DNA of 64,000 bases from Gemmatimonadaceae bacterium. Its GTDB lineage: Bacteria; Gemmatimonadota; Gemmatimonadetes; Gemmatimonadales; Gemmatimonadaceae. Of this stretch, positions 1 to 64,000 are shown piece after piece. The notes beneath the pieces were generated by a model. That model saw only the letters and a list, made by a program, of their open reading frames with translations, was not told the DNA's origin and made no database searches. Location of the stretch: contig JABAQJ010000006.1 of NCBI GenBank assembly GCA_019186945.1, positions 186,001 through 250,000 of the forward strand, given 5' to 3'. The position numbers and the translations under genes were made by a program. Each line of letters starts with the position of its first letter. Positions within the stretch are counted from its first letter, which is position 1.

Positions 1-1635
1 CCAGACGGGCGGTGGGTCGGTTTCACGATGCTGGCGCCGAAGCCGGAGGTCTGGTCGATCGACCTCCCGGCTGCTCCGGAGGGCGCGAAATGGACACCGG
101 CGCCGCGCTACGTCAGCGCGCTGCACTACCGTGCCGACAGGCAGGGGTTCATCGAGAGCGGTTTCACGCATCTGTACGTGGTTTCAGCTGACGGTGGGAC
201 GCCGCGGCAGATCACGCATGGCGACTGGAACGTGGGTGCGCGTTTCGATGCGCTTCCGGGTGGCGCGGGATGGGCCTGGACGCCGGACGGCAAGTCGATC
301 GTGTTCGACGGCCTGATGGACACCGATTGGGACATGCGGTATCGCGATTCGGACATCAACCTCGTGGATGTAGCAACGGGGCAGGCTCGAAAGTTGACGT
401 CGCAGCGTGGAACCTGGACCGGTCCCGCAGTCTCGCCCGACGGCCAGTGGATCGCGTTCAGCGGATATCCCGCAGTCAAGCAGACGTATCGCGTCCAGGA
501 CCTTTACGTGATGAAGATCGATGGCAGCCAGGTGCGGCGCGTAACCGGCGAGTGGGACCGCCAGCCGGATGCGCTCACCTGGGCGTCCGACGGCAGCGGT
601 GTATATGCGACGGCCGGCGACCGCGGCACATCCAACATCTGGTTCATTCCTGTGGCGGGAGGAGCGCCACGTCAAGTGACGACGGGCGTGCAGATGCTCA
701 CGTTAGGCTCGGTTGCCCGGACCGGGGTGGCGGCGATCGTGCGGACGGCACCGCAGGAGCCGCCGGACATCTGGCGCCTCGACCTGAAGAAGCCGGCATC
801 ACTCGCGCAACTGACGCGCGTCAACGAGGATCTGCTGGCGCGGATCAAGCTTGGAGCGGTGGAGGAGGTGTGGTACACGTCCACGAACGGCGCGAGGATC
901 CAGGCGTGGGTCGTCAAGCCGCCGTCGTTCGATCCCTCGCGAAAGTACCCGTTGATCATGGAGATCCACGGCGGACCGCACGGAATGTACAACACCGGAT
1001 TCAACTTCAGCTTCCAGAACTTCGCCGCCAACGGCTACGTGGTGCTGTACACCAACCCGCGAGGTTCAACCGGTTACGGAACGGATTTCGGAAATGCGAT
1101 CAACCTGCGCTACCCCGGTGTGGACTATGAAGATCTGATGGCCGGTGTCGACACCGTCATCAACCGCGGATATGTGGACGCGAAGCGCATGTTCGTAGGC
1201 GGATGTTCGGGCGGCGGCGTGCTGTCGAGCTGGGTCATCGGTCACACCACGCGGTTCGCCGGTGCGGCAGTGCGTTGTCCGGTCATGGACTGGCTGTCGT
1301 TCGCGGGCCAGACGGACATCCCGTTCTTCACGTACAACTTCTTCGAGAAACCGTTCTGGGAGGATCCAAAGCGCTGGCTCGAGCAGTCGTCGCTGATGTA
1401 CGTCGGTAACGTTCAGACACCGACGGTGATCATGACCGGCGAGCTGGACCTGCGCACACCCATGCCGCAAAGCGAGGAATACTACGCGGCCCTGAAGATG
1501 CGCGGCGTGCCGACGGCACTGCTGCGCTTTGCCGGCGAATACCATGGCACGTCATCCAAGCCGTCGAACTTCATGCGCACGCAGCTCTACATGATGAGCT
1601 GGTATCAGAAGTACGGCGGCAAGCCGATTTCCTAG
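1..1635 (+). CDS. S9-family prolyl oligopeptidase-like serine peptidase (5' partial)
   Basis: The frame is open from base 1, and the first codons read as a PDGR-type propeller motif, so the gene begins upstream of the window. The N-terminal half carries TolB/WD40-like propeller blades with recurring SPDG and TPDG motifs. The C-terminal part, from about base 840, is an alpha/beta hydrolase. The nucleophile motif is G-C-S-G-G with the Ser codon at 1207-1209. The likely acid is Asp in GELDLRTP (1447-1449), and the likely His is in GEYHG (1543-1545). This is the arrangement of acylaminoacyl-peptidase/DPP-type S9 enzymes, which cleave short peptides and are often exported in this kind of bacterium. 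The signal peptide, if any, is outside the window. The gene stands alone and is followed by a hairpin. The substrate cannot be deduced. Confidence 0.9.
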   Translation, partial: PDGRWVGFTMLAPKPEVWSIDLPAAPEGAKWTPAPRYVSALHYRADRQGFIESGFTHLYVVSADGGTPRQITHGDWNVGARFDALPGGAGWAWTPDGKSIVFDGLMDTDWDMRYRDSDINLVDVATGQARKLTSQRGTWTGPAVSPDGQWIAFSGYPAVKQTYRVQDLYVMKIDGSQVRRVTGEWDRQPDALTWASDGSGVYATAGDRGTSNIWFIPVAGGAPRQVTTGVQMLTLGSVARTGVAAIVRTAPQEPPDIWRLDLKKPASLAQLTRVNEDLLARIKLGAVEEVWYTSTNGARIQAWVVKPPSFDPSRKYPLIMEIHGGPHGMYNTGFNFSFQNFAANGYVVLYTNPRGSTGYGTDFGNAINLRYPGVDYEDLMAGVDTVINRGYVDAKRMFVGGCSGGGVLSSWVIGHTTRFAGAAVRCPVMDWLSFAGQTDIPFFTYNFFEKPFWEDPKRWLEQSSLMYVGNVQTPTVIMTGELDLRTPMPQSEEYYAALKMRGVPTALLRFAGEYHGTSSKPSNFMRTQLYMMSWYQKYGGKPIS

Positions 1636-1669
1636 AGATCGGCGGGCATCGCTGGGAGCGTGGATCGGG

Positions 1670-1687
1670 CCGTCGCTCCGGCGACGG
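1670..1687 (+). terminator. Hairpin after the S9 peptidase gene
   Basis: A 7-bp perfect stem, CCGTCGC / GCGACGG, closes a TCCG loop 35 bp after the stop codon. No T-run follows, so it is only a candidate for an intrinsic terminator. Confidence 0.35.
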
Positions 1688-1689
1688 TC

Positions 1690-2640
1690 ACGTGAGGCCC
1701 GGCACTTCGCGTCTCGCGGTGCTGCCGGCGCCTCCAGGGTGCAAGTCCGCGCAGCTCTTTGCGCGGACATGTCGGGAGACAGGCATCACCAGCACCCGGC
1801 GTTGGGAGTGCCTGCTCCTGAGGACACCTTCGAATGCGACGGAGTTCGCGAAAGCGAGGACCGCTTCAAGCTCTTCCTGGGTTGCAGCTATCGGTAGTCG
1901 GGAGGCATCCAGGACGACCTCGATGATGGTCCCGCTGCCAGTATCGGATTGAACGAAGCCAGCCTCGAACAGAACCCGGCCTGCCCGAATCCTCACGAGC
2001 GAGAGTCGCTACGGCTATGATGCGCCGCAGCGTATCGAATGTGACGAGTGTCCGTGTTGGAACATCGAGGACGGGTACGCCCGCGTCAGTGGCATTCAGA
2101 TACATCGGGTTGGCAAGACGACGGTCGGCGGCCGGGTCGGGGAAGTCCATCGAAGCGTTCGAGAACGACTTGAGCGCTCCGTCGCCGTAGTCATAGACGT
2201 TGACTGACGACGCGCTCGCGGCAAGGGGTTCTGGCCGATGAAGCGCCTCAGTGAAGCCAGGATGCCTGCGTTCGACCGGCCGCAGGCCGACATCGACGAA
2301 CGGTCGGTCTGATGACTGCCGGGGCAGCGTTTTCATGGCCGCAGCGAGCCCGGAGTCACCTCCTGCTGCCGCGCGAAGTGCAACAAGTCCGAGACTGGAC
2401 GAAGCAGGGGCCACAAGCTCGATTCGGCGGTCCTTGATTTCCACGAATATCGGTGGAGTCAGCGATGTGTATCGGAGCCAGTTGCCCCAAGCTCTATCGA
2501 GGTCGACCAGAATCGGGAAGAGGGCTCCAAGAGACGCAGCGAACAGTGATGTGAGAAGCCATACGGGTCTGTGCGTGCGTCAGGCGAAAGCGATCTCGGG
2601 CCGCAGATGGATCAACTCTCGCGTGCTGTGCTGGTCGCGC
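1690..2640 (-). pseudogene. Decayed membrane-protein gene (unidentified)
   Basis: Protein-like sequence on the minus strand continues across at least two disruptions. From about 2640 the frame runs into a TGA at 2580-2582. It then continues in the same frame through a hydrophobic stretch (WLLTSLFAASLGALFPIL, about 2505-2562) and a soluble segment to about 1990. There the sensible reading switches to another frame (RAGRVLFEAGF and following) and goes on to about 1760. No ATG or ribosome binding site serves any of the pieces. This may be the distal part of the same permease locus as the upstream fragment at 2669-3242, or a separate protein. I do not recognise the family. Confidence 0.35.
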
Positions 2641-2668
2641 AGCAGGAAGAGCGTCGGCGCCACAGCGC

Positions 2669-3242
2669 TCAGGCCTGCTGCGACGGTGGTATACGCGTCT
2701 GCCGTCGAGAGACAACAGGCCGTGCAGTCGGCGATCGCCATCGCTCAACGACCTCCAAAAGCCGCCAACTTATCGCGGCGTCGGGCACTGCCTGCGGCGT
2801 TTCGTCTCCAAGTGGCGCCCACGACCCCAGGGATACGCGAACTCCGAGAGTCTCGAAAAACTCAGGAGAGACGAAGCCAGTCGTGACATCGAGTAGATCC
2901 CCACCAGTGATGGCAGTACCGGCACCCTCGCGAAAGCACGCAATGTGATCGAGCGTCGATGTACGGCTTCTGAGATCGCGAAACAAGGGGGTACGACATG
3001 AAGGCAGCACTGGCACCGAGCTCCTGCATCATGCCGTCCCGCAGCTCAATGCGGGATATCCCGTCTCGATGAATGCCTGGCTGGGCCGACGATAGCGAGA
3101 GCAACAGGGCCTGGGAGCCGGCCGCCATCCCCGCGGCGATCCCAAGGCACACAGCGTTGACCGAAAACGGCAGCAAGTTCCTGCGAGTGTTGCGCAGGGT
3201 TCGAGTCAGATGCGCCCACACCGGTCGATCACTTCCCCGCAA
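2669..3242 (-). pseudogene. Frameshifted ADOP/MacB-type ABC permease remnant
   Basis: The minus-strand reading from 3242 resembles the N-terminus of acidobacterial-type duplicated orphan permeases: an Arg-rich start, one hydrophobic helix (LLPFSVNAVCLGIAAG) and then a periplasmic segment ending in MSYPL. The family motif continues in a different frame as FRDLRSRTSTLDHIACF and VSPEFFETLGVRVSLG. The switch falls exactly in a run of five G (plus strand 2987-2991), where one base fewer would restore MSYPLFRDLRSRT. The second frame ends at 2669, far short of a full permease of about 800 residues. FtsX-like core helices and the C-terminal half are missing, so this is a remnant rather than a working gene. 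Confidence 0.6.
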
Positions 3243-3540
3243 ATCACTCGAAGCTGACGGCTCCCACTATGGGCGCGAAGGGGCCGGCTGGCAAGCTGAG
3301 CATCGAGTGTTCGCCAGACTCGCCCCCGGTAACCGCTGCAATCTGCAACGGCCGGCGTAAACGAAGAACAGGCTCCATCCGATGGATGGCTCGATTGCAT
3401 CCGAACCGCGGCGCCAAACCGGCCGGCAGGTGGGAGCGGATTGCGTCTGGCGTTACCTGACCGCCAAACCGCTCATGTTGGCAGCGTGAGGGAGGAGCAG
3501 CACATTGCGTGTCCATGTTGCAAATCGACCGGATACGTCC
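3243..3540. other. Non-coding stretch between permease remnant and lipoprotein gene
   Basis: I see no convincing gene, RNA or repeat here. Short open frames exist on both strands but carry no recognisable motif. Confidence 0.4.
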
Positions 3541-3990
3541 ATGCGTGCGCAGATGTCGTCCTTCGGATTCACGGTGCTGGTGCTCGTGGCAGGACTCGCT
3601 GCCGGATGCGGTGCACCGAGCACGGTTGCGAGTGGCCCGCCAGCAACAACAACCGTCAGCCTGGACCGCGAGTTCGAGCTGGCTCCGGGACAGAAGGCGT
3701 TCCTGTCCCCGTCGGGTCTGACGATCCGCTTCGATTCTGTCGCGAACGATTCACGGTGCCCGGTCGATGTCGTCTGCGTGTGGTCGGGGAATGCCGCCGT
3801 TCACGTCACTATCCAGCGCCCGGGAGAGGCCGCACACGAGGCGACGCTCGACTCCACGGTCGGGGAGAAGAGCGCACGGAACGGCACGGAAACGGTGACG
3901 CTGGTGTCGCTCCGCCCCGAACCGGATACCCGACGCCCCTTCACGCCAGGCGACTACCGCGCGCGCTTCATCGTGAGGAACGGCGAGTGA
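3541..3990 (+). CDS. Small lipoprotein of unknown function
   Basis: The chosen ATG at 3541 gives a typical lipoprotein signal: a short basic start, a hydrophobic core (FTVLVLVAGL) and a lipobox L-A-A-G-C. An alternative in-frame start lies at 3505. The mature part, about 125 residues, is rich in beta-type sequence. It contains a paired-cysteine motif SRCPVDVVCVWSGNA, which looks like a conserved disulfide turn seen in small secreted proteins of this kind of bacterium. No catalytic motif is visible. It ends 11 bp before the convergent NAD(P)-binding gene. Function unknown; membrane-anchored in the periplasm by inference from the lipobox. Confidence 0.75.
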   Translation: MRAQMSSFGFTVLVLVAGLAAGCGAPSTVASGPPATTTVSLDREFELAPGQKAFLSPSGLTIRFDSVANDSRCPVDVVCVWSGNAAVHVTIQRPGEAAHEATLDSTVGEKSARNGTETVTLVSLRPEPDTRRPFTPGDYRARFIVRNGE

Positions 3991-4001
3991 CCTCTGCCGC
4001 T

Positions 4002-4676
4002 TCAGTGTGTGCGGCGCCCATACGAAAGCAGCTCTCGGTTGTCCATGACTCGCTCGCCCGGCAGATCGACTCTCGCGGCGTGCACCAGCGCGCTCGCCAC
4101 CTGGCGCGCCTCGACAGGCCTCCAGCGCGGCGGGACAAGGAACGCGAACGTGCTCGCGACCATCTCCATCGGCCGAACTTCCTCGCGTTGCCCGGAAAGC
4201 AGTGAAGGTCGAGCGATGGTAAGAGCGCGAAACGCGAGCGCGCGCAGCCTTTGCTCGAGTTCTCCCTTCACGCGGCTGTAGAAGATTCGCGATGCACTGT
4301 CGGCGCCGAGTGCGCTAACGAGGAGGAAATGTCGGGCGCCGGCGGCACGAGCCAGTTCGGCGATGCGGAGCGGGTATTCGAAATCGACACGACGGAAGGC
4401 TTCGGGCGAGCCGGCGATCCCGATGGTCGTTCCGAGGGAGCAAAATACCTGGTCGACGTCGAACAGATCGGCCACCGCATGGAGCCTGTCGAAGTCCACC
4501 ATGGCGATGCGCAGCCGATGCTCGGCGTCATGTGCGGGCTGCCGCCTGACGAGAGCAATCACCTCAGCGATCGTGGCATCCGTCAGCAGCTGGTTGAGCA
4601 ACTCGCGTCCGACCAGACCCGTCGCGCCGGCCAGCAGGACGCGCCGCCCACCGTTCTCCCCCGATGTCGTGGTCAT
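4002..4676 (-). CDS. NAD(P)H-binding Rossmann protein (HTATIP2/atypical SDR type)
   Basis: A 224-residue atypical short-chain dehydrogenase. The glycine motif is G-A-T-G-L-V-G near residue 17. A FCSLGTT segment follows at about residue 83, and SALGADSASRIFYSRVKGELE carries a Y-x-x-x-K pair. ARPSLLSGQR comes later. This matches the NAD(P)H-binding family that includes TIP30/HTATIP2-like oxidoreductases. The substrate is unknown, and proteins of this type can also act as redox sensors rather than enzymes. It is transcribed against the lipoprotein gene and stands alone. Confidence 0.8.
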   Translation of the reverse strand: MTTTSGENGGRRVLLAGATGLVGRELLNQLLTDATIAEVIALVRRQPAHDAEHRLRIAMVDFDRLHAVADLFDVDQVFCSLGTTIGIAGSPEAFRRVDFEYPLRIAELARAAGARHFLLVSALGADSASRIFYSRVKGELEQRLRALAFRALTIARPSLLSGQREEVRPMEMVASTFAFLVPPRWRPVEARQVASALVHAARVDLPGERVMDNRELLSYGRRTH

Positions 4677-4873
4677 TCATCCTGGAAAGAAACCACCCGA
4701 AATGTGCGTCAGCGCGCCCGGCACGCGATACGGCCGGAGGAGTGAGGCGCGAGTAGCACGGTTCGTCCCACCGGCTCACGGCTGGGAGATCGAGACTGGC
4801 AGGCGACGCGTCGGGAGGCGCAGAATACCGGCACGTTCTACGTACTCAGGCCCACCCGTCAGCCCACAACTCG

Positions 4874-5443
4874 ATGCGCGCACGTCCACTTCCCCTCACG
4901 CTGGCCCTTGCTTGCTTGTCTGCTGCGTGCGCGCGTGCGCCTCGGTCGGCGAGTCTCGATCGGAACGCACGAAATGACGTGAGCACCACTGTCGACATCT
5001 CGGGAGTAGAGCCTCCTTCGGTCAAACGGGATCTGGAGACGTTGCGTTCGGCGACTACTCCCTTCCATGACCTTGCTGCCGCGGAAGCGGCCGGATATCC
5101 GGTGAGCCTTCCGCGGTGCGTTGCCGATTCGACGATGGGCGGGATGGGATACCACATGGTACAGCGTGCGCTGTTCGACGGGACGCTGGAGATCGCGCGG
5201 CCCGAGATGTTGATTTACGCGCCCACGGGTACAGCTGGCCTGCAGCTTGTCGGCGTCGAGTACGCAGTGCCGTTTCAATTCGTGCCCGCGACAGCTCCAC
5301 CGCCGCGTCTTTTCGGACAGGACCTCAAGCCGTACCCGCAGTTCAACTACTGGGCACTCCACGTCTGGATCTGGCGAAGCAACTCCGCCGGGTTGTTTGC
5401 CGACTGGAATCCGGCCATCTCCTGTCCGGCCCGCGGTACGTGA
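4874..5443 (+). CDS. Lipoprotein of unknown function (MGYH-motif family)
   Basis: 189 residues with a signal peptide ending in a lipobox (L-S-A-A-C). The mature region contains CVADSTMGGMGYHMV at about residue 79, then PEMLIYAP and LVGVEYAVPFQF. I associate this pattern with a family of uncharacterised secreted proteins in soil bacteria, but I know no activity for it. A C-terminal part rich in Trp and Tyr (NYWALHVWIW) is likely structural. The upstream 197 bp hold no other gene. Export to the periplasmic side is inferred from the lipobox. Confidence 0.75.
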   Translation: MRARPLPLTLALACLSAACARAPRSASLDRNARNDVSTTVDISGVEPPSVKRDLETLRSATTPFHDLAAAEAAGYPVSLPRCVADSTMGGMGYHMVQRALFDGTLEIARPEMLIYAPTGTAGLQLVGVEYAVPFQFVPATAPPPRLFGQDLKPYPQFNYWALHVWIWRSNSAGLFADWNPAISCPARGT

Positions 5444-5522
5444 CGAGACGGCCTAAGGAAGGGTCGCGGCGATGCGCATCGATCCTCGGGCAGGCCTGTT
5501 CAGCCGCCACGCGGGCCGGCCG

Positions 5523-6431
5523 CTAGTTCGCGGCAGTCGTGTCCGCCAGTTTCTTGAGGATCTCTTCATAGTAGGGCTTCTCTCGCAGGCTTGCCCTCGA
5601 CCCGGGGAAGTAGATCAGGCTCAGCGACGCGCCGTATTCGTTCATGTCGGTCAGGACGATCGCAACACGCTGGTCGTTCGACAGCCGCGTGTTGTCGATC
5701 ATCGGCGAGCTGTAGAAGCTGACGGCGAAGTCGACGGCGTTGCGGCCGGCGGCATTGGCGGGTACGCCCGGTTGCGACGGCGTGGCCACTTCCAGCCCCA
5801 CGTGCAGTTCGCCACGCTCGAGGTTCGCGCCCGACAGCGTGACCCTGAAGCGTCGCGTGATGCCGTCGAGCGTCAGCTCCACGTCTTCCAGCTGTTCGGA
5901 TCTGGTCCCGGCGAGCAGGCTGTCGCTGAGGATCACGGTCCAGTCGAACCTCTGCCCGCCCGCCTCGAGGACGATCACCTGCTTGCGCGTCACCTCGCGC
6001 GCCAGGTCGCTCAACCGACTCTCGTAGGCACGCTTCTGATCGCGTGTCAGCGACGAGATGGCGATTTCCCGATGGATGTGCTCGAACAGCGGGACCAGAT
6101 TCAAGGCCTCGTGGAAGTTCTGCGCCAGCAGTTCCATCTTGAGCAGCTTGGCTTCCAGGGACGTGGACTGTACGTCGAAGAACGAGCCAATGATCGACTG
6201 GAACATCTCCTTGCGGAGCGTGGCTTCGGACTCCTCCCGCCGCGTCATCAGTTCCGAGTACAGTCGCAGCTTCGCCTCGTTGCTCTGCTGGCGCTCCAGC
6301 GTGCGCGATCCGATGAATCCGAGGCTGGCCACTGCGACCGCCGTCAGGAGGCCGCCAAGCGGTGAGAGCACGATCGCCAGCTTGTCCCAAAAGTCCTTCG
6401 TGCCGCCCCTGGAATCGATGGCCACGGTCAC
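5523..6431 (-). CDS. Membrane-anchored coiled-coil protein, unknown function
   Basis: 302 residues. One N-terminal membrane helix (LAIVLSPLGGLLTAVAVASLGF, about residues 18-40) is followed by a charged helical stretch (about 42-170) with coiled-coil character. A mainly beta C-terminal half follows. No catalytic motif is visible and I do not recognise the family. The ATG overlaps the stop of the upstream small secreted protein gene (ATGA at 6428-6431), so the two are translationally coupled and probably work together at the inner membrane. Isolation from other genes gives no further clue. Confidence 0.7.
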   Translation of the reverse strand: MTVAIDSRGGTKDFWDKLAIVLSPLGGLLTAVAVASLGFIGSRTLERQQSNEAKLRLYSELMTRREESEATLRKEMFQSIIGSFFDVQSTSLEAKLLKMELLAQNFHEALNLVPLFEHIHREIAISSLTRDQKRAYESRLSDLAREVTRKQVIVLEAGGQRFDWTVILSDSLLAGTRSEQLEDVELTLDGITRRFRVTLSGANLERGELHVGLEVATPSQPGVPANAAGRNAVDFAVSFYSSPMIDNTRLSNDQRVAIVLTDMNEYGASLSLIYFPGSRASLREKPYYEEILKKLADTTAAN

Positions 6432-6742
6432 ACCCGTTTGAGTGAGTAGCTATCGGCCTTCTTTTCGATCTGGAGCCGATACTGTGCCGGTTTCGAAAAT
6501 ACCACGACCTGGATGGAGAGCGTTTGCTTGTCGTACGAAACGATGAGCTCGCACTTGCCTCCTGTCCGGCTGGAAAGCCGGAAGGAACCGGCCTTGTCGG
6601 TCGCGCCCTTTACCGACTCGTCGCCGCATTTGAGCTCGACAGGGAGCTCGGGGAGGTATTTCTCCCCCAGGCGCACGTCGCCGAAGATCTCTCCTGGTGC
6701 GTGCCACAAGAGGGCAACCATCGGTAGCAACATCGCGAACAT
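6428..6742 (-). CDS. Small secreted protein with Ig-like/carboxypeptidase-regulatory-like fold
   Basis: 104 residues. A short hydrophobic start (MFAMLLPMVALLW) looks like a signal peptide. The rest has the pattern of a small beta-sandwich: a domain opening with GEIFGDVRLGEKYLPELPVELKC, followed by GATDKAGSFRLSSRTGGKCELIV, as in carboxypeptidase regulatory-like domains. Two cysteines may form a disulfide. First gene of a two-gene unit with the coiled-coil membrane protein. Role unknown. Confidence 0.65.
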   Translation of the reverse strand: MFAMLLPMVALLWHAPGEIFGDVRLGEKYLPELPVELKCGDESVKGATDKAGSFRLSSRTGGKCELIVSYDKQTLSIQVVVFSKPAQYRLQIEKKADSYSLKRV

Positions 6743-7224
6743 GACTCGACCTCCTTCGGTTTAGGCCCGCAATCTAGCGGACTCTCGCGGTGGACTCGGC
6801 TACCCCGGGAACCATTCCGGGGCCTTCATCGCCAGTCTGGCCGTGCGGCCTTCGAGCGCCACGCAAACGATCGCTTCCGGGTCGTCAGGTGAGGCGCCGG
6901 CTGTGGCCGACGGCATCTTCGGGCAGAGAGGCACTGGCATAGCGACGTTGTCAGGTTGCTGCCAGTGTACGGGCACCGATCAGGTGAACCAGTTGGCTAT
7001 CCCGCTACCGTCCATCGCGTGAGGGCGAGGCCGTGGGAGCGTCGTTCGACGCCCGCCACGTCCTTTCGCCGCGCGCGGCATGCGTTAGGCACAGGTGCGA
7101 TCGGCCGGTGCGGCTCCCCAGGACATCACGACGCTGCCTCGCTCGGGCTGAAGCGGCGTTGCACGCTGGCGATTCGTGCGATTTCGGTTAGGTTCGCGCA
7201 GGCACTAACTCTCACCGCGGCCAC
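6743..7224. other. 482-bp intergenic region
   Basis: The region lies between divergent genes and must hold promoters for both sides, but no clear -35/-10 pair, operator or RNA structure could be picked out. One GTTAGGC heptamer occurs at 7084 and a GTTAGGT at about 7187. Confidence 0.4.
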
Positions 7225-9000
7225 ATGCAACTTGTCACCCTCGACTGGGTCATCGTCGCGCTCTCGATCCTGATCTCGTTCCTTCCGGCGCTCCTGTTCT
7301 ACAAACGTGCCGGGTCGAGCACGACGGAGTTCTTCACGTCCGGTCGCGCCGCGCCGTGGTGGCTGGTCGGCATCTCGATGGTGGCGACCACCTTCAGCAC
7401 GGATACGCCCAACCTGGTCACCAACATGGTGCGCGAGCGGGGCGTGGCCGACAACTGGCTCTGGTGGTCATTCCTGTTGACGGGGATGATGACCGTGTTC
7501 TTCTTCGCCAGGCTGTGGCGGCGATCGAATGTGCTGACGGACCTCGAGTTCTACGAACTGCGCTACTCGGGGAAAGCCGCGACGCTGGTGCGCGGGTTTC
7601 GCGCCGTGTACCTGGGACTGTTCTTCAATTGCGTCATCATGGCGACCGTGAATCTGGCGGCCGCCAAGATCGGCAACATCGTACTCGGTTGGCCGATGTG
7701 GCAGACGCTGGCGGTGTGCGCGGTGATGACGATCTTCTTCGCCTCCGTCTCCGGTCTCTGGGGCGTTCTGGTCACGGACTCGATCCAGTTCACGATCACG
7801 ATGTCGAGCACGTTCGCCGTCGCGTACTTCGCGTTGCAGCAGCCGGAAGTGGGCGGGTTGGCGGGATTGATGGCCAAGGTGCCGGCGAGTCGGCTCAACC
7901 TGCTCCCCGACTTCAGCAACAACTGGAACGTGGCGATGTCGGTGATGATCATTCCGATCACGATTCAGTGGTGGTCCGTCTGGTATCCGGGGGCGGAGCC
8001 GGGAGGCGGCAGCTACATCGCCCAGCGCATGCTGGCGTCGCGGACCGAGAAGGACGCGGTGACGGGAACGCTGCTGTTCAACGTGATGCACTACGCGCTG
8101 CGACCGTGGCCGTGGATCATCGTGGCGCTGGCGTCGACGCTGATCTACCCTGAACTGAGCGACATCGCGAAGGCCTATCCGTACGTGGATCCGAAACTGA
8201 TCGGACACGACATGGCCTATCCGGCGATGTTGCGGTTCCTTCCCGCGGGGTTCCTGGGGGCGATGGTGGCGGGGCTGCTCGCGGCGTATCGGTCGACCAT
8301 CGAAACGCACCTCAACTGGGGAACGTCGTACCTCGTGCACGATTTCTATCGGCGCTTCCTGCGACCGGGCGAGACTGAGAAGCACTATGTCCTCGTTGGG
8401 CGCCTGACGACGGCGGGGTTGATGGTCGTGGCGGCCGTGCTGACTTTTGCGCTGGATACGGCGCGCGAGAGTTTCGAGCTTATTCTGTCGATCGGCGCGG
8501 GGACGGGCCTGCTGTACATTCTGCGATGGTTCTGGTGGCGGATTAACGCCTGGAGCGAGGTGTCGGCGATGGTCAGCTCATTCCTGATCGCGTTAGGTTT
8601 CTTCATCGCCCGGAAGGCAGGCGTGAACGTGTCGACCGAGGCGTCACTGGTCGTCACCATCGTGGCGACTACAGTGGTGTGGGTAACGGTTACATTTCTG
8701 TCGACGCCGACGGATCCGGCGCGGCTACGCACGTTCTACGAGTTGGTGCGTCCGGCCGGTCCAGGGTGGAGGGCAATTCGCGATGAGTCCGGCCTTCCCG
8801 CCTCGGCGGATTCGCTCACACAGTCGTTGCTCGGCTGGATGCTCGGCTGCACGTTCGTCTACTCCGCGCTGTTCGGTACGGGAAGCTTTCTGTACGGGCG
8901 GACGGGAGCCGGGATGGCGTGGCTTGCGGCGTTTGTCGTTACTGGCAGCATGCTCTGGCGCATCATGCCGGGCATGTGGCAATCGAATCAGACATCCTGA
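7225..9000 (+). CDS. Sodium:solute symporter (SSS family) transporter
   Basis: 591 residues with about 13-14 predicted membrane helices, matching the SSS/SGLT family length and layout. The first helix is LDWVIVALSILISFLPALLFY. The family signature FFTSGRAAPWWLVGISMVATTFSTDTPN follows at about residues 35-62, with the conserved small/Ser-Thr-rich sodium-site region. It should couple sodium entry to uptake of a solute such as a sugar, carboxylate or amino acid; the substrate is not deducible. It is followed 18 bp later by a 76-residue protein that may be its partner. Confidence 0.9.
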   Translation: MQLVTLDWVIVALSILISFLPALLFYKRAGSSTTEFFTSGRAAPWWLVGISMVATTFSTDTPNLVTNMVRERGVADNWLWWSFLLTGMMTVFFFARLWRRSNVLTDLEFYELRYSGKAATLVRGFRAVYLGLFFNCVIMATVNLAAAKIGNIVLGWPMWQTLAVCAVMTIFFASVSGLWGVLVTDSIQFTITMSSTFAVAYFALQQPEVGGLAGLMAKVPASRLNLLPDFSNNWNVAMSVMIIPITIQWWSVWYPGAEPGGGSYIAQRMLASRTEKDAVTGTLLFNVMHYALRPWPWIIVALASTLIYPELSDIAKAYPYVDPKLIGHDMAYPAMLRFLPAGFLGAMVAGLLAAYRSTIETHLNWGTSYLVHDFYRRFLRPGETEKHYVLVGRLTTAGLMVVAAVLTFALDTARESFELILSIGAGTGLLYILRWFWWRINAWSEVSAMVSSFLIALGFFIARKAGVNVSTEASLVVTIVATTVVWVTVTFLSTPTDPARLRTFYELVRPAGPGWRAIRDESGLPASADSLTQSLLGWMLGCTFVYSALFGTGSFLYGRTGAGMAWLAAFVVTGSMLWRIMPGMWQSNQTS

Positions 9001-9018
9001 CGGGAAGGAGGCATACGC

Positions 9019-9249
9019 ATGGACGAGGAACGATTCAACAGGGAACTACGGAAGTTCCTGAAGCGATTCGGAGTCACGACGCAACGAGAAATCGAGAGAG
9101 CCGTACGAGCCGCGATCGACAGTGGCGTGATCGGTGGCGAGGAAACGCTTGCCGTGGAGGCTACTGTAACCGTTCCCGGCGTGCTGCCCGCGCTCCGCAT
9201 CGAAGGGCAGATCGCCCTGTCCGGACCGGAAACGCCGGACGCTGCCTGA
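9019..9249 (+). CDS. Small DUF6494-like protein
   Basis: 76 residues, starting MDEERFNRELRKFLKRFGVT and continuing with TQREIERAVRAA. The N-terminal helix plus a C-terminal pair of beta strands (VTVPGVLPALRIEGQIAL) resemble the small DUF6494 family, which I recall from memory. A GGAAGGAG-like ribosome binding site lies just upstream. It follows the symporter gene by 18 bp and is probably cotranscribed with it. Function unknown. Confidence 0.7.
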   Translation: MDEERFNRELRKFLKRFGVTTQREIERAVRAAIDSGVIGGEETLAVEATVTVPGVLPALRIEGQIALSGPETPDAA

Positions 9250-9256
9250 AGCGCCT

Positions 9257-9286
9257 CCCCGTCCGTCGGTGGCTTACGGCACGGGG
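9257..9286. terminator. Bidirectional hairpin between convergent genes
   Basis: CCCCGT+CCGT pairs with ACGG+ACGGGG, giving a 10-bp stem with one bulged C and a 9-nt loop. It sits where the small DUF6494-like gene and the M20 hydrolase gene converge and overlaps the last codons of the latter. There is no U-tract on either side. Confidence 0.4.
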
Positions 9287-10716
9287 ACGCGCGGGGCGAT
9301 GTAGGTCTTTCGGAGTGCCTCCTGGTATTCCGCGAACAACGCCTTGATTCCCTCGAATTCGCGCTTCACCAGCGTGCGGTACTCCGGCCGCGTCGCGAAG
9401 TCGAAGAGGAGCGCTGCCATCGATTGGGCATCGGTGACAAACCCGGCATGACCGACGTCGGTGAGCGCGTCGGCTTCCATCTCGTAAGTGTGGTTAGGCG
9501 CGTTGGATGACTTGGCACTGAAGCCAAGCCCCGGGATGTCGCTGGAGACGCTGCCCGTCTCCTCGTAGCCCTGTGGCTTTCCGGGCTCCGGCAGCACACC
9601 CGTCGCGCCGTACTTCTTCATGTAGGCAAAGCCGACTTCGGCCAGTGTCGCCACCGCAATCCCATCGCGATCCTTGCCGTAGTGGTCGATGACCACGCGC
9701 GTGCCGGTGGCGAGGGCGGCCGCGCGGGCGGCGTTGTCGACCATCTCGGTGATCTGCTCGAGATAGATCGCGTCAGGGTACCGGATGTAGAAGTCGGCGA
9801 CCGTCCGGTCGGGAACGACGTTCGGCGCCGAACCGCCTTCGACGATCACGCCCTGGATACGGGCTTCCGGCCTGAGATTGCTGCGGATCGCATCGATGTT
9901 GGTGAACAGGTGGATGACGGCAGTGAGCGCGTTGCGGCCGTTCCAGGCGGTGAGCTGGTGTGCCGGTGCGCCGATGAACGTGTACTTGGTGCCGTTGATG
10001 TTCATGCAGCAGGTTCCGAAGCCCGGTGCGGGCCTTGTTGTGGCGCTGCTGGCGTGGCTGCGAACGAGGATGTCGGCACCGGCGAACGCACCGGCCGTGT
10101 GCATCACCGTCTTCGCGTTAGGCGGCATCATTTCCTCGCCGGGAGCGCCGTATACGGTGACGCTGCCGGGAAGACCGTTCTTCGTCAGGTATTCGGCGAG
10201 AGCGACCGCGGCCGCGAGGCCGATCGGTCCCTGTGTACTGTGCTGGTCGCCGTGAAACGCGCCCTTTGTGCCGCGGAGCGCATCGTATTCGACAATGATT
10301 CCGAGATTGGGCGCCCCGTTGCTGCGGCGATACCGTGCGACAAACGCCGTCTTGAGATCGGCGACGCCAATGGTCACCTCGAAATCGTGCGCCTTCAGCC
10401 AGTCCGTCAGCACGCCGACCGAACGCGTCTCCTCGAACCCGATTTCGGGGTGCCGCGTGATGTCGTCACCCATGGCCAGGAGTTCCTTGTCCATCAGTTC
10501 CTTGGCGCGCGCAACGACCTGATCGCGCGCTCCATTAGGGCCGGTGAGCTTTGCGACGAGCCCTGGAACGTCGAGCGACTGCTCTAGCGACGCCATCTTG
10601 CGCAGGACGTCGCGCGCGGCCTCACGCTCGGTCGGCGTTTCCTGCGCCTGCAGGGTGTGCGACGTGATCGCGATGCCGAGTATGACGGCGATGCGGCGGG
10701 CTGTGGCGTGGCGCAT
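9274..10716 (-). CDS. Exported M20-family amidohydrolase (AbgB-like)
   Basis: 480 residues from an ATG at 10716, chosen because it begins a clean signal peptide (RRIAVILGIAITSHTLQAQ). A longer open frame upstream has no signal-like start. Metal-site features of M20 peptidases are present: DALRGTKGAFHGDQHSTQG, GAPGEEMMPPNAK with the catalytic Glu pair, and RSHASSAT. The lid-domain segment INGTKYTFIGAPAHQLTAWNGRNAL is typical of aminoacylase/AbgB-type enzymes, which hydrolyse N-acyl or p-aminobenzoyl-glutamate-type amides with two metal ions. The export signal suggests a periplasmic scavenging role. Substrate unknown. Confidence 0.85.
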   Translation of the reverse strand: MRHATARRIAVILGIAITSHTLQAQETPTEREAARDVLRKMASLEQSLDVPGLVAKLTGPNGARDQVVARAKELMDKELLAMGDDITRHPEIGFEETRSVGVLTDWLKAHDFEVTIGVADLKTAFVARYRRSNGAPNLGIIVEYDALRGTKGAFHGDQHSTQGPIGLAAAVALAEYLTKNGLPGSVTVYGAPGEEMMPPNAKTVMHTAGAFAGADILVRSHASSATTRPAPGFGTCCMNINGTKYTFIGAPAHQLTAWNGRNALTAVIHLFTNIDAIRSNLRPEARIQGVIVEGGSAPNVVPDRTVADFYIRYPDAIYLEQITEMVDNAARAAALATGTRVVIDHYGKDRDGIAVATLAEVGFAYMKKYGATGVLPEPGKPQGYEETGSVSSDIPGLGFSAKSSNAPNHTYEMEADALTDVGHAGFVTDAQSMAALLFDFATRPEYRTLVKREFEGIKALFAEYQEALRKTYIAPRVPVP

Positions 10717-10904
10717 GGTGTGCGAGTCGGTGTGGGGGATCCCGGCACAAGAGGTACGCCGACGATTCGCCAAGCGTTGCTCCGGTGCGAACTGACGGGC
10801 GATGGCCGCGGCGAGCGAGGGAAGTCGTACACCGTTCGATTCATGCAGTATCCGGTGCCGGGCCAGGTACAACGGGCCGGCACCGGAAACCGTCAGTGTG
10901 CGCG

Positions 10905-13900
10905 CTATGGTTTGGGCGCCGCCACGGGTTTGAGGTCGGCAGCACCTCCCAGGGATGCCGCTCGCCGTGCCAGGTCGGCGAATGCGCCAGTGAGCAGTGT
11001 GTTGAGAGTGGCGATGTCTTCACTGAGCTGACTGGACAGCGCGCGCAGTTCCCGCTGCTGCGACTCTGTTGGCGCGACGGACGCGGCCTGCATGGCTCCG
11101 TCGAGGTCCAGGAAACGGAACTTGGGGCCCCCGAATCCAGAGCGGAATCGCCGCGCGAGCGAGTCCAGCTGCGTGACCACGGGTTTGAGCACTGGGGCCA
11201 GCGAGTCGCGTGCCGCCGGTCTGTCCTTGACGGCGTCCTCGATCCGCCGCCGCTCGCGCGACATGCCATCCCAGAGCTTCGATCCGGCCACGAATGTTCG
11301 GAGCAGATCCTGCAGCTGCAACGCCGCCGCATGCCGAGCCACCAGTGCCTCACGCGTCACCGTGACGCGCGGATCGGAACGTACGTCGACCGGCTGGCTC
11401 TGCCTCTGGCCACGCGCCTCGATCGTAACCGTGTAGCTGCCGGGGAGCACCCACGGACCCGTGGGCACTCCGAACCAGCCTTCGTCGGCGTCCGTCACGC
11501 CGTCCACACGCGCGTAGTGGAGATCCCATGCGATCCGATGGACGCCGCGCGTCCCGGGCGCGCGCATCGTTCGAACGACAGCTCCAGTCGGGTCTGTCAC
11601 CGTGACTGTGACCACCGAGTCAGCGGCCGTCCCTTCGTTTCGGAGCGCGTAGGTGACGATCGCGCCCGGAGCGGGGTTCGGCGCCGAGAACTGCCGCGCG
11701 CCGGGGGAGGGGAGCATCCGCATCTGGTACTGCTGCAGCGCGGGTGGAATCGGCGACATAGTGAGTGTCGGGCCGTTCCCGGCCAGAGGATCGCCCTTCT
11801 CGAAAATCCGGGCGTCATCCAGCACGATTATGCTGCGCCCATGCGTGCCGAGGATGATGTCGTCGGTGCGCTCGTTGTACACCACGTCGTCAACCCGAAC
11901 GCGCGGGACGTTCGATCTGACGAGTTGCCAGTGTCGCCCGCCATCGAAGGTGACGTACAGACCGAACTCCGTTCCTGCGAAAAGCACGTCGCGGTTCCGC
12001 GGGTGTTCCTCGAGGGACTTCACCGGATTGCCGTTCGGCAGGTCGCCCACGATCGGAGCCCACGTCGTGCCGCCATCGGTCGTGCGGAAGACATACGGCG
12101 CCATGTCGTCGTCCGAGTGGCCGTCGAACGTCACGTACCCCACAGCGGCGCCATGCCGAGACCACAGCACTCGACTCACCCAGCGTGGCGCCGGCAGCTT
12201 GAACCGATCGGAGATGTTGGTCCACGTCTTCCCGGCATCCCTGGTCATCTGCACGTTTCCGTCGTCGGTGCCTGCCAGCAGGACGCCGGCCGACACAGGC
12301 GACTCCGCGAGTGTAGTCAGACTCCCATACCCGTCTACGCCGTCGTCACGCGACATCGTCGTCGAGTCCCGCAACATGCCCATGATCGGAAGTTTCCGCC
12401 ACTCCTGGTTCCGGCTGAGGTCCGGCGAGATCTCCGTCCATGACATCCCGTTGTCCGCGGTCCTGAACAGCTTGTTGCCCCCGTAGTAGATCACCGACGC
12501 ATCGTGCGGCGAACGAAGCTGCGGCGCATTCCAGTTGAACCGGTACTCCTCTTTCGGGTTGCCCGGCACGGGCTTCACGCTCTGCTCCTCGCGCGTTTCC
12601 AGGTCCACCCGATAGGCGCGTCCGTTCTGCGAGTTGGCGAAGACGTAACGTGGGTTCTTCCTGTCGGCTGTGGCGTAGAAGCCGTCTCCGTACGCTGTGT
12701 TTACAACGTCCCTGTTGGTGATCCCGGCCTGCGACGACGTACGAACCGGAATCGCCCACGACCCGTTGTCCTGCGTGCCGCCGAAGATCCAGTACGGATC
12801 GCGCTCGTCGATGTCGATGTCGTAGTACTGGCCGATCGGGAGGTTGTCGATGTAGTCCCAGGTCCGCGCGCCGTCATACGTGAAATACAGACCGCCATCG
12901 TTCCCCAGGAGCATGTGCTTCGGATCGTTGGGGTCGATCCACAACGCGTGATGATCGACGTGGATCCGGTCGCCTGTGCTGTCGGTCGAGAACGTCTTGC
13001 CGCCGTCGATCGACTCGTGCAGGTTGCTGCCTACGAGCCATACATGATCGGGATGCTTGGGATCCACGCGCAGATTACTGTAGTACATCGGTCGCGGATT
13101 GAGCGAATTCATCCGGCGCCATGAAGCCCCCCGGTCGTCCGAGCGGTAGACTCCGCCCTGCCTATTCTCCACGATGGCGTACACTGTCGACGGCTGGCTT
13201 GGCGAAATGGCGATGCCGATGCGACCCGTTGGCCCTGACGGCAGTCCAGTGGTCAGCTTCTCCCAGGTGTCGCCACCGTCGAGAGAACGCCAGAGCGCGC
13301 TCCCGGGACCGCTGCCCACGAAGCCAAACCCGCGTCGCTGCCGCTGATAGCTCGCCGCGTACAGCGTGCGTCCGTCGGCGTCCAGCGCCACATCCACTAC
13401 TCCCGTGTTGTTATCGATGCCCAGCACCTTCTGCCACGTCTTCCCCGCGTCCTTCGTCCGAAATAACCCCCGCTCCTCGTTAGGCCCCCACAGGTGACCA
13501 AGGGCCGCGACGAACACGACACTCGGCATCGTCGGGTGGATGACGATCCGGCCGATGGCCTGCGAGTCCTTGAGCCCCATATGCGTCCACGTCGATCCAC
13601 CATCGAGCGACCGATAGACGCCGTCCCCCCACGTAGAGCTCTGCCGCGAATTCGCCTCACCAGTCCCGACCCAAACGACATTTGGATCCGAGGGCGCGAT
13701 CGCGATATCGCCGATCGAGATCGATCCGCCATACCGATCGAACTCGGTGCTCCATGTCACGCCGTTGTTCGTCGACTTCCAGACTCCGCCCCCTGCCGTC
13801 CCGACGAACATCGTACCGGGACTCGACTCGACTGCTTCGATATCGTCGATCCGGCCCCCGAACGATGCCGGGCCGATGTGGCGCCAGCGCAGGAAATCCA

Positions 13901-14003
13901 AGCCGGACGTCGCAACAGGATGCGCTGCCTGACCGGAAATGGTCGCCGACGATGCCGACAAACACAGGGCTAACAGGGCACAAATGGCTCGATTCAAGGT
14001 CAC
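10905..14003 (-). CDS. VPS10/BNR-repeat exoprotein (sortilin-like propeller)
   Basis: About 1030 residues. The GTG at 14003 is preferred: GGAG lies about 9 nt upstream and it starts a good signal peptide (LNRAICALLALCLSASSATI). An in-frame ATG at 14063 has no ribosome binding site. At least nine Asp-box/BNR repeats of the form S-x-D-x-G-x-T-W are visible, for example KSTNNGVTW, RSLDGGSTW, RTKDAGKTW, RSLDGGDTW and RTTDGGTTW. They form one or two large propellers. The C-terminal third has FlgD-like/FN3-like beta domains and a helical end. Such proteins were once labelled glycosyl hydrolases, but no catalytic residues can be assigned here. Likely secreted, with a binding or scaffold role. Confidence 0.85.
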   Translation of the reverse strand: MTLNRAICALLALCLSASSATISGQAAHPVATSGLDFLRWRHIGPASFGGRIDDIEAVESSPGTMFVGTAGGGVWKSTNNGVTWSTEFDRYGGSISIGDIAIAPSDPNVVWVGTGEANSRQSSTWGDGVYRSLDGGSTWTHMGLKDSQAIGRIVIHPTMPSVVFVAALGHLWGPNEERGLFRTKDAGKTWQKVLGIDNNTGVVDVALDADGRTLYAASYQRQRRGFGFVGSGPGSALWRSLDGGDTWEKLTTGLPSGPTGRIGIAISPSQPSTVYAIVENRQGGVYRSDDRGASWRRMNSLNPRPMYYSNLRVDPKHPDHVWLVGSNLHESIDGGKTFSTDSTGDRIHVDHHALWIDPNDPKHMLLGNDGGLYFTYDGARTWDYIDNLPIGQYYDIDIDERDPYWIFGGTQDNGSWAIPVRTSSQAGITNRDVVNTAYGDGFYATADRKNPRYVFANSQNGRAYRVDLETREEQSVKPVPGNPKEEYRFNWNAPQLRSPHDASVIYYGGNKLFRTADNGMSWTEISPDLSRNQEWRKLPIMGMLRDSTTMSRDDGVDGYGSLTTLAESPVSAGVLLAGTDDGNVQMTRDAGKTWTNISDRFKLPAPRWVSRVLWSRHGAAVGYVTFDGHSDDDMAPYVFRTTDGGTTWAPIVGDLPNGNPVKSLEEHPRNRDVLFAGTEFGLYVTFDGGRHWQLVRSNVPRVRVDDVVYNERTDDIILGTHGRSIIVLDDARIFEKGDPLAGNGPTLTMSPIPPALQQYQMRMLPSPGARQFSAPNPAPGAIVTYALRNEGTAADSVVTVTVTDPTGAVVRTMRAPGTRGVHRIAWDLHYARVDGVTDADEGWFGVPTGPWVLPGSYTVTIEARGQRQSQPVDVRSDPRVTVTREALVARHAAALQLQDLLRTFVAGSKLWDGMSRERRRIEDAVKDRPAARDSLAPVLKPVVTQLDSLARRFRSGFGGPKFRFLDLDGAMQAASVAPTESQQRELRALSSQLSEDIATLNTLLTGAFADLARRAASLGGAADLKPVAAPKP

Positions 14004-14073
14004 GTAGATCACTCCGGCGAGGAAAAAGGGAAGAAAGCGAACGGACGCTGGGAGATAGATCACCGATCATTCT

Positions 14074-15150
14074 TTGGGCACGCGCCCTGCTGATGTAGTA
14101 CGTACTGGTACATTTTGTCGCGGCACGTTCATCCGCGCCAACGCGGCCGCCGCGACGAAGAACGCGCACCCGCCACAGTCCCGCAACTTGAGCTTGATCC
14201 TTCCCCGGTTGGTAGAACTCGACGAAATCCTGCGGGCCGCGACGGGCCTTCGGGGCGTTGCCGTGCGCACGCCTCTCCTGCGGCTGGAGGGACTCACCAG
14301 CGAAGTCTGGATCAAACCGGAGATGCTGCAGCGAGGCGGGGCGTTCAAGTTCCGTGGCGCATATACCTTCCTGTCGCGTCTTTCGGCGGATGCCCGGCAG
14401 CGGGGCGTGATCGCGCCCTCGTCAGGCAACCACGCGCAGGCGGTGGCACTGGCCGCTAGGATATATGGAGTCTCCTCCACGGTCGTAATGCCGACCACCG
14501 TGACGCCAGCGAAGCGTGCCGGCGTCGAGCGACTTGGTGCGCGTATCGTGCTGGCCGGGACGACTACGCAGGACCGGATGGACCGGGCGATGGAACTGGT
14601 CGCGCAGGAGCGGCTGACACTCGTACCACCGTATGATGACCCGGATATCATCGCCGGTCAGGGAACGGCGGGTCTCGAGATCATCGAGGATCTTCCGTCG
14701 GTCAACATGGTGTTGGCGCCAGTGGGTGGCGGCGGATGCAGCGCCGGGATCGCCACGGCGATCAAGCGAAAGTCCCCGGCAGCGCGGGTGATCGGCGTGG
14801 AGCCGGAAGGCGCACCAAAGCTTTCCCGGGCCTTGGAGGCTGGTGTTCCCGTGCTTCTCGATCGAACGCAAAGCATCGCCGACGGGTTGCTGGCAGTGCG
14901 GATCGGTGACCTGCCTTTCGCGCACCACCAGAAGTTCCTGGATGGCGTCGTGACGGTGAGCGACGATGCCATTCGCGCGGCCATGCGCCTGTTGCTGGAT
15001 CGGGCGAAGTTGGTCGCCGAGCCGAGTGGGGCAATCACAGTCGCGGCGCTGATGAGCGGAGCGGTCACACCCTCGGGAACAACGGTGGCGGTGCTCTCCG
15101 GTGGCAACATCGAGTGGTCTGGGCTTCTGACGCTGCTCGGCCATGAGTAA
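14074..15150 (+). CDS. Threonine/serine dehydratase-like PLP enzyme
   Basis: A fold-type II PLP enzyme. The Lys lies in FKFRGA, the substrate loop is SSGNHAQ, and the phosphate-binding loop is GGGGCSAG. Length and order match single-domain threonine ammonia-lyase/serine racemase enzymes lacking the ACT regulatory domain, which convert threonine to 2-oxobutyrate or serine to pyruvate. The start is uncertain: 14074 is TTG, and the first about 38 residues do not resemble the family, so a TTG at 14188 is also possible. The stop overlaps the start of the diguanylate cyclase gene by 8 bp. Confidence 0.85.
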   Translation: MGTRPADVVRTGTFCRGTFIRANAAAATKNAHPPQSRNLSLILPRLVELDEILRAATGLRGVAVRTPLLRLEGLTSEVWIKPEMLQRGGAFKFRGAYTFLSRLSADARQRGVIAPSSGNHAQAVALAARIYGVSSTVVMPTTVTPAKRAGVERLGARIVLAGTTTQDRMDRAMELVAQERLTLVPPYDDPDIIAGQGTAGLEIIEDLPSVNMVLAPVGGGGCSAGIATAIKRKSPAARVIGVEPEGAPKLSRALEAGVPVLLDRTQSIADGLLAVRIGDLPFAHHQKFLDGVVTVSDDAIRAAMRLLLDRAKLVAEPSGAITVAALMSGAVTPSGTTVAVLSGGNIEWSGLLTLLGHE

Positions 15151-16615
15151 CGCCCGGATCCTCATTGCCGACGACGACTCGACGGTCCTGCAAACCATGA
15201 CTTGGCTCCTCAAGGAGCATGGGTACGAGGTAGACGCCATCGCCGACGGGACGAGCGTACTGCCCGCGATGGTGGCGTCCCCGCCCGACCTCGTCCTGCT
15301 CGATGTGATGCTTCCGGATGCGGACGGATACCAGTTGCTGGAGCAGATCAAGTCGGACGACCGCTTCCGGGACATTCCGGTGATGATGGTGTCGTCGATG
15401 CCGCCGGAGGAGGCCGCGGTCCGCACCCTGGGCTTGGGTGCCGCCGACTTCATTCGTAAGCCGTTCCGCGTTAAGGAACTCCTCGCCCGCATGCAGTCGC
15501 AGCTGCGCATGCGTGCGATCCTGCTGTCAGCGAGTGAGACGCTCAGAAAGACGGAGGAACAACTGAGTCGCGTCCGCGAGGAAGCGGAGAACCGGCGCCA
15601 ACTGGTGGACATCCTGCACGATGTGACCGACGAGCTGTCCACTGACGAGATGTATCACCTGCTCGCTCGACGGGTCGCGCGGGCACTGGATCTGACCCAC
15701 TGCAGCGTGATCGTCGCACGCGACGGTGACCGGCCGCGGGTGGTTGCTACCGCGTTTGAGCTGGCGCCGTCCAGCGATTTCGTGCTCGATCTCGATCGGT
15801 ATCCTGAGGTTCGTGAGGCGCTTCGCACCGGTCGCAACGTGCTGGTGGAGGACGTCCGGACCAACCCGCTCTACGCTCAGGTACGCGAACAGTGGGCGAG
15901 CGACGGTATGACGGTAACCACGCGTTCGGTGATCGCTCTCCCGTTCGCGCTGGAGCCCACGCAAGCCGGCGTCTTCTTCCTGCGACGCAGCGTCACGGAG
16001 CCCCCGCTGACCCCGGAGGACGTTGAGTTCGCGGATACGGTGATCCGCGCGGCCGTTTCTGCCAACCAGCGACGAAAGCTCCTGGAGACAACGATCGCGG
16101 ACAACCGGAGACTGGAGGTGCTCGCGCACACGGACCCGCTGACGGAAGTGCTCAACAGGCGTGCCTTGACGGACCGACTCTCGGCCGAGATGGACCGGGG
16201 CCGCCGCTACGAGTCGACGGTGTCGCTGTTGCTGATCGATCTCGATCACTTCAAACGCATCAACGATACTCATGGACACCTCGTGGGCGATGACGTCCTG
16301 ATGGAAATCGCCGAGCTGTTACAACGAGCGGTGCGGTCGGTGGACGTGGTAGCTCGGTACGGCGGCGAGGAGTTCGTGATCGTGCTTCCGGAGACTGGTC
16401 TGGCCGGGGCGACGGCGTTCGCCGAACGCACGCGCGAACTGATCGAGTCACACGAGTTCAACGTCGCGAGCGGGCAACGCGTGCAGCTGACGACGAGCAT
16501 TGGAGTGGCGATCTTCCCGGCGCCAGGCGTAGAGTCAGTCGAGGACTTCTTCGCTGCGGCCGACCAGGCGCTGTACCGGGCGAAGGCGGAAGGTCGCAAT
16601 CGCGTGCGGTCCTAG
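15143..16615 (+). CDS. Response regulator with GAF-like and GGDEF domains (diguanylate cyclase)
   Basis: 490 residues. The receiver domain (1-120) has an acidic pocket at D10-D12, phosphoacceptor D54 in LLDVMLPDADG and K106 in RKPF. A helical linker follows to about 155, then a GAF-like sensor (about 158-305). The GGDEF domain (about 325-490) has an intact G-G-E-E-F active site at 407-411 and an R-S-V-D inhibitory site at 398-401, five residues before it. It should make cyclic di-GMP from GTP in response to phosphorylation, with product feedback. Its cognate kinase is not in the window. It overlaps the dehydratase gene upstream, so they share a transcript. Confidence 0.92.
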   Translation: MSNARILIADDDSTVLQTMTWLLKEHGYEVDAIADGTSVLPAMVASPPDLVLLDVMLPDADGYQLLEQIKSDDRFRDIPVMMVSSMPPEEAAVRTLGLGAADFIRKPFRVKELLARMQSQLRMRAILLSASETLRKTEEQLSRVREEAENRRQLVDILHDVTDELSTDEMYHLLARRVARALDLTHCSVIVARDGDRPRVVATAFELAPSSDFVLDLDRYPEVREALRTGRNVLVEDVRTNPLYAQVREQWASDGMTVTTRSVIALPFALEPTQAGVFFLRRSVTEPPLTPEDVEFADTVIRAAVSANQRRKLLETTIADNRRLEVLAHTDPLTEVLNRRALTDRLSAEMDRGRRYESTVSLLLIDLDHFKRINDTHGHLVGDDVLMEIAELLQRAVRSVDVVARYGGEEFVIVLPETGLAGATAFAERTRELIESHEFNVASGQRVQLTTSIGVAIFPAPGVESVEDFFAAADQALYRAKAEGRNRVRS

Positions 16616-16667
16616 ACTTCGACGTCGCGCCAGGCACATTTCTCCGGGACGCGCAACCCGGACCTGC

Positions 16668-18452
16668 ATGTACCTGCCATATTCGTATACGAAGCTCGCC
16701 GGCGCTGCCCTTCGGATGACAATCGGCAGCGCCCCAACCGCGGCGGCGCGCCCGTCGCGTCTGTCCGGTGTTGGCCGCGCCCTCGGACTCCAGATCGCCC
16801 TTGGGTCTTGCGCGGCGTTGATTGCCCTCGCAGCTGCATTGGCGCCCGCCCGTGTGCTTGCGCAGGGAGTCAGATCCGACCGGACGACCTACCGGCCGGG
16901 AATAGACGTCCTCGACTACCATTTCCGGATCGATTTTCCGGCACGCCCACCGATCGGCGCGATCAACGTCACGGCGGAGATCGCGCTTCGCCGAACGGCC
17001 CCCGTGGATACGCTCGTGCTTGACCTGCTGGCGCCGATGCAGGTGAGCGATGTAAGCGTCAACTCCGCCCCGGCACGTTTCACTCGCGATTCGAGCACGG
17101 TTCGCATCGCCCTGCCCGGTGGCAGTGGGGACTCGCTCGCGGTGGCGCTCCGATATCGTGGCGCACCGGCGGATGGCCTGGTGATTCGTACGGATTCTGC
17201 CGGCCGCTGGACGGCCTTCGGCGACAACTACCCGGATCGCGCCCGTCACTGGTTGGCGACGGTCGATCATCCATCGGACAAGGCAACCGTGTCGTGGGAC
17301 GTGCGAGCCCCGTTGGGATCGCGCGTCGTGGCCAATGGCGACCTGATCGAGGAATCGCCGGAGACTGCCCCGGCAGGGGCAACACCCATGGTTCTGACTC
17401 GCTGGCGCACCAACCGCCCGATCTATACCGCGGTCATGGTGATCGGGGTTGCGCCATTTGCGGTGTTTGAACTGGGGGCCAGCGCCTGCTCGCTGAGCGA
17501 GTTCCCGGGATGCGTGCGACAGTCCGTTTGGGTGGCCCCGGAAACCCGTTCCACACTGCCCGGAGCGTTTGCCCGTGCCGGCGACATCGTTGCGTTCTTC
17601 GCCAGGCTCGTCGCGCCGTTCCCGTACGAGAAACTGGCTCATGTGATGAGCGCGACACGATACGGCGGAATGGAGAACGCCGGCGCGATCTTCTACGCCG
17701 ACGGGATCTTCAGACGCAACGCCATGAGCGAGTCCTTGATCGCCCATGAGACGGCACATCAGTGGTTCGGCGACGCCGTAACCGAGACGGAATGGCCTCA
17801 TGTCTGGCTGTCGGAGGGCTTCGCAACCTATTTCGCCGCCCTCTGGACCGAGTTCTCTCAAGGAGAAAGCGCATTCGTCGCCGAGATGAAGCGATCTCGC
17901 GACCAGCTCGTCAAGACGCCGCTCACCGCGTCCGAACCGATAGTGCGCGCGGCGGTGCCCGACCTTGGCAAGCTCCTCAACTCCAACGTTTACGGAAAGG
18001 CCGGTTACACGTTGCACATGCTCCGCGGCGAAATCGGCGATTCCGCGTTTTTCCGCGGTCTGCGCTCGTATTACCTGAAGTACCGCCATGGCAACGCACT
18101 GACCGCGGACCTGCAGCGCGAACTGGAAGCCTCGTCAGGCGCGAAGCTGGACTGGTTCTTCGAGCAGTGGCTGTATCGCCCCGGTTTCGCCGAGTTGACC
18201 GTGTCGTGGCGCTACGACGAGGCCAGGCGCGCGATGTCCATCACCGTCGGGCAGAGTGAACGCTTTCAGCCGTACCGACTCACCATGCCGATCGAGATCA
18301 CGACGGCGTCGGGCCGCGTGATTCGGACATCCGTGCATGTGAACGCTTCACGCGTCAGCACGCAACCGCTGACCGTTCCGCTCGATGGTCCGCCACGAAC
18401 GGTGAGCTTCGATCCGGACGCGTCGCTTCTGGCGACGATAAGCGCGAAGTAG
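16668..18452 (+). CDS. Exported M1-family zinc aminopeptidase
   Basis: 594 residues. The N-terminal hydrophobic segment (LGSCAALIALAAALAPARVLAQ) is a signal peptide; an in-frame ATG at 16716 could also be the start. The N-terminal beta domain (about 65-270) precedes a thermolysin-like catalytic domain. GGMENAG stands for the GAMEN substrate motif at about residue 328. Zinc ligands are HETAH at 360-364 and E383 in WLSEGFATYF. It should release N-terminal residues from peptides in the periplasm. It lacks the long C-terminal helical domain of PepN, so it is the short M1 type. Confidence 0.92.
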   Translation: MYLPYSYTKLAGAALRMTIGSAPTAAARPSRLSGVGRALGLQIALGSCAALIALAAALAPARVLAQGVRSDRTTYRPGIDVLDYHFRIDFPARPPIGAINVTAEIALRRTAPVDTLVLDLLAPMQVSDVSVNSAPARFTRDSSTVRIALPGGSGDSLAVALRYRGAPADGLVIRTDSAGRWTAFGDNYPDRARHWLATVDHPSDKATVSWDVRAPLGSRVVANGDLIEESPETAPAGATPMVLTRWRTNRPIYTAVMVIGVAPFAVFELGASACSLSEFPGCVRQSVWVAPETRSTLPGAFARAGDIVAFFARLVAPFPYEKLAHVMSATRYGGMENAGAIFYADGIFRRNAMSESLIAHETAHQWFGDAVTETEWPHVWLSEGFATYFAALWTEFSQGESAFVAEMKRSRDQLVKTPLTASEPIVRAAVPDLGKLLNSNVYGKAGYTLHMLRGEIGDSAFFRGLRSYYLKYRHGNALTADLQRELEASSGAKLDWFFEQWLYRPGFAELTVSWRYDEARRAMSITVGQSERFQPYRLTMPIEITTASGRVIRTSVHVNASRVSTQPLTVPLDGPPRTVSFDPDASLLATISAK

Positions 18453-18571
18453 GGGAGCACGCAGGCAGCCAATCGTTGCATGCCCGCGTGTGATCGAGCC
18501 CCGTGCCATCGATTGCGCGCGCTGCTTAGTTTTCGAGGCTTTTCACACGCAACATCGGAGCCCGGAACACC

Positions 18572-19714
18572 ATGCGCATGCTTGTGTTGGGCGCCGGCCT
18601 GCAAGGCTCGGCCTGCGCCTATGATCTGTTGCAGCAGTCCGACGTCGCGGAGGTCGCGATCGCGGATCTCGATGTCGGTTCGCTCCCAGCGTTCCTCACG
18701 CCGTACGTCGGTCAACGGCTCAAGCCGGTCGTACTCGATGTGCGGAAGTCCGATGCCGTGCGCGAGGCGATGCGTGGATGCACGGCGGTGATGAGTGCCA
18801 TCCCGTATTACTTCAACCTCGACCTCGCGCGACTCGCCGTCGAGGCCGGTGTGCATTTCTCCGATCTCGGCGGCAACACGGAGATCGTCTTTCAGCAGAA
18901 GGTACTCGACGCCGACGCGATCGCGAGAAACGTTAGCGTGGTTCCAGACTGCGGCGTTGCACCTGGGATGGTCAACATCCTCGCTCAGCATGGAATCGAC
19001 CGGTTGGACGCCGTAGATGCAGTGAAGATCTATGTCGGCGGCCTGCCGCAACATCCGGAGCCACCGCTGAACTACCAGATCGTATATTCGCTCGAGGGCG
19101 TGCTCGACTACTACACAACCCTTTCCTGGGTAGTGCGAGACGGCAAGCGCCAGCGCGTGAAGGCACTCTCGGAACTCGAATCGGTCGACTTTCCGGCACC
19201 ACTCGGCAGGCTCGAAGCGTTTCACACTGCCGGCGGACTGTCCACGATGGCGTTCCGCTACGAAGGCAGGATTCGCACGATGGAGTACAAGACGCTCCGC
19301 TATCCCGGGCATGCGGCGATCATGGAGGCAATACGCGACCTGGGACTGCTCGGTCAGGAGCCCGTCGATGTGAAAGGCGTGAAGGTCGTTCCGCGCGACG
19401 TGGCCGTCGCGGTGATGACACCGCGGCTGACAAGGAAACAGAGCCCCGATCTGGTCGCCTTGCGCGTCACCGTTGCAGGCACTCGCGCCGGCAGTCCGGC
19501 AACGGTTGGGTGGCAGCTCGTCGACCGTTGCGACGAAACGCGCGGAATCACGGCGATGATGCGCACTACCGGCTTCTCGCTCTCGATTACCGGGCTGATG
19601 CAGGGACGGGGCCAGATTCTGCATCGTGGCGTGCGTACACCGGATGAGGCGATGCCGGGAGCGGCCTACATTGCCGAACTCGCCGCGCGCGGGGTGATGC
19701 TCCAGCCGCTCTAG
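18572..19714 (+). CDS. Saccharopine dehydrogenase-like oxidoreductase
   Basis: 380 residues. It opens with a Rossmann motif (LVLGAGLQGSACAYDLL), followed by IADLD for nucleotide specificity. VVPDCGVAPGM at about residue 128 is the family signature. Best compared with the saccharopine dehydrogenase/lysine 6-dehydrogenase group, which oxidises lysine-derived amines with NAD(P). The exact substrate is not clear. It stands alone, 131 bp before hyuA, and I see no mechanistic tie to the island. Confidence 0.8.
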   Translation: MRMLVLGAGLQGSACAYDLLQQSDVAEVAIADLDVGSLPAFLTPYVGQRLKPVVLDVRKSDAVREAMRGCTAVMSAIPYYFNLDLARLAVEAGVHFSDLGGNTEIVFQQKVLDADAIARNVSVVPDCGVAPGMVNILAQHGIDRLDAVDAVKIYVGGLPQHPEPPLNYQIVYSLEGVLDYYTTLSWVVRDGKRQRVKALSELESVDFPAPLGRLEAFHTAGGLSTMAFRYEGRIRTMEYKTLRYPGHAAIMEAIRDLGLLGQEPVDVKGVKVVPRDVAVAVMTPRLTRKQSPDLVALRVTVAGTRAGSPATVGWQLVDRCDETRGITAMMRTTGFSLSITGLMQGRGQILHRGVRTPDEAMPGAAYIAELAARGVMLQPL

Positions 19715-19845
19715 CCAGTTCTCGCAACTCTAGCACGCGTTTCTGCCACCGGATACCGCAGCTGGTGCCAGTGGTGCCGGAGGTACTCTGGTGATACATC
19801 TGTGCCCGTCCCGTACCACCGGAATCGACCACGCACTGGAGACGC

Positions 19846-21912
19846 ATGATCCGGGCAGGCTTCGACGTTGGCGGCACGTTCACGGACTTCGTCCTCGAGG
19901 ACGAAGCCGGTCGCTGGCACACGGGCAAGCGCCTTACCACTTACCCTGATCCTTCGGAAGCCTGCCTGGAGGGACTCAGGGAGCTGTTGGCGAAGGCCGG
20001 CGTGTCTCTGGCTGAGGTAGAGAGCACGGTACATGGCACGACACTTGGCTCGAATATCGTCATCGAGCGGCGTGCACACGGTGTGGGGCTCATCACCACG
20101 GCTGGGTTCAGAGACGTGTTGCAGATCGGGCGTGAGAAGCGTTACCAGGTGTACGACCTGCAGATTGCCAAGCCCGAGCCTCTCATCGATCGATCCATGA
20201 TCTGGGAGGTTCGAGAGCGTGTGCTCGCCGATGGGTCGGTTCTCGTCGGGCTCGACGACGAAGAGACTCGGGCCACCCTCCGCGACATCGCGCGTAAGGG
20301 GGTGACGTCGCTGGCTGTCTGCCTCCTTCACAGCTACATCAACCCCGAGCACGAACGACGGATCGCCGAGCTGGCGCGGGAAGTGGCTCCGGAGATGGTG
20401 GTCTCGATCTCGTCGGAAGTCTCTCCCCAGTTTCGGGAATACGAGCGTACCTCGACGACCGTGGTCAATGCGTACGTGATCACTGCGGTGCGCGAGTATT
20501 TGCGCAAGATGAGCGGTGAGCTGGCGCGCGGCGGGTACCGCGGGCGGCTGTTCATCATGCAGTCGGGCGGTGGGGTGGCCACGGCCGAGGCGATGTGGAA
20601 CCTCCCGGTTCGCATGATCGAATCCGGGCCCGCAGCTGGAGCGCTGATTGCGGCTCGATTCGGCGTGGCTTCGGGCCACACGAACGTCGTCGCCTTCGAC
20701 ATGGGCGGTACGACGGCCAAGCTGTCGATGATCGTCGATGGAGAACCGGCGTCGGTCGGCCAGTTTGAGCTGCATCGTGTGAAGCTGGCGGCCGGCAGCG
20801 GCATCCCGATGAACGTGCGGTCGCTGGACCTGGTGGAGATTGGCGCTGGCGGAGGGAGCATCGCCCGGGTCTCGCAGGGGACGATACGGGTCGGACCGGA
20901 GAGCGCCGGGTCGGCTCCCGGCCCCGCCTGCTACGGCCGTGGGGGAACCGCAGCGACGGTGACCGACGCCAACCTGGTGCTGGGATACTTCAACCCGGCG
21001 CGTTTTGCCGGGGGCACGATGACGCTGGACGTGGAGGCGGCGCGGGTGGCCATTGGCCGCGTTGCGGAGCCGCTCGGCCTCACCATCGAGGAGGCCGCGT
21101 GGGGCATCCACAGTCTCGTCACACTCAACATGGAACTGGCCACGCGTGTGGTATCCATCGAGCGCGGTAACGATCCGCGGGAACTGGCTCTGGTCGCAAC
21201 CGGAGGCTCCGGACCGGCGCACGCATGCCGCATGGCGCTCGCGCTGGGCATGCGATCGGTGCTCGTTCCCGCCGCGGCCGGTGTGGCGTCCGCCGTGGGG
21301 CTGCTCTCGGCAGACGTGAAGTTCGACACCTCGCGATCGTTCGTTTCGCGGCTGGACACGATGTCGCCAGATCGCCTGACGAGAATGTTCGCGGAAATGG
21401 AAGCGGAAGCAGTGCATGTGGTCGGTAAGTCTTCCGCTGGCAGCAACCTGCGCCTGGTACGCGAGGCGGACCTGCGGTATGTCGGTCAGGGTTTCGAGCT
21501 GACGGTGCCGCTGGCTGCCGGGACGCTGACGAGTGACGCGATCGGCGAGGCGCGGCGCGCCTTCGACGAGGTCTACGCTCGCCGCTACGGATGCGCCCAC
21601 CCCGACAAGCCGGTGGAAGCGACCACCTGGAAGGTCACCGCCCACGGCGACAGCCGGCCGCTCCGGCTGCCGGAGATCGCTTCCGCCCCCAACGGAGAGC
21701 CAGCTCGTTCCGCCCGCAGCCGTGAGGCATACTTCCCGGAGTCCGGTGGATACGTGGAGACCCCCGTCTACGACCGTGAGGCGCTTCTCGCCAATCACTT
21801 GATTCGCGGTCCGGCCATCATCGAAGAGCGAGAGTCCACAACGGTCATCCCACCAGGCATGGCGGCGGTCATCGATCGCCACGGCACGGCGCGCGTTGAG
21901 GTGGAGCGATGA
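19846..21912 (+). CDS. hyuA: Hydantoinase/oxoprolinase subunit A
   Basis: 688 residues, full length for HyuA/OplA-N type subunits. The ATPase core begins GFDVGGTFTDFVL and has a second phosphate segment FDMGGTTAKLSMI at about residue 285. HGTTLGSNIVIERR is another family signature. With HyuB this family opens cyclic amides (hydantoins, 5-oxoproline), usually driven by ATP, and relatives carboxylate acetone. In Azoarcus/Aromatoleum a hydantoinase-like pair is induced by indoleacetate and is thought to open the lactam of 2-oxoindoleacetate. The neighbourhood here (Mo hydroxylase, B12 mutase, CoA transferase) supports that role by inference. Its stop overlaps the hyuB start by 4 bp. Confidence 0.9.
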   Translation: MIRAGFDVGGTFTDFVLEDEAGRWHTGKRLTTYPDPSEACLEGLRELLAKAGVSLAEVESTVHGTTLGSNIVIERRAHGVGLITTAGFRDVLQIGREKRYQVYDLQIAKPEPLIDRSMIWEVRERVLADGSVLVGLDDEETRATLRDIARKGVTSLAVCLLHSYINPEHERRIAELAREVAPEMVVSISSEVSPQFREYERTSTTVVNAYVITAVREYLRKMSGELARGGYRGRLFIMQSGGGVATAEAMWNLPVRMIESGPAAGALIAARFGVASGHTNVVAFDMGGTTAKLSMIVDGEPASVGQFELHRVKLAAGSGIPMNVRSLDLVEIGAGGGSIARVSQGTIRVGPESAGSAPGPACYGRGGTAATVTDANLVLGYFNPARFAGGTMTLDVEAARVAIGRVAEPLGLTIEEAAWGIHSLVTLNMELATRVVSIERGNDPRELALVATGGSGPAHACRMALALGMRSVLVPAAAGVASAVGLLSADVKFDTSRSFVSRLDTMSPDRLTRMFAEMEAEAVHVVGKSSAGSNLRLVREADLRYVGQGFELTVPLAAGTLTSDAIGEARRAFDEVYARRYGCAHPDKPVEATTWKVTAHGDSRPLRLPEIASAPNGEPARSARSREAYFPESGGYVETPVYDREALLANHLIRGPAIIEERESTTVIPPGMAAVIDRHGTARVEVER

Positions 21913-23645
21913 ATCGTCCCGATCCGATCACCCTCGGTGTCGTCTGGGGTGCCCTGCAGTCCGTCGCGGTGGAAATCGGTACGACCATCCACCGAACGGC
22001 CTACTCGGCACAGGCACGGGAAGGGCAGGACTTCTCGGTGGCGATCTTCGATCGCCGGGGGCGAATGACCGCCCAGGGGCCCTACAGTCCGGGACACATG
22101 GGAGCGATGAACTTCGCAGTCCTCAACATGATCGAGGCGTTCCCGCTGGACACGCTGCGACCGGGAGACGTCATGCTGCTGAACGACCCAGCGTTAGGTT
22201 CCGGGCACCTTCCAGACTTCTTCGTGACGCAACCCGTGTTCCTGGGCGACGACCTGATCGGGTTCGCGACCAACATCGTGCATCACACGGACGTCGGTGG
22301 ATCGCGACCGGGTAGCCAGGCTGTCGAAGGCGTGTTCGACTATCATCAGGAAGGATTGTTCGTCCCTCCCACGCGAATCGTCAGCGAAGGAGTCCCCAAC
22401 GAGCAACTGCTCAACCTGATCGCCGCAAACTCACGCACACCGGAGAACATCCGCGGAGACATGGCGGCGCAGCGAAATGCCCTCCGGGTAGGCGAGCGGC
22501 GCCTGCAGGAGCTGGTGGCCCGCCACGGTGTGGAACTCTACGAGGCGTGCATCGAGACCATCCTCGATGAAACCGAAGCGACGATGCGAGCCGCCATCGC
22601 TGCGATCCCGGATGGGCGCTACGAATTCAGCGACTACCTCGATGACTGCGGTCCGAACACGGAGCCTCTCCGGGTGGCGGTGGCCGTGACGGTGTCCGGA
22701 GATTCGATCGGCGTCGACTTCGCCGGGACGTCCCCGCAGACCGAAACGGGAGTGAACGCCTATCTGAACTACACCAGATCCTATAGCTATGCTGCCATCA
22801 AGTGCCTGACAGACCCGTACGGGCCGATGAACGCGGGCGCGCTGCGGCCCATGGACGTCACCGCGCCTGAGGGCTCGTTTCTCAATCCGAGGCGTCCCGC
22901 GGGGGGGGGGCCGCGGGCGATCATCTGCTATCGCGTGTTCGAGGCGGTGCTGGGCGCCCTCTCCCAAGCCGTCCCCGACCGCGTGGCCGCCGCCAGCTCC
23001 CACTTCTCCAACCCCACGTGGGGAGGTCACGACCCGGTCAGCGGGCGGAGATTCGTCACCTATGAGTTGATCCTCGGGGGCACGGGCGCTCGCGCCGCGC
23101 AGGACGGCGTCGAGGCGATGGCTTCGGCCTTCAATGCCTCGAACATTCCCGTGGAGGCGCTGGAAGCCGTTCAGCCGGCCGTCGTCGAGCGGTTTGAGCT
23201 GATCCCGGACAGCGGCGGGGCAGGCCGATTCCGCGGCGGCTGTGGCGTGCGGCGCGACATCCGCATCCTCGGAGAAAGCATCAAGTTCACGAATCTCTCG
23301 GAGCGGCAGCGTTTCGCGCCGTTTGGCCTGTTCGGCGGGCGGCCGGGTGCCCTGGGAAGGACGGTGGTTAACCCCGGAAGGCAGGATGAACGTCTGGTAG
23401 GTGGCAAAGCCTCGCTGGATCTGCGCTACGGCGACGTGGTGAGCTTCCAGCTCTCCGGGGGTGGCGGTTTCGGCGATCCGCGGGAACGGGAGCGCGATGC
23501 CGTGTTGCGAGACGTGCGTCTTGGGCTCGTCAGCGCGCTGGCGGCGCACGAGCAGTATGGAGTAGTCGTCGACAGCGGGCCCTCGACCAGCGATACGGTC
23601 CCGGCTGTGGCGGTGGCGCCGGCGAGCGGCGGAACGGCAACCTGA
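21909..23645 (+). CDS. hyuB: Hydantoinase/oxoprolinase subunit B
   Basis: 578 residues, starting RPDPITLGVVWGALQSVAVE, the conserved opening of HyuB. Family stretches include IHRTAYSAQAREGQDFSVAIFD, NDPALGSGHLPDFFVTQPVF and ATNIVHHTDVGG, whose His/Asp residues are the likely metal site. It should carry the amide-opening site, with HyuA supplying ATP-driven activation. The inferred substrate here is 2-oxoindole-3-acetate or its CoA ester, giving (2-aminophenyl)succinate. A run of ten G lies inside the gene at 22901-22910. The gene is convergent with the leftward operon and separated from it by 119 bp. Confidence 0.9.
   Translation: MNRPDPITLGVVWGALQSVAVEIGTTIHRTAYSAQAREGQDFSVAIFDRRGRMTAQGPYSPGHMGAMNFAVLNMIEAFPLDTLRPGDVMLLNDPALGSGHLPDFFVTQPVFLGDDLIGFATNIVHHTDVGGSRPGSQAVEGVFDYHQEGLFVPPTRIVSEGVPNEQLLNLIAANSRTPENIRGDMAAQRNALRVGERRLQELVARHGVELYEACIETILDETEATMRAAIAAIPDGRYEFSDYLDDCGPNTEPLRVAVAVTVSGDSIGVDFAGTSPQTETGVNAYLNYTRSYSYAAIKCLTDPYGPMNAGALRPMDVTAPEGSFLNPRRPAGGGPRAIICYRVFEAVLGALSQAVPDRVAAASSHFSNPTWGGHDPVSGRRFVTYELILGGTGARAAQDGVEAMASAFNASNIPVEALEAVQPAVVERFELIPDSGGAGRFRGGCGVRRDIRILGESIKFTNLSERQRFAPFGLFGGRPGALGRTVVNPGRQDERLVGGKASLDLRYGDVVSFQLSGGGGFGDPRERERDAVLRDVRLGLVSALAAHEQYGVVVDSGPSTSDTVPAVAVAPASGGTAT
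22901..22910 (+). repeat. G10 homopolymer inside hyuB
   Basis: Ten consecutive G encode part of a Pro-Ala-Gly-Gly-Gly-Pro turn. Loss or gain of one base would truncate HyuB. It could be a slippage hotspot or simply codon choice. Confidence 0.9.
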
Positions 23646-23764
23646 CGGCCGAGTCGACTCCGGTAAGGCGCGTCCCTCCTGTCTGAGGCACTGGCAGACT
23701 CCGGTCACCAGCGTCCCTCCCGCCTAACGCCTTAGCCGCGTCCGGCCACGCAGCTACATCCCGC
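23646..23764. repeat. Convergent intergenic region with short direct repeats
   Basis: Between hyuB and the leftward operon. GCGTCCCTCC-type sequence occurs twice (about 23669 and 23711) and CCGCCTAACG twice (23720 and 23761). A GAGTCGACTC palindrome sits at 23651-23660. No strong terminator hairpin was found although both transcripts must end here. Confidence 0.4.
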
Positions 23765-25753
23765 CTAACGGCGACCGGCAACGAAGGCAGAGATGCGTGC
23801 CGCTGCGGCTGGTGTGCAGGCGGTAGCGCCGAACGCTCGGTACCCGATCTCCAACGCTTCCGGCAGCGTGCCAGCAGCAGCCGCATCTCCGATCGCGCGC
23901 TCCATGATCGCGACCACGACGGGGTCGGCGCCGCTCGCCTCCAGATCTGCTGCCGAAATCGGTTCTGGAGGCAACATCTCGACGGGACCGTCAGGTGTCC
24001 GAGGGAGACGTCCCGCGAGTTCCCGCGCCCGTGCGACAGCGAGGCCCAGCAGTTCCGGTACGCCGGCGGCGAGCGCATCGACGACACCGAGTGCGCTCGC
24101 ATCCTCGGCTGCCAGTCGTTCCGCGAGGCGGAGCATGCGATGGAAAGTCGCGGCAGCGGCGGGCCATCGGCGGTAGGGCACCGTCATCGCCCCGAGTCCC
24201 GGTGCAATGCCAAGCGTCACCTCGGGGAACTGCAGGGAGACACCCCTGACGGCAACGATTCCGTGGCACCGCATCGCCAGCTCCAACCCGCCGCCGAGCG
24301 CCATGCCATTGATGGCTGCTACCACTGGCTTTCGCATCGCGTCGAGATGAACGAGGAGGCGGGAGCAGTCGCGCGCGTACTGGGCCGCGGCGATTGCATC
24401 CCCGAGCATCGACACGAAGCGTCCGACGTCGGCACCGGCTGAGAAGGCCCGTGTGCCAAACCCTGTGATTACGAATCCGCTGATGGTGGCGTCGCCCTCG
24501 TGCTCGACGATGGCGGCGAGAAGTTCGCTGTTCACCTCGTCATCGAGTGCGTTGAGTGCTTGCGGCCGTCGAATGGTGAGAATCGCGATGTCGCCAACGC
24601 GGTCAACCAGCACGTGCCTCCGCAACGGGGAGTAGTCGGCGATTCGACGCGACGGAAGCGGCATCCCGGGACGCTCGCGTGCCAGGCGCGCCAGGATGCG
24701 TTCGACTTCGGCCGCGCCGGCGTCCTCCATCAGACGAAGCGGGCCTTTCCTGAAACCGAGGGCCAGGACGCAACCGAGCTCGAGGTCCGCAGGAATGCCG
24801 ATTGCGCGATCGGCGATATCCACCGATTGCGAGAACAGGATCCCCTGCAATCGATCGCGAATGCGCGCGGCGGTGTCCGCCGAGACGAGGACGCGCTGTC
24901 CCGGATCCAGGGTCTTCCACGTATCGACCGACGCGAAGATCCCCGCTGGCTCGTAGTGGCCGCCCTCCTCGTTCATCTGCAACGTGTTCGTCTCGACGAT
25001 AATCGGATTGCCGCGCGCGAGGTTGAGAACGAAGAACGGCCCTGCATGCACGAGCTCGGAGGCCACCGTGTCTATTTCGGCGGCAGTCGCGACATCGAGC
25101 AGGTGGGCAGCCTCGTTGCACCAGTTGTCGAACACGCGGTCGAGCATGAAGCACACAACGTCCGCCGTGACCAGCGGAATCTTGCCGGTAATCGCGAACA
25201 GCCAACGGAGATAGGCGACCGTGTCGTCATCGGCGCCGGGCCACTCGATCACCTCCACCACCGGGTTCTGGTATGCGGGAGCGAAGAAGTGGGTGACGGT
25301 GGCGCGGGAGGGATTGGCCATTGCGTCGAACAGCCATCGTGCCGGGAGCGAGCTGGTGTTCGACGTGATCAGCGCGTCCGGCCCGACGATGGCCTCGACG
25401 CGAGCGAAAATCCGTCGCTTGAGCTCCAGCTTCTCGGTAGCCGCCTCGATAACCCAGTCGCACTTCGCCAGGCGTTCGTACTCGACGGTGGGGACGATCG
25501 CCCGTATGATCGCGTCGGCTCGGTCTGGCCTAAGCTTTCCCCTGGCTGCACCCTTCCGGACGTAACCTTCGATGCGCGCCATCGCGCGATCGAGTGCAGG
25601 CTGCGCGACGTCGACGAGTACCAGCTCCAACCCGGGCAGAGCGCTCGCCAGGTAGTAGCCGATGTCAGGACCGATCGTGCCCGCGCCAACGATGCCGATG
25701 CGTGAGGGAAGCGGTCGTGTCGGCGTCCAAAGAAGCGGATTGGCAAACCACAT
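23765..25753 (-). CDS. 3-hydroxyacyl-CoA dehydrogenase / enoyl-CoA hydratase fusion
   Basis: 662 residues. The N-terminal dehydrogenase half (about 15-310) has the Rossmann motif IGIVGAGTIG and the catalytic His in VTHFFAPAYQNPVVEVIE. The C-terminal crotonase half (about 385-600) has the oxyanion segment FSAGADVGRF and both catalytic Glu positions, in GGGLELAM and FPEVTLG. This domain order is the reverse of FadB and matches hydroxybutyryl-CoA dehydrogenase/crotonase fusions. A fusion of these two activities belongs to the known indoleacetate gene set of Azoarcus. The inferred substrate is 2-aminocinnamoyl-CoA, converted to 2-aminobenzoylacetyl-CoA. Last gene of the leftward operon, 8 bp after the Mo subunit. 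It is a paralogue of the first gene of the same operon. Confidence 0.88.
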   Translation of the reverse strand: MWFANPLLWTPTRPLPSRIGIVGAGTIGPDIGYYLASALPGLELVLVDVAQPALDRAMARIEGYVRKGAARGKLRPDRADAIIRAIVPTVEYERLAKCDWVIEAATEKLELKRRIFARVEAIVGPDALITSNTSSLPARWLFDAMANPSRATVTHFFAPAYQNPVVEVIEWPGADDDTVAYLRWLFAITGKIPLVTADVVCFMLDRVFDNWCNEAAHLLDVATAAEIDTVASELVHAGPFFVLNLARGNPIIVETNTLQMNEEGGHYEPAGIFASVDTWKTLDPGQRVLVSADTAARIRDRLQGILFSQSVDIADRAIGIPADLELGCVLALGFRKGPLRLMEDAGAAEVERILARLARERPGMPLPSRRIADYSPLRRHVLVDRVGDIAILTIRRPQALNALDDEVNSELLAAIVEHEGDATISGFVITGFGTRAFSAGADVGRFVSMLGDAIAAAQYARDCSRLLVHLDAMRKPVVAAINGMALGGGLELAMRCHGIVAVRGVSLQFPEVTLGIAPGLGAMTVPYRRWPAAAATFHRMLRLAERLAAEDASALGVVDALAAGVPELLGLAVARARELAGRLPRTPDGPVEMLPPEPISAADLEASGADPVVVAIMERAIGDAAAAGTLPEALEIGYRAFGATACTPAAAARISAFVAGRR

Positions 25754-25761
25754 CGGCGTCG

Positions 25762-28149
25762 CTACCGTCTCGAAGTTTCGGAGAGAGCGCGCAGCACTTT
25801 TTCGGGCGTAATTGGCAGATCCCGGACGCGCACCCCCACCGCATTGTAGATGGCGTTGGCGATTGCCGGAGCGGTTGGGGCGAGGGCCAGTTCTCCGGCG
25901 CCCTTGGCCCCGAACGGGCCGTGTGGGTCGTTGGTCTCGACGAAGCGAAGCTCGATCGGAAAGTCCAGATCCGCGGCCGACGCCACCTTGTAGTCGGTGA
26001 ACCCGGGATTGAGGATGCGTCCGCGTTCGGTCTGCACTTCCTCGAACAGCGCATAGCCAACGCCCTGCGCGATGCCACCGTACATCTGCCCCTTGAGCGT
26101 CGCCGGGTTCAGCACGCGGCCAATGTCACTGACGGCTACCAGCCGAAGGATCCGTACCTCCCCCGTCTCGGTGTCCACCTCCACTTCCACACCTTGCGCC
26201 CCAAAGCCGTAGCTGGCCGACATATTGCCATAACCTCGCTCCCAATCCGGGAGTTGCGTGGGCGGTTCGTAGAATGCCTCCTCGGTGAAAATGGCGGGAT
26301 CGCGTTCCGCGAAGTGTGCAGCCCGAAGCAAGCGCCCCAGTTCGATTCGATACCACGCTTCATCGGGTGCCTGACGAGGAGCCAGATAGCCGTCGCGCAG
26401 GTCAAAGTCCGCGGCCCGCGCTGCGCGGAAGTCGAACGCCTCGATCCGCTCGCTCTGCCCGATGCGGGCGATGTTGCGCTCCACTTCGTCCGCATAGACG
26501 CGTTCGGCGAGCGCGAACAGTCGCTCCCTCAGTTTCGTGGCCGCGAGCACGGCGGCGTTGCCCGCCATGAAGGCACCACGACTGGCGTGCGTTCCGACGT
26601 CCCATGGGCAGGTGGCCGTATCGGTCTGGTTGATGAACACCCGCTCCGGGCGCACGCCGAGTGCATCGGCTACCATGATGGTCAGTGCAGAATGCAGGCC
26701 CTGACCCATTTCCACGCCACCGTAGGCCACGTTGACGTTGCCATAGTCGTCGAGCTTCAGGATGATGCCGCTGCCATCGGACCTGTAGATCTTGCCACCG
26801 CCGCCAACGTTGATCAGTCCCGCCATTCCAGTGCCGCGGACACGGGTCTGTCCAGCCGGTGGCGATGAGGACGTCCGCAGGCTGGTTGCCACCGCATCGA
26901 GGCATTCCCGCAACGCGCAGGAATCGAACTTGAGACCCATCGGCGACAGGTCGCCAGGTTCATTGGCGTTCAGCAGTCGCATGGCGATGGGATCCATTCC
27001 TGCCGCCGCGGCCAGTTCGTCGAGGTTCGACTCGATCGCCCACGTGACCTCGGGGTTGCCGTAGCCCCGCATTGCCTGGCAGTACGTGTTGTTGGTGTAC
27101 ACGATACGCGAGTCGAAGCGCACCGCAGGAACCCGGTACAGGGATGTGGCAGTCACCAGCATCACGTTAGGGTAGGTGGCACCCCACGAGGTGTAGGCGC
27201 CGTTGTCCTGGATAACCTCGACATCGCGGAACGTCAGGCGTCCTCGATCGTCGCATCCTTGGCAGACGCGGATCCGTGCCTCCTGGCGCGGAGACAGACA
27301 GGAGAACTCCTCGCGGCGGTCGTAGACGATCTTCACGGGGCGACCCGTCTTCCATGCCAGCAGGATGGCAATGAACTCGTAGGCGTGTGTGTCGAGCCCC
27401 GTACCGAACGCTCCGCCGATGGCGGGCACGATCACTCTGCTGTTTCGATTCGTTAGGCCGAGCGCCTCCAGCGCACGGTTGAAGTCGCGTTGGGCAAGGA
27501 AGGGAATCTGCGTCTTGGCGGTGATCGTGAGGTTGCCTTCGGGCGAGAACTCCGCCAGACACCCCGAAGTCCCCATGCAAGCCTGCTGGATGCGTGGAAC
27601 CGTATAGGTTCCTTCCACGATGTACCTGGATGCCGCCGTGGCCGCGGCGATGTCTCCCGTCAGGTGGCGGCAGGATAGCGGAAGGAGGTTGGAGCTGCGG
27701 CTGCGACCGGCATGGTCCGTTTCGTGAACCAGAGCCGCTCCCTCGGCCAGGGCCTCGTCGGGCGTGAATACCGCCGGGAGCGGCTCGTATTCCACTTCGA
27801 TGAGTTCCACCGCGCGAGCCGCCGCTTCGGGAGATGTAGCGGCCACCGCCGCCACTTCGTCGCGAAACTGTCGCACCCTGTCCTTCTTGAGGGCGACGTT
27901 GTCACGCAGGAGACCAAAACGGATCTCTGGGGTCGTCTGCCCGGTAATCACCGCGCGCACTCCCGGCACGGACTCCGCTAGCGACGTATCGATCCGCGCG
28001 ATTCGCGCGTGCGCGTGATCGGAAAACCTGATTCGCCCGTACAACATCCCCTGCACAGCGATGTCGTGGATGTAGTGGGCCTTCCCAGCGAGCTTGTCGG
28101 CAGCGTCGGGGCGTGGCCGTTCGGTCCCCACATGTCGCGAGCGTGTCAT
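25762..28149 (-). CDS. Molybdenum hydroxylase large subunit (xanthine oxidase family)
   Basis: 795 residues from an ATG at 28149, which overlaps the FeS subunit stop (ATGA). It is a Moco-binding chain of the xanthine dehydrogenase/CO dehydrogenase family. The first domain starts PRPDAADKLAGKAHYIHDI. Moco-binding segments include VPAIGGAFGTGLDTHAYEF, MRGYGNPEVTWAIE and GGVEMGQGLHS. The active-site base is the Glu in AKGAGELALAP near the C-terminus. With its FAD and FeS partners it forms a three-subunit enzyme that adds water-derived oxygen to an electron-poor ring carbon. The context (hydantoinase, mutase, IorAB) points to C2 hydroxylation of indoleacetate or its CoA ester, as in the Azoarcus pathway. 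Confidence 0.9.
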   Translation of the reverse strand: MTRSRHVGTERPRPDAADKLAGKAHYIHDIAVQGMLYGRIRFSDHAHARIARIDTSLAESVPGVRAVITGQTTPEIRFGLLRDNVALKKDRVRQFRDEVAAVAATSPEAAARAVELIEVEYEPLPAVFTPDEALAEGAALVHETDHAGRSRSSNLLPLSCRHLTGDIAAATAASRYIVEGTYTVPRIQQACMGTSGCLAEFSPEGNLTITAKTQIPFLAQRDFNRALEALGLTNRNSRVIVPAIGGAFGTGLDTHAYEFIAILLAWKTGRPVKIVYDRREEFSCLSPRQEARIRVCQGCDDRGRLTFRDVEVIQDNGAYTSWGATYPNVMLVTATSLYRVPAVRFDSRIVYTNNTYCQAMRGYGNPEVTWAIESNLDELAAAAGMDPIAMRLLNANEPGDLSPMGLKFDSCALRECLDAVATSLRTSSSPPAGQTRVRGTGMAGLINVGGGGKIYRSDGSGIILKLDDYGNVNVAYGGVEMGQGLHSALTIMVADALGVRPERVFINQTDTATCPWDVGTHASRGAFMAGNAAVLAATKLRERLFALAERVYADEVERNIARIGQSERIEAFDFRAARAADFDLRDGYLAPRQAPDEAWYRIELGRLLRAAHFAERDPAIFTEEAFYEPPTQLPDWERGYGNMSASYGFGAQGVEVEVDTETGEVRILRLVAVSDIGRVLNPATLKGQMYGGIAQGVGYALFEEVQTERGRILNPGFTDYKVASAADLDFPIELRFVETNDPHGPFGAKGAGELALAPTAPAIANAIYNAVGVRVRDLPITPEKVLRALSETSRR

Positions 28150-28628
28150 GCCTGGGGATCCCGACTGCGTCGCGCGGCCAGCTGGATGGCCTCGACGATC
28201 TGCACGTAGCCGGTACAGCGACAGAGATTCCCGGTAAGCGCCTCGCGAATCTCCGTATCCATTGGGGCGGGGTTCTCGGCGAGGAATGCCACCGCGGTCA
28301 TCACCATCCCGGGCGTGCAGAACCCGCACTGCGTGCCGCTTGCGTCGAGGAAAGCCTGTTGCACCCGAGACAGGCGGCCATGATCGCACGACAGTCCCTC
28401 GATCGTGAGCACCCGCGTGCCGTCGATCTCGGGAGCCGGAAAGAGGCAGGAGTTGACGGCCCGCCCGTCGACGACAACGGTGCAGGCGCCGCACTCTCCT
28501 TCGCGGCAGCCTTCCTTGGTGCCGGTCTCGCCCATCGTGTCGCGCAGGAGGTCCAGCAACGTGCGGTCAGGCGCCACCTCAACCTCGACTGCGTGACCGT
28601 TCAGCTCGAAGCGGACCGGTATCCTCAT
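28146..28628 (-). CDS. Molybdenum hydroxylase [2Fe-2S] subunit
   Basis: 160 residues from an ATG at 28628 overlapping the FAD subunit stop. Two [2Fe-2S] sites are complete: the plant-type motif CREGECGACTVVVDG with a later Cys (about residues 41-61), and the helical-domain pair QCGFCTPG and NLCRCTGY (about 100-140). It passes electrons from the Moco site to FAD. Operon order on this strand is FAD, FeS, Mo, the coxMSL order of CO-dehydrogenase-type enzymes. Confidence 0.93.
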   Translation of the reverse strand: MRIPVRFELNGHAVEVEVAPDRTLLDLLRDTMGETGTKEGCREGECGACTVVVDGRAVNSCLFPAPEIDGTRVLTIEGLSCDHGRLSRVQQAFLDASGTQCGFCTPGMVMTAVAFLAENPAPMDTEIREALTGNLCRCTGYVQIVEAIQLAARRSRDPQA

Positions 28629-29479
28629 CGGTCGATGCTCCACTGGCCGCTGGCTGCCGCGGCCATCGTCAGTGCGCGGCGAACCAGAATGCCAGTCAGG
28701 TGCCGGCGATACTCGGCGGAGGCCCGCAGGTCGGTGATTGGCTCGATCTGTTCGCGCGCGGCGATCGCCGCACGTGACCAGTCGTCCGTGGGCGTGGCCA
28801 CCGCTTCGGCCGCCGTTAGGCGCCGCGGAGTGGGGGCAACTGCCCCGGCGGCAACGCGGATGGCGATCGACGCGCCGCCGTTCAGCCTCACGCTCGCTGC
28901 TACGCTGGCGATTGCGAGGTCCATGGTCACGCGTCCGCGGCGAATGAACGCGGATCCCGTTCCCTCGGGCGGATCCGGGACCACGATCGCAACAAGAATC
29001 TCTCCCGCTTGGAGCGCCGTCTTCCCCGGGCCGAGCAGGAACTCAGCAAGCGGCAGACAACGAATCGCTCGACCATTCCTGATCTCGACACGTGCGTCGT
29101 AAACGAGGAGCGGTGGCGCCGTATCGGCAGCGGGAGATGCGTTGCACAGGTTTCCGCCGATCGTGCCCATGTTGCGAACCTGACGACTCCCCAGCGCGGC
29201 CAGCGATTGCGCGAGTGCGGGTAGCCGGCGCCTGATGTCCGGATGGGCGAGTGTGTCGCTCAGCGTGGCGCCAGCACCGATTCGGATTTCCCGGTTCGCA
29301 TCTATCGTCGTCAGCTCGCCTATACGGCGCAAAGAGATGAGGTGCCCGGGCCGCTCCCGCCCCTGCCCGATGCGGACCATGAGGTCGGTGCCGCCCTGAA
29401 TGAAACGTGCGTTGGGCAGTGCTGCCGCCATGTCCGATGCTTCGTCGAGGCTGGCGGGACGATGATACGAGTATCGCAT
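28625..29479 (-). CDS. Molybdenum hydroxylase FAD subunit (CoxM-like)
   Basis: 284 residues. FAD-binding motifs of the vanillyl-alcohol-oxidase-like fold are present: FIQGGTDLMVRI near residue 26 and MGTIGGNLCNASPAAD near residue 103. The C-terminal CoxM-type domain (about 175-280) is complete. There is no cysteine-rich loop of the type that holds the extra [4Fe-4S] cluster of 4-hydroxybenzoyl-CoA reductase. It should hand electrons on to NAD or another acceptor. It overlaps the CoA transferase stop by one base (TGATG). Confidence 0.9.
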   Translation of the reverse strand: MRYSYHRPASLDEASDMAAALPNARFIQGGTDLMVRIGQGRERPGHLISLRRIGELTTIDANREIRIGAGATLSDTLAHPDIRRRLPALAQSLAALGSRQVRNMGTIGGNLCNASPAADTAPPLLVYDARVEIRNGRAIRCLPLAEFLLGPGKTALQAGEILVAIVVPDPPEGTGSAFIRRGRVTMDLAIASVAASVRLNGGASIAIRVAAGAVAPTPRRLTAAEAVATPTDDWSRAAIAAREQIEPITDLRASAEYRRHLTGILVRRALTMAAAASGQWSIDR

Positions 29480-30687
29480 CAGGCAACCACTCCTTCGCGG
29501 CGAAGTTCGCCAATCTCCGCGTTTCCAATGCCGGCTTCGCCAAGGACGGCGTCTGTGTGCTCGCCATAGGCGGGAGCGAAAGGGAGTGTGCGGCCGAGTT
29601 CTTCGAGGTGTGGCACACGTACTGCTGATGGAGGGAGACGCACGACACGACCGTCCGGGGCGATCGTGCGGAGCGCCGCGTTACGAACGAAGGTCATGTC
29701 CGCCACGCGCTCGATTGGCGTAATGGGCGAATGAGGGATCGCGACATCCTCGAGCGCCGCCGCTACCCTAGCCGACGGATGACGCGAGGTGATGGCGGCA
29801 ATCAATTCGTGGAGATCGTCCTGGTGTGCGCGCCTGCGTTCGTTGGTTGTGAAACGCTCCTCATCGAGGCTCGCGAACATTGGCACCTTGACTAGTCGGT
29901 GCCATTGCGCGTCGCTGCCGATGGCGAGGTAGATGAAACCGTCGGCCGTCGGGTAGGAATCGACCGGTATGAACTGGCGGTGCCGGTTACCGTTTCGGCG
30001 CAGCTCCTCGGGCGGACTGCCCATGTCGAGCAGTGGCGTGAAGGTATGGAGCCACGAGGCGGCGGCGCAGGCAAGCGAGATGTCGATCGCCGTGCCCCGT
30101 CCCGTCGTGTGCCGCTCGAGCATGGCGGCCAGTACCTGCGCGAAGACCTCGTCGCCTGCTTTGAGGTCGGTGACCGGCGGGCCGCACTGGGTGGGAGGTC
30201 CGCTGCGGTCTCCGGTCAGGTCCATGAAACCGCACATGGCCTGGATCACCGGGTCGTATCCCGGCACATCGGGGTGGTCCAGCCCCATCGCCGATACCGA
30301 ACACCAGATCAGCTCCGGGTGGCGCTCGAGCATAGTGGAGTGGTCAATACCCAGCGCTCGATGGTGCGCGGGCATGGTGTTGGTGCAAAACACGTCGGCA
30401 TCGAGCTGCCGGAGGAGGCGGTGGAGGATTTCGCGTCCGCGCGGGGACTTCAAGTTGAGGGCGATCGCCTCCTTGCCCACGTTAGGCGCCACGAAATAGC
30501 TATGCCTGTCTTCTCCGGCCACCTGCCGGCCGATATGGCGGTTGGGGTCGCCCCAGGATTGCCGTCCCGGCACCGGCGTGGGCTCGATCCGTATCACTCG
30601 CCAGCCAAGGTGCACGAAACGCAGCGTGCCGTATGGGAGGCTGAGTGCCTGCTCGAGACTGAAGACGACGGGTCGCCTAGTGGACAC
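29479..30687 (-). CDS. Class III CoA transferase (CaiB/BaiF family), IaaL-like role
   Basis: 402 residues starting with GTG, one base overlapping the mutase stop. Family features are NVGKEAIALNLKSPRGREIL at about residue 68, GYDPVIQAMCGFM at about 142, and the catalytic Asp in VTDLKAGDEV at about 170. These enzymes move CoA between carboxylic acids through an enzyme-bound thioester. In anaerobic indoleacetate degradation a phenylsuccinyl-CoA transferase is needed because lactam opening leaves CoA on the carboxyl remote from the ring, while the mutase needs it next to the ring carbon. The gene beside the mutase fits this by inference. Confidence 0.87.
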   Translation of the reverse strand: MSTRRPVVFSLEQALSLPYGTLRFVHLGWRVIRIEPTPVPGRQSWGDPNRHIGRQVAGEDRHSYFVAPNVGKEAIALNLKSPRGREILHRLLRQLDADVFCTNTMPAHHRALGIDHSTMLERHPELIWCSVSAMGLDHPDVPGYDPVIQAMCGFMDLTGDRSGPPTQCGPPVTDLKAGDEVFAQVLAAMLERHTTGRGTAIDISLACAAASWLHTFTPLLDMGSPPEELRRNGNRHRQFIPVDSYPTADGFIYLAIGSDAQWHRLVKVPMFASLDEERFTTNERRRAHQDDLHELIAAITSRHPSARVAAALEDVAIPHSPITPIERVADMTFVRNAALRTIAPDGRVVRLPPSAVRVPHLEELGRTLPFAPAYGEHTDAVLGEAGIGNAEIGELRREGVVA

Positions 30688-32294
30688 TAGAAGCGGACCG
30701 GTTCGCGGTGTCGGCCGTATACGTCGGCCAGCGCGGCGCAGACTTCGCCGACGGTGGCCAGCGCTTCGACCGCGTCGATCGCTGCCGGCATTACGTTCTG
30801 GCCGGCGCGAGCGGCCGTGCGTAGCGCATCGAGCGTTGCTGCCACCGCTCCTCCGTCACGCGACGCCTTCACGTGATGAAGTCGTTGTATCTGGCGGTCT
30901 GCCTCCTCCTGGCGGTACCGGTGCAGTTCGATCGGGCGCGGTGCCTCTTCGTCGTCACGGAACATGTTCACCCCCACCTTGGGGATCTCGCCCCTCGCGA
31001 TCCTGATCTCCCGGTCATATGCCTGGCGGCTCAGTTCGGCCTGGAGGCGGCCTTCGGCGACGGCGCTCACGATCCCGCCTCCGGCGTCAAGGCGCGTCAG
31101 TTCGGCGGCGATTGCTCCCTCCATTTCGTTGGTCATCGTCTCGATGAACCACGAGCCGGCCAGCGGATCCACCGTGTCCGCAAGACCGATTTCATGGATC
31201 AGCAGCTGCATGGTGCGCAGCGAAAGCCGTGCCGCGTGCTCGCTGGGAATCGTGTACGCTTCGTCGAAGCTGCACAGCGCCATCGTCTGCGTGCCGCCGA
31301 GAGCGCTGGCCAAGGCGTAGTAGGCGCCACGAACGATGTTGTTCTCCGGCTGTTCGATCGTCAGGCCTCCTCCCCCGCCGCCGGCGATCATTCGCAGCTG
31401 CATCGCGCGCGGGTCGGTGGCGCCGTACTGCTCCCTTACGATGCGTGCCCATAGCCGGCGTCCCGCGCGGAACTTGCACACCTGCTCCCACAGGTTGCCG
31501 AAGATATCGAAGTTGAAGCTGAGCCCGCGCGCGACGGAGTCCACGTCCAGACCGCGCGCCAGGGAGTGGTCGATGTAGGCGCGGGCAATCGCCAGACCGT
31601 ACGCCATCTCCTGCACTGGCGTCGCGCCCGACTCGCGGATGTGGTACCCGCAGACGCTCACCGGGCTGTACTTGGGCGCGTGCCTGGCGCAGAACTCCAG
31701 CGTGTCTCCCACCAGCTTGACCGACGGCTCCACCGGGAAAATCCACGTCCCACGCCCGATGAACTCCTTCAGGATGTCGTTCTGGGCGGTGCCTCGGAGC
31801 GTCGCCAGATCGAACCCGCGCTTGCGCGCCATCGCGAAATACATGGCCATGATCGGCACGGCCGCGCCATTGATCGTGAGTGAGACGGTGATCTCGTTCA
31901 GCGGGATGTCCGCAAACGCTTCTTCCATGTCGGCCAGCGTGTCCACCGCCATCCCCACACGCCCCACTTCACCGTCCGCCATCGGATCGTCGGAATCGAA
32001 CCCGCACTGCGTGGGAAGATCGAAGGCGACGTTGAGGCCCGTGTTACCGTGCCTTATCAGGTAGAGAAAACGCTCGTGAGTCTCGGCCGCCGTGCCGAAT
32101 CCCGAATACTGGCGCAACGTGAACGGTCGATGCCGGTACATGAGCGGATGAATGCCCCGCGTAAACGGGTACTCCCCCGGACTTCCCACCGCGGAAGACC
32201 CTCCGGAGCGCTCGAGTTCCTCGGGGCCGTAGACTGGAAGAACCTCGAGACCCGACTCCCACAGCAGGGCGGCGTCCTTCCCGGATCCTGTCAT
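30687..32294 (-). CDS. B12-dependent acyl-CoA mutase, large subunit
   Basis: 535 residues, the TIM-barrel substrate-binding chain of the methylmalonyl-/isobutyryl-CoA mutase family without the B12 domain. Conserved segments are YPFTRGIHPLMYRHRPFT, RQYSGFGTAAETHERF and NVAFDLPTQCGFDSD, then NITVS-like ITVSLTINGAA and IAGGGGGGLTIEQPENN. The FGTAAETHERF and DLPTQ pattern is closer to isobutyryl-CoA-mutase-type chains than to true methylmalonyl-CoA mutase. The adjacent small gene supplies the cobalamin domain. In the Azoarcus pathway a B12 mutase converts (2-aminophenyl)succinyl-CoA to (2-aminobenzyl)malonyl-CoA; the neighbours make that the best guess. Confidence 0.9.
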   Translation of the reverse strand: MTGSGKDAALLWESGLEVLPVYGPEELERSGGSSAVGSPGEYPFTRGIHPLMYRHRPFTLRQYSGFGTAAETHERFLYLIRHGNTGLNVAFDLPTQCGFDSDDPMADGEVGRVGMAVDTLADMEEAFADIPLNEITVSLTINGAAVPIMAMYFAMARKRGFDLATLRGTAQNDILKEFIGRGTWIFPVEPSVKLVGDTLEFCARHAPKYSPVSVCGYHIRESGATPVQEMAYGLAIARAYIDHSLARGLDVDSVARGLSFNFDIFGNLWEQVCKFRAGRRLWARIVREQYGATDPRAMQLRMIAGGGGGGLTIEQPENNIVRGAYYALASALGGTQTMALCSFDEAYTIPSEHAARLSLRTMQLLIHEIGLADTVDPLAGSWFIETMTNEMEGAIAAELTRLDAGGGIVSAVAEGRLQAELSRQAYDREIRIARGEIPKVGVNMFRDDEEAPRPIELHRYRQEEADRQIQRLHHVKASRDGGAVAATLDALRTAARAGQNVMPAAIDAVEALATVGEVCAALADVYGRHREPVRF

Positions 32295-32698
32295 GCCGTC
32301 ACCTGCCTTCGCACGAATGCCACGATGTCTTCGAGTCGGGATCCGGTAGGGAACACCGCTGCCACGCCAAGCGCTTTGAGCGCGTCCACGTCGCTCGCGG
32401 GGACCGTGCCACCCACGATTACCGGGATCGCTAAAGCTCCAGCATCGCGCAACTCGTCGACGACCTTGCGCGCGAGTGGCATGTGTGCTCCCGAAAGTAC
32501 GGACAGACCGACGACGTCCACATCCTCCTGCAGAGCCGCCGCGGCCACCGAACGCGGCGACGCGCGCAGTCCGGTATAGATCACTTCCATGCCAGCGTCC
32601 ATCAACGCGCGGCAGACGATCCTGGCGCCAACGTCGTGGCCATCGAGACCGGGTTTCGCGATAAGCACGCGCGGGGGACGGCTGGACGGGGAACTCAT
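32291..32698 (-). CDS. B12-dependent mutase, cobalamin-binding subunit
   Basis: 135 residues, a Rossmann-like cobalamin-binding domain. The signature KPGLDGHDVGARIVCRAL contains D-x-H-x-x-G, with the His as lower axial ligand of cobalt, followed by VVGLSVLSGAH and PVIVGGTVP. It completes the mutase encoded just downstream, with which it overlaps by 4 bp (ATGA). It overlaps the acyl-CoA dehydrogenase stop in the same way upstream. Confidence 0.92.
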   Translation of the reverse strand: MSSPSSRPPRVLIAKPGLDGHDVGARIVCRALMDAGMEVIYTGLRASPRSVAAAALQEDVDVVGLSVLSGAHMPLARKVVDELRDAGALAIPVIVGGTVPASDVDALKALGVAAVFPTGSRLEDIVAFVRRQVTA

Positions 32699-33813
32699 CT
32701 CGTCAGGCCACGAGCGATGTTAATAGCGAGGACTTCGGACGTTCCACCTCCAATGAGCGTGAATCTGACGTCGCGAAGGTAGCGCTCAATCGGGTACTCG
32801 GAGGCGTATCCGTAGCTGGCCATGATGCGGGCAGCACGGTCGCATACTTCGGTTGCCACCTCGGACGCAAAGAGCTTCGCCATCGCCGCCTGGTCGGCGT
32901 TCTCTTCGCCTTGGTGCGAACGCCAAGCTGCCCAGTTGATCAGCTGGCGGGCGGCGGCGAGTCTGGTAGCCATCTCTGCAAGGTGAGCCTGGATCGCACC
33001 GATCGACGCAATGGGCTTGCCGAACTGCATTCGCTGCTTTGCGTAGGCGAGCGAATCGTCGAACGCCGCCTGACCCGCACCTAGCGCGAGAGTAGCCGTG
33101 ACCAGCCTTATCTCCGCCAATACTTCGCGAAGACCTTCCGTTCCCGCGCCCCGTGGCCCAAGCATGCAGCTGGCGGGTGCGGAATCCAGGAAAACTTCGG
33201 AAGTGAGCGCTGCCCGTACCCCCATCTTCTCGATGGCACGTCCGACCGAGAGTCCTGGAGCGCCTCTCTCCACCAGAAAAACGCTCAACTCCTTGTCGCC
33301 CGTGCGGGCCAGGACCGTGAAGACGTCTGCCACCGGCGCCGAAGTGATCCACGTCTTCTGACCGTCGAGGTGCCACGTACCGTCGCGCTCCGCTGCCTTG
33401 GTCGTCATGGCTAGCAGGTCGCTCCCGGCGTTAGGCTCGGTCATGCAGATCGTGGCCACCAGGTCACCGGCAAGAGCTGGCGCGAGAACCCGTCGCTTGA
33501 GTCTCTCGTCACCGAAGCGGTGAAGGAAGTACGTCCCCATCAGCGACTGCATGGTCGCCACGGCGGCCACGGACAGCGAGGCGCGCGCCAGTTCCTCGAC
33601 GGCAAGGAGGTAAGCAAAGATGTCCGCGCCGCCGCCCAGAGGCTCGGGGTAACGCATTCCGAAAAAGCCGAGGTGCCCAAGACGGGCGAAAAGGTCGGTG
33701 GGGAACCTCGGGTTGCGGTCGAGGTCGGCCGCGACTGGACGGACCTCGCGTTCGGCGAAGTCCTTGAAGGTCTGTCTGACGGCACGCTGCGTCTCGGTGA
33801 GCGAGAAGTCCAT
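32695..33813 (-). CDS. Acyl-CoA dehydrogenase, candidate benzylmalonyl-CoA dehydrogenase
   Basis: 372 residues, full-length acyl-CoA dehydrogenase. Flavin and substrate motifs include ICMTEPNAGSDLLAM at about residue 122 and QKTWITSAPVADVF at about 152. RQ-type MQFGKPIASIGAIQAHLAEMA is at about 258. At the usual catalytic-base site near the C-terminus the sequence reads IGGGTSEV, so the Glu of the common YEGT motif is Gly. An enzyme that starts by losing CO2 from an alkylmalonyl-CoA would not need that base. Between mutase and IorB genes, it fits the oxidative decarboxylation of (2-aminobenzyl)malonyl-CoA to 2-aminocinnamoyl-CoA, by inference. Confidence 0.88.
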   Translation of the reverse strand: MDFSLTETQRAVRQTFKDFAEREVRPVAADLDRNPRFPTDLFARLGHLGFFGMRYPEPLGGGADIFAYLLAVEELARASLSVAAVATMQSLMGTYFLHRFGDERLKRRVLAPALAGDLVATICMTEPNAGSDLLAMTTKAAERDGTWHLDGQKTWITSAPVADVFTVLARTGDKELSVFLVERGAPGLSVGRAIEKMGVRAALTSEVFLDSAPASCMLGPRGAGTEGLREVLAEIRLVTATLALGAGQAAFDDSLAYAKQRMQFGKPIASIGAIQAHLAEMATRLAAARQLINWAAWRSHQGEENADQAAMAKLFASEVATEVCDRAARIMASYGYASEYPIERYLRDVRFTLIGGGTSEVLAINIARGLTR

Positions 33814-33816
33814 CGG

Positions 33817-34458
33817 TCACATCCCTGTGGCGATGCGGGATCCAGCGGCGGCATCGGCGAGGGCGCGCGAACTCACCTCGAGACCCAGCGTCCATGCCAC
33901 CCGATGCGCGTCGGCCGTTTGCGATCTGGCCTGGCCCTCGATCGCCGAGCGGAGGTACTCGCTGTCGAAGGGAAGTCGACCACTGCCAGCGAGGAGGCCA
34001 GCCATTACCGTGCCTAACAAGCGAAGTCGGGCGGCGTGGATGGCGAGGGCGCTGGCGTCGACCGCCACCACGTGAGGCGCAACCAGCCGCAACCGCTCGA
34101 CAATGGACGCAACGTCGGGGTAGGGGCTCTGCCGCAACGTCTGGCCTGAAGGAACTATCGGTCTGGTGTTCACCAGCACGATGCCGTCGCCGCTCACGCG
34201 TGGGAGCGCCCGGGCCGCCTCCAGCGGCTCGAACGCCAGCAGAACGTCGGCCTCTGCCGCCGAGACGAAGGCCGTCTGGGCCACCCCGACGCGCACGGTG
34301 GCCTCCACGCTCCCTCCGCGCTGGGAAAGGCCGTAGATCTGCCCCACGCGCACGGGAACACCGGCCGCGACTGCCGCTGTGCCGATCGCCCTCGCCAGGG
34401 TCAGCACGCCCTGACCCCCAATGCCAGCCAGCAGAACGTTGCATCTGCTCATCGTCAT
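33817..34458 (-). CDS. iorB: Indolepyruvate:ferredoxin oxidoreductase beta subunit
   Basis: 213 residues from an ATG at 34458 that overlaps the iorA stop. It is the gamma-type domain of 2-oxoacid oxidoreductases: LLAGIGGQGVLTLARAIG at the start, then GLSQRGGSVEATVRVG. It pairs with the IorA-like chain upstream to convert an arylpyruvate, CoA and ferredoxin to arylacetyl-CoA and CO2. The IorA/IorB type usually prefers indolepyruvate or phenylpyruvate. Confidence 0.9.
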   Translation of the reverse strand: MTMSRCNVLLAGIGGQGVLTLARAIGTAAVAAGVPVRVGQIYGLSQRGGSVEATVRVGVAQTAFVSAAEADVLLAFEPLEAARALPRVSGDGIVLVNTRPIVPSGQTLRQSPYPDVASIVERLRLVAPHVVAVDASALAIHAARLRLLGTVMAGLLAGSGRLPFDSEYLRSAIEGQARSQTADAHRVAWTLGLEVSSRALADAAAGSRIATGM

Positions 34459-37400
34459 GCGCCGGCGGTGGAGGTGACCGCCAACCCACGATCGTAAACC
34501 GGCACGATCGCGCCATTGGGGCAGAACTGGGCGCAGACGCCGCACGCCGTGCACAGCTGCGAGTCGATCTCGATCCGCCCGTCGGCCACGAAGAAGGCCG
34601 GGCAGCCGAACAGATCCAGACAAGCGTTGCAGTTGCCGCAGTGCCCGCAGATCATGCAGCGCATCGCTTCGCGTCGCGCATCTGCTTCAGATAACGTGCC
34701 GGTGACCTCCTCGAAACCGTTGACCCGACTCCTGGGCTCCAATTCCGGTGGCCGGTGCCGGCCGTCGCGGTCGGGACGAGTCACGCCGGAGCGTCCGCAA
34801 GGTGTCTCACGACTTGCCCGAGGAGGAGGGAGTCGCCGATCGGCGGCGCCCCGACCGCGTAGAGCGGTGTCGAGCCCCCACGCCGCGCGTAGCCCGCTGG
34901 CAATAGCCTCGGTCACGTAGGACGCCCCGCTCGCCAGATCGCCAGCTGCAAAAACACGCGGATGTTCCGTTGCGCCGGTTTCCGGATCGATCCCGGAGAA
35001 ATCGGGAGCCGCACCATAGGTGCGACCCGTACCCAGCCCGAACGCGAGCGGCTGACGCGACTGGCCGACGGCTACGATCACCAGCTGGGCGGTCAAGCCC
35101 GACTCGGCATCGCCGGCGGATGTGTAGTCGGCTGGATCCCTGCTGCCAGGTCGCCGGCAGAGCACACGCTCGACGTCCGCACCCGCAGGCGTCAGCCTTA
35201 CTGCCCGGTGCGCACTCAGGATCTCGACGCCCTCCTCTTGTGCGGCTTCGATCTCCGAAGCAATTGCGGGCATGGTGTCGCGGTCCTCGAGACAGACGAT
35301 CACAGCGCGCTCCGCCCCTCGGCGCCGTGCCGTGCGAGCGGCGTCCACCGCGGTGTTGCCGCCGCCGATCACGATCACGTTCGGAGCAGCGAGTGCATCG
35401 GTGGCGAGGAACCGCAGCCCGCTGGTAAGCATCGGTCCGTCACCGTCGAACTCGAGCAACACGTCGTCGCCGGCGCCAGCCGCCAGTACCACCGCGTCGT
35501 GCGCCGACAGCAGGTCGGCGAGTTCCAGGTTGTCTCCCAGTCTTTGACCGCCGCGAAAACGCACGCCAAGGTGCATAATGCGCGCGATGTCGCGATCCAG
35601 CACTGCGGACGGCAGCCGATACTCGGGGATCCCGAAGCGAAGGAGTCCACCCGGTTTCTCCGCCGCGTCAAACAGGTTCACCGCATAGCCGCGCATGGCC
35701 AGACTCTGCGCCGCGGCAAGACCGGCCGGGCCGGCACCCACCACGGCGATCGTCCTTCCATGGGCCGCTTCGGGTGTGGGCTGGCGCGGGTACGTCTCCT
35801 GCTGCGCTGCCCAGTCCATCACGAACCGTTTGAGATCGTTGATTGCCACGGGTTCGTCGATCCCAGCACGCACGCAGACGTCCTCACACGGACGATGGCA
35901 GACGCGGCAGACGGAATCGGGAAGCGGCAGACCGTCCGTGATGAGTTCCAGTGCGTCCGCGTAGCGTCCGGCGGCGATGTGTGCCGCGTACCCCTGAATG
36001 CACAGGTACAACGGGCAACGCTGCGTACACGGAGCCACCGGGTCGCGTTGCGCCTCGTGGCCGCGCTCCAGCGACCGCGCGCGCGCAATTGCCCGCTCGT
36101 ATTCGAGAGTCACTCCCTGACTGCACCTCTGCCCGCAACCCTCGCGCCCGCAGTGCCGGCAGCGCTGCTGGTCAATCCGGTAGCTGACGATACGGTCGGC
36201 TGGCCGTGGCGTCTTCCTCGATCGTATGGGCACCAGCACGGATGTGTCGAACACCGGACACACTTGGCGTGCAACGATCACGCTCACACCGGTTGCATCC
36301 CTTGCCCGCCCGAATGCGCACATCGTCGCCGAAAGGTCGTTGGGGTCGACGATCTCGATGTGTTTCGCTCCAAGGGCGGTGACGATGGCTTCGATGCTCG
36401 CTGCCGGGACCAGACGACCGTCGTCGACTGCCGTTCCCGGCGACTCCTGGAAGCCCGTCATCGCAGTGACCTGGTTATCCATAACCACAGCGACGACGTT
36501 GGCATTGCCCTTGATGGCGTTGAGGAGGGCCGGTATCCCCGAGTGGAAGAAGGTCGAGTCGCCTACGAAACCGACCGTGCGCTGGCCGGTGATGGCGGCC
36601 ACGCCGGTGGCGAGGCTGAATCCGGCGCCCATTGCCAGCAGCGCCTCCCCGGCGTTGAGTGGCGGGTTGACGCCTAACGTGTAGCAGCCGATGTCGTTGA
36701 AGAAAAGCGCGTCGGGACCGAACACCGACCGCGCTGCGAAGAACGTGGCGCGGTGCGGACAGGCTGCGCATAGCGTAGGCGCACGCGGCGCGATCGGCTC
36801 CGCGGCACGAGTGGGACTTGGCGCATCGCCGATCCCGAGCGTCGTGGCCAGTACATCGCGCACGAGCGGCGGCTCGTACTCGAATGCCATCGGGAAATGC
36901 CCGGTGCGCTTGCCGAGCACCTGCGTCGAGAGTCCGTGCAGCGAGCACAGGGCACGCAACCGGTCCTCGAGCCAGGGAGAGAGTTCCTCTACCACGAGGA
37001 CAGTCTCGAGCCCGCGCAGGGTCTCCACCAGCCAGTCTTCCGGGAGCGGGAAGACGGTGGCCAGCGACGCAAGGGTAACCCGGCGTTCATCGGTGAACCT
37101 GTCGGTCAGTTCGTCGCAGATGGCGGCAGGCGCTCCCATGGCGATGATGCCGCGGGTTCCTCCTCCCTTCCGGAGATACAGACCGGATCCGTCCATCATC
37201 TGCCTGGCGATGCGCAGGCGCTCCGTGATTTCGACGCGCATCCGGCGGGCGTTGGACGGGATCGGCAGCAGTCGTTGCGGAGATCGTTCGAACCGTGGCG
37301 CAGCACGCCGTCGGATCGGTCCGAACGTCACGGGGGCGGCCGTGTGGCACACCCGCGTGGTAGGTCGGAGTATCACGGGCAGGTGAGCGCGCTCCGACAG

Positions 37401-37907
37401 CTCAAATGCGAAGCGCGTCGCCTCAAGCGCCTCCGCCGGGTGCCGTGGATCGAGCATCGGGATGTGCAGCATCTCGGCCAGGTGCCGCTGGTCCTGCTCG
37501 TTAGGGCTGGTGTGCAGCGACGGATCGCCGGCGGAGACGATCACCATACCCGCGACAGTGCCAACGTAGGGCATGGTGCTGAGCGGGTCTCCCGCGTACA
37601 TCAGGCCCAGGTGCTTCATCGCCACGATAGAACGGGCTCCCGAGAGCGATGCGGCAAAGGCCATCTCGATGGCGACTTTCTCGTTGATCGAATACTCGAA
37701 CGGAAATCCGAGCGCTGGCGCCACACGGCCGAGGGTGTCGGTCACTTCGCTGGACGGGGTTCCCGGATAGCCGCAGGCGAAGCCGACGCCGGCCTCGATC
37801 GCGCCACGCGCGATCGCTTCGTTCCCGAGGAGCAGTTCGACGTGGCCCGGTTCGTCGCGCACGAGTGGGTGCGGTGTCTCGTTCTCCCTTCGAGCGCCCC
37901 TCGCCAT
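34455..37907 (-). CDS. iorA: IorA-type 2-oxoacid oxidoreductase fused to GltD-like FAD/NAD(P) module and FeS domain
   Basis: 1150 residues. The IorA-like part (about 20-590) has the domain I start GVGFACGYPGTPSSEV, the motif CAACPHR and the TPP site GDSTFFHSGIPALLNAIKG with MDNQVTAMTG. The central part (about 600-1010) is a glutamate-synthase-small-subunit-like module. It has a cysteine-rich FeS region (QRCRHCGREGCGQRC, CTQRCPLYLCIQGY, CRVCHRPCEDVC), an FAD motif IAVVGAGPAGLAAAQ and an NAD(P) motif VIVIGGGNTAVDAARTA. The C-terminus carries CMICGHCGNCNAC and a ferredoxin-type CTACGVCAQFCPNG. It could oxidise indolepyruvate to indoleacetyl-CoA and pass electrons to NAD(P), or combine NAD(P)H and oxoacid electrons to reduce ferredoxin for the ring reductase. 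Overlaps iorB. Confidence 0.88.
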   Translation of the reverse strand: MARGARRENETPHPLVRDEPGHVELLLGNEAIARGAIEAGVGFACGYPGTPSSEVTDTLGRVAPALGFPFEYSINEKVAIEMAFAASLSGARSIVAMKHLGLMYAGDPLSTMPYVGTVAGMVIVSAGDPSLHTSPNEQDQRHLAEMLHIPMLDPRHPAEALEATRFAFELSERAHLPVILRPTTRVCHTAAPVTFGPIRRRAAPRFERSPQRLLPIPSNARRMRVEITERLRIARQMMDGSGLYLRKGGGTRGIIAMGAPAAICDELTDRFTDERRVTLASLATVFPLPEDWLVETLRGLETVLVVEELSPWLEDRLRALCSLHGLSTQVLGKRTGHFPMAFEYEPPLVRDVLATTLGIGDAPSPTRAAEPIAPRAPTLCAACPHRATFFAARSVFGPDALFFNDIGCYTLGVNPPLNAGEALLAMGAGFSLATGVAAITGQRTVGFVGDSTFFHSGIPALLNAIKGNANVVAVVMDNQVTAMTGFQESPGTAVDDGRLVPAASIEAIVTALGAKHIEIVDPNDLSATMCAFGRARDATGVSVIVARQVCPVFDTSVLVPIRSRKTPRPADRIVSYRIDQQRCRHCGREGCGQRCSQGVTLEYERAIARARSLERGHEAQRDPVAPCTQRCPLYLCIQGYAAHIAAGRYADALELITDGLPLPDSVCRVCHRPCEDVCVRAGIDEPVAINDLKRFVMDWAAQQETYPRQPTPEAAHGRTIAVVGAGPAGLAAAQSLAMRGYAVNLFDAAEKPGGLLRFGIPEYRLPSAVLDRDIARIMHLGVRFRGGQRLGDNLELADLLSAHDAVVLAAGAGDDVLLEFDGDGPMLTSGLRFLATDALAAPNVIVIGGGNTAVDAARTARRRGAERAVIVCLEDRDTMPAIASEIEAAQEEGVEILSAHRAVRLTPAGADVERVLCRRPGSRDPADYTSAGDAESGLTAQLVIVAVGQSRQPLAFGLGTGRTYGAAPDFSGIDPETGATEHPRVFAAGDLASGASYVTEAIASGLRAAWGLDTALRGRGAADRRLPPPRASRETPCGRSGVTRPDRDGRHRPPELEPRSRVNGFEEVTGTLSEADARREAMRCMICGHCGNCNACLDLFGCPAFFVADGRIEIDSQLCTACGVCAQFCPNGAIVPVYDRGLAVTSTAGA

Positions 37908-37926
37908 CTTCGGGCCGCCTCGTCCG

Positions 37927-38331
37927 CTACTCGGGTATTACCGCAAGGGCCGTGATCTCCATCAACGCTCCCGCGTCAACCAGTTCGGCGATGCCGAAAA
38001 GGCTCATGGCGGGGTAATGGCGGCCGAGGTGGCGACGATAAATCGGGGCGAGGTCCGCGCGGGCAGCACGATACGCGGCAACGTCCACCGTGAAGATCTG
38101 CATCCACGTAATGTGTTCTGGCTGGCCTCCTCCGGCCGTTAGCACGGACACCAGATTGGCAAGAGCGAAGTCGAACTGCTCGGCCCACGTCGTGCCGACG
38201 ATCCGCTCGTTCCCGTCCCACGCTATCTGTCCGGCGATGTAGAGCGCGCGCCCAGGCGCTGCGAGCACGCCGTGCGAGTATCCGACGGCCGGAGCCATCC
38301 CCGGTGGCTGGATGATGGTGTGGTGGTTCAC
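37927..38331 (-). CDS. Rid-family (YjgF/UK114) protein without the catalytic Arg
   Basis: 134 residues from a GTG at 38331, chosen because the preceding in-frame residues (from an ATG at 38439) do not look like the family. The fold signature is visible: GYSHGVLAAPGRALYIAGQIAWD, then FDFALANLVSVLTAGGG and the end ALMEITALAVIPE. In imine-deaminating RidA a conserved Arg follows PA near the end; here the sequence is PAMSLFG, so that Arg is Met. It is therefore more likely a Rid-subfamily protein with another role than a classic imine deaminase. It sits 19 bp before iorA. Confidence 0.8.
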   Translation of the reverse strand: MNHHTIIQPPGMAPAVGYSHGVLAAPGRALYIAGQIAWDGNERIVGTTWAEQFDFALANLVSVLTAGGGQPEHITWMQIFTVDVAAYRAARADLAPIYRRHLGRHYPAMSLFGIAELVDAGALMEITALAVIPE

Positions 38332-38425
38332 GAGTGCACGCTCGACGCCGACAGGGGAACAGGTGGTGCCAAAGGCAGTGACATGGCGGATCGCGGGCCT
38401 GGTTCCGGTACGAGTGCGATGAGGC

Positions 38426-38872
38426 TCATGATGCCACATGCGATGACGTTGCCGCCACCCGGTAAGGGGAAATCAGTTCCAGCAGCTCCGACGGCCACGG
38501 CCGCTTGCGGCGACCGTTTCGCAGATCCACGCACACAATGACGAGATGCCCCATCGCCCGGACCACGCCGCCCGCGCCGTAGAAGTCGAAATTCATCTTC
38601 AGCGACGTCGTGCCAACATGCGACACATACACGTGCACCTCGAGTTCCTCGTCCAGCACAGGCGACGAAAGAAACTCCACATGCATGACACGCCGCGGGA
38701 TGCCGATGTGGTAACGCTCGAAGATCTCGTTGTAGTGCAGACCAACCGCCCGAAAGAAATCCCCCTCCGCCATTTCCATGAAGCGCGTGTAAGCGTCGTA
38801 GCGGATGATCCCCTCGGGATCCACGTCGCCCCAGCGCACATAGTCGCGGACCACGAACTTCTGCCGATTCAT
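38426..38872 (-). CDS. 4HBT/YbgC-type hotdog thioesterase
   Basis: 148 residues, single hotdog domain. The 4-hydroxybenzoyl-CoA thioesterase-type signature is WGDVDPEGIIRYDAYTRFMEMAE, with the catalytic Asp in DVDPEG. It hydrolyses acyl-CoA or aroyl-CoA esters. Within this operon it may release free acid from indoleacetyl-CoA or rescue CoA from dead-end thioesters. Second gene of the leftward operon, 57 bp after the fusion enzyme. Confidence 0.88.
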   Translation of the reverse strand: MNRQKFVVRDYVRWGDVDPEGIIRYDAYTRFMEMAEGDFFRAVGLHYNEIFERYHIGIPRRVMHVEFLSSPVLDEELEVHVYVSHVGTTSLKMNFDFYGAGGVVRAMGHLVIVCVDLRNGRRKRPWPSELLELISPYRVAATSSHVAS

Positions 38873-38929
38873 CGATCTCGCTTCCTCGTTGACTACTCGT
38901 CTGCCGCTGTTGCGGCCCTCCCGACCGGA

Positions 38930-40990
38930 TCACGCGTGAACGAAGGCCGCCTTCGCCCTTGGACCATTCTCCACGAAGTTGCGCACGCCGATGCGCATGT
39001 CTTCGGTTGCACAGCAGGCTCCGAACATCTGCGACTCGAAACGTAGCCCTTCAGCAAGCGGCATGGCACAGCCTTCGAGTATGGCGCGGCAGATCAGCGC
39101 ATCGATGGCCATGCTGCGGTGGCCCAACTCCACCGGCGGCAGGCTGTCGGGGACGACCATCGGGCCGGCGTCAATCGACGTCACGTGTTCGGCACCATTG
39201 GCGATGGCTCGGGCGAGCGACACGGCTGCCGAGATGAGGTCGCCCTCCACCTCGGCGTGAACCAGGCCGCACTCTACGGCCTCGCGGCTGGAGAGCGGAC
39301 GGCCGGTTCGCAGCATTTCCGCGGCTGTCGTCAGGCCGACGAGCCGCGGCAGGCGCTGTGTGCCACCGGCTCCCGGAACGATGCCGAGGTTCGCTTCCGG
39401 CTGGGCAACGAGCATCGGCACGCCCGCTCGCGAGATCCGCGCCGTGCAGCACATCGCAAGTTCGTTGCCCCCGCCGAGCGCCATGCCGTTGAGCGCGCAC
39501 ACGACCGGCTTTCCGAGATGTTCGATGAGGTTTCCGGGCTCTTTCGAGCGTTGTGAAGTGGTGAAGCCGTCTTCCGGCGAAGCAATGTTTCCGAGGAAGC
39601 GCACATCGGCCCCCGACACAAAGGCCTTGGTTCCGAACCCCTTCAGCACCACGGCCGCGATGCGTGGATCGGACTTCAGCGTCGCGAAATGCTCCGTGAG
39701 CTGCACGTAGACGTCCTCGTTGAGTGCGTTGAGCACTCGCGGCCGGCGAATGGTGAGAATGGCCACGTCGCCATCGTCATGCCGAGAGACGTAGTCAATG
39801 ACGAACGGTTTGCCTGTTCCTGCCTGTGCCGTCAGGCATCGCGGTACCGCGAAACCGCTGAACTGAGCGCTGTAACGCTCAACGAGATCCAACGCGGCAG
39901 AAACGCCGATGTGGTTCATGGAGGCGAACGGCGGGCGCATGTCCAGTCCCGTCTCTACCGCCAGTTCGAGATCCGCCAGCGATACGATGCCGGCATCGAC
40001 GATCTGTCCGGCGAGTCCGAAGTACGCTCCCCGAATCGAGTCGGCGATGCGCTGCTCCTGAGCCGCCGGAAGTTCGACCTGCTCGTCTCGTGTAGCGACG
40101 TCCCAAGGTATGCGCGATGACATGGCGTCGCGCATGAGTTGAGGCGACCGCCACCATGCGCCGAAGCGGTCCCCCATTTCTTCCAGAGCGTGGTGTGTGA
40201 TGGGATTGCCGCCCGTAAGGTTCATGGCGGTAAACGGGCCAACCCCAAGTCCCAACGCACGGCGTGAAACCGCGTCGACCTGCTTGACTGTGCCCGCTCC
40301 TGCCTCCACCGCCAGGGCCGCCGCGAGGAAGAGGCCTTCGAAGACCGGGTTCACCGCGAAGCCAAAGCGGCTTGCCACGTGGACGGGCACTTTGCCAATC
40401 GACTCATAGAAGGCCATTAGCCGGTCGGTCAGCACCGGGTCCGTATCGCCTCCGGGGACGATCTCGACCAACGGGTTTCGCTCGGCGGGAAAGAAGTAGT
40501 GGATGACAAGGGACCGGTCGCGATGCCGGAGGGTGCCGAAGATCTGCTCCGGCTCCAGGTGCGAGGAGTTGGACGCCAGAATGGCCTCGCGTCCACAGAT
40601 CGACTCCAGCTTCGCGAAGATCTGTCGTTTGATGTCGAGGTTCTCAGTTGCTGCCTCGATTACGAGTTCGGCGCCGGCCAGCGTGGTGTAATCCGTCGTG
40701 AAAGTGACAGCACCGGTCATGGCAGCGGCGTCGCGTGGCGTGAAGGCGCCCGTGTCACGTCCTTTCGAGACCTTGTGTTTCAGCTTCGCGCGGCCCTTCT
40801 CCAGCGCTTCCGGCGATACGTCGACCACGACGACAGCCACGTTGGAGCGGTGCAGGGCCTTGGCGAAGAAGAGGGCGATATCTGGACCTATCTGCCCGGA
40901 TCCGATGACGCCGACTCGAGTGACTGCGAGGTTCGTGGAAGGGCCCGTCCTGCACGGATCGTCTGAATAGCTGATCGAATGTTCGGTCAT
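38930..40990 (-). CDS. 3-hydroxyacyl-CoA dehydrogenase / enoyl-CoA hydratase fusion (paralogue 2)
   Basis: About 686 residues from the ATG at 40990, which has GAG about 5 nt upstream. An ATG at 41002 and a TTG at 41047 are alternatives. The dehydrogenase half carries VGVIGSGQIG, catalytic His in VIHYFFPAERNPLVEIV and a family Asn (TGGNP). The crotonase half has FVSGADVRF and both catalytic Glu (GGGNELAM, QPEANLG). First gene of the leftward operon and paralogous to its last gene, so one copy may serve 2-aminocinnamoyl-CoA and the other the pimelyl-CoA-level products of ring cleavage. That division is inference. Confidence 0.88.
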   Translation of the reverse strand: MTEHSISYSDDPCRTGPSTNLAVTRVGVIGSGQIGPDIALFFAKALHRSNVAVVVVDVSPEALEKGRAKLKHKVSKGRDTGAFTPRDAAAMTGAVTFTTDYTTLAGAELVIEAATENLDIKRQIFAKLESICGREAILASNSSHLEPEQIFGTLRHRDRSLVIHYFFPAERNPLVEIVPGGDTDPVLTDRLMAFYESIGKVPVHVASRFGFAVNPVFEGLFLAAALAVEAGAGTVKQVDAVSRRALGLGVGPFTAMNLTGGNPITHHALEEMGDRFGAWWRSPQLMRDAMSSRIPWDVATRDEQVELPAAQEQRIADSIRGAYFGLAGQIVDAGIVSLADLELAVETGLDMRPPFASMNHIGVSAALDLVERYSAQFSGFAVPRCLTAQAGTGKPFVIDYVSRHDDGDVAILTIRRPRVLNALNEDVYVQLTEHFATLKSDPRIAAVVLKGFGTKAFVSGADVRFLGNIASPEDGFTTSQRSKEPGNLIEHLGKPVVCALNGMALGGGNELAMCCTARISRAGVPMLVAQPEANLGIVPGAGGTQRLPRLVGLTTAAEMLRTGRPLSSREAVECGLVHAEVEGDLISAAVSLARAIANGAEHVTSIDAGPMVVPDSLPPVELGHRSMAIDALICRAILEGCAMPLAEGLRFESQMFGACCATEDMRIGVRNFVENGPRAKAAFVHA

Positions 40991-41039
40991 TTTGCTCTGC
41001 ATATTTGCGCCAGCTGTACCTACCAAGTTCAAGGTACTG

Positions 41040-41092
41040 TTGACCAACGCACGGACTGTGTTATCGTCTCAGTGATCGAACGTTCGTTCGAT
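41040..41092. promoter_or_regulatory. Divergent control region with TetR-type operator
   Basis: Between the leftward and rightward operons. ATCGAACG-TT-CGTTCGAT at 41075-41092 is a perfect 8-bp inverted repeat with a 2-bp centre, typical of TetR operators for acyl-CoA/fatty-acid regulators. A weak rightward promoter could be TTGACC (41040-41045) and TTATCG (41061-41066), spaced 15 bp, which would put the operator over the transcription start. The only TetR gene in the window is inside the rightward operon (49527-50180). No second copy of the repeat was found in the window. Confidence 0.6.
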
Positions 41093-41134
41093 GAATAGAA
41101 CTTTCCACCCTCGACCGCATCGCGCAAGGAACCC

Positions 41135-42313
41135 GTGTCGAAGCGCGCAGAGATTGTCGAATGGGCTCGAGACCTTTACGAGGATCTGGACTTCACGTCG
41201 GTCCGGAGATGGCTCGACGTTCACCCGGGGAGGAAGGCGTGCGGTTATCTGCCGGTCTACGCGCCGCGCGAGGTGATTCACGCTGCTGGGATGCTTCCGG
41301 TAGGCATCCACGGTGGTGGCGACCGGCTGGAAATCATCCGTGGTGACGCTTTTTACCAGTCGTATATCTGCCATCTGCCCCGTTCGGTGATCGAGCTGGC
41401 GCAGTCCGGGCGCTTGTCGATGCTGTCGGCGGTGTTGTTTCCATCCACTTGCGACGTGATCCGGAACCTGTCCGGGATCTGGAAGCTGCTCTACCCGGAC
41501 GTGTACGTGCGCTACATCGACGTACCGCAGGTGCCGGATCCGGAGGCGGCGGCGGATTTCTGGGTGGGAGAACTCCGGCGGCTGCTCGGGGATCTGAGCG
41601 CAATCTCCGGACACCACCCTTCCGACGACGAGATTCGTTCGTCGATCGCGCTCTACAACGACGTGCGCGGAGTCATCCGTCAGCTGTATGCGCTACGCCA
41701 GCAACGGCCGTGGGACGTGCCGACGGAGGAGTTGTACCTGCTGATGCGCGCAGGGGAAGTGATCCCGCCAGAAGAGTTCATCGTTCGGGCCCGCGCGTAT
41801 CTGGGCGCGGTGGAGGCGGAGCCGAAGCGTCCGCGCGACAATAGCCGGGTCGTGGTCACGGGTGCTTTCTGCGAGCAGCCTCCGCTGGGGCTCATCAAGT
41901 CGATCGAGCGGGCCGGCTGCTACGTGGTGGACGACGACTTCCTGCTCGGCAATCGCTTCGTGACGGGCGTGGTGGGGTTGGAAGGCGATCCGCTGCGCTC
42001 TCTGGCCGAGTCGTTCCTGCATAACGAGCAGCGCACGTCAGTGATGTACGAGGGCGACGCCAGTGGCAAGCGCCAGCTCATGCGGCGACGCGTGAAGGAC
42101 GCCGGCGCCGACGGCATCATCTTCGCCGCGCCAAGCTTCTGCGACCCGGCCCTGCTCGATCAGCCGATGCTTCGCGCGGGCGCCGAGCAGGCCGGCATTC
42201 CATGCATCGCGTTCAAGTATGCGGAGAACAGCGGGCAATTCCAGCAGTTCCGCGAGCAGGCCGGGACGTTTTCCGATTCCATCAAGCTCTGGGGGGGAGG
42301 GACCGCCGCATGA
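41135..42313 (+). CDS. bcrC: Benzoyl-CoA reductase subunit BcrC
   Basis: 392 residues, starting with GTG; AAGGA lies 4 nt upstream. 2-hydroxyacyl-CoA dehydratase/benzoyl-CoA reductase fold. Three Cys at family cluster positions are seen: C79 in YICHLPRSVIE, C106 in FPSTCDVIRNLSG and C336 in APSFCDPALL, suited to one [4Fe-4S]. With BcrB it forms the catalytic heterodimer that accepts electrons from BcrAD and reduces the aromatic ring of benzoyl-CoA-type thioesters to the cyclohexadiene level with ATP hydrolysis. Gene order C-B-A-D is exactly that of the Thauera-type cluster. First gene of the rightward operon, 42 bp after the operator. Confidence 0.9.
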   Translation: MSKRAEIVEWARDLYEDLDFTSVRRWLDVHPGRKACGYLPVYAPREVIHAAGMLPVGIHGGGDRLEIIRGDAFYQSYICHLPRSVIELAQSGRLSMLSAVLFPSTCDVIRNLSGIWKLLYPDVYVRYIDVPQVPDPEAAADFWVGELRRLLGDLSAISGHHPSDDEIRSSIALYNDVRGVIRQLYALRQQRPWDVPTEELYLLMRAGEVIPPEEFIVRARAYLGAVEAEPKRPRDNSRVVVTGAFCEQPPLGLIKSIERAGCYVVDDDFLLGNRFVTGVVGLEGDPLRSLAESFLHNEQRTSVMYEGDASGKRQLMRRRVKDAGADGIIFAAPSFCDPALLDQPMLRAGAEQAGIPCIAFKYAENSGQFQQFREQAGTFSDSIKLWGGGTAA

Positions 42314-43584
42314 GCACTGCGTTGAAGGACCGTTCCATGCTCCTGCAGAAGGAGATGATCGCCAGCCACTTCGCGCGGCTCGAGCGCGCCCCGGAGAACA
42401 AGGAGCCGGTGGTCTACACCTTTGTCCCAGGCAACCTGGTGGAGCTGATCCGCTCGTTCGGCGCACTACCAGTGCTTCCCGAAATCAACGCGCTGCAATC
42501 GGGAATGCGGAAGCAGTCGGGCGACTACATCGCCGAAGCGGAGCGCGTGGGACACTCCGAGGACGTGTGTGCCTACGTGAAGAGCGACATCGGCATGCTG
42601 CGCTCCGGCAACATCGGACCGGCGGGAACGAAAATCCCGAAGCCCGACCTGCTGCTGCTGTCGTACACCGGGTGCTACACGTTCATGAAGTGGTTTGAGC
42701 TGCTGCGCGAGGAGTACGATTGCCCCGCGGTGTTTTTCCACGTGCCGTACCAGGGCGACGGTGTGCTGGAGCCCGAGCACCGCGAGTACATGCTGCGACA
42801 GCTCCGTGAGCAGGTCATTCCCGCCCTGGAGAAGGCCACGGGGCGTGCCTACGACGAGGAGGCGTTGCGCGAGCGGCTGACGCTGGCCGCCGAGGCCGAA
42901 GACCATCTTGTCGCTGTTCTTCAATCGGCGAAGCACAGGCCGAGCCCGATCGATGGCTACTTCGGTACGGTCTATTACGTGGGACCGCTCTTCAGCGCGT
43001 TCCGCGGAACGCCCGAGGGGGTGGAGTACTATCGCACCCTTCGCGAGGAAGTCGAGGAGCGTCTCGCCGCGGGCCTGGGGCCTGTGACGCCGGAAGGGCA
43101 GCTGAACGACCAGAAGTACCGTCTGGTGGTGGAAGGGCCGCCGAGCTGGACCCACTTCCGCGAGTTCTGGAAGATGTTCGCGGACGAGGGGGCGGTCGTC
43201 GTGGCCTCCACCTACACGAAGGTTGGCGGCACCTACGATTTCGGGTTCCGTCACAATCCGAACGATCCGCTGGGCACGCTGGCCGATTATTGCAGCGGGT
43301 GCTACACGAATCTGAACCTCCCGTCGCGCATCGACATGCTGGTGCGCTACATCCGGGAGTATGAGGCTGACGGTTTTCTCATCAACTCCGTCAAGTCGTG
43401 CAATTCGTTTTCCGCGGGGCAGCTGATGATCCTGCGTGAGGTGGAGAAGCGCACTGGGATTCCGGGCGCCTTCGTCGAATCCGATCTCGTGGACCCACGC
43501 TACTTCTCCAGCGCGAACATCAAGAACCGTCTCGAGAGCTACTTCCAGATGATTCAGGCGCGGCGCGTTGGGGGACTCGCATGA
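42310..43584 (+). CDS. bcrB: Benzoyl-CoA reductase subunit BcrB
   Basis: 424 residues, coupled to bcrC by ATGA. Cluster cysteines at the expected places: C87 in [15 protein letters not shown]122 in [15 protein letters not shown] and C364 in [12 protein letters not shown]. Two further Cys lie at 328 and 331. Central motifs are [13 protein letters not shown] and [11 protein letters not shown]. It is the partner of BcrC in the dearomatising core. The inferred physiological substrate here could be benzoyl-CoA or 2-aminobenzoyl-CoA made by the upstream indole pathway; the sequence alone cannot tell. Confidence 0.92.
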
Positions 43585-44855
43585 GTTGCGTGGTGGGCAT
43601 CGATCTGGGTTCGACCACCACGAAAGCCGTGGTGCTCGACGAGGACGGTCAGGTGCTGGGTCGCGGGATAACCAATTCACGCTCGAACTACGATCTCGCG
43701 GCGGCGGTGGCGCGCACCGAAGGCTTCATCAATGCGCGCTTCGGCCTGATTCAGCAGCGCCTGGAGCAGACCGGCGGCGCCGAAGGTGTCGGACGGTTAC
43801 GCCGCGCCTTCGTGATGGAGCAACTGCTTCACCAGCTGCGCCGTCTCGAGCAACTGATGCTCGAAGAAGTCGAGCGTTCGGCGCCGGCACACGTCAAGCA
43901 GCCGTTTTGCGGTGCGCTCCGCGAGATCTGCCGGCGGATCACGGAAGAGGAAGAGCAGCGCTTCCGTCAGCCGCCGATCCTGCGCTCGGACTTCTTCCGC
44001 GATGCGGCCGGTTCGGCGTTCATGCGCATCGCCGAAGAGGTCGCCGATCCGCTGGGTGGCGTCAGCTTCGACCGACTGGTGGGCGTGTACGACAAGTGCA
44101 TCATTCGAGTGGAGAACGAGCCTCTCGATCTCGACTTCCGCGATCACATTGGCGACGCGCTCAAGCGCCTCGACAACCCGCCCGGACTCACCGACGCGGT
44201 TGACTACGCGGCGTCCAGGGATCTGACGCCAGCCACAACCGTTGGCACAGGCTACGGTCGTGCGCGTCTTCCGTTTCCCAAGGAGCAGATCCGCTCGGAA
44301 ATCCTGTGTCATGGCCTCGGGGCACACGCCATGTTTCCGGAGACGCGCACGGTGCTCGACATCGGGGGACAGGACACGAAGGCGATCCAGGTTGACGAGA
44401 ACGGAATCGTCACGAGCTTCCAGATGAACGATCGGTGTGCGGCTGGGTGCGGGCGGTACCTCGGCTATATCGCCGACGAAATGAATCTCGGGCTGCACGA
44501 GTTGGGGCCGCTGGCGGAACAGTCGCGACGGACGGTGAAGATCAACTCGACCTGTACGGTCTTTGCCGGCGCCGAGTTGCGCGAGCGATTGTCGTTAGGC
44601 GAGAAGCGGGAGGATATCCTCGCTGGCCTCCACCGCGCCATCGTGATTCGCGCGATGAGTCTCCTTGCCAGATCCGGCGGTGTGTCGGACCAGTTCACTT
44701 TCACCGGTGGCGTGGCGAAGAACCCGGCGGCCGTGCGGGCGATCCGCGAGCTGGTGCAGGAGAACTACGGCGACCGGCAGCTCAACATCTCTCCCGACAG
44801 CATCTACACTGGCGCGCTTGGCGCGGCGCTCTTCGCAAGACGGATGGTGGCCTGA
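43581..44855 (+). CDS. bcrA: Benzoyl-CoA reductase ATPase subunit BcrA
   Basis: 424 residues. ASKHA ATPase with phosphate-1 motif [15 protein letters not shown], phosphate-2 motif [12 protein letters not shown] (from D260) and [12 protein letters not shown]. The shared [4Fe-4S] ligands are C286 in [13 protein letters not shown] and C325 in [12 protein letters not shown] long insert (about 35-215) separates the first two motifs, as in true BcrA and unlike the shorter HgdC activators. With BcrD it couples ATP hydrolysis to low-potential electron transfer from ferredoxin. ATGA overlaps on both sides. Confidence 0.93.
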
Positions 44856-45709
44856 TGCATATCTCTGCCGGTATCGACGTTGGCAGCGGCGCGGTAAAAG
44901 CGGTGGTGATGCGTACCGACGGCCGCGAAGAAGAGACGATCCTGGGAAGCGCGTCGTCCCGGATCCGGCGCCGCGAGGTGGACAAGGTACTCGACGAGGT
45001 CTTCGCGACCGCCGTGGAACAGGCGGGAGTGGATGTCATCCATTACGTGGCCACCACGGGCGAGGGAGCGGAGTTCTCCTGGGCAACCGGGCACTTCTAC
45101 GGCATGACGACACATGCCCGCGGCGCGCTCTATCTGGCGCCACAATCTCGCGCGGTGCTCGATGTCGGTGCGCTGCACACCCGTGCTGTGGCGATGGACG
45201 AGCGCGGGCGCGTGGTGGACTACAAGATGACCAGTCAGTGCGCCTCGGGGTCGGGACAGTTTCTCGAGAACATCGCACGCTACCTGGGCGTGTCGCACGA
45301 CGAGATTGGTCCGCTGTCGCTGCAGGCAGGTCAGCCGGAGAAGGTGAGTTCCATCTGTGCGGTACTGGCGGAGACAGACGTGATCAACATGGTGTCGCGC
45401 GGCATCACGACGGCGGATATCCTGCGCGGCGTGCACGAGAGCATGGCTGACCGATTTGCGCGTCTGCTGCGATCGCTGACGTTCGACGGTGCGGTGTTCG
45501 TCAGCGGTGGTCTGGCCTCGGACGTGGGCATGCTGGGCGCGCTGCGCGATGCGCTCGCGAAACGGACGGCGGCGGGTGGTGGAGCGCCCGAAGTAGTCAC
45601 GCACGACACCGCGATCTTTGCCGGAGCGATCGGCGCTGCGCTCTGGGGCGGCTATCGATACCGGAAGATCGGGCAGGGCGGCGTGGCGTGGACGGCGAAG
45701 GCGGCATGA
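44855..45709 (+). CDS. bcrD: Benzoyl-CoA reductase ATPase subunit BcrD
   Basis: 284 residues. Phosphate-1 motif GIDVGSGAVKAVVM. The phosphate-2 site has the BcrD-type form LDVGALHTRAVAMDERG rather than DIGGQD. Cluster ligands are C129 in TSQCASGSGQFLENI and C168 in SSICAVLAETD. It forms the heterodimeric electron activase with BcrA. It starts one base inside the bcrA stop (TGATG). This completes an apparently functional bcrCBAD set. Confidence 0.92.
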   Translation: MHISAGIDVGSGAVKAVVMRTDGREEETILGSASSRIRRREVDKVLDEVFATAVEQAGVDVIHYVATTGEGAEFSWATGHFYGMTTHARGALYLAPQSRAVLDVGALHTRAVAMDERGRVVDYKMTSQCASGSGQFLENIARYLGVSHDEIGPLSLQAGQPEKVSSICAVLAETDVINMVSRGITTADILRGVHESMADRFARLLRSLTFDGAVFVSGGLASDVGMLGALRDALAKRTAAGGGAPEVVTHDTAIFAGAIGAALWGGYRYRKIGQGGVAWTAKAA

Positions 45710-45724
45710 GCCACGGAGACTGAC

Positions 45725-46600
45725 GTGACGCTTCCCGATGTCGCATATCATCGCGCGACCAGCCTGGCCGATGCCTGCCGGCTTGGAGAGCAGCTTGGCT
45801 CGGAGGCGGCCTTCCTTGCCGGCGGCACGGAGCTCCTGCCCGACTACTTGAGGCAGCGGGAGTCCGCCCGACACCTGATCGCACTCGATGGGCTTTCGGA
45901 GCTGCGCGGCATCGCCGAGGATGGCGACACACTAGTGATCGGTGGGCTGACGAGTATTGCCGAGGTGGCGGGTTCGCCGCTCGTACGGTCCTGGTTCCCG
46001 GCCCTGGCCGAGGCGGCGCGCGCGATCGGGAGTCCATTCATTCGGAGTCGGGCAACGATCGGTGGGAACTTCTGCCGTGCAGTGCCATGTGCGGATACAC
46101 CTCCGGCCGCAGTGGCAGCGGGCGCGCGAGTGCGTCTTGTCGGGCCGCTGGGGACGCGCGAGCTGGAGGCAGGAGATTTCATCATCGGCCCTCGGCAGAC
46201 AGCGTTGGTTGCGGGCGAGGTACTGACCGCCATTGCGATCCCGCGTCAGCCGGCCGCGTCGGGCGGGAGCTACCAGCGTTTTGCGCGCCGCAAGGGCGCG
46301 GCGCTGGCGGTGGCTGCGGTGGCGGCACGGGTCGTCATGGACGGGCCGGTGATCGGCGACGTGCGTCTCGCGTTAGGCGCCGTCGCTCCCGTGCCGATGC
46401 TGGCGGCGAGGGCGGCTGCGAGGCTGCGAGGCGAGCGACCATCGGCCGGGCTATTCGCGCTGGCTGGCGACGAGTGCGCCGGCGAGGCGCTCCCCATCAC
46501 CGACGTACGGGCCACGGCCGAATTCCGGCGCGACCTGGTGCGCGTGCTGGCGCGGCGCGCGCTGGCACAGGCGGTCCAACGGGCGGAGGGAACGGCATGA
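45725..46600 (+). CDS. Molybdenum hydroxylase FAD subunit (second enzyme)
   Basis: 291 residues from a GTG with GGAG upstream. FAD motifs are FLAGGTELLPDYLR near residue 37 and RATIGGNFCRAVPCADTPP near residue 103. It lacks the about 40-residue four-Cys loop that carries the [4Fe-4S] cluster in the beta subunit of 4-hydroxybenzoyl-CoA reductase, so it should not be called HcrB on position alone. It pairs with the fused FeS-Mo chain immediately downstream (ATGA overlap) and lies 15 bp after bcrD. Confidence 0.88.
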   Translation: MTLPDVAYHRATSLADACRLGEQLGSEAAFLAGGTELLPDYLRQRESARHLIALDGLSELRGIAEDGDTLVIGGLTSIAEVAGSPLVRSWFPALAEAARAIGSPFIRSRATIGGNFCRAVPCADTPPAAVAAGARVRLVGPLGTRELEAGDFIIGPRQTALVAGEVLTAIAIPRQPAASGGSYQRFARRKGAALAVAAVAARVVMDGPVIGDVRLALGAVAPVPMLAARAAARLRGERPSAGLFALAGDECAGEALPITDVRATAEFRRDLVRVLARRALAQAVQRAEGTA

Positions 46601-49530
46601 ATGGCGGCGTGAATGGCAAGCCCGGCGCGAGCGACGGGACCGATGGCGGCGGGACCGGCGAACGCCTGGTGCAGCTGCGTGTAAACGGCGAGAAGCGCGC
46701 CGTTGCGGTGAAGCCTAACGCAACACTGCTTGCCGTCCTTCGCGACCAGCTCGAACTCACTGGCACCAAGAAGGGATGCGGCACGGGCGATTGCGGGGCG
46801 TGTACGGTTACCATGGATGGCGAACCGGTGGCGTCGTGCCTGACTCTGGCGGTGGCCGCCGAAGGAAGAGCGGTGACGACGGTCGAGGGGCTTGCCGAGG
46901 GAGGAGACCTGCATCCCCTGCAGAAATCGTTCGTGAAGCACGGCGCGCTGCAGTGCGGGTTCTGCACGTCGGGTGCGCTGATGTCTTCCAAGGCGCTGGT
47001 GGATCGGAATCCGAATCCGTCGCCTGACGAGATACGCGAGGCGTTGAGCGGAAACCTGTGCCGATGCGCTTCATACAGCCGCATGATGCGCGCCGTGGAG
47101 AACTGGCAGGAGTTCCAGAACGTTCCGCTGGACACGCAACCGCACGATCATGCTGAACGGGACCAGGTGCGCGATCACGACATCGTTGGGCGCGGTGTGC
47201 CGCGCTACGATGCGCCAGACAAGGTTACGGGAAGAGCGAAGTACACTGCGGATATCCGGTTGCCGGGGATGCTCCACGGCAAGATCCTCGGAAGTCCGAT
47301 CGCGCATGGGATCATCACACGGATCGACACGTCACGGGCGCGCGCGCTGCCGGGCGTGTTCGCGGTCATCACTGGCGCCGATGTGCCCGACCGATACTAT
47401 GGCGTAAGCCCGGCACGTGAAGACGAGAAGATTCTCGCGCGGGAGCGCGTTCGCTGTGTGGGCGACGAGGTGGCGGCCGTGGCGGCGGTGGACGAGGAGA
47501 CGGCCGAGCGCGCGCTGGCCCTGATCGACGTGGAGTACGAGGAGCTTCCCGCCGTCCTGGACGCCGAGGCTGCGCTGGCGCCCGGCGCACCGGTCATCCA
47601 TCCCGAGCACCCGCGTTATGCGGGCAACGTGAACACGCGTGTGGACTGGCACTTCGGCGACGTGGAGCGCGGTTTCGCCGAGGCGGACCATGTGCGCGAG
47701 CAGCGCTTCACCGGGAACCGCACGTACCAGGCGCCGATGGAACCGCATGCGGCGCTGGCTCGCTGGGAGGCGCACGGCGGACGGCTAACGCTGTGGGCGT
47801 CCACCCAGGTGCCGCACTACCTTCACCGGTCGCTGTCGCGGACGTTAGGCATCCCCATGGGGAGCATCCGCGTGATCCGGCCGGCTGTAGGCGGCGGATT
47901 CGGCGCCAAGGCGGAGGCGACGCCGCTCGACTTCTGCGCCGCGATCCTGTCACGGATGACGGGCCGTCCGGTTCTGATGGCATACACTCGTGAAGAGATG
48001 TTCCTCCATTTCCGGGGACGCCACAAACAGCACATCGATCTCAGGATCGGCGTGAAGCGCGACGGCACGATCACCGCCGTGCAGCAACGGGTAGTTCTCG
48101 ATGGCGGTGCCTACACATCTTTCGGCGTGATCACGGCGTACTACGCGGGCTCCATGCTGCCCACGCTGTACAAGATGCCGAACTACCGTTACGAAGGACT
48201 CCGCGTATATACGAACCTGCCGGCTTCCGGAGCGTTCCGGGGTCACGGTGTGCCTCAGCCGCGGTGGGCTTTCGAATCCCTGCTCGACATGATCGCCGAA
48301 GACCTCGGCATCGATCCGATCGATATCCGCCTTCGCAACGCGATGGAGCCGGGCTACCGCACATGTAACGCGCTGGACATCTCGTCGTGCGAGTTTACCG
48401 CGACCCTGACGCGGGCGCGCGAGGCTTCGGGGTGGCAGGACAAGAAGGGAAAGCTCCCGCGCGGCAAGGGGATCGGCGTGGGCAGCGGTGGGTTCGTTTC
48501 CGGCGCGGGATATCCGATCTACCGCTCCGACTTCCCGCATTCGAACGCGGTGATCCGCGTGCACGAGGATGGCACGGGTGTATCGTTGCACATCGCCGCC
48601 GCCGAGATCGGCCAGGGTTCGGACACGGTGATGGTGCAGATCGCGGCCGAGGAACTGGGCATCGGGTACGAGCAGGTCTGGCTGGTGGAGTGCGACACGG
48701 TGCTGTCCACGTTGGACCTGGGAGCCTATTCGAGCCGGCTGACGCTGATGGGTGGCAACGCCGTGCGCATGGCGGCGCAGCGCGTGAAGGCGCAGTTGCT
48801 GGAGGTCGCCGCGCGCGAACTCGGTTGCGATCCGGCATCGCTCGTCGCCCGCGGCGGGCGCATAGCGGTAAAGGACCACGCGACGCTTGGCATGGACTGG
48901 GCAGCGGCGGCACGCCTCGCATTCTCGCGTCACGGTCCGGTGATCGGCACGGGCACCTATCAGCCTCCCCGACAGCTCGGCGGCGACTTCAAGGGCGGTA
49001 CGGTGGGCACATCGCCCGCCTACAGCTTCTCCACGGCCATTGCCGAAGTCACCGTCGATCTCGAGACGGGATACGTGGTTGTGGATCGATTCACCGACTT
49101 CAGCGATGCCGGCACCGTGATCAACCCCGTCACGTTCCACGGACAGGTGGAGGGATCCGTTGTCATGGGCCTGGGCGAGACGCTGCTCGAGGACACAATC
49201 GTGGGCACTGCGGGGCAGTTCACCAACCCGAATCTGCACGACTATCTCATTCCCACGATCTGCGAAACGCCGGAGATCAGAACGGCCGCAGTGGACAGCT
49301 ACGAGCCGCACGGGCCGTTCGGCGCCAAGGAGATCGGCGAGGGATCGCTCCTCCCCGTTCTCGGCGCCATAGCCAATGCCATCTACGATGCCTGCGGCGT
49401 GCGCATTACGGAGCTGCCGATCACGCCGGAGAAGATCCTGCGAGGGTTGAAGGCAGCCGCCGGTGGAGCTGACGCTCAGCCGCAACGGGCGCTCGCATCG
49501 CTCGACACATCGGGAGTCGGTGGCCGATGA
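46597..49530 (+). CDS. Fused [2Fe-2S]-molybdopterin chain of a xanthine-oxidase-family enzyme
   Basis: 977 residues in one frame. The FeS part (about 25-180) has CGTGDCGACTVTMDG, QCGFCTSG and NLCRCASYSRM. A linker of about 25 residues follows with no stop. The Mo part then starts IVGRGVPRYDAPDKVTGRAKYT and includes AVGGGFGAKAEATPLDF, FRGHGVPQPRWAFES, AAEIGQGSDT and the catalytic Glu in AKEIGEGSLLP. Desulfovibrio aldehyde oxidoreductase has the same FeS-Mo fusion but without FAD; here a separate FAD gene precedes it. Possible roles are reductive removal of a ring OH or NH2 from an aroyl-CoA, or a ring hydroxylation. The ATGA overlap couples it to both neighbours. Confidence 0.9.
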   Translation: MNGGVNGKPGASDGTDGGGTGERLVQLRVNGEKRAVAVKPNATLLAVLRDQLELTGTKKGCGTGDCGACTVTMDGEPVASCLTLAVAAEGRAVTTVEGLAEGGDLHPLQKSFVKHGALQCGFCTSGALMSSKALVDRNPNPSPDEIREALSGNLCRCASYSRMMRAVENWQEFQNVPLDTQPHDHAERDQVRDHDIVGRGVPRYDAPDKVTGRAKYTADIRLPGMLHGKILGSPIAHGIITRIDTSRARALPGVFAVITGADVPDRYYGVSPAREDEKILARERVRCVGDEVAAVAAVDEETAERALALIDVEYEELPAVLDAEAALAPGAPVIHPEHPRYAGNVNTRVDWHFGDVERGFAEADHVREQRFTGNRTYQAPMEPHAALARWEAHGGRLTLWASTQVPHYLHRSLSRTLGIPMGSIRVIRPAVGGGFGAKAEATPLDFCAAILSRMTGRPVLMAYTREEMFLHFRGRHKQHIDLRIGVKRDGTITAVQQRVVLDGGAYTSFGVITAYYAGSMLPTLYKMPNYRYEGLRVYTNLPASGAFRGHGVPQPRWAFESLLDMIAEDLGIDPIDIRLRNAMEPGYRTCNALDISSCEFTATLTRAREASGWQDKKGKLPRGKGIGVGSGGFVSGAGYPIYRSDFPHSNAVIRVHEDGTGVSLHIAAAEIGQGSDTVMVQIAAEELGIGYEQVWLVECDTVLSTLDLGAYSSRLTLMGGNAVRMAAQRVKAQLLEVAARELGCDPASLVARGGRIAVKDHATLGMDWAAAARLAFSRHGPVIGTGTYQPPRQLGGDFKGGTVGTSPAYSFSTAIAEVTVDLETGYVVVDRFTDFSDAGTVINPVTFHGQVEGSVVMGLGETLLEDTIVGTAGQFTNPNLHDYLIPTICETPEIRTAAVDSYEPHGPFGAKEIGEGSLLPVLGAIANAIYDACGVRITELPITPEKILRGLKAAAGGADAQPQRALASLDTSGVGGR

Positions 49531-50180
49531 ACGCGACGACTCGGCCGAACGCCCTTATCGCCGTCCGCGAACGCCGCACTCGGGCAGGAACGCAGGAGAA
49601 GCTGGACCATGTGCTGGCCAGCGCCGCGGACTTGATCGCTGAAAAGGGCTTCGAGGCAACGTCCATGCGTGACGTGAGTGCGGCTGTCGGCATCAGCCTC
49701 GCCGGGCTGTACCACTACTTCGAGAGCAAGGAGGAGTTGCTCTATCAGCTGCAGTACCGGACGTTCCGCTCGCTACTGGAGACGCAGGAGGCGATCGCCG
49801 CGCAGCCGGGGACACGGGAGGAACGGTTTCGCCGGCTCATCATCGGCCACCTGACCTTCTTCGCCGATCATGCGAGCGAGCACCAGGCATGCACGTTCGA
49901 GCTGAAGTCGCTGACCGGAGAGCGATACGAAACGGTCGAGGCGTTGAGGCGCAGGTACTACCGGCTGATGACGTCGGTGGTGGCGGAACTGCGCGACGGG
50001 GGAGTCACCGCGACCGAGTCCAAGGAGGCTCGGCACGCGGCTCTGTTCATTTTCGGGATGTTGAACTGGGTTTTCATGTGGTACAGCGCCTCACGGTACG
50101 GCCCCATGGAGCAGATGGGAGAGGAGATGGTGGATCTGGTTCTGCACGGGTTGCGCGGTACGGGCGCTGAGGGAACGTGA
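49527..50180 (+). CDS. TetR-family transcriptional regulator
   Basis: 217 residues. N-terminal helix-turn-helix at about 28-70: ASAADLIAEKGFEATSMRDV then VGISLAGLYHYFESKEELL, the classic TetR recognition helix. The C-terminal ligand domain ends FIFGMLNWVFMWY, as in acyl-CoA-responsive regulators of the FadR/PaaR/KstR type. It is encoded within the rightward operon (ATGA overlap with the Mo chain) and probably represses both operons through the inverted repeat at 41075-41092, released by an aroyl-CoA or related thioester. The ligand is inferred. Confidence 0.9.
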   Translation: MNATTRPNALIAVRERRTRAGTQEKLDHVLASAADLIAEKGFEATSMRDVSAAVGISLAGLYHYFESKEELLYQLQYRTFRSLLETQEAIAAQPGTREERFRRLIIGHLTFFADHASEHQACTFELKSLTGERYETVEALRRRYYRLMTSVVAELRDGGVTATESKEARHAALFIFGMLNWVFMWYSASRYGPMEQMGEEMVDLVLHGLRGTGAEGT

Positions 50181-50240
50181 ACCGACGACACAGTCTGCAT
50201 TGCCGTGGATCGGTTGCGGTGACCCACGGCTGGAGGTTCG

Positions 50241-51452
50241 ATGCAGTTTGAGAACGCATGGATTCCCAGAGGGGGATACTGGTCCACGCCCTTTTGCGCC
50301 TGGCAGGGGAGTTTTGCCTCGCTGCCGCCGATTCCGTTTGCGGCAGAGACGGCGCGACGTGCGCTTGCGGAGCGTGGCGTTGAGGCGGCGGAGATCGACG
50401 GTTTGTGTCTGGGCACCACGGTGCCGAGCAAGCACTCGTTCTACGGTGCGCCATGGTTTGCTGGCCTCGCTGGACTGGCGCACGCGACCGGTCCCACCAT
50501 AAGCCAGGCGTGTGCCACTTCCGTGCGGTGTCTGGTGCAGGCCGCTCAGGAACTCTCGTTAGGTACAGTCGGCTCGTATCTGGCGGTAGCGAACGATCGC
50601 ACGAGCAACGGTCCCCACGTCTACTACCCGGCGCCTGATGGTATTGGTGGCACAGGCGAGTCGGAGAACGTGGTGCTCGACAGCTTCGGGTACGATCCCT
50701 GGGCGCGCAACTCGATGCTGGAGACTGCGGAGAACGTGGCGAAAGCGGCGGGGATCGGGCGCGATGCGCAGGAGGAGATCGCGTTGTTGCGCCACCGTCA
50801 GTATGGCGATTCGGTCAGGGACGGTGCTTTCCAATCCCGCTACCTGGTGCGGCCCGTGGAGGTGAGGGATGCACGTGGGAAGCGCGTGCTGGCCACCGTG
50901 ACAGGCGACGAGGGCGTGCATCCGACGACGGCGGCTGGTCTGGCAGCGCTCAAGCCTGTGCTGCCCGGGGGAACCGTCACGTTCGGCACGCAGACGCATC
51001 CGGCAGATGGCAATGCGGGGATCCTGCTCGTGAATAGTCGCGAGCGGGCACGGGCGATGTCGCGCGGGGGAGCGGCCGACGTGCGGCTCGTGTCTTTCGG
51101 GCAGGCGCGTGTTGAAGCTGGACACATGCCTCGCGCCATCGTTCCGGCGTCGCAGCTGGCGCTGCGGCGCGCCGGGATCGGCGCGAAGGATCTCGAGAGC
51201 GTAACGACACACAATCCGTTCGCCGTGAACGACGTGGTGCTTGCCAGGGAGCTGCGCCTCGATCCCGAGCGGATGAATAGGCATGGTTGCTCGCTGGTCT
51301 GGGGTCATCCACAGGGACCGACCGGGTTGCGATCGGTGATCGAGTTGATCGAGGATCTGGTAGAGCGAGGAGGTGGGTACGGGTTGTTCACCGGGTGCGC
51401 GGCCGGCGACAGTGCGGCGGCCGTGGTGCTGCGAGTGGACATCCCTGGCTAG
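50241..51452 (+). CDS. Thiolase-family acyltransferase
   Basis: 403 residues. GGAGG lies 4 nt before the ATG. Active-site Cys is C91 in ISQACATSVRCLVQAA. The His is in TTHNPFAVND, and the second Cys is in FTGCAAGDSAAAVVL; GHPQGPTG is the usual GHPxGxxG motif. It should cleave a 3-oxoacyl-CoA with CoA. Candidate reactions are 2-aminobenzoylacetyl-CoA to 2-aminobenzoyl-CoA plus acetyl-CoA at the end of the indole pathway, or 3-oxopimelyl-CoA thiolysis after ring opening. A beta-ketothiolase is part of the known indoleacetate cluster. Confidence 0.9.
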   Translation: MQFENAWIPRGGYWSTPFCAWQGSFASLPPIPFAAETARRALAERGVEAAEIDGLCLGTTVPSKHSFYGAPWFAGLAGLAHATGPTISQACATSVRCLVQAAQELSLGTVGSYLAVANDRTSNGPHVYYPAPDGIGGTGESENVVLDSFGYDPWARNSMLETAENVAKAAGIGRDAQEEIALLRHRQYGDSVRDGAFQSRYLVRPVEVRDARGKRVLATVTGDEGVHPTTAAGLAALKPVLPGGTVTFGTQTHPADGNAGILLVNSRERARAMSRGGAADVRLVSFGQARVEAGHMPRAIVPASQLALRRAGIGAKDLESVTTHNPFAVNDVVLARELRLDPERMNRHGCSLVWGHPQGPTGLRSVIELIEDLVERGGGYGLFTGCAAGDSAAAVVLRVDIPG

Positions 51453-51487
51453 TCGACACGAACGCGCACACGACGAGGAATCTGACG

Positions 51488-52444
51488 ATGGAGTACTTCC
51501 CCTCGAAGGAGGCCGGCGGCTTCGGCTTCACCGACATCCTTTACGAGAAGCGGGATATGGTGGCCCGGATCACGATCAACCGGCCGGATGCCTACAACGC
51601 GTACACGACCGACACGCTTCGGCAACTGATCGCGGCGTTCGAGGATGCCTCGAACGACGACGGCGTCGGAGTCATTGTCTACAGCGGCGCCGGCGAGAAG
51701 GCGTTCTGCACCGGCGGCGACGTGAAGGAATACGCGGCGGTGTACACGAAGCGCCCTCGCGACTACTGGAAGTACATGGGTCTGTTCAGCCGGTATATCG
51801 AGGCGATCTTCCGAAGCGGGAAGGTCACGATCGCGCGAATCAACGGGATCGCCGTGGGCGGCGGCAACGAGTCGCAGCTCGCGTGCGATCTGGCGGTGAT
51901 GGCCGACGATACGTGGTTGGGGCAGGTGGGAACGAACGTGGGGAGTGTTGCTGCTGGCGGTGCCACGCAGTGGCTGTCCATTCATGTGGGCGATCGGCGG
52001 GCGCGTGAGATGCTCTTCCTCAATCCGAAGATCCCGGCGGCACGGGCGCTGGAGTGGGGTCTGGTGAACCGCGTGGTGCCGCGCGCCGCGCTCGACGACG
52101 AGGTGAACTCGCTCTGTCAGCAGGCGCTCGAGAAGTTCCCGGAATGCACGCGGTATACCAAGCAGCAGTTGAACTACTGGAAGGAGGCGGCGTGGTTCGG
52201 CACAATCGGGCACGCACGCGACTGGCTCTCCACGCATTTCACGACGTTGGAGCCGTACGAGGGGATGCAGGCGTTCGTGGAGAAGCGCAAGGTGGACTTC
52301 GCCGGGTTGCGCCAGCGCGCGGCGTCCGGTGGCAGTTCCGAGTTCCTATGGGGACCGTATGCCGGCGAGTGCGGCAAGTGCGGGGCGACGGGAATCCCGC
52401 AGGACTTCGCTTTCTGCGGACGCTGCGGCACGGCGCTGGGCTGA
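51488..52444 (+). CDS. oah: Oah/BamA-like ring-opening hydrolase with C-terminal zinc ribbon
   Basis: 318 residues, GAGGA 8 nt upstream of ATG. Crotonase fold with the specific 6-oxocyclohexene-carbonyl-CoA hydrolase pattern: YTTDTLRQLIAAFEDASND, KAFCTGGDVKEYAAVY, GGGNESQLACDLAV and LGQVGTNVGS. It is some 60 residues shorter than typical BamA, lacking the central insertion. The last 25 residues form a zinc-ribbon-like tail with Cys 295, 298, 310 and 313. It is inferred to add two waters to 6-oxocyclohex-1-ene-1-carbonyl-CoA and open the ring to 3-hydroxypimelyl-CoA. A MenB- or BadI-like hydrolase is the alternative. Dch and an SDR follow directly. Confidence 0.75.
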   Translation: MEYFPSKEAGGFGFTDILYEKRDMVARITINRPDAYNAYTTDTLRQLIAAFEDASNDDGVGVIVYSGAGEKAFCTGGDVKEYAAVYTKRPRDYWKYMGLFSRYIEAIFRSGKVTIARINGIAVGGGNESQLACDLAVMADDTWLGQVGTNVGSVAAGGATQWLSIHVGDRRAREMLFLNPKIPAARALEWGLVNRVVPRAALDDEVNSLCQQALEKFPECTRYTKQQLNYWKEAAWFGTIGHARDWLSTHFTTLEPYEGMQAFVEKRKVDFAGLRQRAASGGSSEFLWGPYAGECGKCGATGIPQDFAFCGRCGTALG

Positions 52445-52482
52445 AGGAGAGGCAGACGGACGATGGCGAGCGGAGACTCCGA

Positions 52483-53232
52483 ATGACGGCAACGCTGGCC
52501 GGGCAGGTGGCCCTCGTCACTGGCGCTGGGCGCGGCATCGGTGCCGCGATCGCGTGCGAGCTGGCGGAGCGGGGATGCGACCTCGGTCTCGTGGACGTTG
52601 ACGCCGCGGGCGGGCTGAACGGCGTTGCCGAAACGGTGCGCTCTGGCGGCCGGCGAGCGCTGGCGATGTCAGCGGACGTGACGAGCATGACGGCGGCCGA
52701 GGCGAACGTGACAGCGGTCATCAGGGAACTCGGCCGTCTCGACATCCTCGTCTGTTGCGCCGGAATTACGCGCGACGCAGTCGTCTGGAAGATGTCGGAA
52801 GAGGCCTGGGATACGGTCCTGGCTGTGAACCTCAAGGGCTGCTTCACTTATTGCAGGGCAGCGGCTCCTGTATTGCGCGGCCAGCGGCGCGGACGGATCG
52901 TGACGATCGCATCCATCAACGGGATGCGCGGCAAGGCGGGGCAGGCCAACTATGCGGCATCGAAGGCAGGGGTGATTGCGCTGACGAAGACCCTGGCGCG
53001 CGAACTGGGACCGTCGGGAGTGACTGTGAACTGCATCGCGCCAGGCTTCATTCGTACGGCAATGACTGCCGTCCTTCCGGAAGCGATCGTGGCCGGGGCC
53101 ATTGCCGAGACCGCGTTAGGCAGGCTGGGCGATCCGGAGGACGTGGCCCGGACGGCGGCGTTCCTCTGCTCGGAAGGGGCGCGTCACATTACCGGCGAGA
53201 TCATCAAAGTGGACGGAGGACAGTACCTGTGA
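52483..53232 (+). CDS. Short-chain dehydrogenase (FabG-like)
   Basis: 249 residues, classical SDR. The cofactor motif TGAGRGIG is at 13-20, with an Asp-rich VDVD at 37-40 suggesting NAD preference. NAG-equivalent is CAG at 92-94. The catalytic triad is S144, Y157 and K161. Ends with DGGQYL. It likely oxidises a 3-hydroxyacyl-CoA such as 3-hydroxypimelyl-CoA, or a ring alcohol, in the steps around Oah and Dch. It overlaps the dch start by 4 bp (GTGA). Confidence 0.85.
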   Translation: MTATLAGQVALVTGAGRGIGAAIACELAERGCDLGLVDVDAAGGLNGVAETVRSGGRRALAMSADVTSMTAAEANVTAVIRELGRLDILVCCAGITRDAVVWKMSEEAWDTVLAVNLKGCFTYCRAAAPVLRGQRRGRIVTIASINGMRGKAGQANYAASKAGVIALTKTLARELGPSGVTVNCIAPGFIRTAMTAVLPEAIVAGAIAETALGRLGDPEDVARTAAFLCSEGARHITGEIIKVDGGQYL

Positions 53233-54011
53233 CGGTCGAGAGCACGCTCCCTGGCCCGGTGCGCTACGAGGTGCGCGACAGTGTCGCGTGGCTCACGCTG
53301 GACGCGCCGCCCGTCAACCTGCTCACGGCGGCGGTCATGCAGGATCTCACCGACGCGGTCGCGCGTGCGCAGGAGGACGATTCCCTCGTGGCAATCGCGC
53401 TCACCGCCCGGGGCCGCGCGTTCTCTGCCGGGGCGGATGTGGGCGAGCACCGACCGGAGCAGGCGGCCGGGATGATTGGCGCGTTCAGCGCGCTCTTTCG
53501 TGTGCTGGGCGGCAGTGCGCTGCCGCTGGTAATGGCGGTGGACGGTCCGGCTCTCGGTGCCGGATTTGAACTGGCGATGATGGCAGACATCCTGCTGGCG
53601 AGCGATCGCGCGACCTTCGGCCAGCCAGAAATCCGGCTCGGCTTCTTCGCACCGGTGGCAGTGGCGTGGCTGCCGAGCCGCGTGGGAGTGGCGCGAGCGA
53701 TCGAGATCACGGCCACGGGTCGCACGTGGACCGCCGCCGAGATGCAGGGCTTTGGCCTCGTTTCACGCGTGGTTACGAGTGAAACGCTGGGTGAGGCGGT
53801 GGACTACGTTCTTGCCGATATGCGGCGTGCGAGCCCGCTGGTGATGCGAATGAACACGCGACTCGTGCGCAGCCTGGCTGGCCGGCCGTTCGAAGAAGCG
53901 CGGCTCGAGGCCGAACGCGTGTTTCTCGACGACCTCATGCGCACCGAAGACGTGCGTGAGGGCATCGCATCATTTTACGAGAAGCGGCGTCCTCAATGGA
54001 CGAACAGGTGA
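53229..54011 (+). CDS. dch: Cyclohexa-1,5-diene-1-carbonyl-CoA hydratase (Dch)
   Basis: 260 residues from a GTG overlapping the SDR stop. Crotonase family with the Dch-like segment AFSAGADVGEHRPEQAAGMI. The ring-substrate region ALFRVLGGSALPLVMAV and GAGFELAMMADILLA follow, then FGQPEIRLGFFAPVAVAWL. Both crotonase Glu positions are present. It should hydrate the diene produced by benzoyl-CoA reductase to 6-hydroxycyclohex-1-ene-1-carbonyl-CoA, the substrate of Had at the end of this operon. The alternative is a general enoyl-CoA hydratase, but the context favours Dch. Confidence 0.82.
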   Translation: MTVESTLPGPVRYEVRDSVAWLTLDAPPVNLLTAAVMQDLTDAVARAQEDDSLVAIALTARGRAFSAGADVGEHRPEQAAGMIGAFSALFRVLGGSALPLVMAVDGPALGAGFELAMMADILLASDRATFGQPEIRLGFFAPVAVAWLPSRVGVARAIEITATGRTWTAAEMQGFGLVSRVVTSETLGEAVDYVLADMRRASPLVMRMNTRLVRSLAGRPFEEARLEAERVFLDDLMRTEDVREGIASFYEKRRPQWTNR

Positions 54012-54044
54012 GGGGCCGATGATCTGCACGCGAGGAGGCAGTCC

Positions 54045-56321
54045 ATGCGGATCCTGATCGTCGGAGCCGGAGCTTTGGGCGGTCTGGTGGGCGCCAGCCT
54101 GACGCGAGCGGGTGCCGACGTAACGCTGCTCGAGGAAAACGCGGCTCGCGCGATGCTCCTCAACGAGGCTGGCCTGCAGATCTCCCAGCAGGGCCAGGAG
54201 GAGGTTCGTATTCGCGTGCACGTCGTCACGACTCTCGAGGGTGTGCAGCCGTTCGACCTCGTGTTCATCGCCGTCAAGACGTACCAGACGGAATCCGCGG
54301 TGCGCGAGGTGCTGCCGGCGACCGGTACGCAGACGTGGTTTCTCTCCATGCAGAACGGCATCGGCAATGCGGAAACGATCGCGTCTCTGGCCGGACCGGA
54401 GCGTGTGCTCTGCGGCATTACGTATCACAGTATTCAGCATGCCGGACCTGGGCGCTTGCAGTATCGTGCAGGAATCAAGCCGATCCAGATCGCGCCGCTG
54501 ACGGGCGGTATCACGCCGGAAATCGAGGCGATCGGGGCGTTGTTCCGCAGCGCTGGCCTGGACACCAACGTGGTCCCCAACATCGACCATACCGTCTGGC
54601 AGAAGCTGCTCCACAATGCGGTAGTGAACCCGACGTCGGCGGTGACTGGTCTGACGTGCCGGCAGATGCTGGCCGACGAGGACCTGATGTCCTTCATGCG
54701 CGATCTCTGCAACGAGATCGTGGCGGTGATGCGAGCTCGCGGCGTGCCGATCGTGGACGAAGAAGACCCGTTTCGCCCTGTCGTCGGATCCCTCAAGGCG
54801 CTCGGGAAGAACCGTCCCTCGATGTGGCAGGATCTGTCGCGCGGAATGCGTACCGAGGTGGATGCGTTGAACGGCGCTATCGTCGCCGAAGCTCACCGGC
54901 TCGGGCTGCACGCGCCGCATAACGAGGCGCTGGTGCACTTCATTCATTCACGAGAGCGGCAGACGTTCCTGTACAAGCAGGAGATTGCGCGGCGTTTGGG
55001 GCTTGATACCAAGGCGACGGTTCAGACAGGCGCGGCCGGCTCGCGCCGCACGGCGCCGCGTGGCGAGGATTCCGGAATGCCGTCGGGCGGTCCGCCGCTC
55101 GAGAGCACTCGGCGGCTGAAAGAACTGATGCATGCCTACTACGTCGACCTCCAGCAGGCTTCGCACGACCCAGACCGTCTTGTTGCTGCCTGCTCCGGGC
55201 TCGCGCCGGTAGAGATCGTGCGCGCATTGGGCATTGCGCCGTACTTTCCTGAGAACCACGCCGCACTCATTGCCGCCGGACGTCAGGCAGCACCCTACCT
55301 GGCGAGAGCCACGGCCGAGGGCTTTTCGCAATTCGCCAGTTCGGCAATGCGCACGGACATCGGTGCGCTACTGGAGGGAAGCAGTCCGCTTGCTGCCGCA
55401 CACGGCATCGAGGGTCCGCCGCCACCCGACGTGGTGGTCTACAGCACCAACACCGGCCACCAGTTGCTGCGGTGGTTCGAGTTCTATGGAACGCATTTTG
55501 GCATTCCCGTGGTGGGCCTTCATCCACCGCCCGCGTTGGGCGAGCTCGAGCGCATCGACGTGGACGCATCGGTGCATCAGTTGCTGCGACTCGTGGATCG
55601 ACTCGAGGGCGTTGCGGGCCGGTCGATGCCGTTCGATGGCCTTGCCGACGTCGTTTCGAACACGCGCAAGGCCGCAGCGCTCTGGCGCGAGATCCTCGAA
55701 TTGGCACGCGCCACACCGGCCCCATTCACGTTCTTCGACGCACTCATCCACGTTGCACCGATGATCCTCCTGCGGGGGACGCCGGAAGCGGTAGACTACT
55801 ACCGGCTGCTGAAGTCGGAGGTGGAGGACCGGATTTCCCGTGGGATTGCCGCTGTGCCGCACGAGTCGTACCGATTTTATTGGGACGGGCCCCCGATCTG
55901 GTGCGGCCTGCGACCGTTGGCGCGTCTGTTTGCCACCAAGGGCGTCGCGGTCGTGGCTTCCACCTTCTGCAGCGTGTTCGCGCTTTCCGGTCTGGACGAG
56001 GATAACCCGATCGAGAGCATGGCGCGCGCTTACACGGGCGTTTTCGGCAATCGGTCGGAGGGGTACAAGACCGCCTATCTGTCAGAGAGATTCGGGGCCT
56101 ATGGCGTGGACGCGGCAGTATTCCACGATTGTCGTACGACGCCGGAGGCGAGCCATGTGCGGTATGGGCTGGCACGGCGCGCGCAGCGTCTTACCGGTGT
56201 TCCGGCGCTCGTCATCGAAGCCGACTCGCATGACGTACGTCTGTTCAGCGCCGAGAGGCTGGAGACGCTGCTTGGCGAGTTTCTCGAACAGCATCTGGAG
56301 CACGTCGGAGCGGCCGTATGA
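54045..56321 (+). CDS. PanE-type dehydrogenase fused to cluster-deficient BcrB-like domain
   Basis: 758 residues, strong AGGAGG 6 nt before ATG. Residues 1-310 are ketopantoate-reductase-like: Rossmann motif ILIVGAGALGGLVG, catalytic Lys K187 in WQKLLHNAVVNP and Glu E271 in RTEVDALNG. A Gly/Pro/Ser-rich linker (about 325-352) leads to a BcrB/HgdB-type domain (355-755). Compared with the adjacent 57134-58366 protein, which keeps C83 and C121, this domain has Ser in FSQFASSAMRTDIG and Gly in STNTGHQLLRWFEF. Only C696 (FHDCRT) remains of the likely three cluster ligands. PanE relatives can reduce 2-oxoacids to D-2-hydroxyacids, the substrate type of 2-hydroxyacyl-CoA dehydratases. Function otherwise unknown; I know of no described protein with this fusion. 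Confidence 0.88.
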   Translation: MRILIVGAGALGGLVGASLTRAGADVTLLEENAARAMLLNEAGLQISQQGQEEVRIRVHVVTTLEGVQPFDLVFIAVKTYQTESAVREVLPATGTQTWFLSMQNGIGNAETIASLAGPERVLCGITYHSIQHAGPGRLQYRAGIKPIQIAPLTGGITPEIEAIGALFRSAGLDTNVVPNIDHTVWQKLLHNAVVNPTSAVTGLTCRQMLADEDLMSFMRDLCNEIVAVMRARGVPIVDEEDPFRPVVGSLKALGKNRPSMWQDLSRGMRTEVDALNGAIVAEAHRLGLHAPHNEALVHFIHSRERQTFLYKQEIARRLGLDTKATVQTGAAGSRRTAPRGEDSGMPSGGPPLESTRRLKELMHAYYVDLQQASHDPDRLVAACSGLAPVEIVRALGIAPYFPENHAALIAAGRQAAPYLARATAEGFSQFASSAMRTDIGALLEGSSPLAAAHGIEGPPPPDVVVYSTNTGHQLLRWFEFYGTHFGIPVVGLHPPPALGELERIDVDASVHQLLRLVDRLEGVAGRSMPFDGLADVVSNTRKAAALWREILELARATPAPFTFFDALIHVAPMILLRGTPEAVDYYRLLKSEVEDRISRGIAAVPHESYRFYWDGPPIWCGLRPLARLFATKGVAVVASTFCSVFALSGLDEDNPIESMARAYTGVFGNRSEGYKTAYLSERFGAYGVDAAVFHDCRTTPEASHVRYGLARRAQRLTGVPALVIEADSHDVRLFSAERLETLLGEFLEQHLEHVGAAV

Positions 56322-56345
56322 GGCGCGAACGTAGGGAGGATGGGC

Positions 56346-57137
56346 ATGATGCCTGACGAGCGAGCGCGTGTGGTAGCAGGCGTGGACGCGGGCACGGAGT
56401 GCGTCAAGGCGGTGATTGTTGGTGCTGGCGGGCGTGTGGAAGGGCGCGCGGTCGCACCGACGCGCGGCTATTTCCAGGCATGCGTCTACGAGGTTCTGTC
56501 CGCCGCGCTCGACGACGCCCAGCGCACAGAGAGCGATCTAGCCGGCATCGGCGCGACGGGATTCGCCATGGGGTGCGTGCCGGGGGCGACGCTCACCGCT
56601 ACCGATGCGGCGTGCCACGCTGCCGGCGCCTACCACCTGATCGGCCAACGCATGACGCTGGTGAACATCGGCGGGCGCGATCCGCACCTGATCGCAGTCG
56701 CGCTCGATGGCCGCCGAGCCGATGCGCGCAACGTCCGGCGTTGCGCGGCTGGAGTCGGGAGTTTCCTGATGTTCACGGCGCGCCATCTCGACGTGCTGCC
56801 AACGCGCCTGCAGGAATTGGCGTCGGTTGCGGACAAGCCGGCAGCGGTCAGCAGCTATTGCTCGGTGTTCTCGTCAACCGCGATCCTCGAACGCCTGCGC
56901 GAGGGCGCGTCGCGCGAGGAGATCGCGTTAGGGGCCATGCACTCGATCGCCGAGCGTATCGTGGAACTCGGCGGCTTCGAAGACCCAGTGTATGCATGCG
57001 GCGGCGTCGTCGAGTACTTCCCGGGTGTCGTCCGCGCGCTGCAGACACTTCTGGAGAGGGAGGTCCGTACCGTGCCCGATCCGATCTTCACCGGTGCCCT
57101 GGGCGCAGCGCTCAAGGCAATGGAGCTGGCGACATGA
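56346..57137 (+). CDS. BcrD/HgdC-like activator ATPase with degenerate phosphate motif
   Basis: 263 residues. The ATG at 56346 is chosen because AGGGAGG ends 6 nt before it; an ATG at 56340 abuts that site. ASKHA fold: GVDAGTECVKAVIVG. The phosphate-2 site reads VNIGGRDPHLI, so the usual Asp of DIGGQD is Asn. Cluster cysteines are kept: C133 in RRCAAGVGSF and C172 in SSYCSVFSST. It resembles BcrD in having an altered phosphate motif and may pair with the intact ATPase at 58363-59235. It overlaps the next gene by 4 bp. Confidence 0.85.
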   Translation: MMPDERARVVAGVDAGTECVKAVIVGAGGRVEGRAVAPTRGYFQACVYEVLSAALDDAQRTESDLAGIGATGFAMGCVPGATLTATDAACHAAGAYHLIGQRMTLVNIGGRDPHLIAVALDGRRADARNVRRCAAGVGSFLMFTARHLDVLPTRLQELASVADKPAAVSSYCSVFSSTAILERLREGASREEIALGAMHSIAERIVELGGFEDPVYACGGVVEYFPGVVRALQTLLEREVRTVPDPIFTGALGAALKAMELAT

Positions 57138-58366
57138 CTGGACCCGCGCTCTCCAGCACTGCAACACTGCGTGAGACGATGGGCTCGTACTACCGCTCCC
57201 TCGGCGATGCTGACACCGCGCCCGTTGCCTGGTGCTCGAGCGTTGGGCCGGCCGAGCTGCTGCGAGCCCTGGGCTATCGCGTCTTTTTTCCAGAGAACCA
57301 CGCCGCAATGCTCGGCGCGGCGCGTACCGCCAACCGCGTGATGCCCATCGCACACGCGCAGGGCTACTCGCAGGACATCTGCTCGTACCTGACCAGCGAC
57401 ATCGGTGCGTACCTTGCCGGCGAGACGCCTCTGAAAGCGTATGGGCTGACGAGCGTCCCGAGAGCGGATGTGCTCGTGTTCAACACGAACCAGTGTCGCG
57501 ACGTCCGGGACTGGTTCGAGTGGTACGGTCGCCAGTGGGACGTTCCGGTGATCGGTGTGCGATCGCCGAGGAGCATCGACACCGTCACCGATGACGACGT
57601 CGAGGGCGTGGCGCGACAGATCGAGGCGCTCGTGCCCACGCTCGAAGCAGTCTCTGGCGCTCGCCTGGATGGAGCGCGTCTCGCCCAGGTGGTCGCGATC
57701 TCGCGCGAATGTTCCCATCTCTGGGGGGCATGCCTTGGTACGGCAGCCGCGCGTCCTGCGCCGTTCACGTTCTTCGACGGCACCATTCAGATGGGCCCGG
57801 CGGTCGTGCTGAGAGGCATGGAAGAGGCGTGCGCCTATTACCGATCGTTGCTCGCGGAGCTGGAGGAGCGTGTGCGCACTCGGGTCGCGGCTGTGCGCGG
57901 CGAGTCGCTGCGCCTGTACTGGGATGGCATGCCTCTGTGGGGACGATTGCGTGCGCTGGCGACGAACTTCGCCGAGTTCGGCACGGCGGTGGTGGCGTCT
58001 ACATACTGCAACAGCTGGATCTTCCCGGACCTGGATGCGGACGATCCCATCAGGTCCATGGCTCGCGCGTCTCTCAATCTCTTCATCGCACGATCGGAAG
58101 AACCAAAGGAGCAGTACATCGAGCGGATGGTGCGCCAGTTCGACGTCGACGGCATCGTCTTCCACGATTGCCGCACATGCCCCAACAACTCGAACACCCG
58201 CTACGCCATGCCGCAGCGTTTGTCGAAGCGCCTCGGGATTCCCTCGCTGGTGCTCGACGGCGATGTCAACGATCTGCGGTGTTACTCCGACGAGCAGGGT
58301 CGCACCAACATCGAGGGTTTCGTCGAACAACTCGCCGACACGCGGGCGAGCCGACGTGGCGCATGA
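57134..58366 (+). CDS. BcrB-like reductase/dehydratase subunit with intact cluster ligands
   Basis: 410 residues, coupled by ATGA on both sides. Likely [4Fe-4S] cysteines are C83 in QDICSYLTSDIGA, C121 in TNQCRDVRDWFEWYG and C346 (with C349) in FHDCRTCPNN. Other motifs are SLRLYWDGMPLWGRLRAL and VVASTYCNSWIF. It is clearly homologous to the second half of the 54045-56321 protein (PENHAA, YYR, YWDG.P.W, FHDCRT shared) and more distantly to BcrB at 42310. It is probably the redox-active partner of a heterodimer with the fused protein. Substrate could be an aroyl-CoA or an aryl-2-hydroxyacyl-CoA. Confidence 0.88.
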   Translation: MTGPALSSTATLRETMGSYYRSLGDADTAPVAWCSSVGPAELLRALGYRVFFPENHAAMLGAARTANRVMPIAHAQGYSQDICSYLTSDIGAYLAGETPLKAYGLTSVPRADVLVFNTNQCRDVRDWFEWYGRQWDVPVIGVRSPRSIDTVTDDDVEGVARQIEALVPTLEAVSGARLDGARLAQVVAISRECSHLWGACLGTAAARPAPFTFFDGTIQMGPAVVLRGMEEACAYYRSLLAELEERVRTRVAAVRGESLRLYWDGMPLWGRLRALATNFAEFGTAVVASTYCNSWIFPDLDADDPIRSMARASLNLFIARSEEPKEQYIERMVRQFDVDGIVFHDCRTCPNNSNTRYAMPQRLSKRLGIPSLVLDGDVNDLRCYSDEQGRTNIEGFVEQLADTRASRRGA

Positions 58367-59235
58367 CTCTCATGCGATACTACGCGGGGATCGATAGCGG
58401 ATCGTGGACGACAAAGGCCGTCATCATCGATGCTGACGGGGGGGTGCTCGGCACGGCGGTGAAGCGCTCCGGGGCAGATCTTGCCGTGGCGGCACGCCAG
58501 GCGTACGATGCGGCGTTGGCACGGGCGGACGTCCCAGCCGGGGATATTGTCGCGGTGTGGTCCACAGGCTTCGGACGCCACAATGTGGAGTTCGCGAACG
58601 GATCGCGCACGGAACTCGACTGCCACGGACGCGGCGTCGCGCACTACGTACGCGGTCCCGTTACCGTCGTGGACATCGGCGGCCAGGATGCGAAAGTCAT
58701 CCGGCTCGACGCCGGCGGACAGCGTGTGGCGCATCGCATGAACCGGAAGTGCGCCGCCGGCACGGGGAGCTTCCTCGACGAGATCGCGCTCCGGTTAGGC
58801 GTCGAGACCGGTGCGCTCGACGGTCTCGCAGCGGAATCTGCCGAGACGTTGGAGCTGTCGAGTTTCTGCACTGTCTTCGCCGGAACAGAGTTGCTTACGC
58901 TCATCCGCTCGGGAAAGCGGCCGGCAGATCTGGCGATGGCCGCCTACCGATCGCTGGTGAAGCGCGTCCAGGCGATGGAAGTCTTCCACGGCGCGATGGT
59001 GGCGACGGGTGGCGTGGTGGCGCACCATCCGCGTGTCGTGAGCCTGCTGCGCGAGGCGACGGGAGGAGAGGTGGTGGTGCCTCCGCATCCCCAGGAGATG
59101 GGCGCATTCGGCGCGTCTCTCGCCGCCCGTGACGGAGCCGTGGCGGTGGGCGATGCGCTGGATGCGCACGGGAACGGGGACGGGCGTGAGGCCAGCGCGG
59201 CGACAGGCGTCGGGAGTCGTCAGGATGTCGGCTGA
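58363..59235 (+). CDS. BcrA/HgdC-like activator ATPase (intact)
   Basis: 290 residues. Intact ASKHA motifs: GIDSGSWTTKAVIID, WSTGFGRHNVEF and VVDIGGQDAKVIRLD. Cluster cysteines are C130 in NRKCAAGTGSFLDEI and C169 in SSFCTVFAGTELL. It has the short HgdC-like length, without the long BcrA insert, plus a Gly/Ala-rich tail of about 35 residues. It should deliver ATP-driven electrons to the 57134-58366 subunit. The next gene starts inside its 3' end. Confidence 0.88.
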   Translation: MTLMRYYAGIDSGSWTTKAVIIDADGGVLGTAVKRSGADLAVAARQAYDAALARADVPAGDIVAVWSTGFGRHNVEFANGSRTELDCHGRGVAHYVRGPVTVVDIGGQDAKVIRLDAGGQRVAHRMNRKCAAGTGSFLDEIALRLGVETGALDGLAAESAETLELSSFCTVFAGTELLTLIRSGKRPADLAMAAYRSLVKRVQAMEVFHGAMVATGGVVAHHPRVVSLLREATGGEVVVPPHPQEMGAFGASLAARDGAVAVGDALDAHGNGDGREASAATGVGSRQDVG

Positions 59236-61144
59236 GGGCCGCGTCGACGATGGCGTCGAGGCCACTATGCGCCACGCAGGGGCAGCGGTGCGCGAGGGAA
59301 ACATGATCTTCTCGCGCCTCCAACCGTTAGGCGCACGCGAGAGCATCGGTGGGATGCTTTCGCGCAATGGCGAGCGGTTCGCCGGACTGCCGGCATTCCG
59401 CGAGCGCCGTGGTGGAGCCTTGCGGACCATCACCTGGGACGCGCTGCTGTCTGACGTGGAGGCCTTCGCGAGGTTCCTGTCCATGCGGGGCGTCCGCGCC
59501 GGCGATCGCGTCGCCGTGATCTCGCCGAACCGTGGCGAGATGCTGGTGGCCGAGTTCGCAACCATGGGGCTCGGGGCGATCTACACTCCGATCTTTTCCG
59601 GCTACGCCGCCGAGCAGCTTCGATTTCTCGTGACCCACGCCGAACCCGTGGCCCTCCTGCTTGCGTCGCCAAGCCAGCTCCCACACCTCGGTGTGCTCCC
59701 GTCCGTCCGTGTCGTGGTCACGTTCGAGGCAGGTGCCATGGAACCCGTCGCCAACGCGTCAGGGGCGCCAGCGGTCTGGTACAGTGACGCGATTCGCGAA
59801 GGCACGTCGGATGCCGGTGCTCGGCGTGATATCCAGGAGTGGCTTGGCGAAGCCAGTGCGGTGGATCCGGATTCGCCAGCGCTGATGATGTATACCTCGG
59901 GGACCAGCGGCCCGCTCAAGGGCGTGCTGCTCTCGCACGACGCCATCCTGTCACAGCAGCGCGCGCTGTCGGCCATCTGGGACGTCACGCCCGCAGACCG
60001 ATTGCTGTCGTACCTCCCATGGCACCACAGTTTCGGCGGCATCTTCGAGAAGTACACGGCACTGTATCGCGGCGCCGTGCTCTGCATAGACGAATCGCTG
60101 GGCAAGGACTTCGGCACGTTATTGCGAAACTGGATGGAGGTCCGACCGACGATCTACTTCAGTGTGCCCAAGATCTATCAGCAGCTCATGGCGCACACGC
60201 AGCTGCACCCCGAGGACGGACCTCTCGTTTTTCATGAAGGGCTGCGCTTTGTCTTCACGGCAGCCGCGCCGCTGCCGGCCGGCGTCTCGTCATTCTTCGC
60301 GGCCAGGAGGATTCCGGTGTTGGAGGGTTGGGGACTCACGGAGACCGCTCCGTGCTGCACGTTGACGGACATGAACGAGCCGCGAACCGTACCGGGACTC
60401 ATCGGCTATCCCATTCCAGGGGTCACTGTAGCCATCGCTGGGGACGGTGAGATCCTGGTTCGCGGACCCAACGTGATGACGGGTTACTTCCGGAATCCCG
60501 ATGCCACCGCGCGTGCGCTTCCGGGCGACGGGTGGTTTCATACCGGGGACCTTGGCGAATTGGCGGGCAATGCGCTTCGCCTCGTGTCGCGAAAGGACCG
60601 CGTATTCAAGATGCTCAATGCAGAGAAGGTGATTCCTACCATAATCGAGAATCGCCTGGCAGGGATGAATCCGTACATCAGGCACGCGATAGTGGTTGGA
60701 AGCGGCCAGGATTTCCTGGCAGCGCTGATCTTCCCGGATTATTTCCGGATCCGCGAGGAGTTCGGAGACGACAACGCGAGAGCGGAAGCGACCGTGAAGG
60801 CATCCTTGCGCGATACCGTGCTGGCCTTCAACCGCGAGCATGAAGTGAAGTACGAGCGCCTTCAGGCGTTTGTCGTGGTGAGCAAGGAACTCACCATCGA
60901 GGAGCAGGAGCTGACACCATCGCTCAAGGTGCGGGTGTCCAACGTGCTGGAGCGCACCGGTCAGTACGTAGAGGCAGTGTTCGAGCCGCATGCTGGGTGC
61001 GATTGCCGGTTCCTGCGTCAGGTGATGCGGCTGGCGCCGGACGTGCGAACCTGCTTTGCGGGACTGCCCCGCACACTCGACGCGTGCCACGAGTGCGGCC
61101 ACTTCGTCTTCGGTGACTCGCCGGGGACTGCAGCAACTACCTGA
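59225..61144 (+). CDS. AMP-forming acyl-CoA ligase with Cys-rich C-terminal tail
   Basis: 639 residues from an ATG at 59225, overlapping the ATPase gene by 11 bp; an upstream in-frame start at 59129 is possible. The ANL-family P-loop is YTSGTSGPLKGVLLSHDA. Next come LPWHHSFGGIFEKYTALYRG, LGKDFGTLLRNWMEVRPTIYF and the A5 motif EGWGLTETAP. The hinge HTGDLGEL and Lys-containing tail are complete. The pattern is nearer long-chain acyl-CoA synthetases than benzoate-CoA ligases. The last about 50 residues add CDC, C and CHEC cysteines that could bind a metal. It may activate indoleacetate, an aromatic acid or a diacid. It is the only CoA ligase in the window. Confidence 0.87.
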   Translation: MSAEGRVDDGVEATMRHAGAAVREGNMIFSRLQPLGARESIGGMLSRNGERFAGLPAFRERRGGALRTITWDALLSDVEAFARFLSMRGVRAGDRVAVISPNRGEMLVAEFATMGLGAIYTPIFSGYAAEQLRFLVTHAEPVALLLASPSQLPHLGVLPSVRVVVTFEAGAMEPVANASGAPAVWYSDAIREGTSDAGARRDIQEWLGEASAVDPDSPALMMYTSGTSGPLKGVLLSHDAILSQQRALSAIWDVTPADRLLSYLPWHHSFGGIFEKYTALYRGAVLCIDESLGKDFGTLLRNWMEVRPTIYFSVPKIYQQLMAHTQLHPEDGPLVFHEGLRFVFTAAAPLPAGVSSFFAARRIPVLEGWGLTETAPCCTLTDMNEPRTVPGLIGYPIPGVTVAIAGDGEILVRGPNVMTGYFRNPDATARALPGDGWFHTGDLGELAGNALRLVSRKDRVFKMLNAEKVIPTIIENRLAGMNPYIRHAIVVGSGQDFLAALIFPDYFRIREEFGDDNARAEATVKASLRDTVLAFNREHEVKYERLQAFVVVSKELTIEEQELTPSLKVRVSNVLERTGQYVEAVFEPHAGCDCRFLRQVMRLAPDVRTCFAGLPRTLDACHECGHFVFGDSPGTAATT

Positions 61145-61155
61145 AGCCTGCGAGA

Positions 61156-62235
61156 ATGGATGCCATGAACGACGCCGCGTGGAACGCATGGATGATGACG
61201 GCGCCTGGCGGGCCGCTGGAGCGCCGTACGCTAGCGCCCGTCGTTCCAGGTGCTGGCGAGGCGACCGTGGAGGTTGCGGGCTGCGGGGTGTGTCACACCG
61301 ACGTGTCGTTCCTGCGGCACGGCGTGAAGACCCGCGGTTCGCTGCCGCTGGTGCTGGGTCACGAGATCAGCGGCATCGTCAGGGACGTTGGCGACGGTGT
61401 GGACCGATCGCTCGTCGGAGTACCGGTGATCGTGCCGGCGGTGCTGCCATGCGGCACCTGCGATCTCTGTGTCGCTGGGCACCGCTCCATCTGTCGCCGG
61501 CAGGTGATGCCTGGTAATGACAGGCATGGAGGGTTCGCGTCGCACGTGACGGTGCCGGCGCGCTATCTCTGCCGGGTGAACGACGAGGTGCTCTCGACGC
61601 ATCAGCTGTGGGAGCTGGCGGTGGTTTCGGATGCGGTGGCAACTCCGTTCCAGGCCGTCCGGAACTCCGGACTGGCGCCGGGCGAACTGGCGGTGGTGGT
61701 CGGTGTTGGCGGAGTAGGCGTGTACGGCGTGCAGGTGGCCGCGGCCGCTGGCGCGCGCGTCGTGGCGCTCGACCTCGATGACCGCAGACTCGACCAGGCG
61801 CAGCGGGCGGGCGCACATGCGGTCTTCAACGTGCGCGACGTCCCCGCCAAGGAAGTGCGCAAGCAGGTAAAGGGCGCTGCCGACGCCTTAGGCGCTCCTC
61901 CCCATCTGTGGAAGATCTACGAGATGTCCGGGACTCGCGGAGGGCAGGAGACAGCGTTCGGGCTCCTGGGGTTCGGCGCTTCGCTTGCGGTCGTCGGGTA
62001 CACGATGGATCGGGTAGAGGTGCCGCTGTCCAATCTGATGGCATTCGAAGCCACGGCGCGCGGGAACTGGGGCGCCGATCCACTCGTGTACGGCGACATG
62101 TTGCAGTGGATTGGCGCCGGCCGCCTAACGCTGAAGCCGTTCGTGGAACGGCACGCGCTGCGCGAGATCAACGCCGTATTCGAGGATGCGCACCACGGCC
62201 GACTCCTGAAACGAGCGGTGATGGTACCCGACTGA
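61156..62235 (+). CDS. had: 6-hydroxycyclohex-1-ene-1-carbonyl-CoA dehydrogenase (Had)
   Basis: 359 residues, zinc-type medium-chain alcohol dehydrogenase. Catalytic zinc region VAGCGVCHTDVSFLRHGV with C43 and GHE at 68-70. Structural zinc cysteines are C99, C102, C105 and C113. Rossmann motif GVGGVGVYGVQVAAAAGA. Segments WKIYEMSGTRGGQETAFGLLGFG and NAVFEDAHHGRLLKRAV match my recollection of Had from denitrifying benzoate degraders, which oxidises the Dch product to 6-oxocyclohex-1-ene-1-carbonyl-CoA with NAD. Last gene of the rightward operon, 11 bp after the ligase. Together with bcrCBAD, Dch and the Oah-like enzyme it completes the upper benzoyl-CoA pathway. Confidence 0.87.
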   Translation: MDAMNDAAWNAWMMTAPGGPLERRTLAPVVPGAGEATVEVAGCGVCHTDVSFLRHGVKTRGSLPLVLGHEISGIVRDVGDGVDRSLVGVPVIVPAVLPCGTCDLCVAGHRSICRRQVMPGNDRHGGFASHVTVPARYLCRVNDEVLSTHQLWELAVVSDAVATPFQAVRNSGLAPGELAVVVGVGGVGVYGVQVAAAAGARVVALDLDDRRLDQAQRAGAHAVFNVRDVPAKEVRKQVKGAADALGAPPHLWKIYEMSGTRGGQETAFGLLGFGASLAVVGYTMDRVEVPLSNLMAFEATARGNWGADPLVYGDMLQWIGAGRLTLKPFVERHALREINAVFEDAHHGRLLKRAVMVPD

Positions 62236-62236
62236 C

Positions 62237-62251
62237 CTGCGGTGGCCGCAG
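62237..62251 (+). terminator. Hairpin after had
   Basis: CTGCGG-TGG-CCGCAG, a perfect 6-bp stem with a 3-nt loop just past the had stop and ahead of a convergent gene. It has no T-run. It may help end the long rightward transcript. Confidence 0.35.
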
Positions 62252-62308
62252 AATGTAGAGTGGCGTACCGGCGGCCGTGCGCAGCGTTTCGAGCAAGGCG
62301 TGAGCTCG

Positions 62309-62872
62309 TCAGGCGCGGAACGTCCGAGCTTCTGCCTCCAGTTGCCCCGCGAGCGCAATGAATCGCCCGGTGGAGAGGTCGCACGACGAGGCCTCAGCCA
62401 CCCGCGCGTAGTCGCGCAGCACGTTGGCCTCCTGTGATGGCGAGATCAGTTGTTCCGCCATGGGAAACAATACGTCGTCCTCCTTCTGGATATGGTCGCG
62501 AAGGAGCGCGACGTACCCACGTGCATTCGTCGACAGGATACGTTGGCCCTCGGCGTCGCCATCCTGCCAGCGTTTCACGCCGTCCCGCAGGCCGCGGGTG
62601 AACCGGCGTCCCTGCTCGTGCTCCTCCAGCATCATGCCGATCGGTCCGTCGCTGAGCGGCATGCCAGCGGCGACGATGGCTTCGAAGAGCACACCTTCTT
62701 CCTTACGGTGGTGGCAGCCATCGGCGAAGCCGGCAATAAAGTCGGCGGAGTCGAGGAAGAATCCGGGGCGGACGGCGACGCCGCGCTCGAGTGCGTCGGT
62801 CGCTGCTTCGAGGGCGTCGAGCACGCGTTCGATGACGCGGTGCTCGTTCATCAGGATGTCGGTGGCGTCCAT
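62309..62872 (-). CDS. Hemerythrin-domain protein
   Basis: 187 residues, four-helix HHE-type domain. Metal-binding His/Glu positions: NEHRVIERVLDAL near the start, GCHHRKEEGVLF at about residue 52, MLEEHEQGRRF at about 81 and LRDHIQKEDDVLFP at about 124. Such proteins bind a di-iron centre and sense or store O2 or respond to NO. The location next to an oxygen-sensitive pathway may be chance, since the gene is on the opposite strand and not in the operon. Confidence 0.88.
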   Translation of the reverse strand: MDATDILMNEHRVIERVLDALEAATDALERGVAVRPGFFLDSADFIAGFADGCHHRKEEGVLFEAIVAAGMPLSDGPIGMMLEEHEQGRRFTRGLRDGVKRWQDGDAEGQRILSTNARGYVALLRDHIQKEDDVLFPMAEQLISPSQEANVLRDYARVAEASSCDLSTGRFIALAGQLEAEARTFRA

Positions 62873-62963
62873 CGGTGCGCGAGTGGGTAGCGGAAGCCGC
62901 AGGGTCCGGTCTGGTGGCTGTGTGCGGCCGACGCAGGAAGATACTTGTGCGTTGTGCCGCGCA

Positions 62964-63488
62964 TCAGCGCGTCGGTAATGCTCGCAGAATGCTGCCGACC
63001 GTACTCCATCTCCGGGTGGTTGCCCGAACGCCGAAGAGCGTGTCGACCTTTCCCAGCGAGACGATCGTCCTCATGTGCCGCCGGTACTCGCCGAAGACGA
63101 ATCGGCCCGCCGACGCAATCAGCTGCACATGCCAGTCATCGCCCGCCGGCAGTCGTACGGGCAGCGATGGGCCATTGCGACTCCGCTTCGCCAGAAAGCT
63201 CACGAAGCGAACTCGCTCGGGCTCCTCAGGTTCCGGTCCAAACGGATGCAGGGTCTCGATGCGACGGATTTCCCCGCTGTCGAAGAACAACGTCACGGCG
63301 GTGATGGGGAGGACACGAGACAAGGCGACCCGGAAGAGTCGGCGAGACTGGGGACGCAACACGACGAAGGTGCCGGCCGCGCCGATATTCACAACCTCGA
63401 ACCGGCGAAGTTCGTGCGCCACGCGGCTGGGGCGGAACGTCCGATGGCCGCCGACGTTAACACCGCGAAGGAGGACTACGAGCGCCAT
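62964..63488 (-). CDS. DUF1697-like protein
   Basis: 174 residues, starting MALVVLLRGVNVGGHRTFRP, which resembles the LLRGINVGG opening of the DUF1697 family, then FEVVNIGAAGTFVV in place of the usual NV.TYIQSGNVVF. The function of the family is unknown. The middle is divergent, so the assignment is moderate. It stands between the hemerythrin gene and the PBP4-like gene on the same strand. Confidence 0.65.
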   Translation of the reverse strand: MALVVLLRGVNVGGHRTFRPSRVAHELRRFEVVNIGAAGTFVVLRPQSRRLFRVALSRVLPITAVTLFFDSGEIRRIETLHPFGPEPEEPERVRFVSFLAKRSRNGPSLPVRLPAGDDWHVQLIASAGRFVFGEYRRHMRTIVSLGKVDTLFGVRATTRRWSTVGSILRALPTR

Positions 63489-63521
63489 CCGTGTAGTGTC
63501 TGGCGAAGCCCGGAAGGGTCG

Positions 63522-64000
63522 TTAGCGCGCGAACGCCGCCAAGGTGCCGCCCATAGCGTCGATCGTCTCGCGAGCCGGGGCACGGTCGTGCCCGTTGTAC
63601 AGGAACGAGAAGGCCAGCAGCTCGCCGTTGCTGGCGTTGACGTATCCACCTAACGCGATGACCTCGTTCGTAGTTCCCGTCTTGGCGTGCAGGTTTCCGC
63701 GAGCGGGGGTGGCCGCCATCCGGTTACGGAGCATTTCGGAAGTCCCGGCGACCGGCAGCGAAGCATGGAACTCGCGCGACCAGGGTGCGCGGTCGGCGTA
63801 GGAGAGGAGCTGCACGAGCGCGCGGGGCGTGACTCGATCGAGCGTGGACAATCCGCTCCCATCGGCGGCGAACACTGCGTCGCGGCTGGCGCCAACACGA
63901 TTGGCCATCAGTTGCTGCAGCAATGCGTTGCCCGCGCTTGCGGAACCTATACCCTCCGGGTCGCCTGAGCGAGCAGCGTCACGGAAGATGAGTTCCGCGA
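63522..64000 (-). CDS. dacB: D-alanyl-D-alanine carboxypeptidase/endopeptidase PBP4-like (5' partial)
   Basis: The frame is open to the right edge, so the N-terminal part is missing. The remaining C-terminal part has S13-family features: DGSGLSTLDRVTP, FHASLPVAGTSEML and the KTG box in LHAKTGTTNEVIALGGYV. These belong to periplasmic enzymes that trim or cut peptidoglycan peptide cross-links. The SXXK motif would be beyond the window. Confidence 0.85.
   Translation of the reverse strand, partial: AELIFRDAARSGDPEGIGSASAGNALLQQLMANRVGASRDAVFAADGSGLSTLDRVTPRALVQLLSYADRAPWSREFHASLPVAGTSEMLRNRMAATPARGNLHAKTGTTNEVIALGGYVNASNGELLAFSFLYNGHDRAPARETIDAMGGTLAAFAR

Follow-up and report, generated by a model that had tools for sequence, protein, structure and literature searches.

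A putative one-cluster 2-hydroxyacyl-CoA dehydratase with a fused PanE-type dehydrogenase in the benzoyl-CoA operon of Gemmatimonadota

Results and discussion

The analyzed window, a 64,000-nucleotide stretch of a Gemmatimonadaceae contig (JABAQJ010000006.1), contains a block of four genes (Table 1) that we read, with a probability of about one half and judging from the sequences, as a radical (R)-2-hydroxyacyl-CoA dehydratase of the benzoyl-CoA reductase (BCR)/2-hydroxyacyl-CoA dehydratase (HAD) superfamily, with a new architecture and its own 2-oxoacid reductase. The first-pass annotation had proposed, as one of two options, a dehydratase supplied by a 2-oxoacid reductase domain of its own, and this option fits the data best. 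No described enzyme with the same composition or fusion was found in NCBIfam, the PDB or a literature search, in line with the earlier claim that the composition is undescribed.

Table 1. Features of the block and of the surrounding operon (positions in the window).
Feature	Position	Strand	Length (aa)	Description
bcrCBAD	41135..45709	+		complete, genuine class I benzoyl-CoA reductase, separate from the block but within its syntenic run
thl	50241..51452	+		thiolase, same operon (Pfam)
oahL	51488..52444	+		short crotonase-fold homolog of 6-oxocyclohex-1-ene-1-carbonyl-CoA hydrolase (Oah), Cys-rich tail
sdr	52483..53232	+		short-chain dehydrogenase, same operon (Pfam)
ech	53229..54011	+		enoyl-CoA hydratase/dienoyl-CoA hydratase-like, immediately upstream of g1
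g1	54045..56321	+	758	PanE/ketopantoate-reductase-type dehydrogenase fused to cluster-less alpha-type HGD-D subunit LSU1
g2 (act1)	56340..57137	+	265	ASKHA-type ATPase/activase; Pfam BcrAD_BadFG
g3 (LSU2)	57134..58366	+	410	intact alpha-type HGD-D subunit
g4 (act2)	58363..59235	+	290	ATPase/activase; Pfam BcrAD_BadFG
lig	59267..61144	+		AMP-forming acyl-CoA ligase directly downstream of g4 (Pfam AMP-binding); start uncertain (59225, 59267 or 59303)
had	61156..62235	+		6-hydroxycyclohex-1-ene-1-carbonyl-CoA dehydrogenase; the conserved run ends with this gene

Gene organization

Frames, gene order and Pfam domains agree with the first-pass description of a PanE fusion, an ATPase, a large subunit and a second ATPase, and the starts of g3 and g4 overlap the stops of g2 and g3, respectively. 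Domains above the Pfam cut-offs are ApbA with ApbA_C (residues 1-303) and HGD-D (387-749) in g1, HGD-D in g3, and BcrAD_BadFG in g2 and g4; the block has the HGD-D large subunit and BadF/BcrAD ATPase by which the superfamily is recognized. In g1 the PanE-type domain (1-306) is followed by LSU1 (about 353-758), and the linker between them (about 307-352) is weakly conserved.

Among the neighbors, bcrCBAD exceeds the equivalog cut-offs of TIGR02263, TIGR02260, TIGR02259 and TIGR02261, and had exceeds that of TIGR03201 (419 bits, cut-off 339). Two genes score below cut-off, oahL with TIGR03200 (190 of 464 bits) and ech with TIGR03189 (143 of 292 bits).

Origin of the subunits

In the trees (FastTree SH supports), LSU1 and LSU2 are sisters, both of the alpha type (0.999), which bears out the earlier remark that each is the other's closest relative. 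Their clade groups with HadB, BzdO and the aerobic HADs (0.95), outside BcrB and MbdO (1.0), and they are not orthologs of BcrB and BcrC. Because BzdO belongs to the same grouping, the alpha-clade position alone does not exclude ring reduction. The ATPases act1 and act2 are also sisters (0.999), outside the BcrA/MbdQ and BcrD/MbdP clades; the tree thus rules them out as orthologs of BcrD and BcrA, and the names "BcrD-like" for g2 and "BcrA-like" for g4 are wrong as statements of ancestry.

The sequences show that a single unit of large subunit and ATPase was duplicated and that one copy then decayed: LSU2 and act2 retained all motifs, LSU1 lost the cluster ligands and act1 the GQD signature. 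Both duplications are independent of those in BCR. The four genes do not fall within an ordinary dehydratase operon family, the outcome that the first-pass annotation had named as contrary to its proposal.

Predicted active sites

The cluster ligands Cys83, Cys121 and Cys349 and the active-site residues Ser36 and Glu54 of LSU2 are conserved in 13/13 sequences, with Ser at the position of HadB Ser37 in all 13 and Glu at that of Glu55. The Ser position is occupied by Pro in BcrB and by Met/Ala in MbdO-type subunits. LSU2 has Val at the position of the catalytic His131 of BzdO, whose active-site residues have been assigned roles (PMC11971306); since BcrB and MbdO lack this His too, it is unusable for distinguishing BCR from HAD.

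The scores of LSU2 (HadB, 199 bits; BcrB, 123; BzdO, 77) are all below the equivalog cut-offs (750 for HadB/HadC, 487 and 449, respectively), as is the HadB/HadC score of LSU1 (148 bits). The best PDB sequence match of LSU2 is HadB (3o3m_A, 4e-49, versus 4e-26 for MbdO), and the same structure is its top fold match, obtained with AlphaFold models of low confidence (pLDDT 59-64) that served fold matching only. In sequence, in the Ser/Glu pair and in fold, LSU2 appears nearest to HadB.

LSU1 has kept none of the three cluster Cys in any Gemmatimonadales copy that was checked (S/N, G/S and T/A/S at these positions), a loss that the first-pass annotation does not mention. Its dN/dS ratios of 0.03-0.22 demonstrate purifying selection, as found also for LSU2, and show that LSU1 is maintained; together with many invariant residues they rule out a decaying pseudogene. 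A dehydratase precedent for such loss is HgdB of the Fusobacterium glutaconate-pathway hgdCAB operon, where the three Cys are replaced by Y/D/N; CCC is retained in all sampled BCR beta subunits.

The PanE domain scores 258 bits with TIGR00745 (cut-off 141) and has, besides ApbA and ApbA_C, the Rossmann GxGxxG motif and the Asn, Lys, Asn, Asn, Glu catalytic set (N104, K187, N191, N195 and E271), invariant in 19/19 sequences. Its close fold matches (low-confidence model) include D-mandelate dehydrogenases; relatives of this type show that the fold covers 2-oxoacids other than ketopantoate. The acidic residue ending the second Rossmann strand (E30, 16/18) is a weak indication that the cofactor is NAD(H) and not NADP(H).

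In act1, which scores above the NCBIfam CoA_E_activ cut-off, the DIGGQDxK motif is altered to NIGGRDPH and the bridging-cluster Cys is kept; in act2, GIDSGS, DIGGQDAK, CAAGTG and SSFC are intact. HAD activators that have been characterized form homodimers and have all motifs intact. The block departs from a conventional HAD in having two paralogous activases, one with an altered GQD, and in having LSU1, an alpha-type sister of LSU2, where a HadC/HgdB-type (beta-clade) partner is expected. MbdP carries DIGGQT, and the seemingly asymmetric ATPase pair, a BCR-like trait, speaks against a dehydratase.

This asymmetry would suit a second dearomatizing aryl-CoA reductase whose catalytic dimer has one cluster and acts on a substituted benzoyl-CoA, as would the shared superfamily and the invariable position of the block beside ring-degradation genes, mostly bcrCBAD. 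We regard it as quite unlikely. The beta subunit BzdN holds an electron-storing [8Fe-9S] cluster (PMC11971306), and a second aryl-CoA reductase is less likely because the block encodes no beta subunit of the BcrC/BzdN/MbdN type and has a single cluster site. Each reference BCR or HAD pair compared consists of one alpha and one beta subunit, the sampled BCR pairs having every aligned cluster Cys. In addition, LSU2 is HadB-like in active site and score, LSU2 lies outside the BcrB+MbdO clade, the ATPases form a clade of their own, and PanE would be left without a role. Of the two functions first proposed, the dehydratase agrees better with the data and the second aryl-CoA reductase is weakened.

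Distribution and genomic context

The PanE:HGD-D fusion spans its full length in about 17 genomes of Gemmatimonadales and in one Acidobacteria MAG (63-73% identity). PanE and LSU1 are fused in one open frame in all orthologs, and occurrence in about 17 genomes rules out an assembly artifact or frameshift. A search of a plasmid collection yielded only relatives at ≤28%. Carriers of the block are soil and sediment Gemmatimonadota.

The block sits inside the syntenic operon from bcrCBAD to had, with ech conserved upstream, lig at a conserved position downstream, and oahL in every block genome whose contig extends that far. The upstream neighbor ech is retained also in L046, whose contig begins at this gene, and in L060, which has no thl or sdr nearby and an Mbd-type BCR in place of bcrCBAD. 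The IOR, mutase and caprolactamase genes further upstream were dropped as a pathway clue, since other genomes do not retain them next to the block; these genes had prompted the substrates first suggested (an amino-substituted ring, indole-lactate or aryl-pyruvate), which lose that footing.

LSU1 might serve only as an assembly scaffold, PanE:LSU1 being a moonlighting or regulatory fusion and LSU2 acting as a homodimer or with BcrC of the neighboring operon. LSU1 has no cluster ligands, most genomes have bcrC in the same operon, and the related DCCP is a homodimer (PMC11971306). Nevertheless, the catalytic residues of PanE do not vary, the two large subunits are always found together and are both under purifying selection, and BcrC is not a constant partner of LSU2 because the BCR of L060 is Mbd-type. 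This arrangement is improbable.

The gene neighborhood also bears on ring opening. Among genomes with canonical Had, canonical Oah above cut-off is found in 0/17 with the block and 9/12 without it (Fisher p 2e-5, kinship of genomes ignored), hinting at a ring-stage role, and oahL, ech and had are the closest conserved neighbors even in L060; a side-chain dehydratase leaves them unexplained. The block and oahL could together replace the canonical Oah route: BcrCBAD, ech and Had would form an alicyclic CoA ester, which the radical enzyme and PanE would process either before oahL opens the ring or while it does so. We consider this unlikely. The aligned oahL has the C-terminal Oah motif, which makes a BadI-type hydrolase less likely, and oahL alone may perform the whole reaction, leaving no task for the block. 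Loss of Oah and gain of the block may merely reflect common ancestry. Moreover, we know of no alicyclic intermediate of the benzoyl-CoA pathway that bears a 2-hydroxyacyl-CoA group or requires ATP-driven reduction.

Proposed reaction

In the dehydratase scheme, the (R)-2-hydroxyacid would be made by PanE from the corresponding free 2-oxoacid, and its CoA ester by the product of lig, the next gene in the operon. The asymmetric act1/act2 dimer, with a bridging [4Fe-4S] cluster, would deliver one ATP-driven electron to the sole [4Fe-4S] cluster, that of LSU2. There the thioester carbonyl of the bound 2-hydroxyacyl-CoA would be reduced to a ketyl, the alpha-hydroxyl would leave and the electron would return to the cluster, a redox-neutral dehydration to 2-enoyl-CoA. 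LSU1 would be the structural half of the dimer and the PanE tether. The enoyl-CoA could pass through the hydratase, SDR and thiolase to benzoyl-CoA and then to BcrCBAD, the route being aryl-pyruvate, aryl-lactyl-CoA, cinnamoyl-CoA, benzoyl-CoA. The product probably feeds benzoyl-CoA; the substrate is the weakest step of the scheme.

The presence of ech, sdr, thl and lig in the operon favors a dehydratase, as does the absence of a beta-type subunit. PanE-type enzymes produce (R)-2-hydroxyacids. The substrates of HADs are (R)-2-hydroxyacyl-CoA (PMC8473912). A benzoate-CoA ligase search for assigning lig gave no match above cut-off in 10 genomes. Usually 2-hydroxyacyl-CoA is supplied by a CoA-transferase; the conserved operon has none, which is a point against the dehydratase.

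Comparison with known systems

The closest relative of LSU2 is found in (R)-2-hydroxyisocaproyl-CoA dehydratase, HadBC with HadI (PDB 3O3M-3O3O, 4EHT). HadB shares the cluster Cys and the Ser37/Glu55 pair, and both systems have an ATP-dependent activase and, in the reaction logic, a preceding (R)-2-hydroxyacid dehydrogenase. However, the block has a second alpha-type, cluster-less subunit instead of HadC, a pair of diverged paralogs instead of HadI and a covalently fused dehydrogenase of PanE type, and lies in an aromatic-degradation operon rather than in amino-acid fermentation. Fusobacterium 2-hydroxyglutaryl-CoA dehydratase HgdAB (L126) is likewise a one-cluster enzyme whose partner lacks all three Cys, but HgdB is beta-clade, the activase HgdC is single and there is no fusion.

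With BcrCBAD, BzdNOPQ and MbdONQP (PDB 8S02, 9G87, 9GAI) the block shares the four-gene layout of two large subunits and two diverged ATPases and the ring-degradation operon; it differs in its independent duplications, lack of a BcrC/BzdN-type [8Fe-9S] subunit, other active-site residues and PanE fusion. DCCP with its reductase (6ENO, 7YYL), of the same superfamily, has an ancestor-like pairing of identical subunits with an ATPase, but both subunits of this homodimer carry [8Fe-9S], whereas one subunit of the block has no cluster. Of the ketopantoate reductase family, including D-mandelate dehydrogenases (3WFI, 8WL1), the PanE domain has all catalytic residues, with 31% identity to 3HWR/5HWS, but is fused to HGD-D.

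In the block, the catalytic dimer would be assembled in another way that arose independently, from a subunit and its cluster-less paralog instead of an alpha/beta pair, and a radical enzyme would be covalently linked to a hydride-transferring dehydrogenase. Three questions can be asked directly with this system: can the partner cluster be dispensed with, how does an ATP-driven electron reach a single cluster, and do aryl-2-oxoacids join the benzoyl-CoA pathway through alpha-dehydration? The anaerobic aromatic metabolism of Gemmatimonadota is almost unstudied, and the block genomes are flagged here as lacking the usual ring-opening hydrolase. At slightly less than even odds, the block encodes a heterotetrameric radical machine that evolved independently of benzoyl-CoA reductase and converged with it: an alpha-type subunit and its ATPase were duplicated, and one half became cluster-less and gained a covalently tethered NAD(P)-dependent dehydrogenase. 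Such a complex would combine 2-oxoacid reduction, or a ring-stage hydride transfer, with an ATP-driven ketyl-radical step, and may give Gemmatimonadota an undescribed way into the anaerobic benzoyl-CoA pathway or along it.

Gene organization and conservation

The four-gene block g1–g4 lies at exactly the coordinates of the first-pass annotation, whose observation is confirmed; the system is odder than first described. The window corresponds to G000:C3:186001-250000 of a 3.95 Mb genome with order-mates in Gemmatimonadales. Genes g1 and g2 are 18 bp apart, and the g2/g3 and g3/g4 junctions overlap.

Features of the block and its surroundings, in window coordinates
Feature	Position	Product or domains	Assignment
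g1	54045-56321	PanE-type dehydrogenase, ApbA + ApbA_C (1-303), fused to large subunit LSU1, HGD-D (387-749)	Pfam domains
g2 (act1)	56340-57137	BcrAD_BadFG ATPase	Pfam domain
g3 (LSU2)	57134-58366	HGD-D large subunit	Pfam domain
g4 (act2)	58363-59235	BcrAD_BadFG ATPase	Pfam domain
bcrCBAD, separate from the block	41135-45709	Benzoyl-CoA reductase (BCR)	All four genes above TIGR equivalog cut-offs
hcrB/hcrCA	45725-49530	Beta-type subunit; gamma-alpha fusion	
oahL	51488-52444	Divergent homologue of 6-oxocyclohex-1-ene-1-carbonyl-CoA hydrolase (Oah); Cys-rich, zinc-ribbon-like tail, unusual in its family	
lig	59267-61144	Acyl-CoA ligase; Cys-rich, zinc-ribbon-like tail, unusual in its family	
IOR fusion	34455-37907	IOR-alpha + GltD-like NAD(P)H oxidoreductase + ferredoxin domain, 1150 aa	
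iorB	33817		

About 17 of the order's 288 genomes, belonging to two families, encode the complete 758-aa fusion (63-73% identity), and one of them holds two copies; a peptide-pattern scan of 85,000 species, which detects close relatives only, yielded hits at nine loci in Gemmatimonadota and in one Acidobacteria MAG. Wherever the contig extends far enough, the block belongs to the syntenic run bcrCBAD-hcrB-hcrCA-tetR-thl-oahL-sdr-ech-[g1-g4]-lig-had, bordered by a fadB-type gene and a gene that we take, by our own sequence reading, to be hemerythrin-like. At one locus (L060, G090:C853) an Mbd-type BCR, not bcrCBAD, adjoins the block, oahL, ech, lig and had; in the Acidobacteria MAG (L046) the order is ech-block-lig-had, the contig beginning at ech. 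One genome (G127; L048 and L049) carries two diverged copies of the entire bcr + block operon. None of the IOR, mutase, xdh2 and caprolactamase genes upstream in the window was seen next to the block in other genomes, and the IOR fusion has no counterpart in their block-flanking regions. Against the alpha model of 4-hydroxybenzoyl-CoA reductase the hcrCA fusion reaches 929 bits (cut-off 995), but the beta-type subunit scores only 114 bits (cut-off 404), so the reductase-specific beta insert may be missing from this system, which may act as a hydroxylase.

Origin of the subunits

A tree of 84 HGD-D sequences covered HadBC, BzdNO, MbdON, the double-cubane cluster proteins, BcrBC, pairs from Fusobacterium and Proteus, and aerobic plasmid (R)-2-hydroxyacyl-CoA dehydratases (HADs), among others. 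Each of the other heterodimeric pairs combines an alpha with a beta member; LSU1 and LSU2, already described as closest to each other, are both alpha, and sisters (SH 0.999). The ATPases act1 and act2 are also sisters (SH 0.999), apart from BcrA/MbdQ, BcrD/MbdP and HadI/HgdC, and their first-pass labels, BcrD-like and BcrA-like, do not hold as statements of ancestry. Both trees and the gene order suggest duplication of a single LSU+ATPase unit. The GGQDAK motif is present in all act2 orthologues and is replaced in act1 by variants including NIGGRDPH, GGGDPH, GGHEPQ and GARDPR; both ATPases retain the cluster-bridging Cys motifs. As MbdP is altered comparably (DIGGQT), the BCR ATPase pair and act1/act2 turned asymmetric independently. 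Elsewhere in the genome, a 726-aa frame carries another BcrAD_BadFG domain (G000:C9:36707-37501; L004, L064), unrelated to the block.

The ligands of the BzdO [4Fe-4S]-OH2 cluster are Cys95, Cys128 and Cys380 (PMC11971306). The aligned cysteines of LSU2 (Cys83, Cys121 and Cys349) are kept in 13/13 sequences, while the motifs of 19 LSU1 copies have S/N, G/S and T/A/S, only the Acidobacteria LSU1 retaining one ligand of three. The dN/dS ratios of LSU1 among close pairs (0.03-0.22) are similar to those of LSU2, indicating that the domain is maintained.

Dehydratase or reductase

Of the two functions proposed initially, a dehydratase-like one is most likely. The model scores of LSU2 are 199 bits for HadB, 123 for BcrB and 77 for BzdO; HadB leads the PDB sequence search, 23 orders of magnitude ahead of MbdO, and ranks first among large-subunit Foldseek matches for both LSU1 and LSU2 (model pLDDT 64 and 59.5). 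LSU2 has Ser at the HadB Ser37 position (13/13), like the HadB group, whereas BcrB has Pro and MbdO-type proteins Met or Ala; since the alignment places BzdO Ser44 outside this column, the residue separates LSU2 from BcrB and MbdO, not securely from BzdO. The BzdO His131 position is Val in both LSU2 and HadB; the active-site Glu is universal across the alpha clade.

In Fusobacterium vincentii HgdB (L126:6213-7361) the three cluster-ligand positions are Y, D and N, which provides a precedent for a cluster-less partner, a beta subunit in a dehydratase. Its operon, an intact glutamate fermentation one, also carries what we presume from sequence to be a glutaconyl-CoA decarboxylase and a glutamate symporter. 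No ligand loss was found among the BCR beta subunits sampled. In BzdN, an [8Fe-9S] cluster holds electrons for two-electron reduction (PMC11971306), while HADs recycle one electron (PMC8473912). The block has no BzdN-type electron-storing subunit, which, together with the HgdB precedent and the ligands kept in BCR beta subunits, favours a one-electron, redox-neutral mechanism. The aerobes Sphingopyxis macrogoltabida and Rhodococcus ruber, as well as Azoarcus sp. KH32C, have plasmid-borne HGD-D pairs with one activase (L123, L124, L125), adjoining SDR, CaiB or acyl-CoA dehydrogenase genes.

The other proposal, a second aryl-CoA reductase, is disfavoured: unlike class I BCRs, the block has no beta subunit, falls outside their clade and has non-orthologous ATPases. 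It also differs from HADs in having no beta partner, two paralogous activases instead of a homodimeric activator, and a score below equivalog level. By sequence, then, the block is a new variant within the BCR/HAD superfamily; as first supposed, no described system of this composition was found in NCBIfam, PDB or the open-access literature.

Proposed pathway

In the PanE domain, residues matching the catalytic E. coli N98, K176, N180, N184 and E256 are invariant (19/19), and Ser/Thr occupies the Ser244 position. Both ketopantoate reductases and D-mandelate dehydrogenases are among its fold matches, and E30 at the second strand weakly suggests NAD(H) use. PanE-type enzymes yield (R)-2-hydroxyacids, the enantiomer that HADs use.

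Canonical Oah is found in 0/17 block genomes and in 9/12 genomes without the block, all with canonical Had (Fisher p 2e-5, uncorrected for relatedness). This pattern competes with the route proposed below: the divergent oahL may simply replace canonical Oah, but the block could also have a role at the ring stage. As a dehydratase-like system, the block, with lig, ech (enoyl-CoA hydratase-like), sdr and thl (thiolase), would convert aryl-pyruvate via aryl-lactate, aryl-lactyl-CoA and cinnamoyl-CoA to benzoyl-CoA, feeding bcrCBAD, the dehydrogenase had and oahL. The block would thereby complete a route from aryl-pyruvate to benzoyl-CoA.
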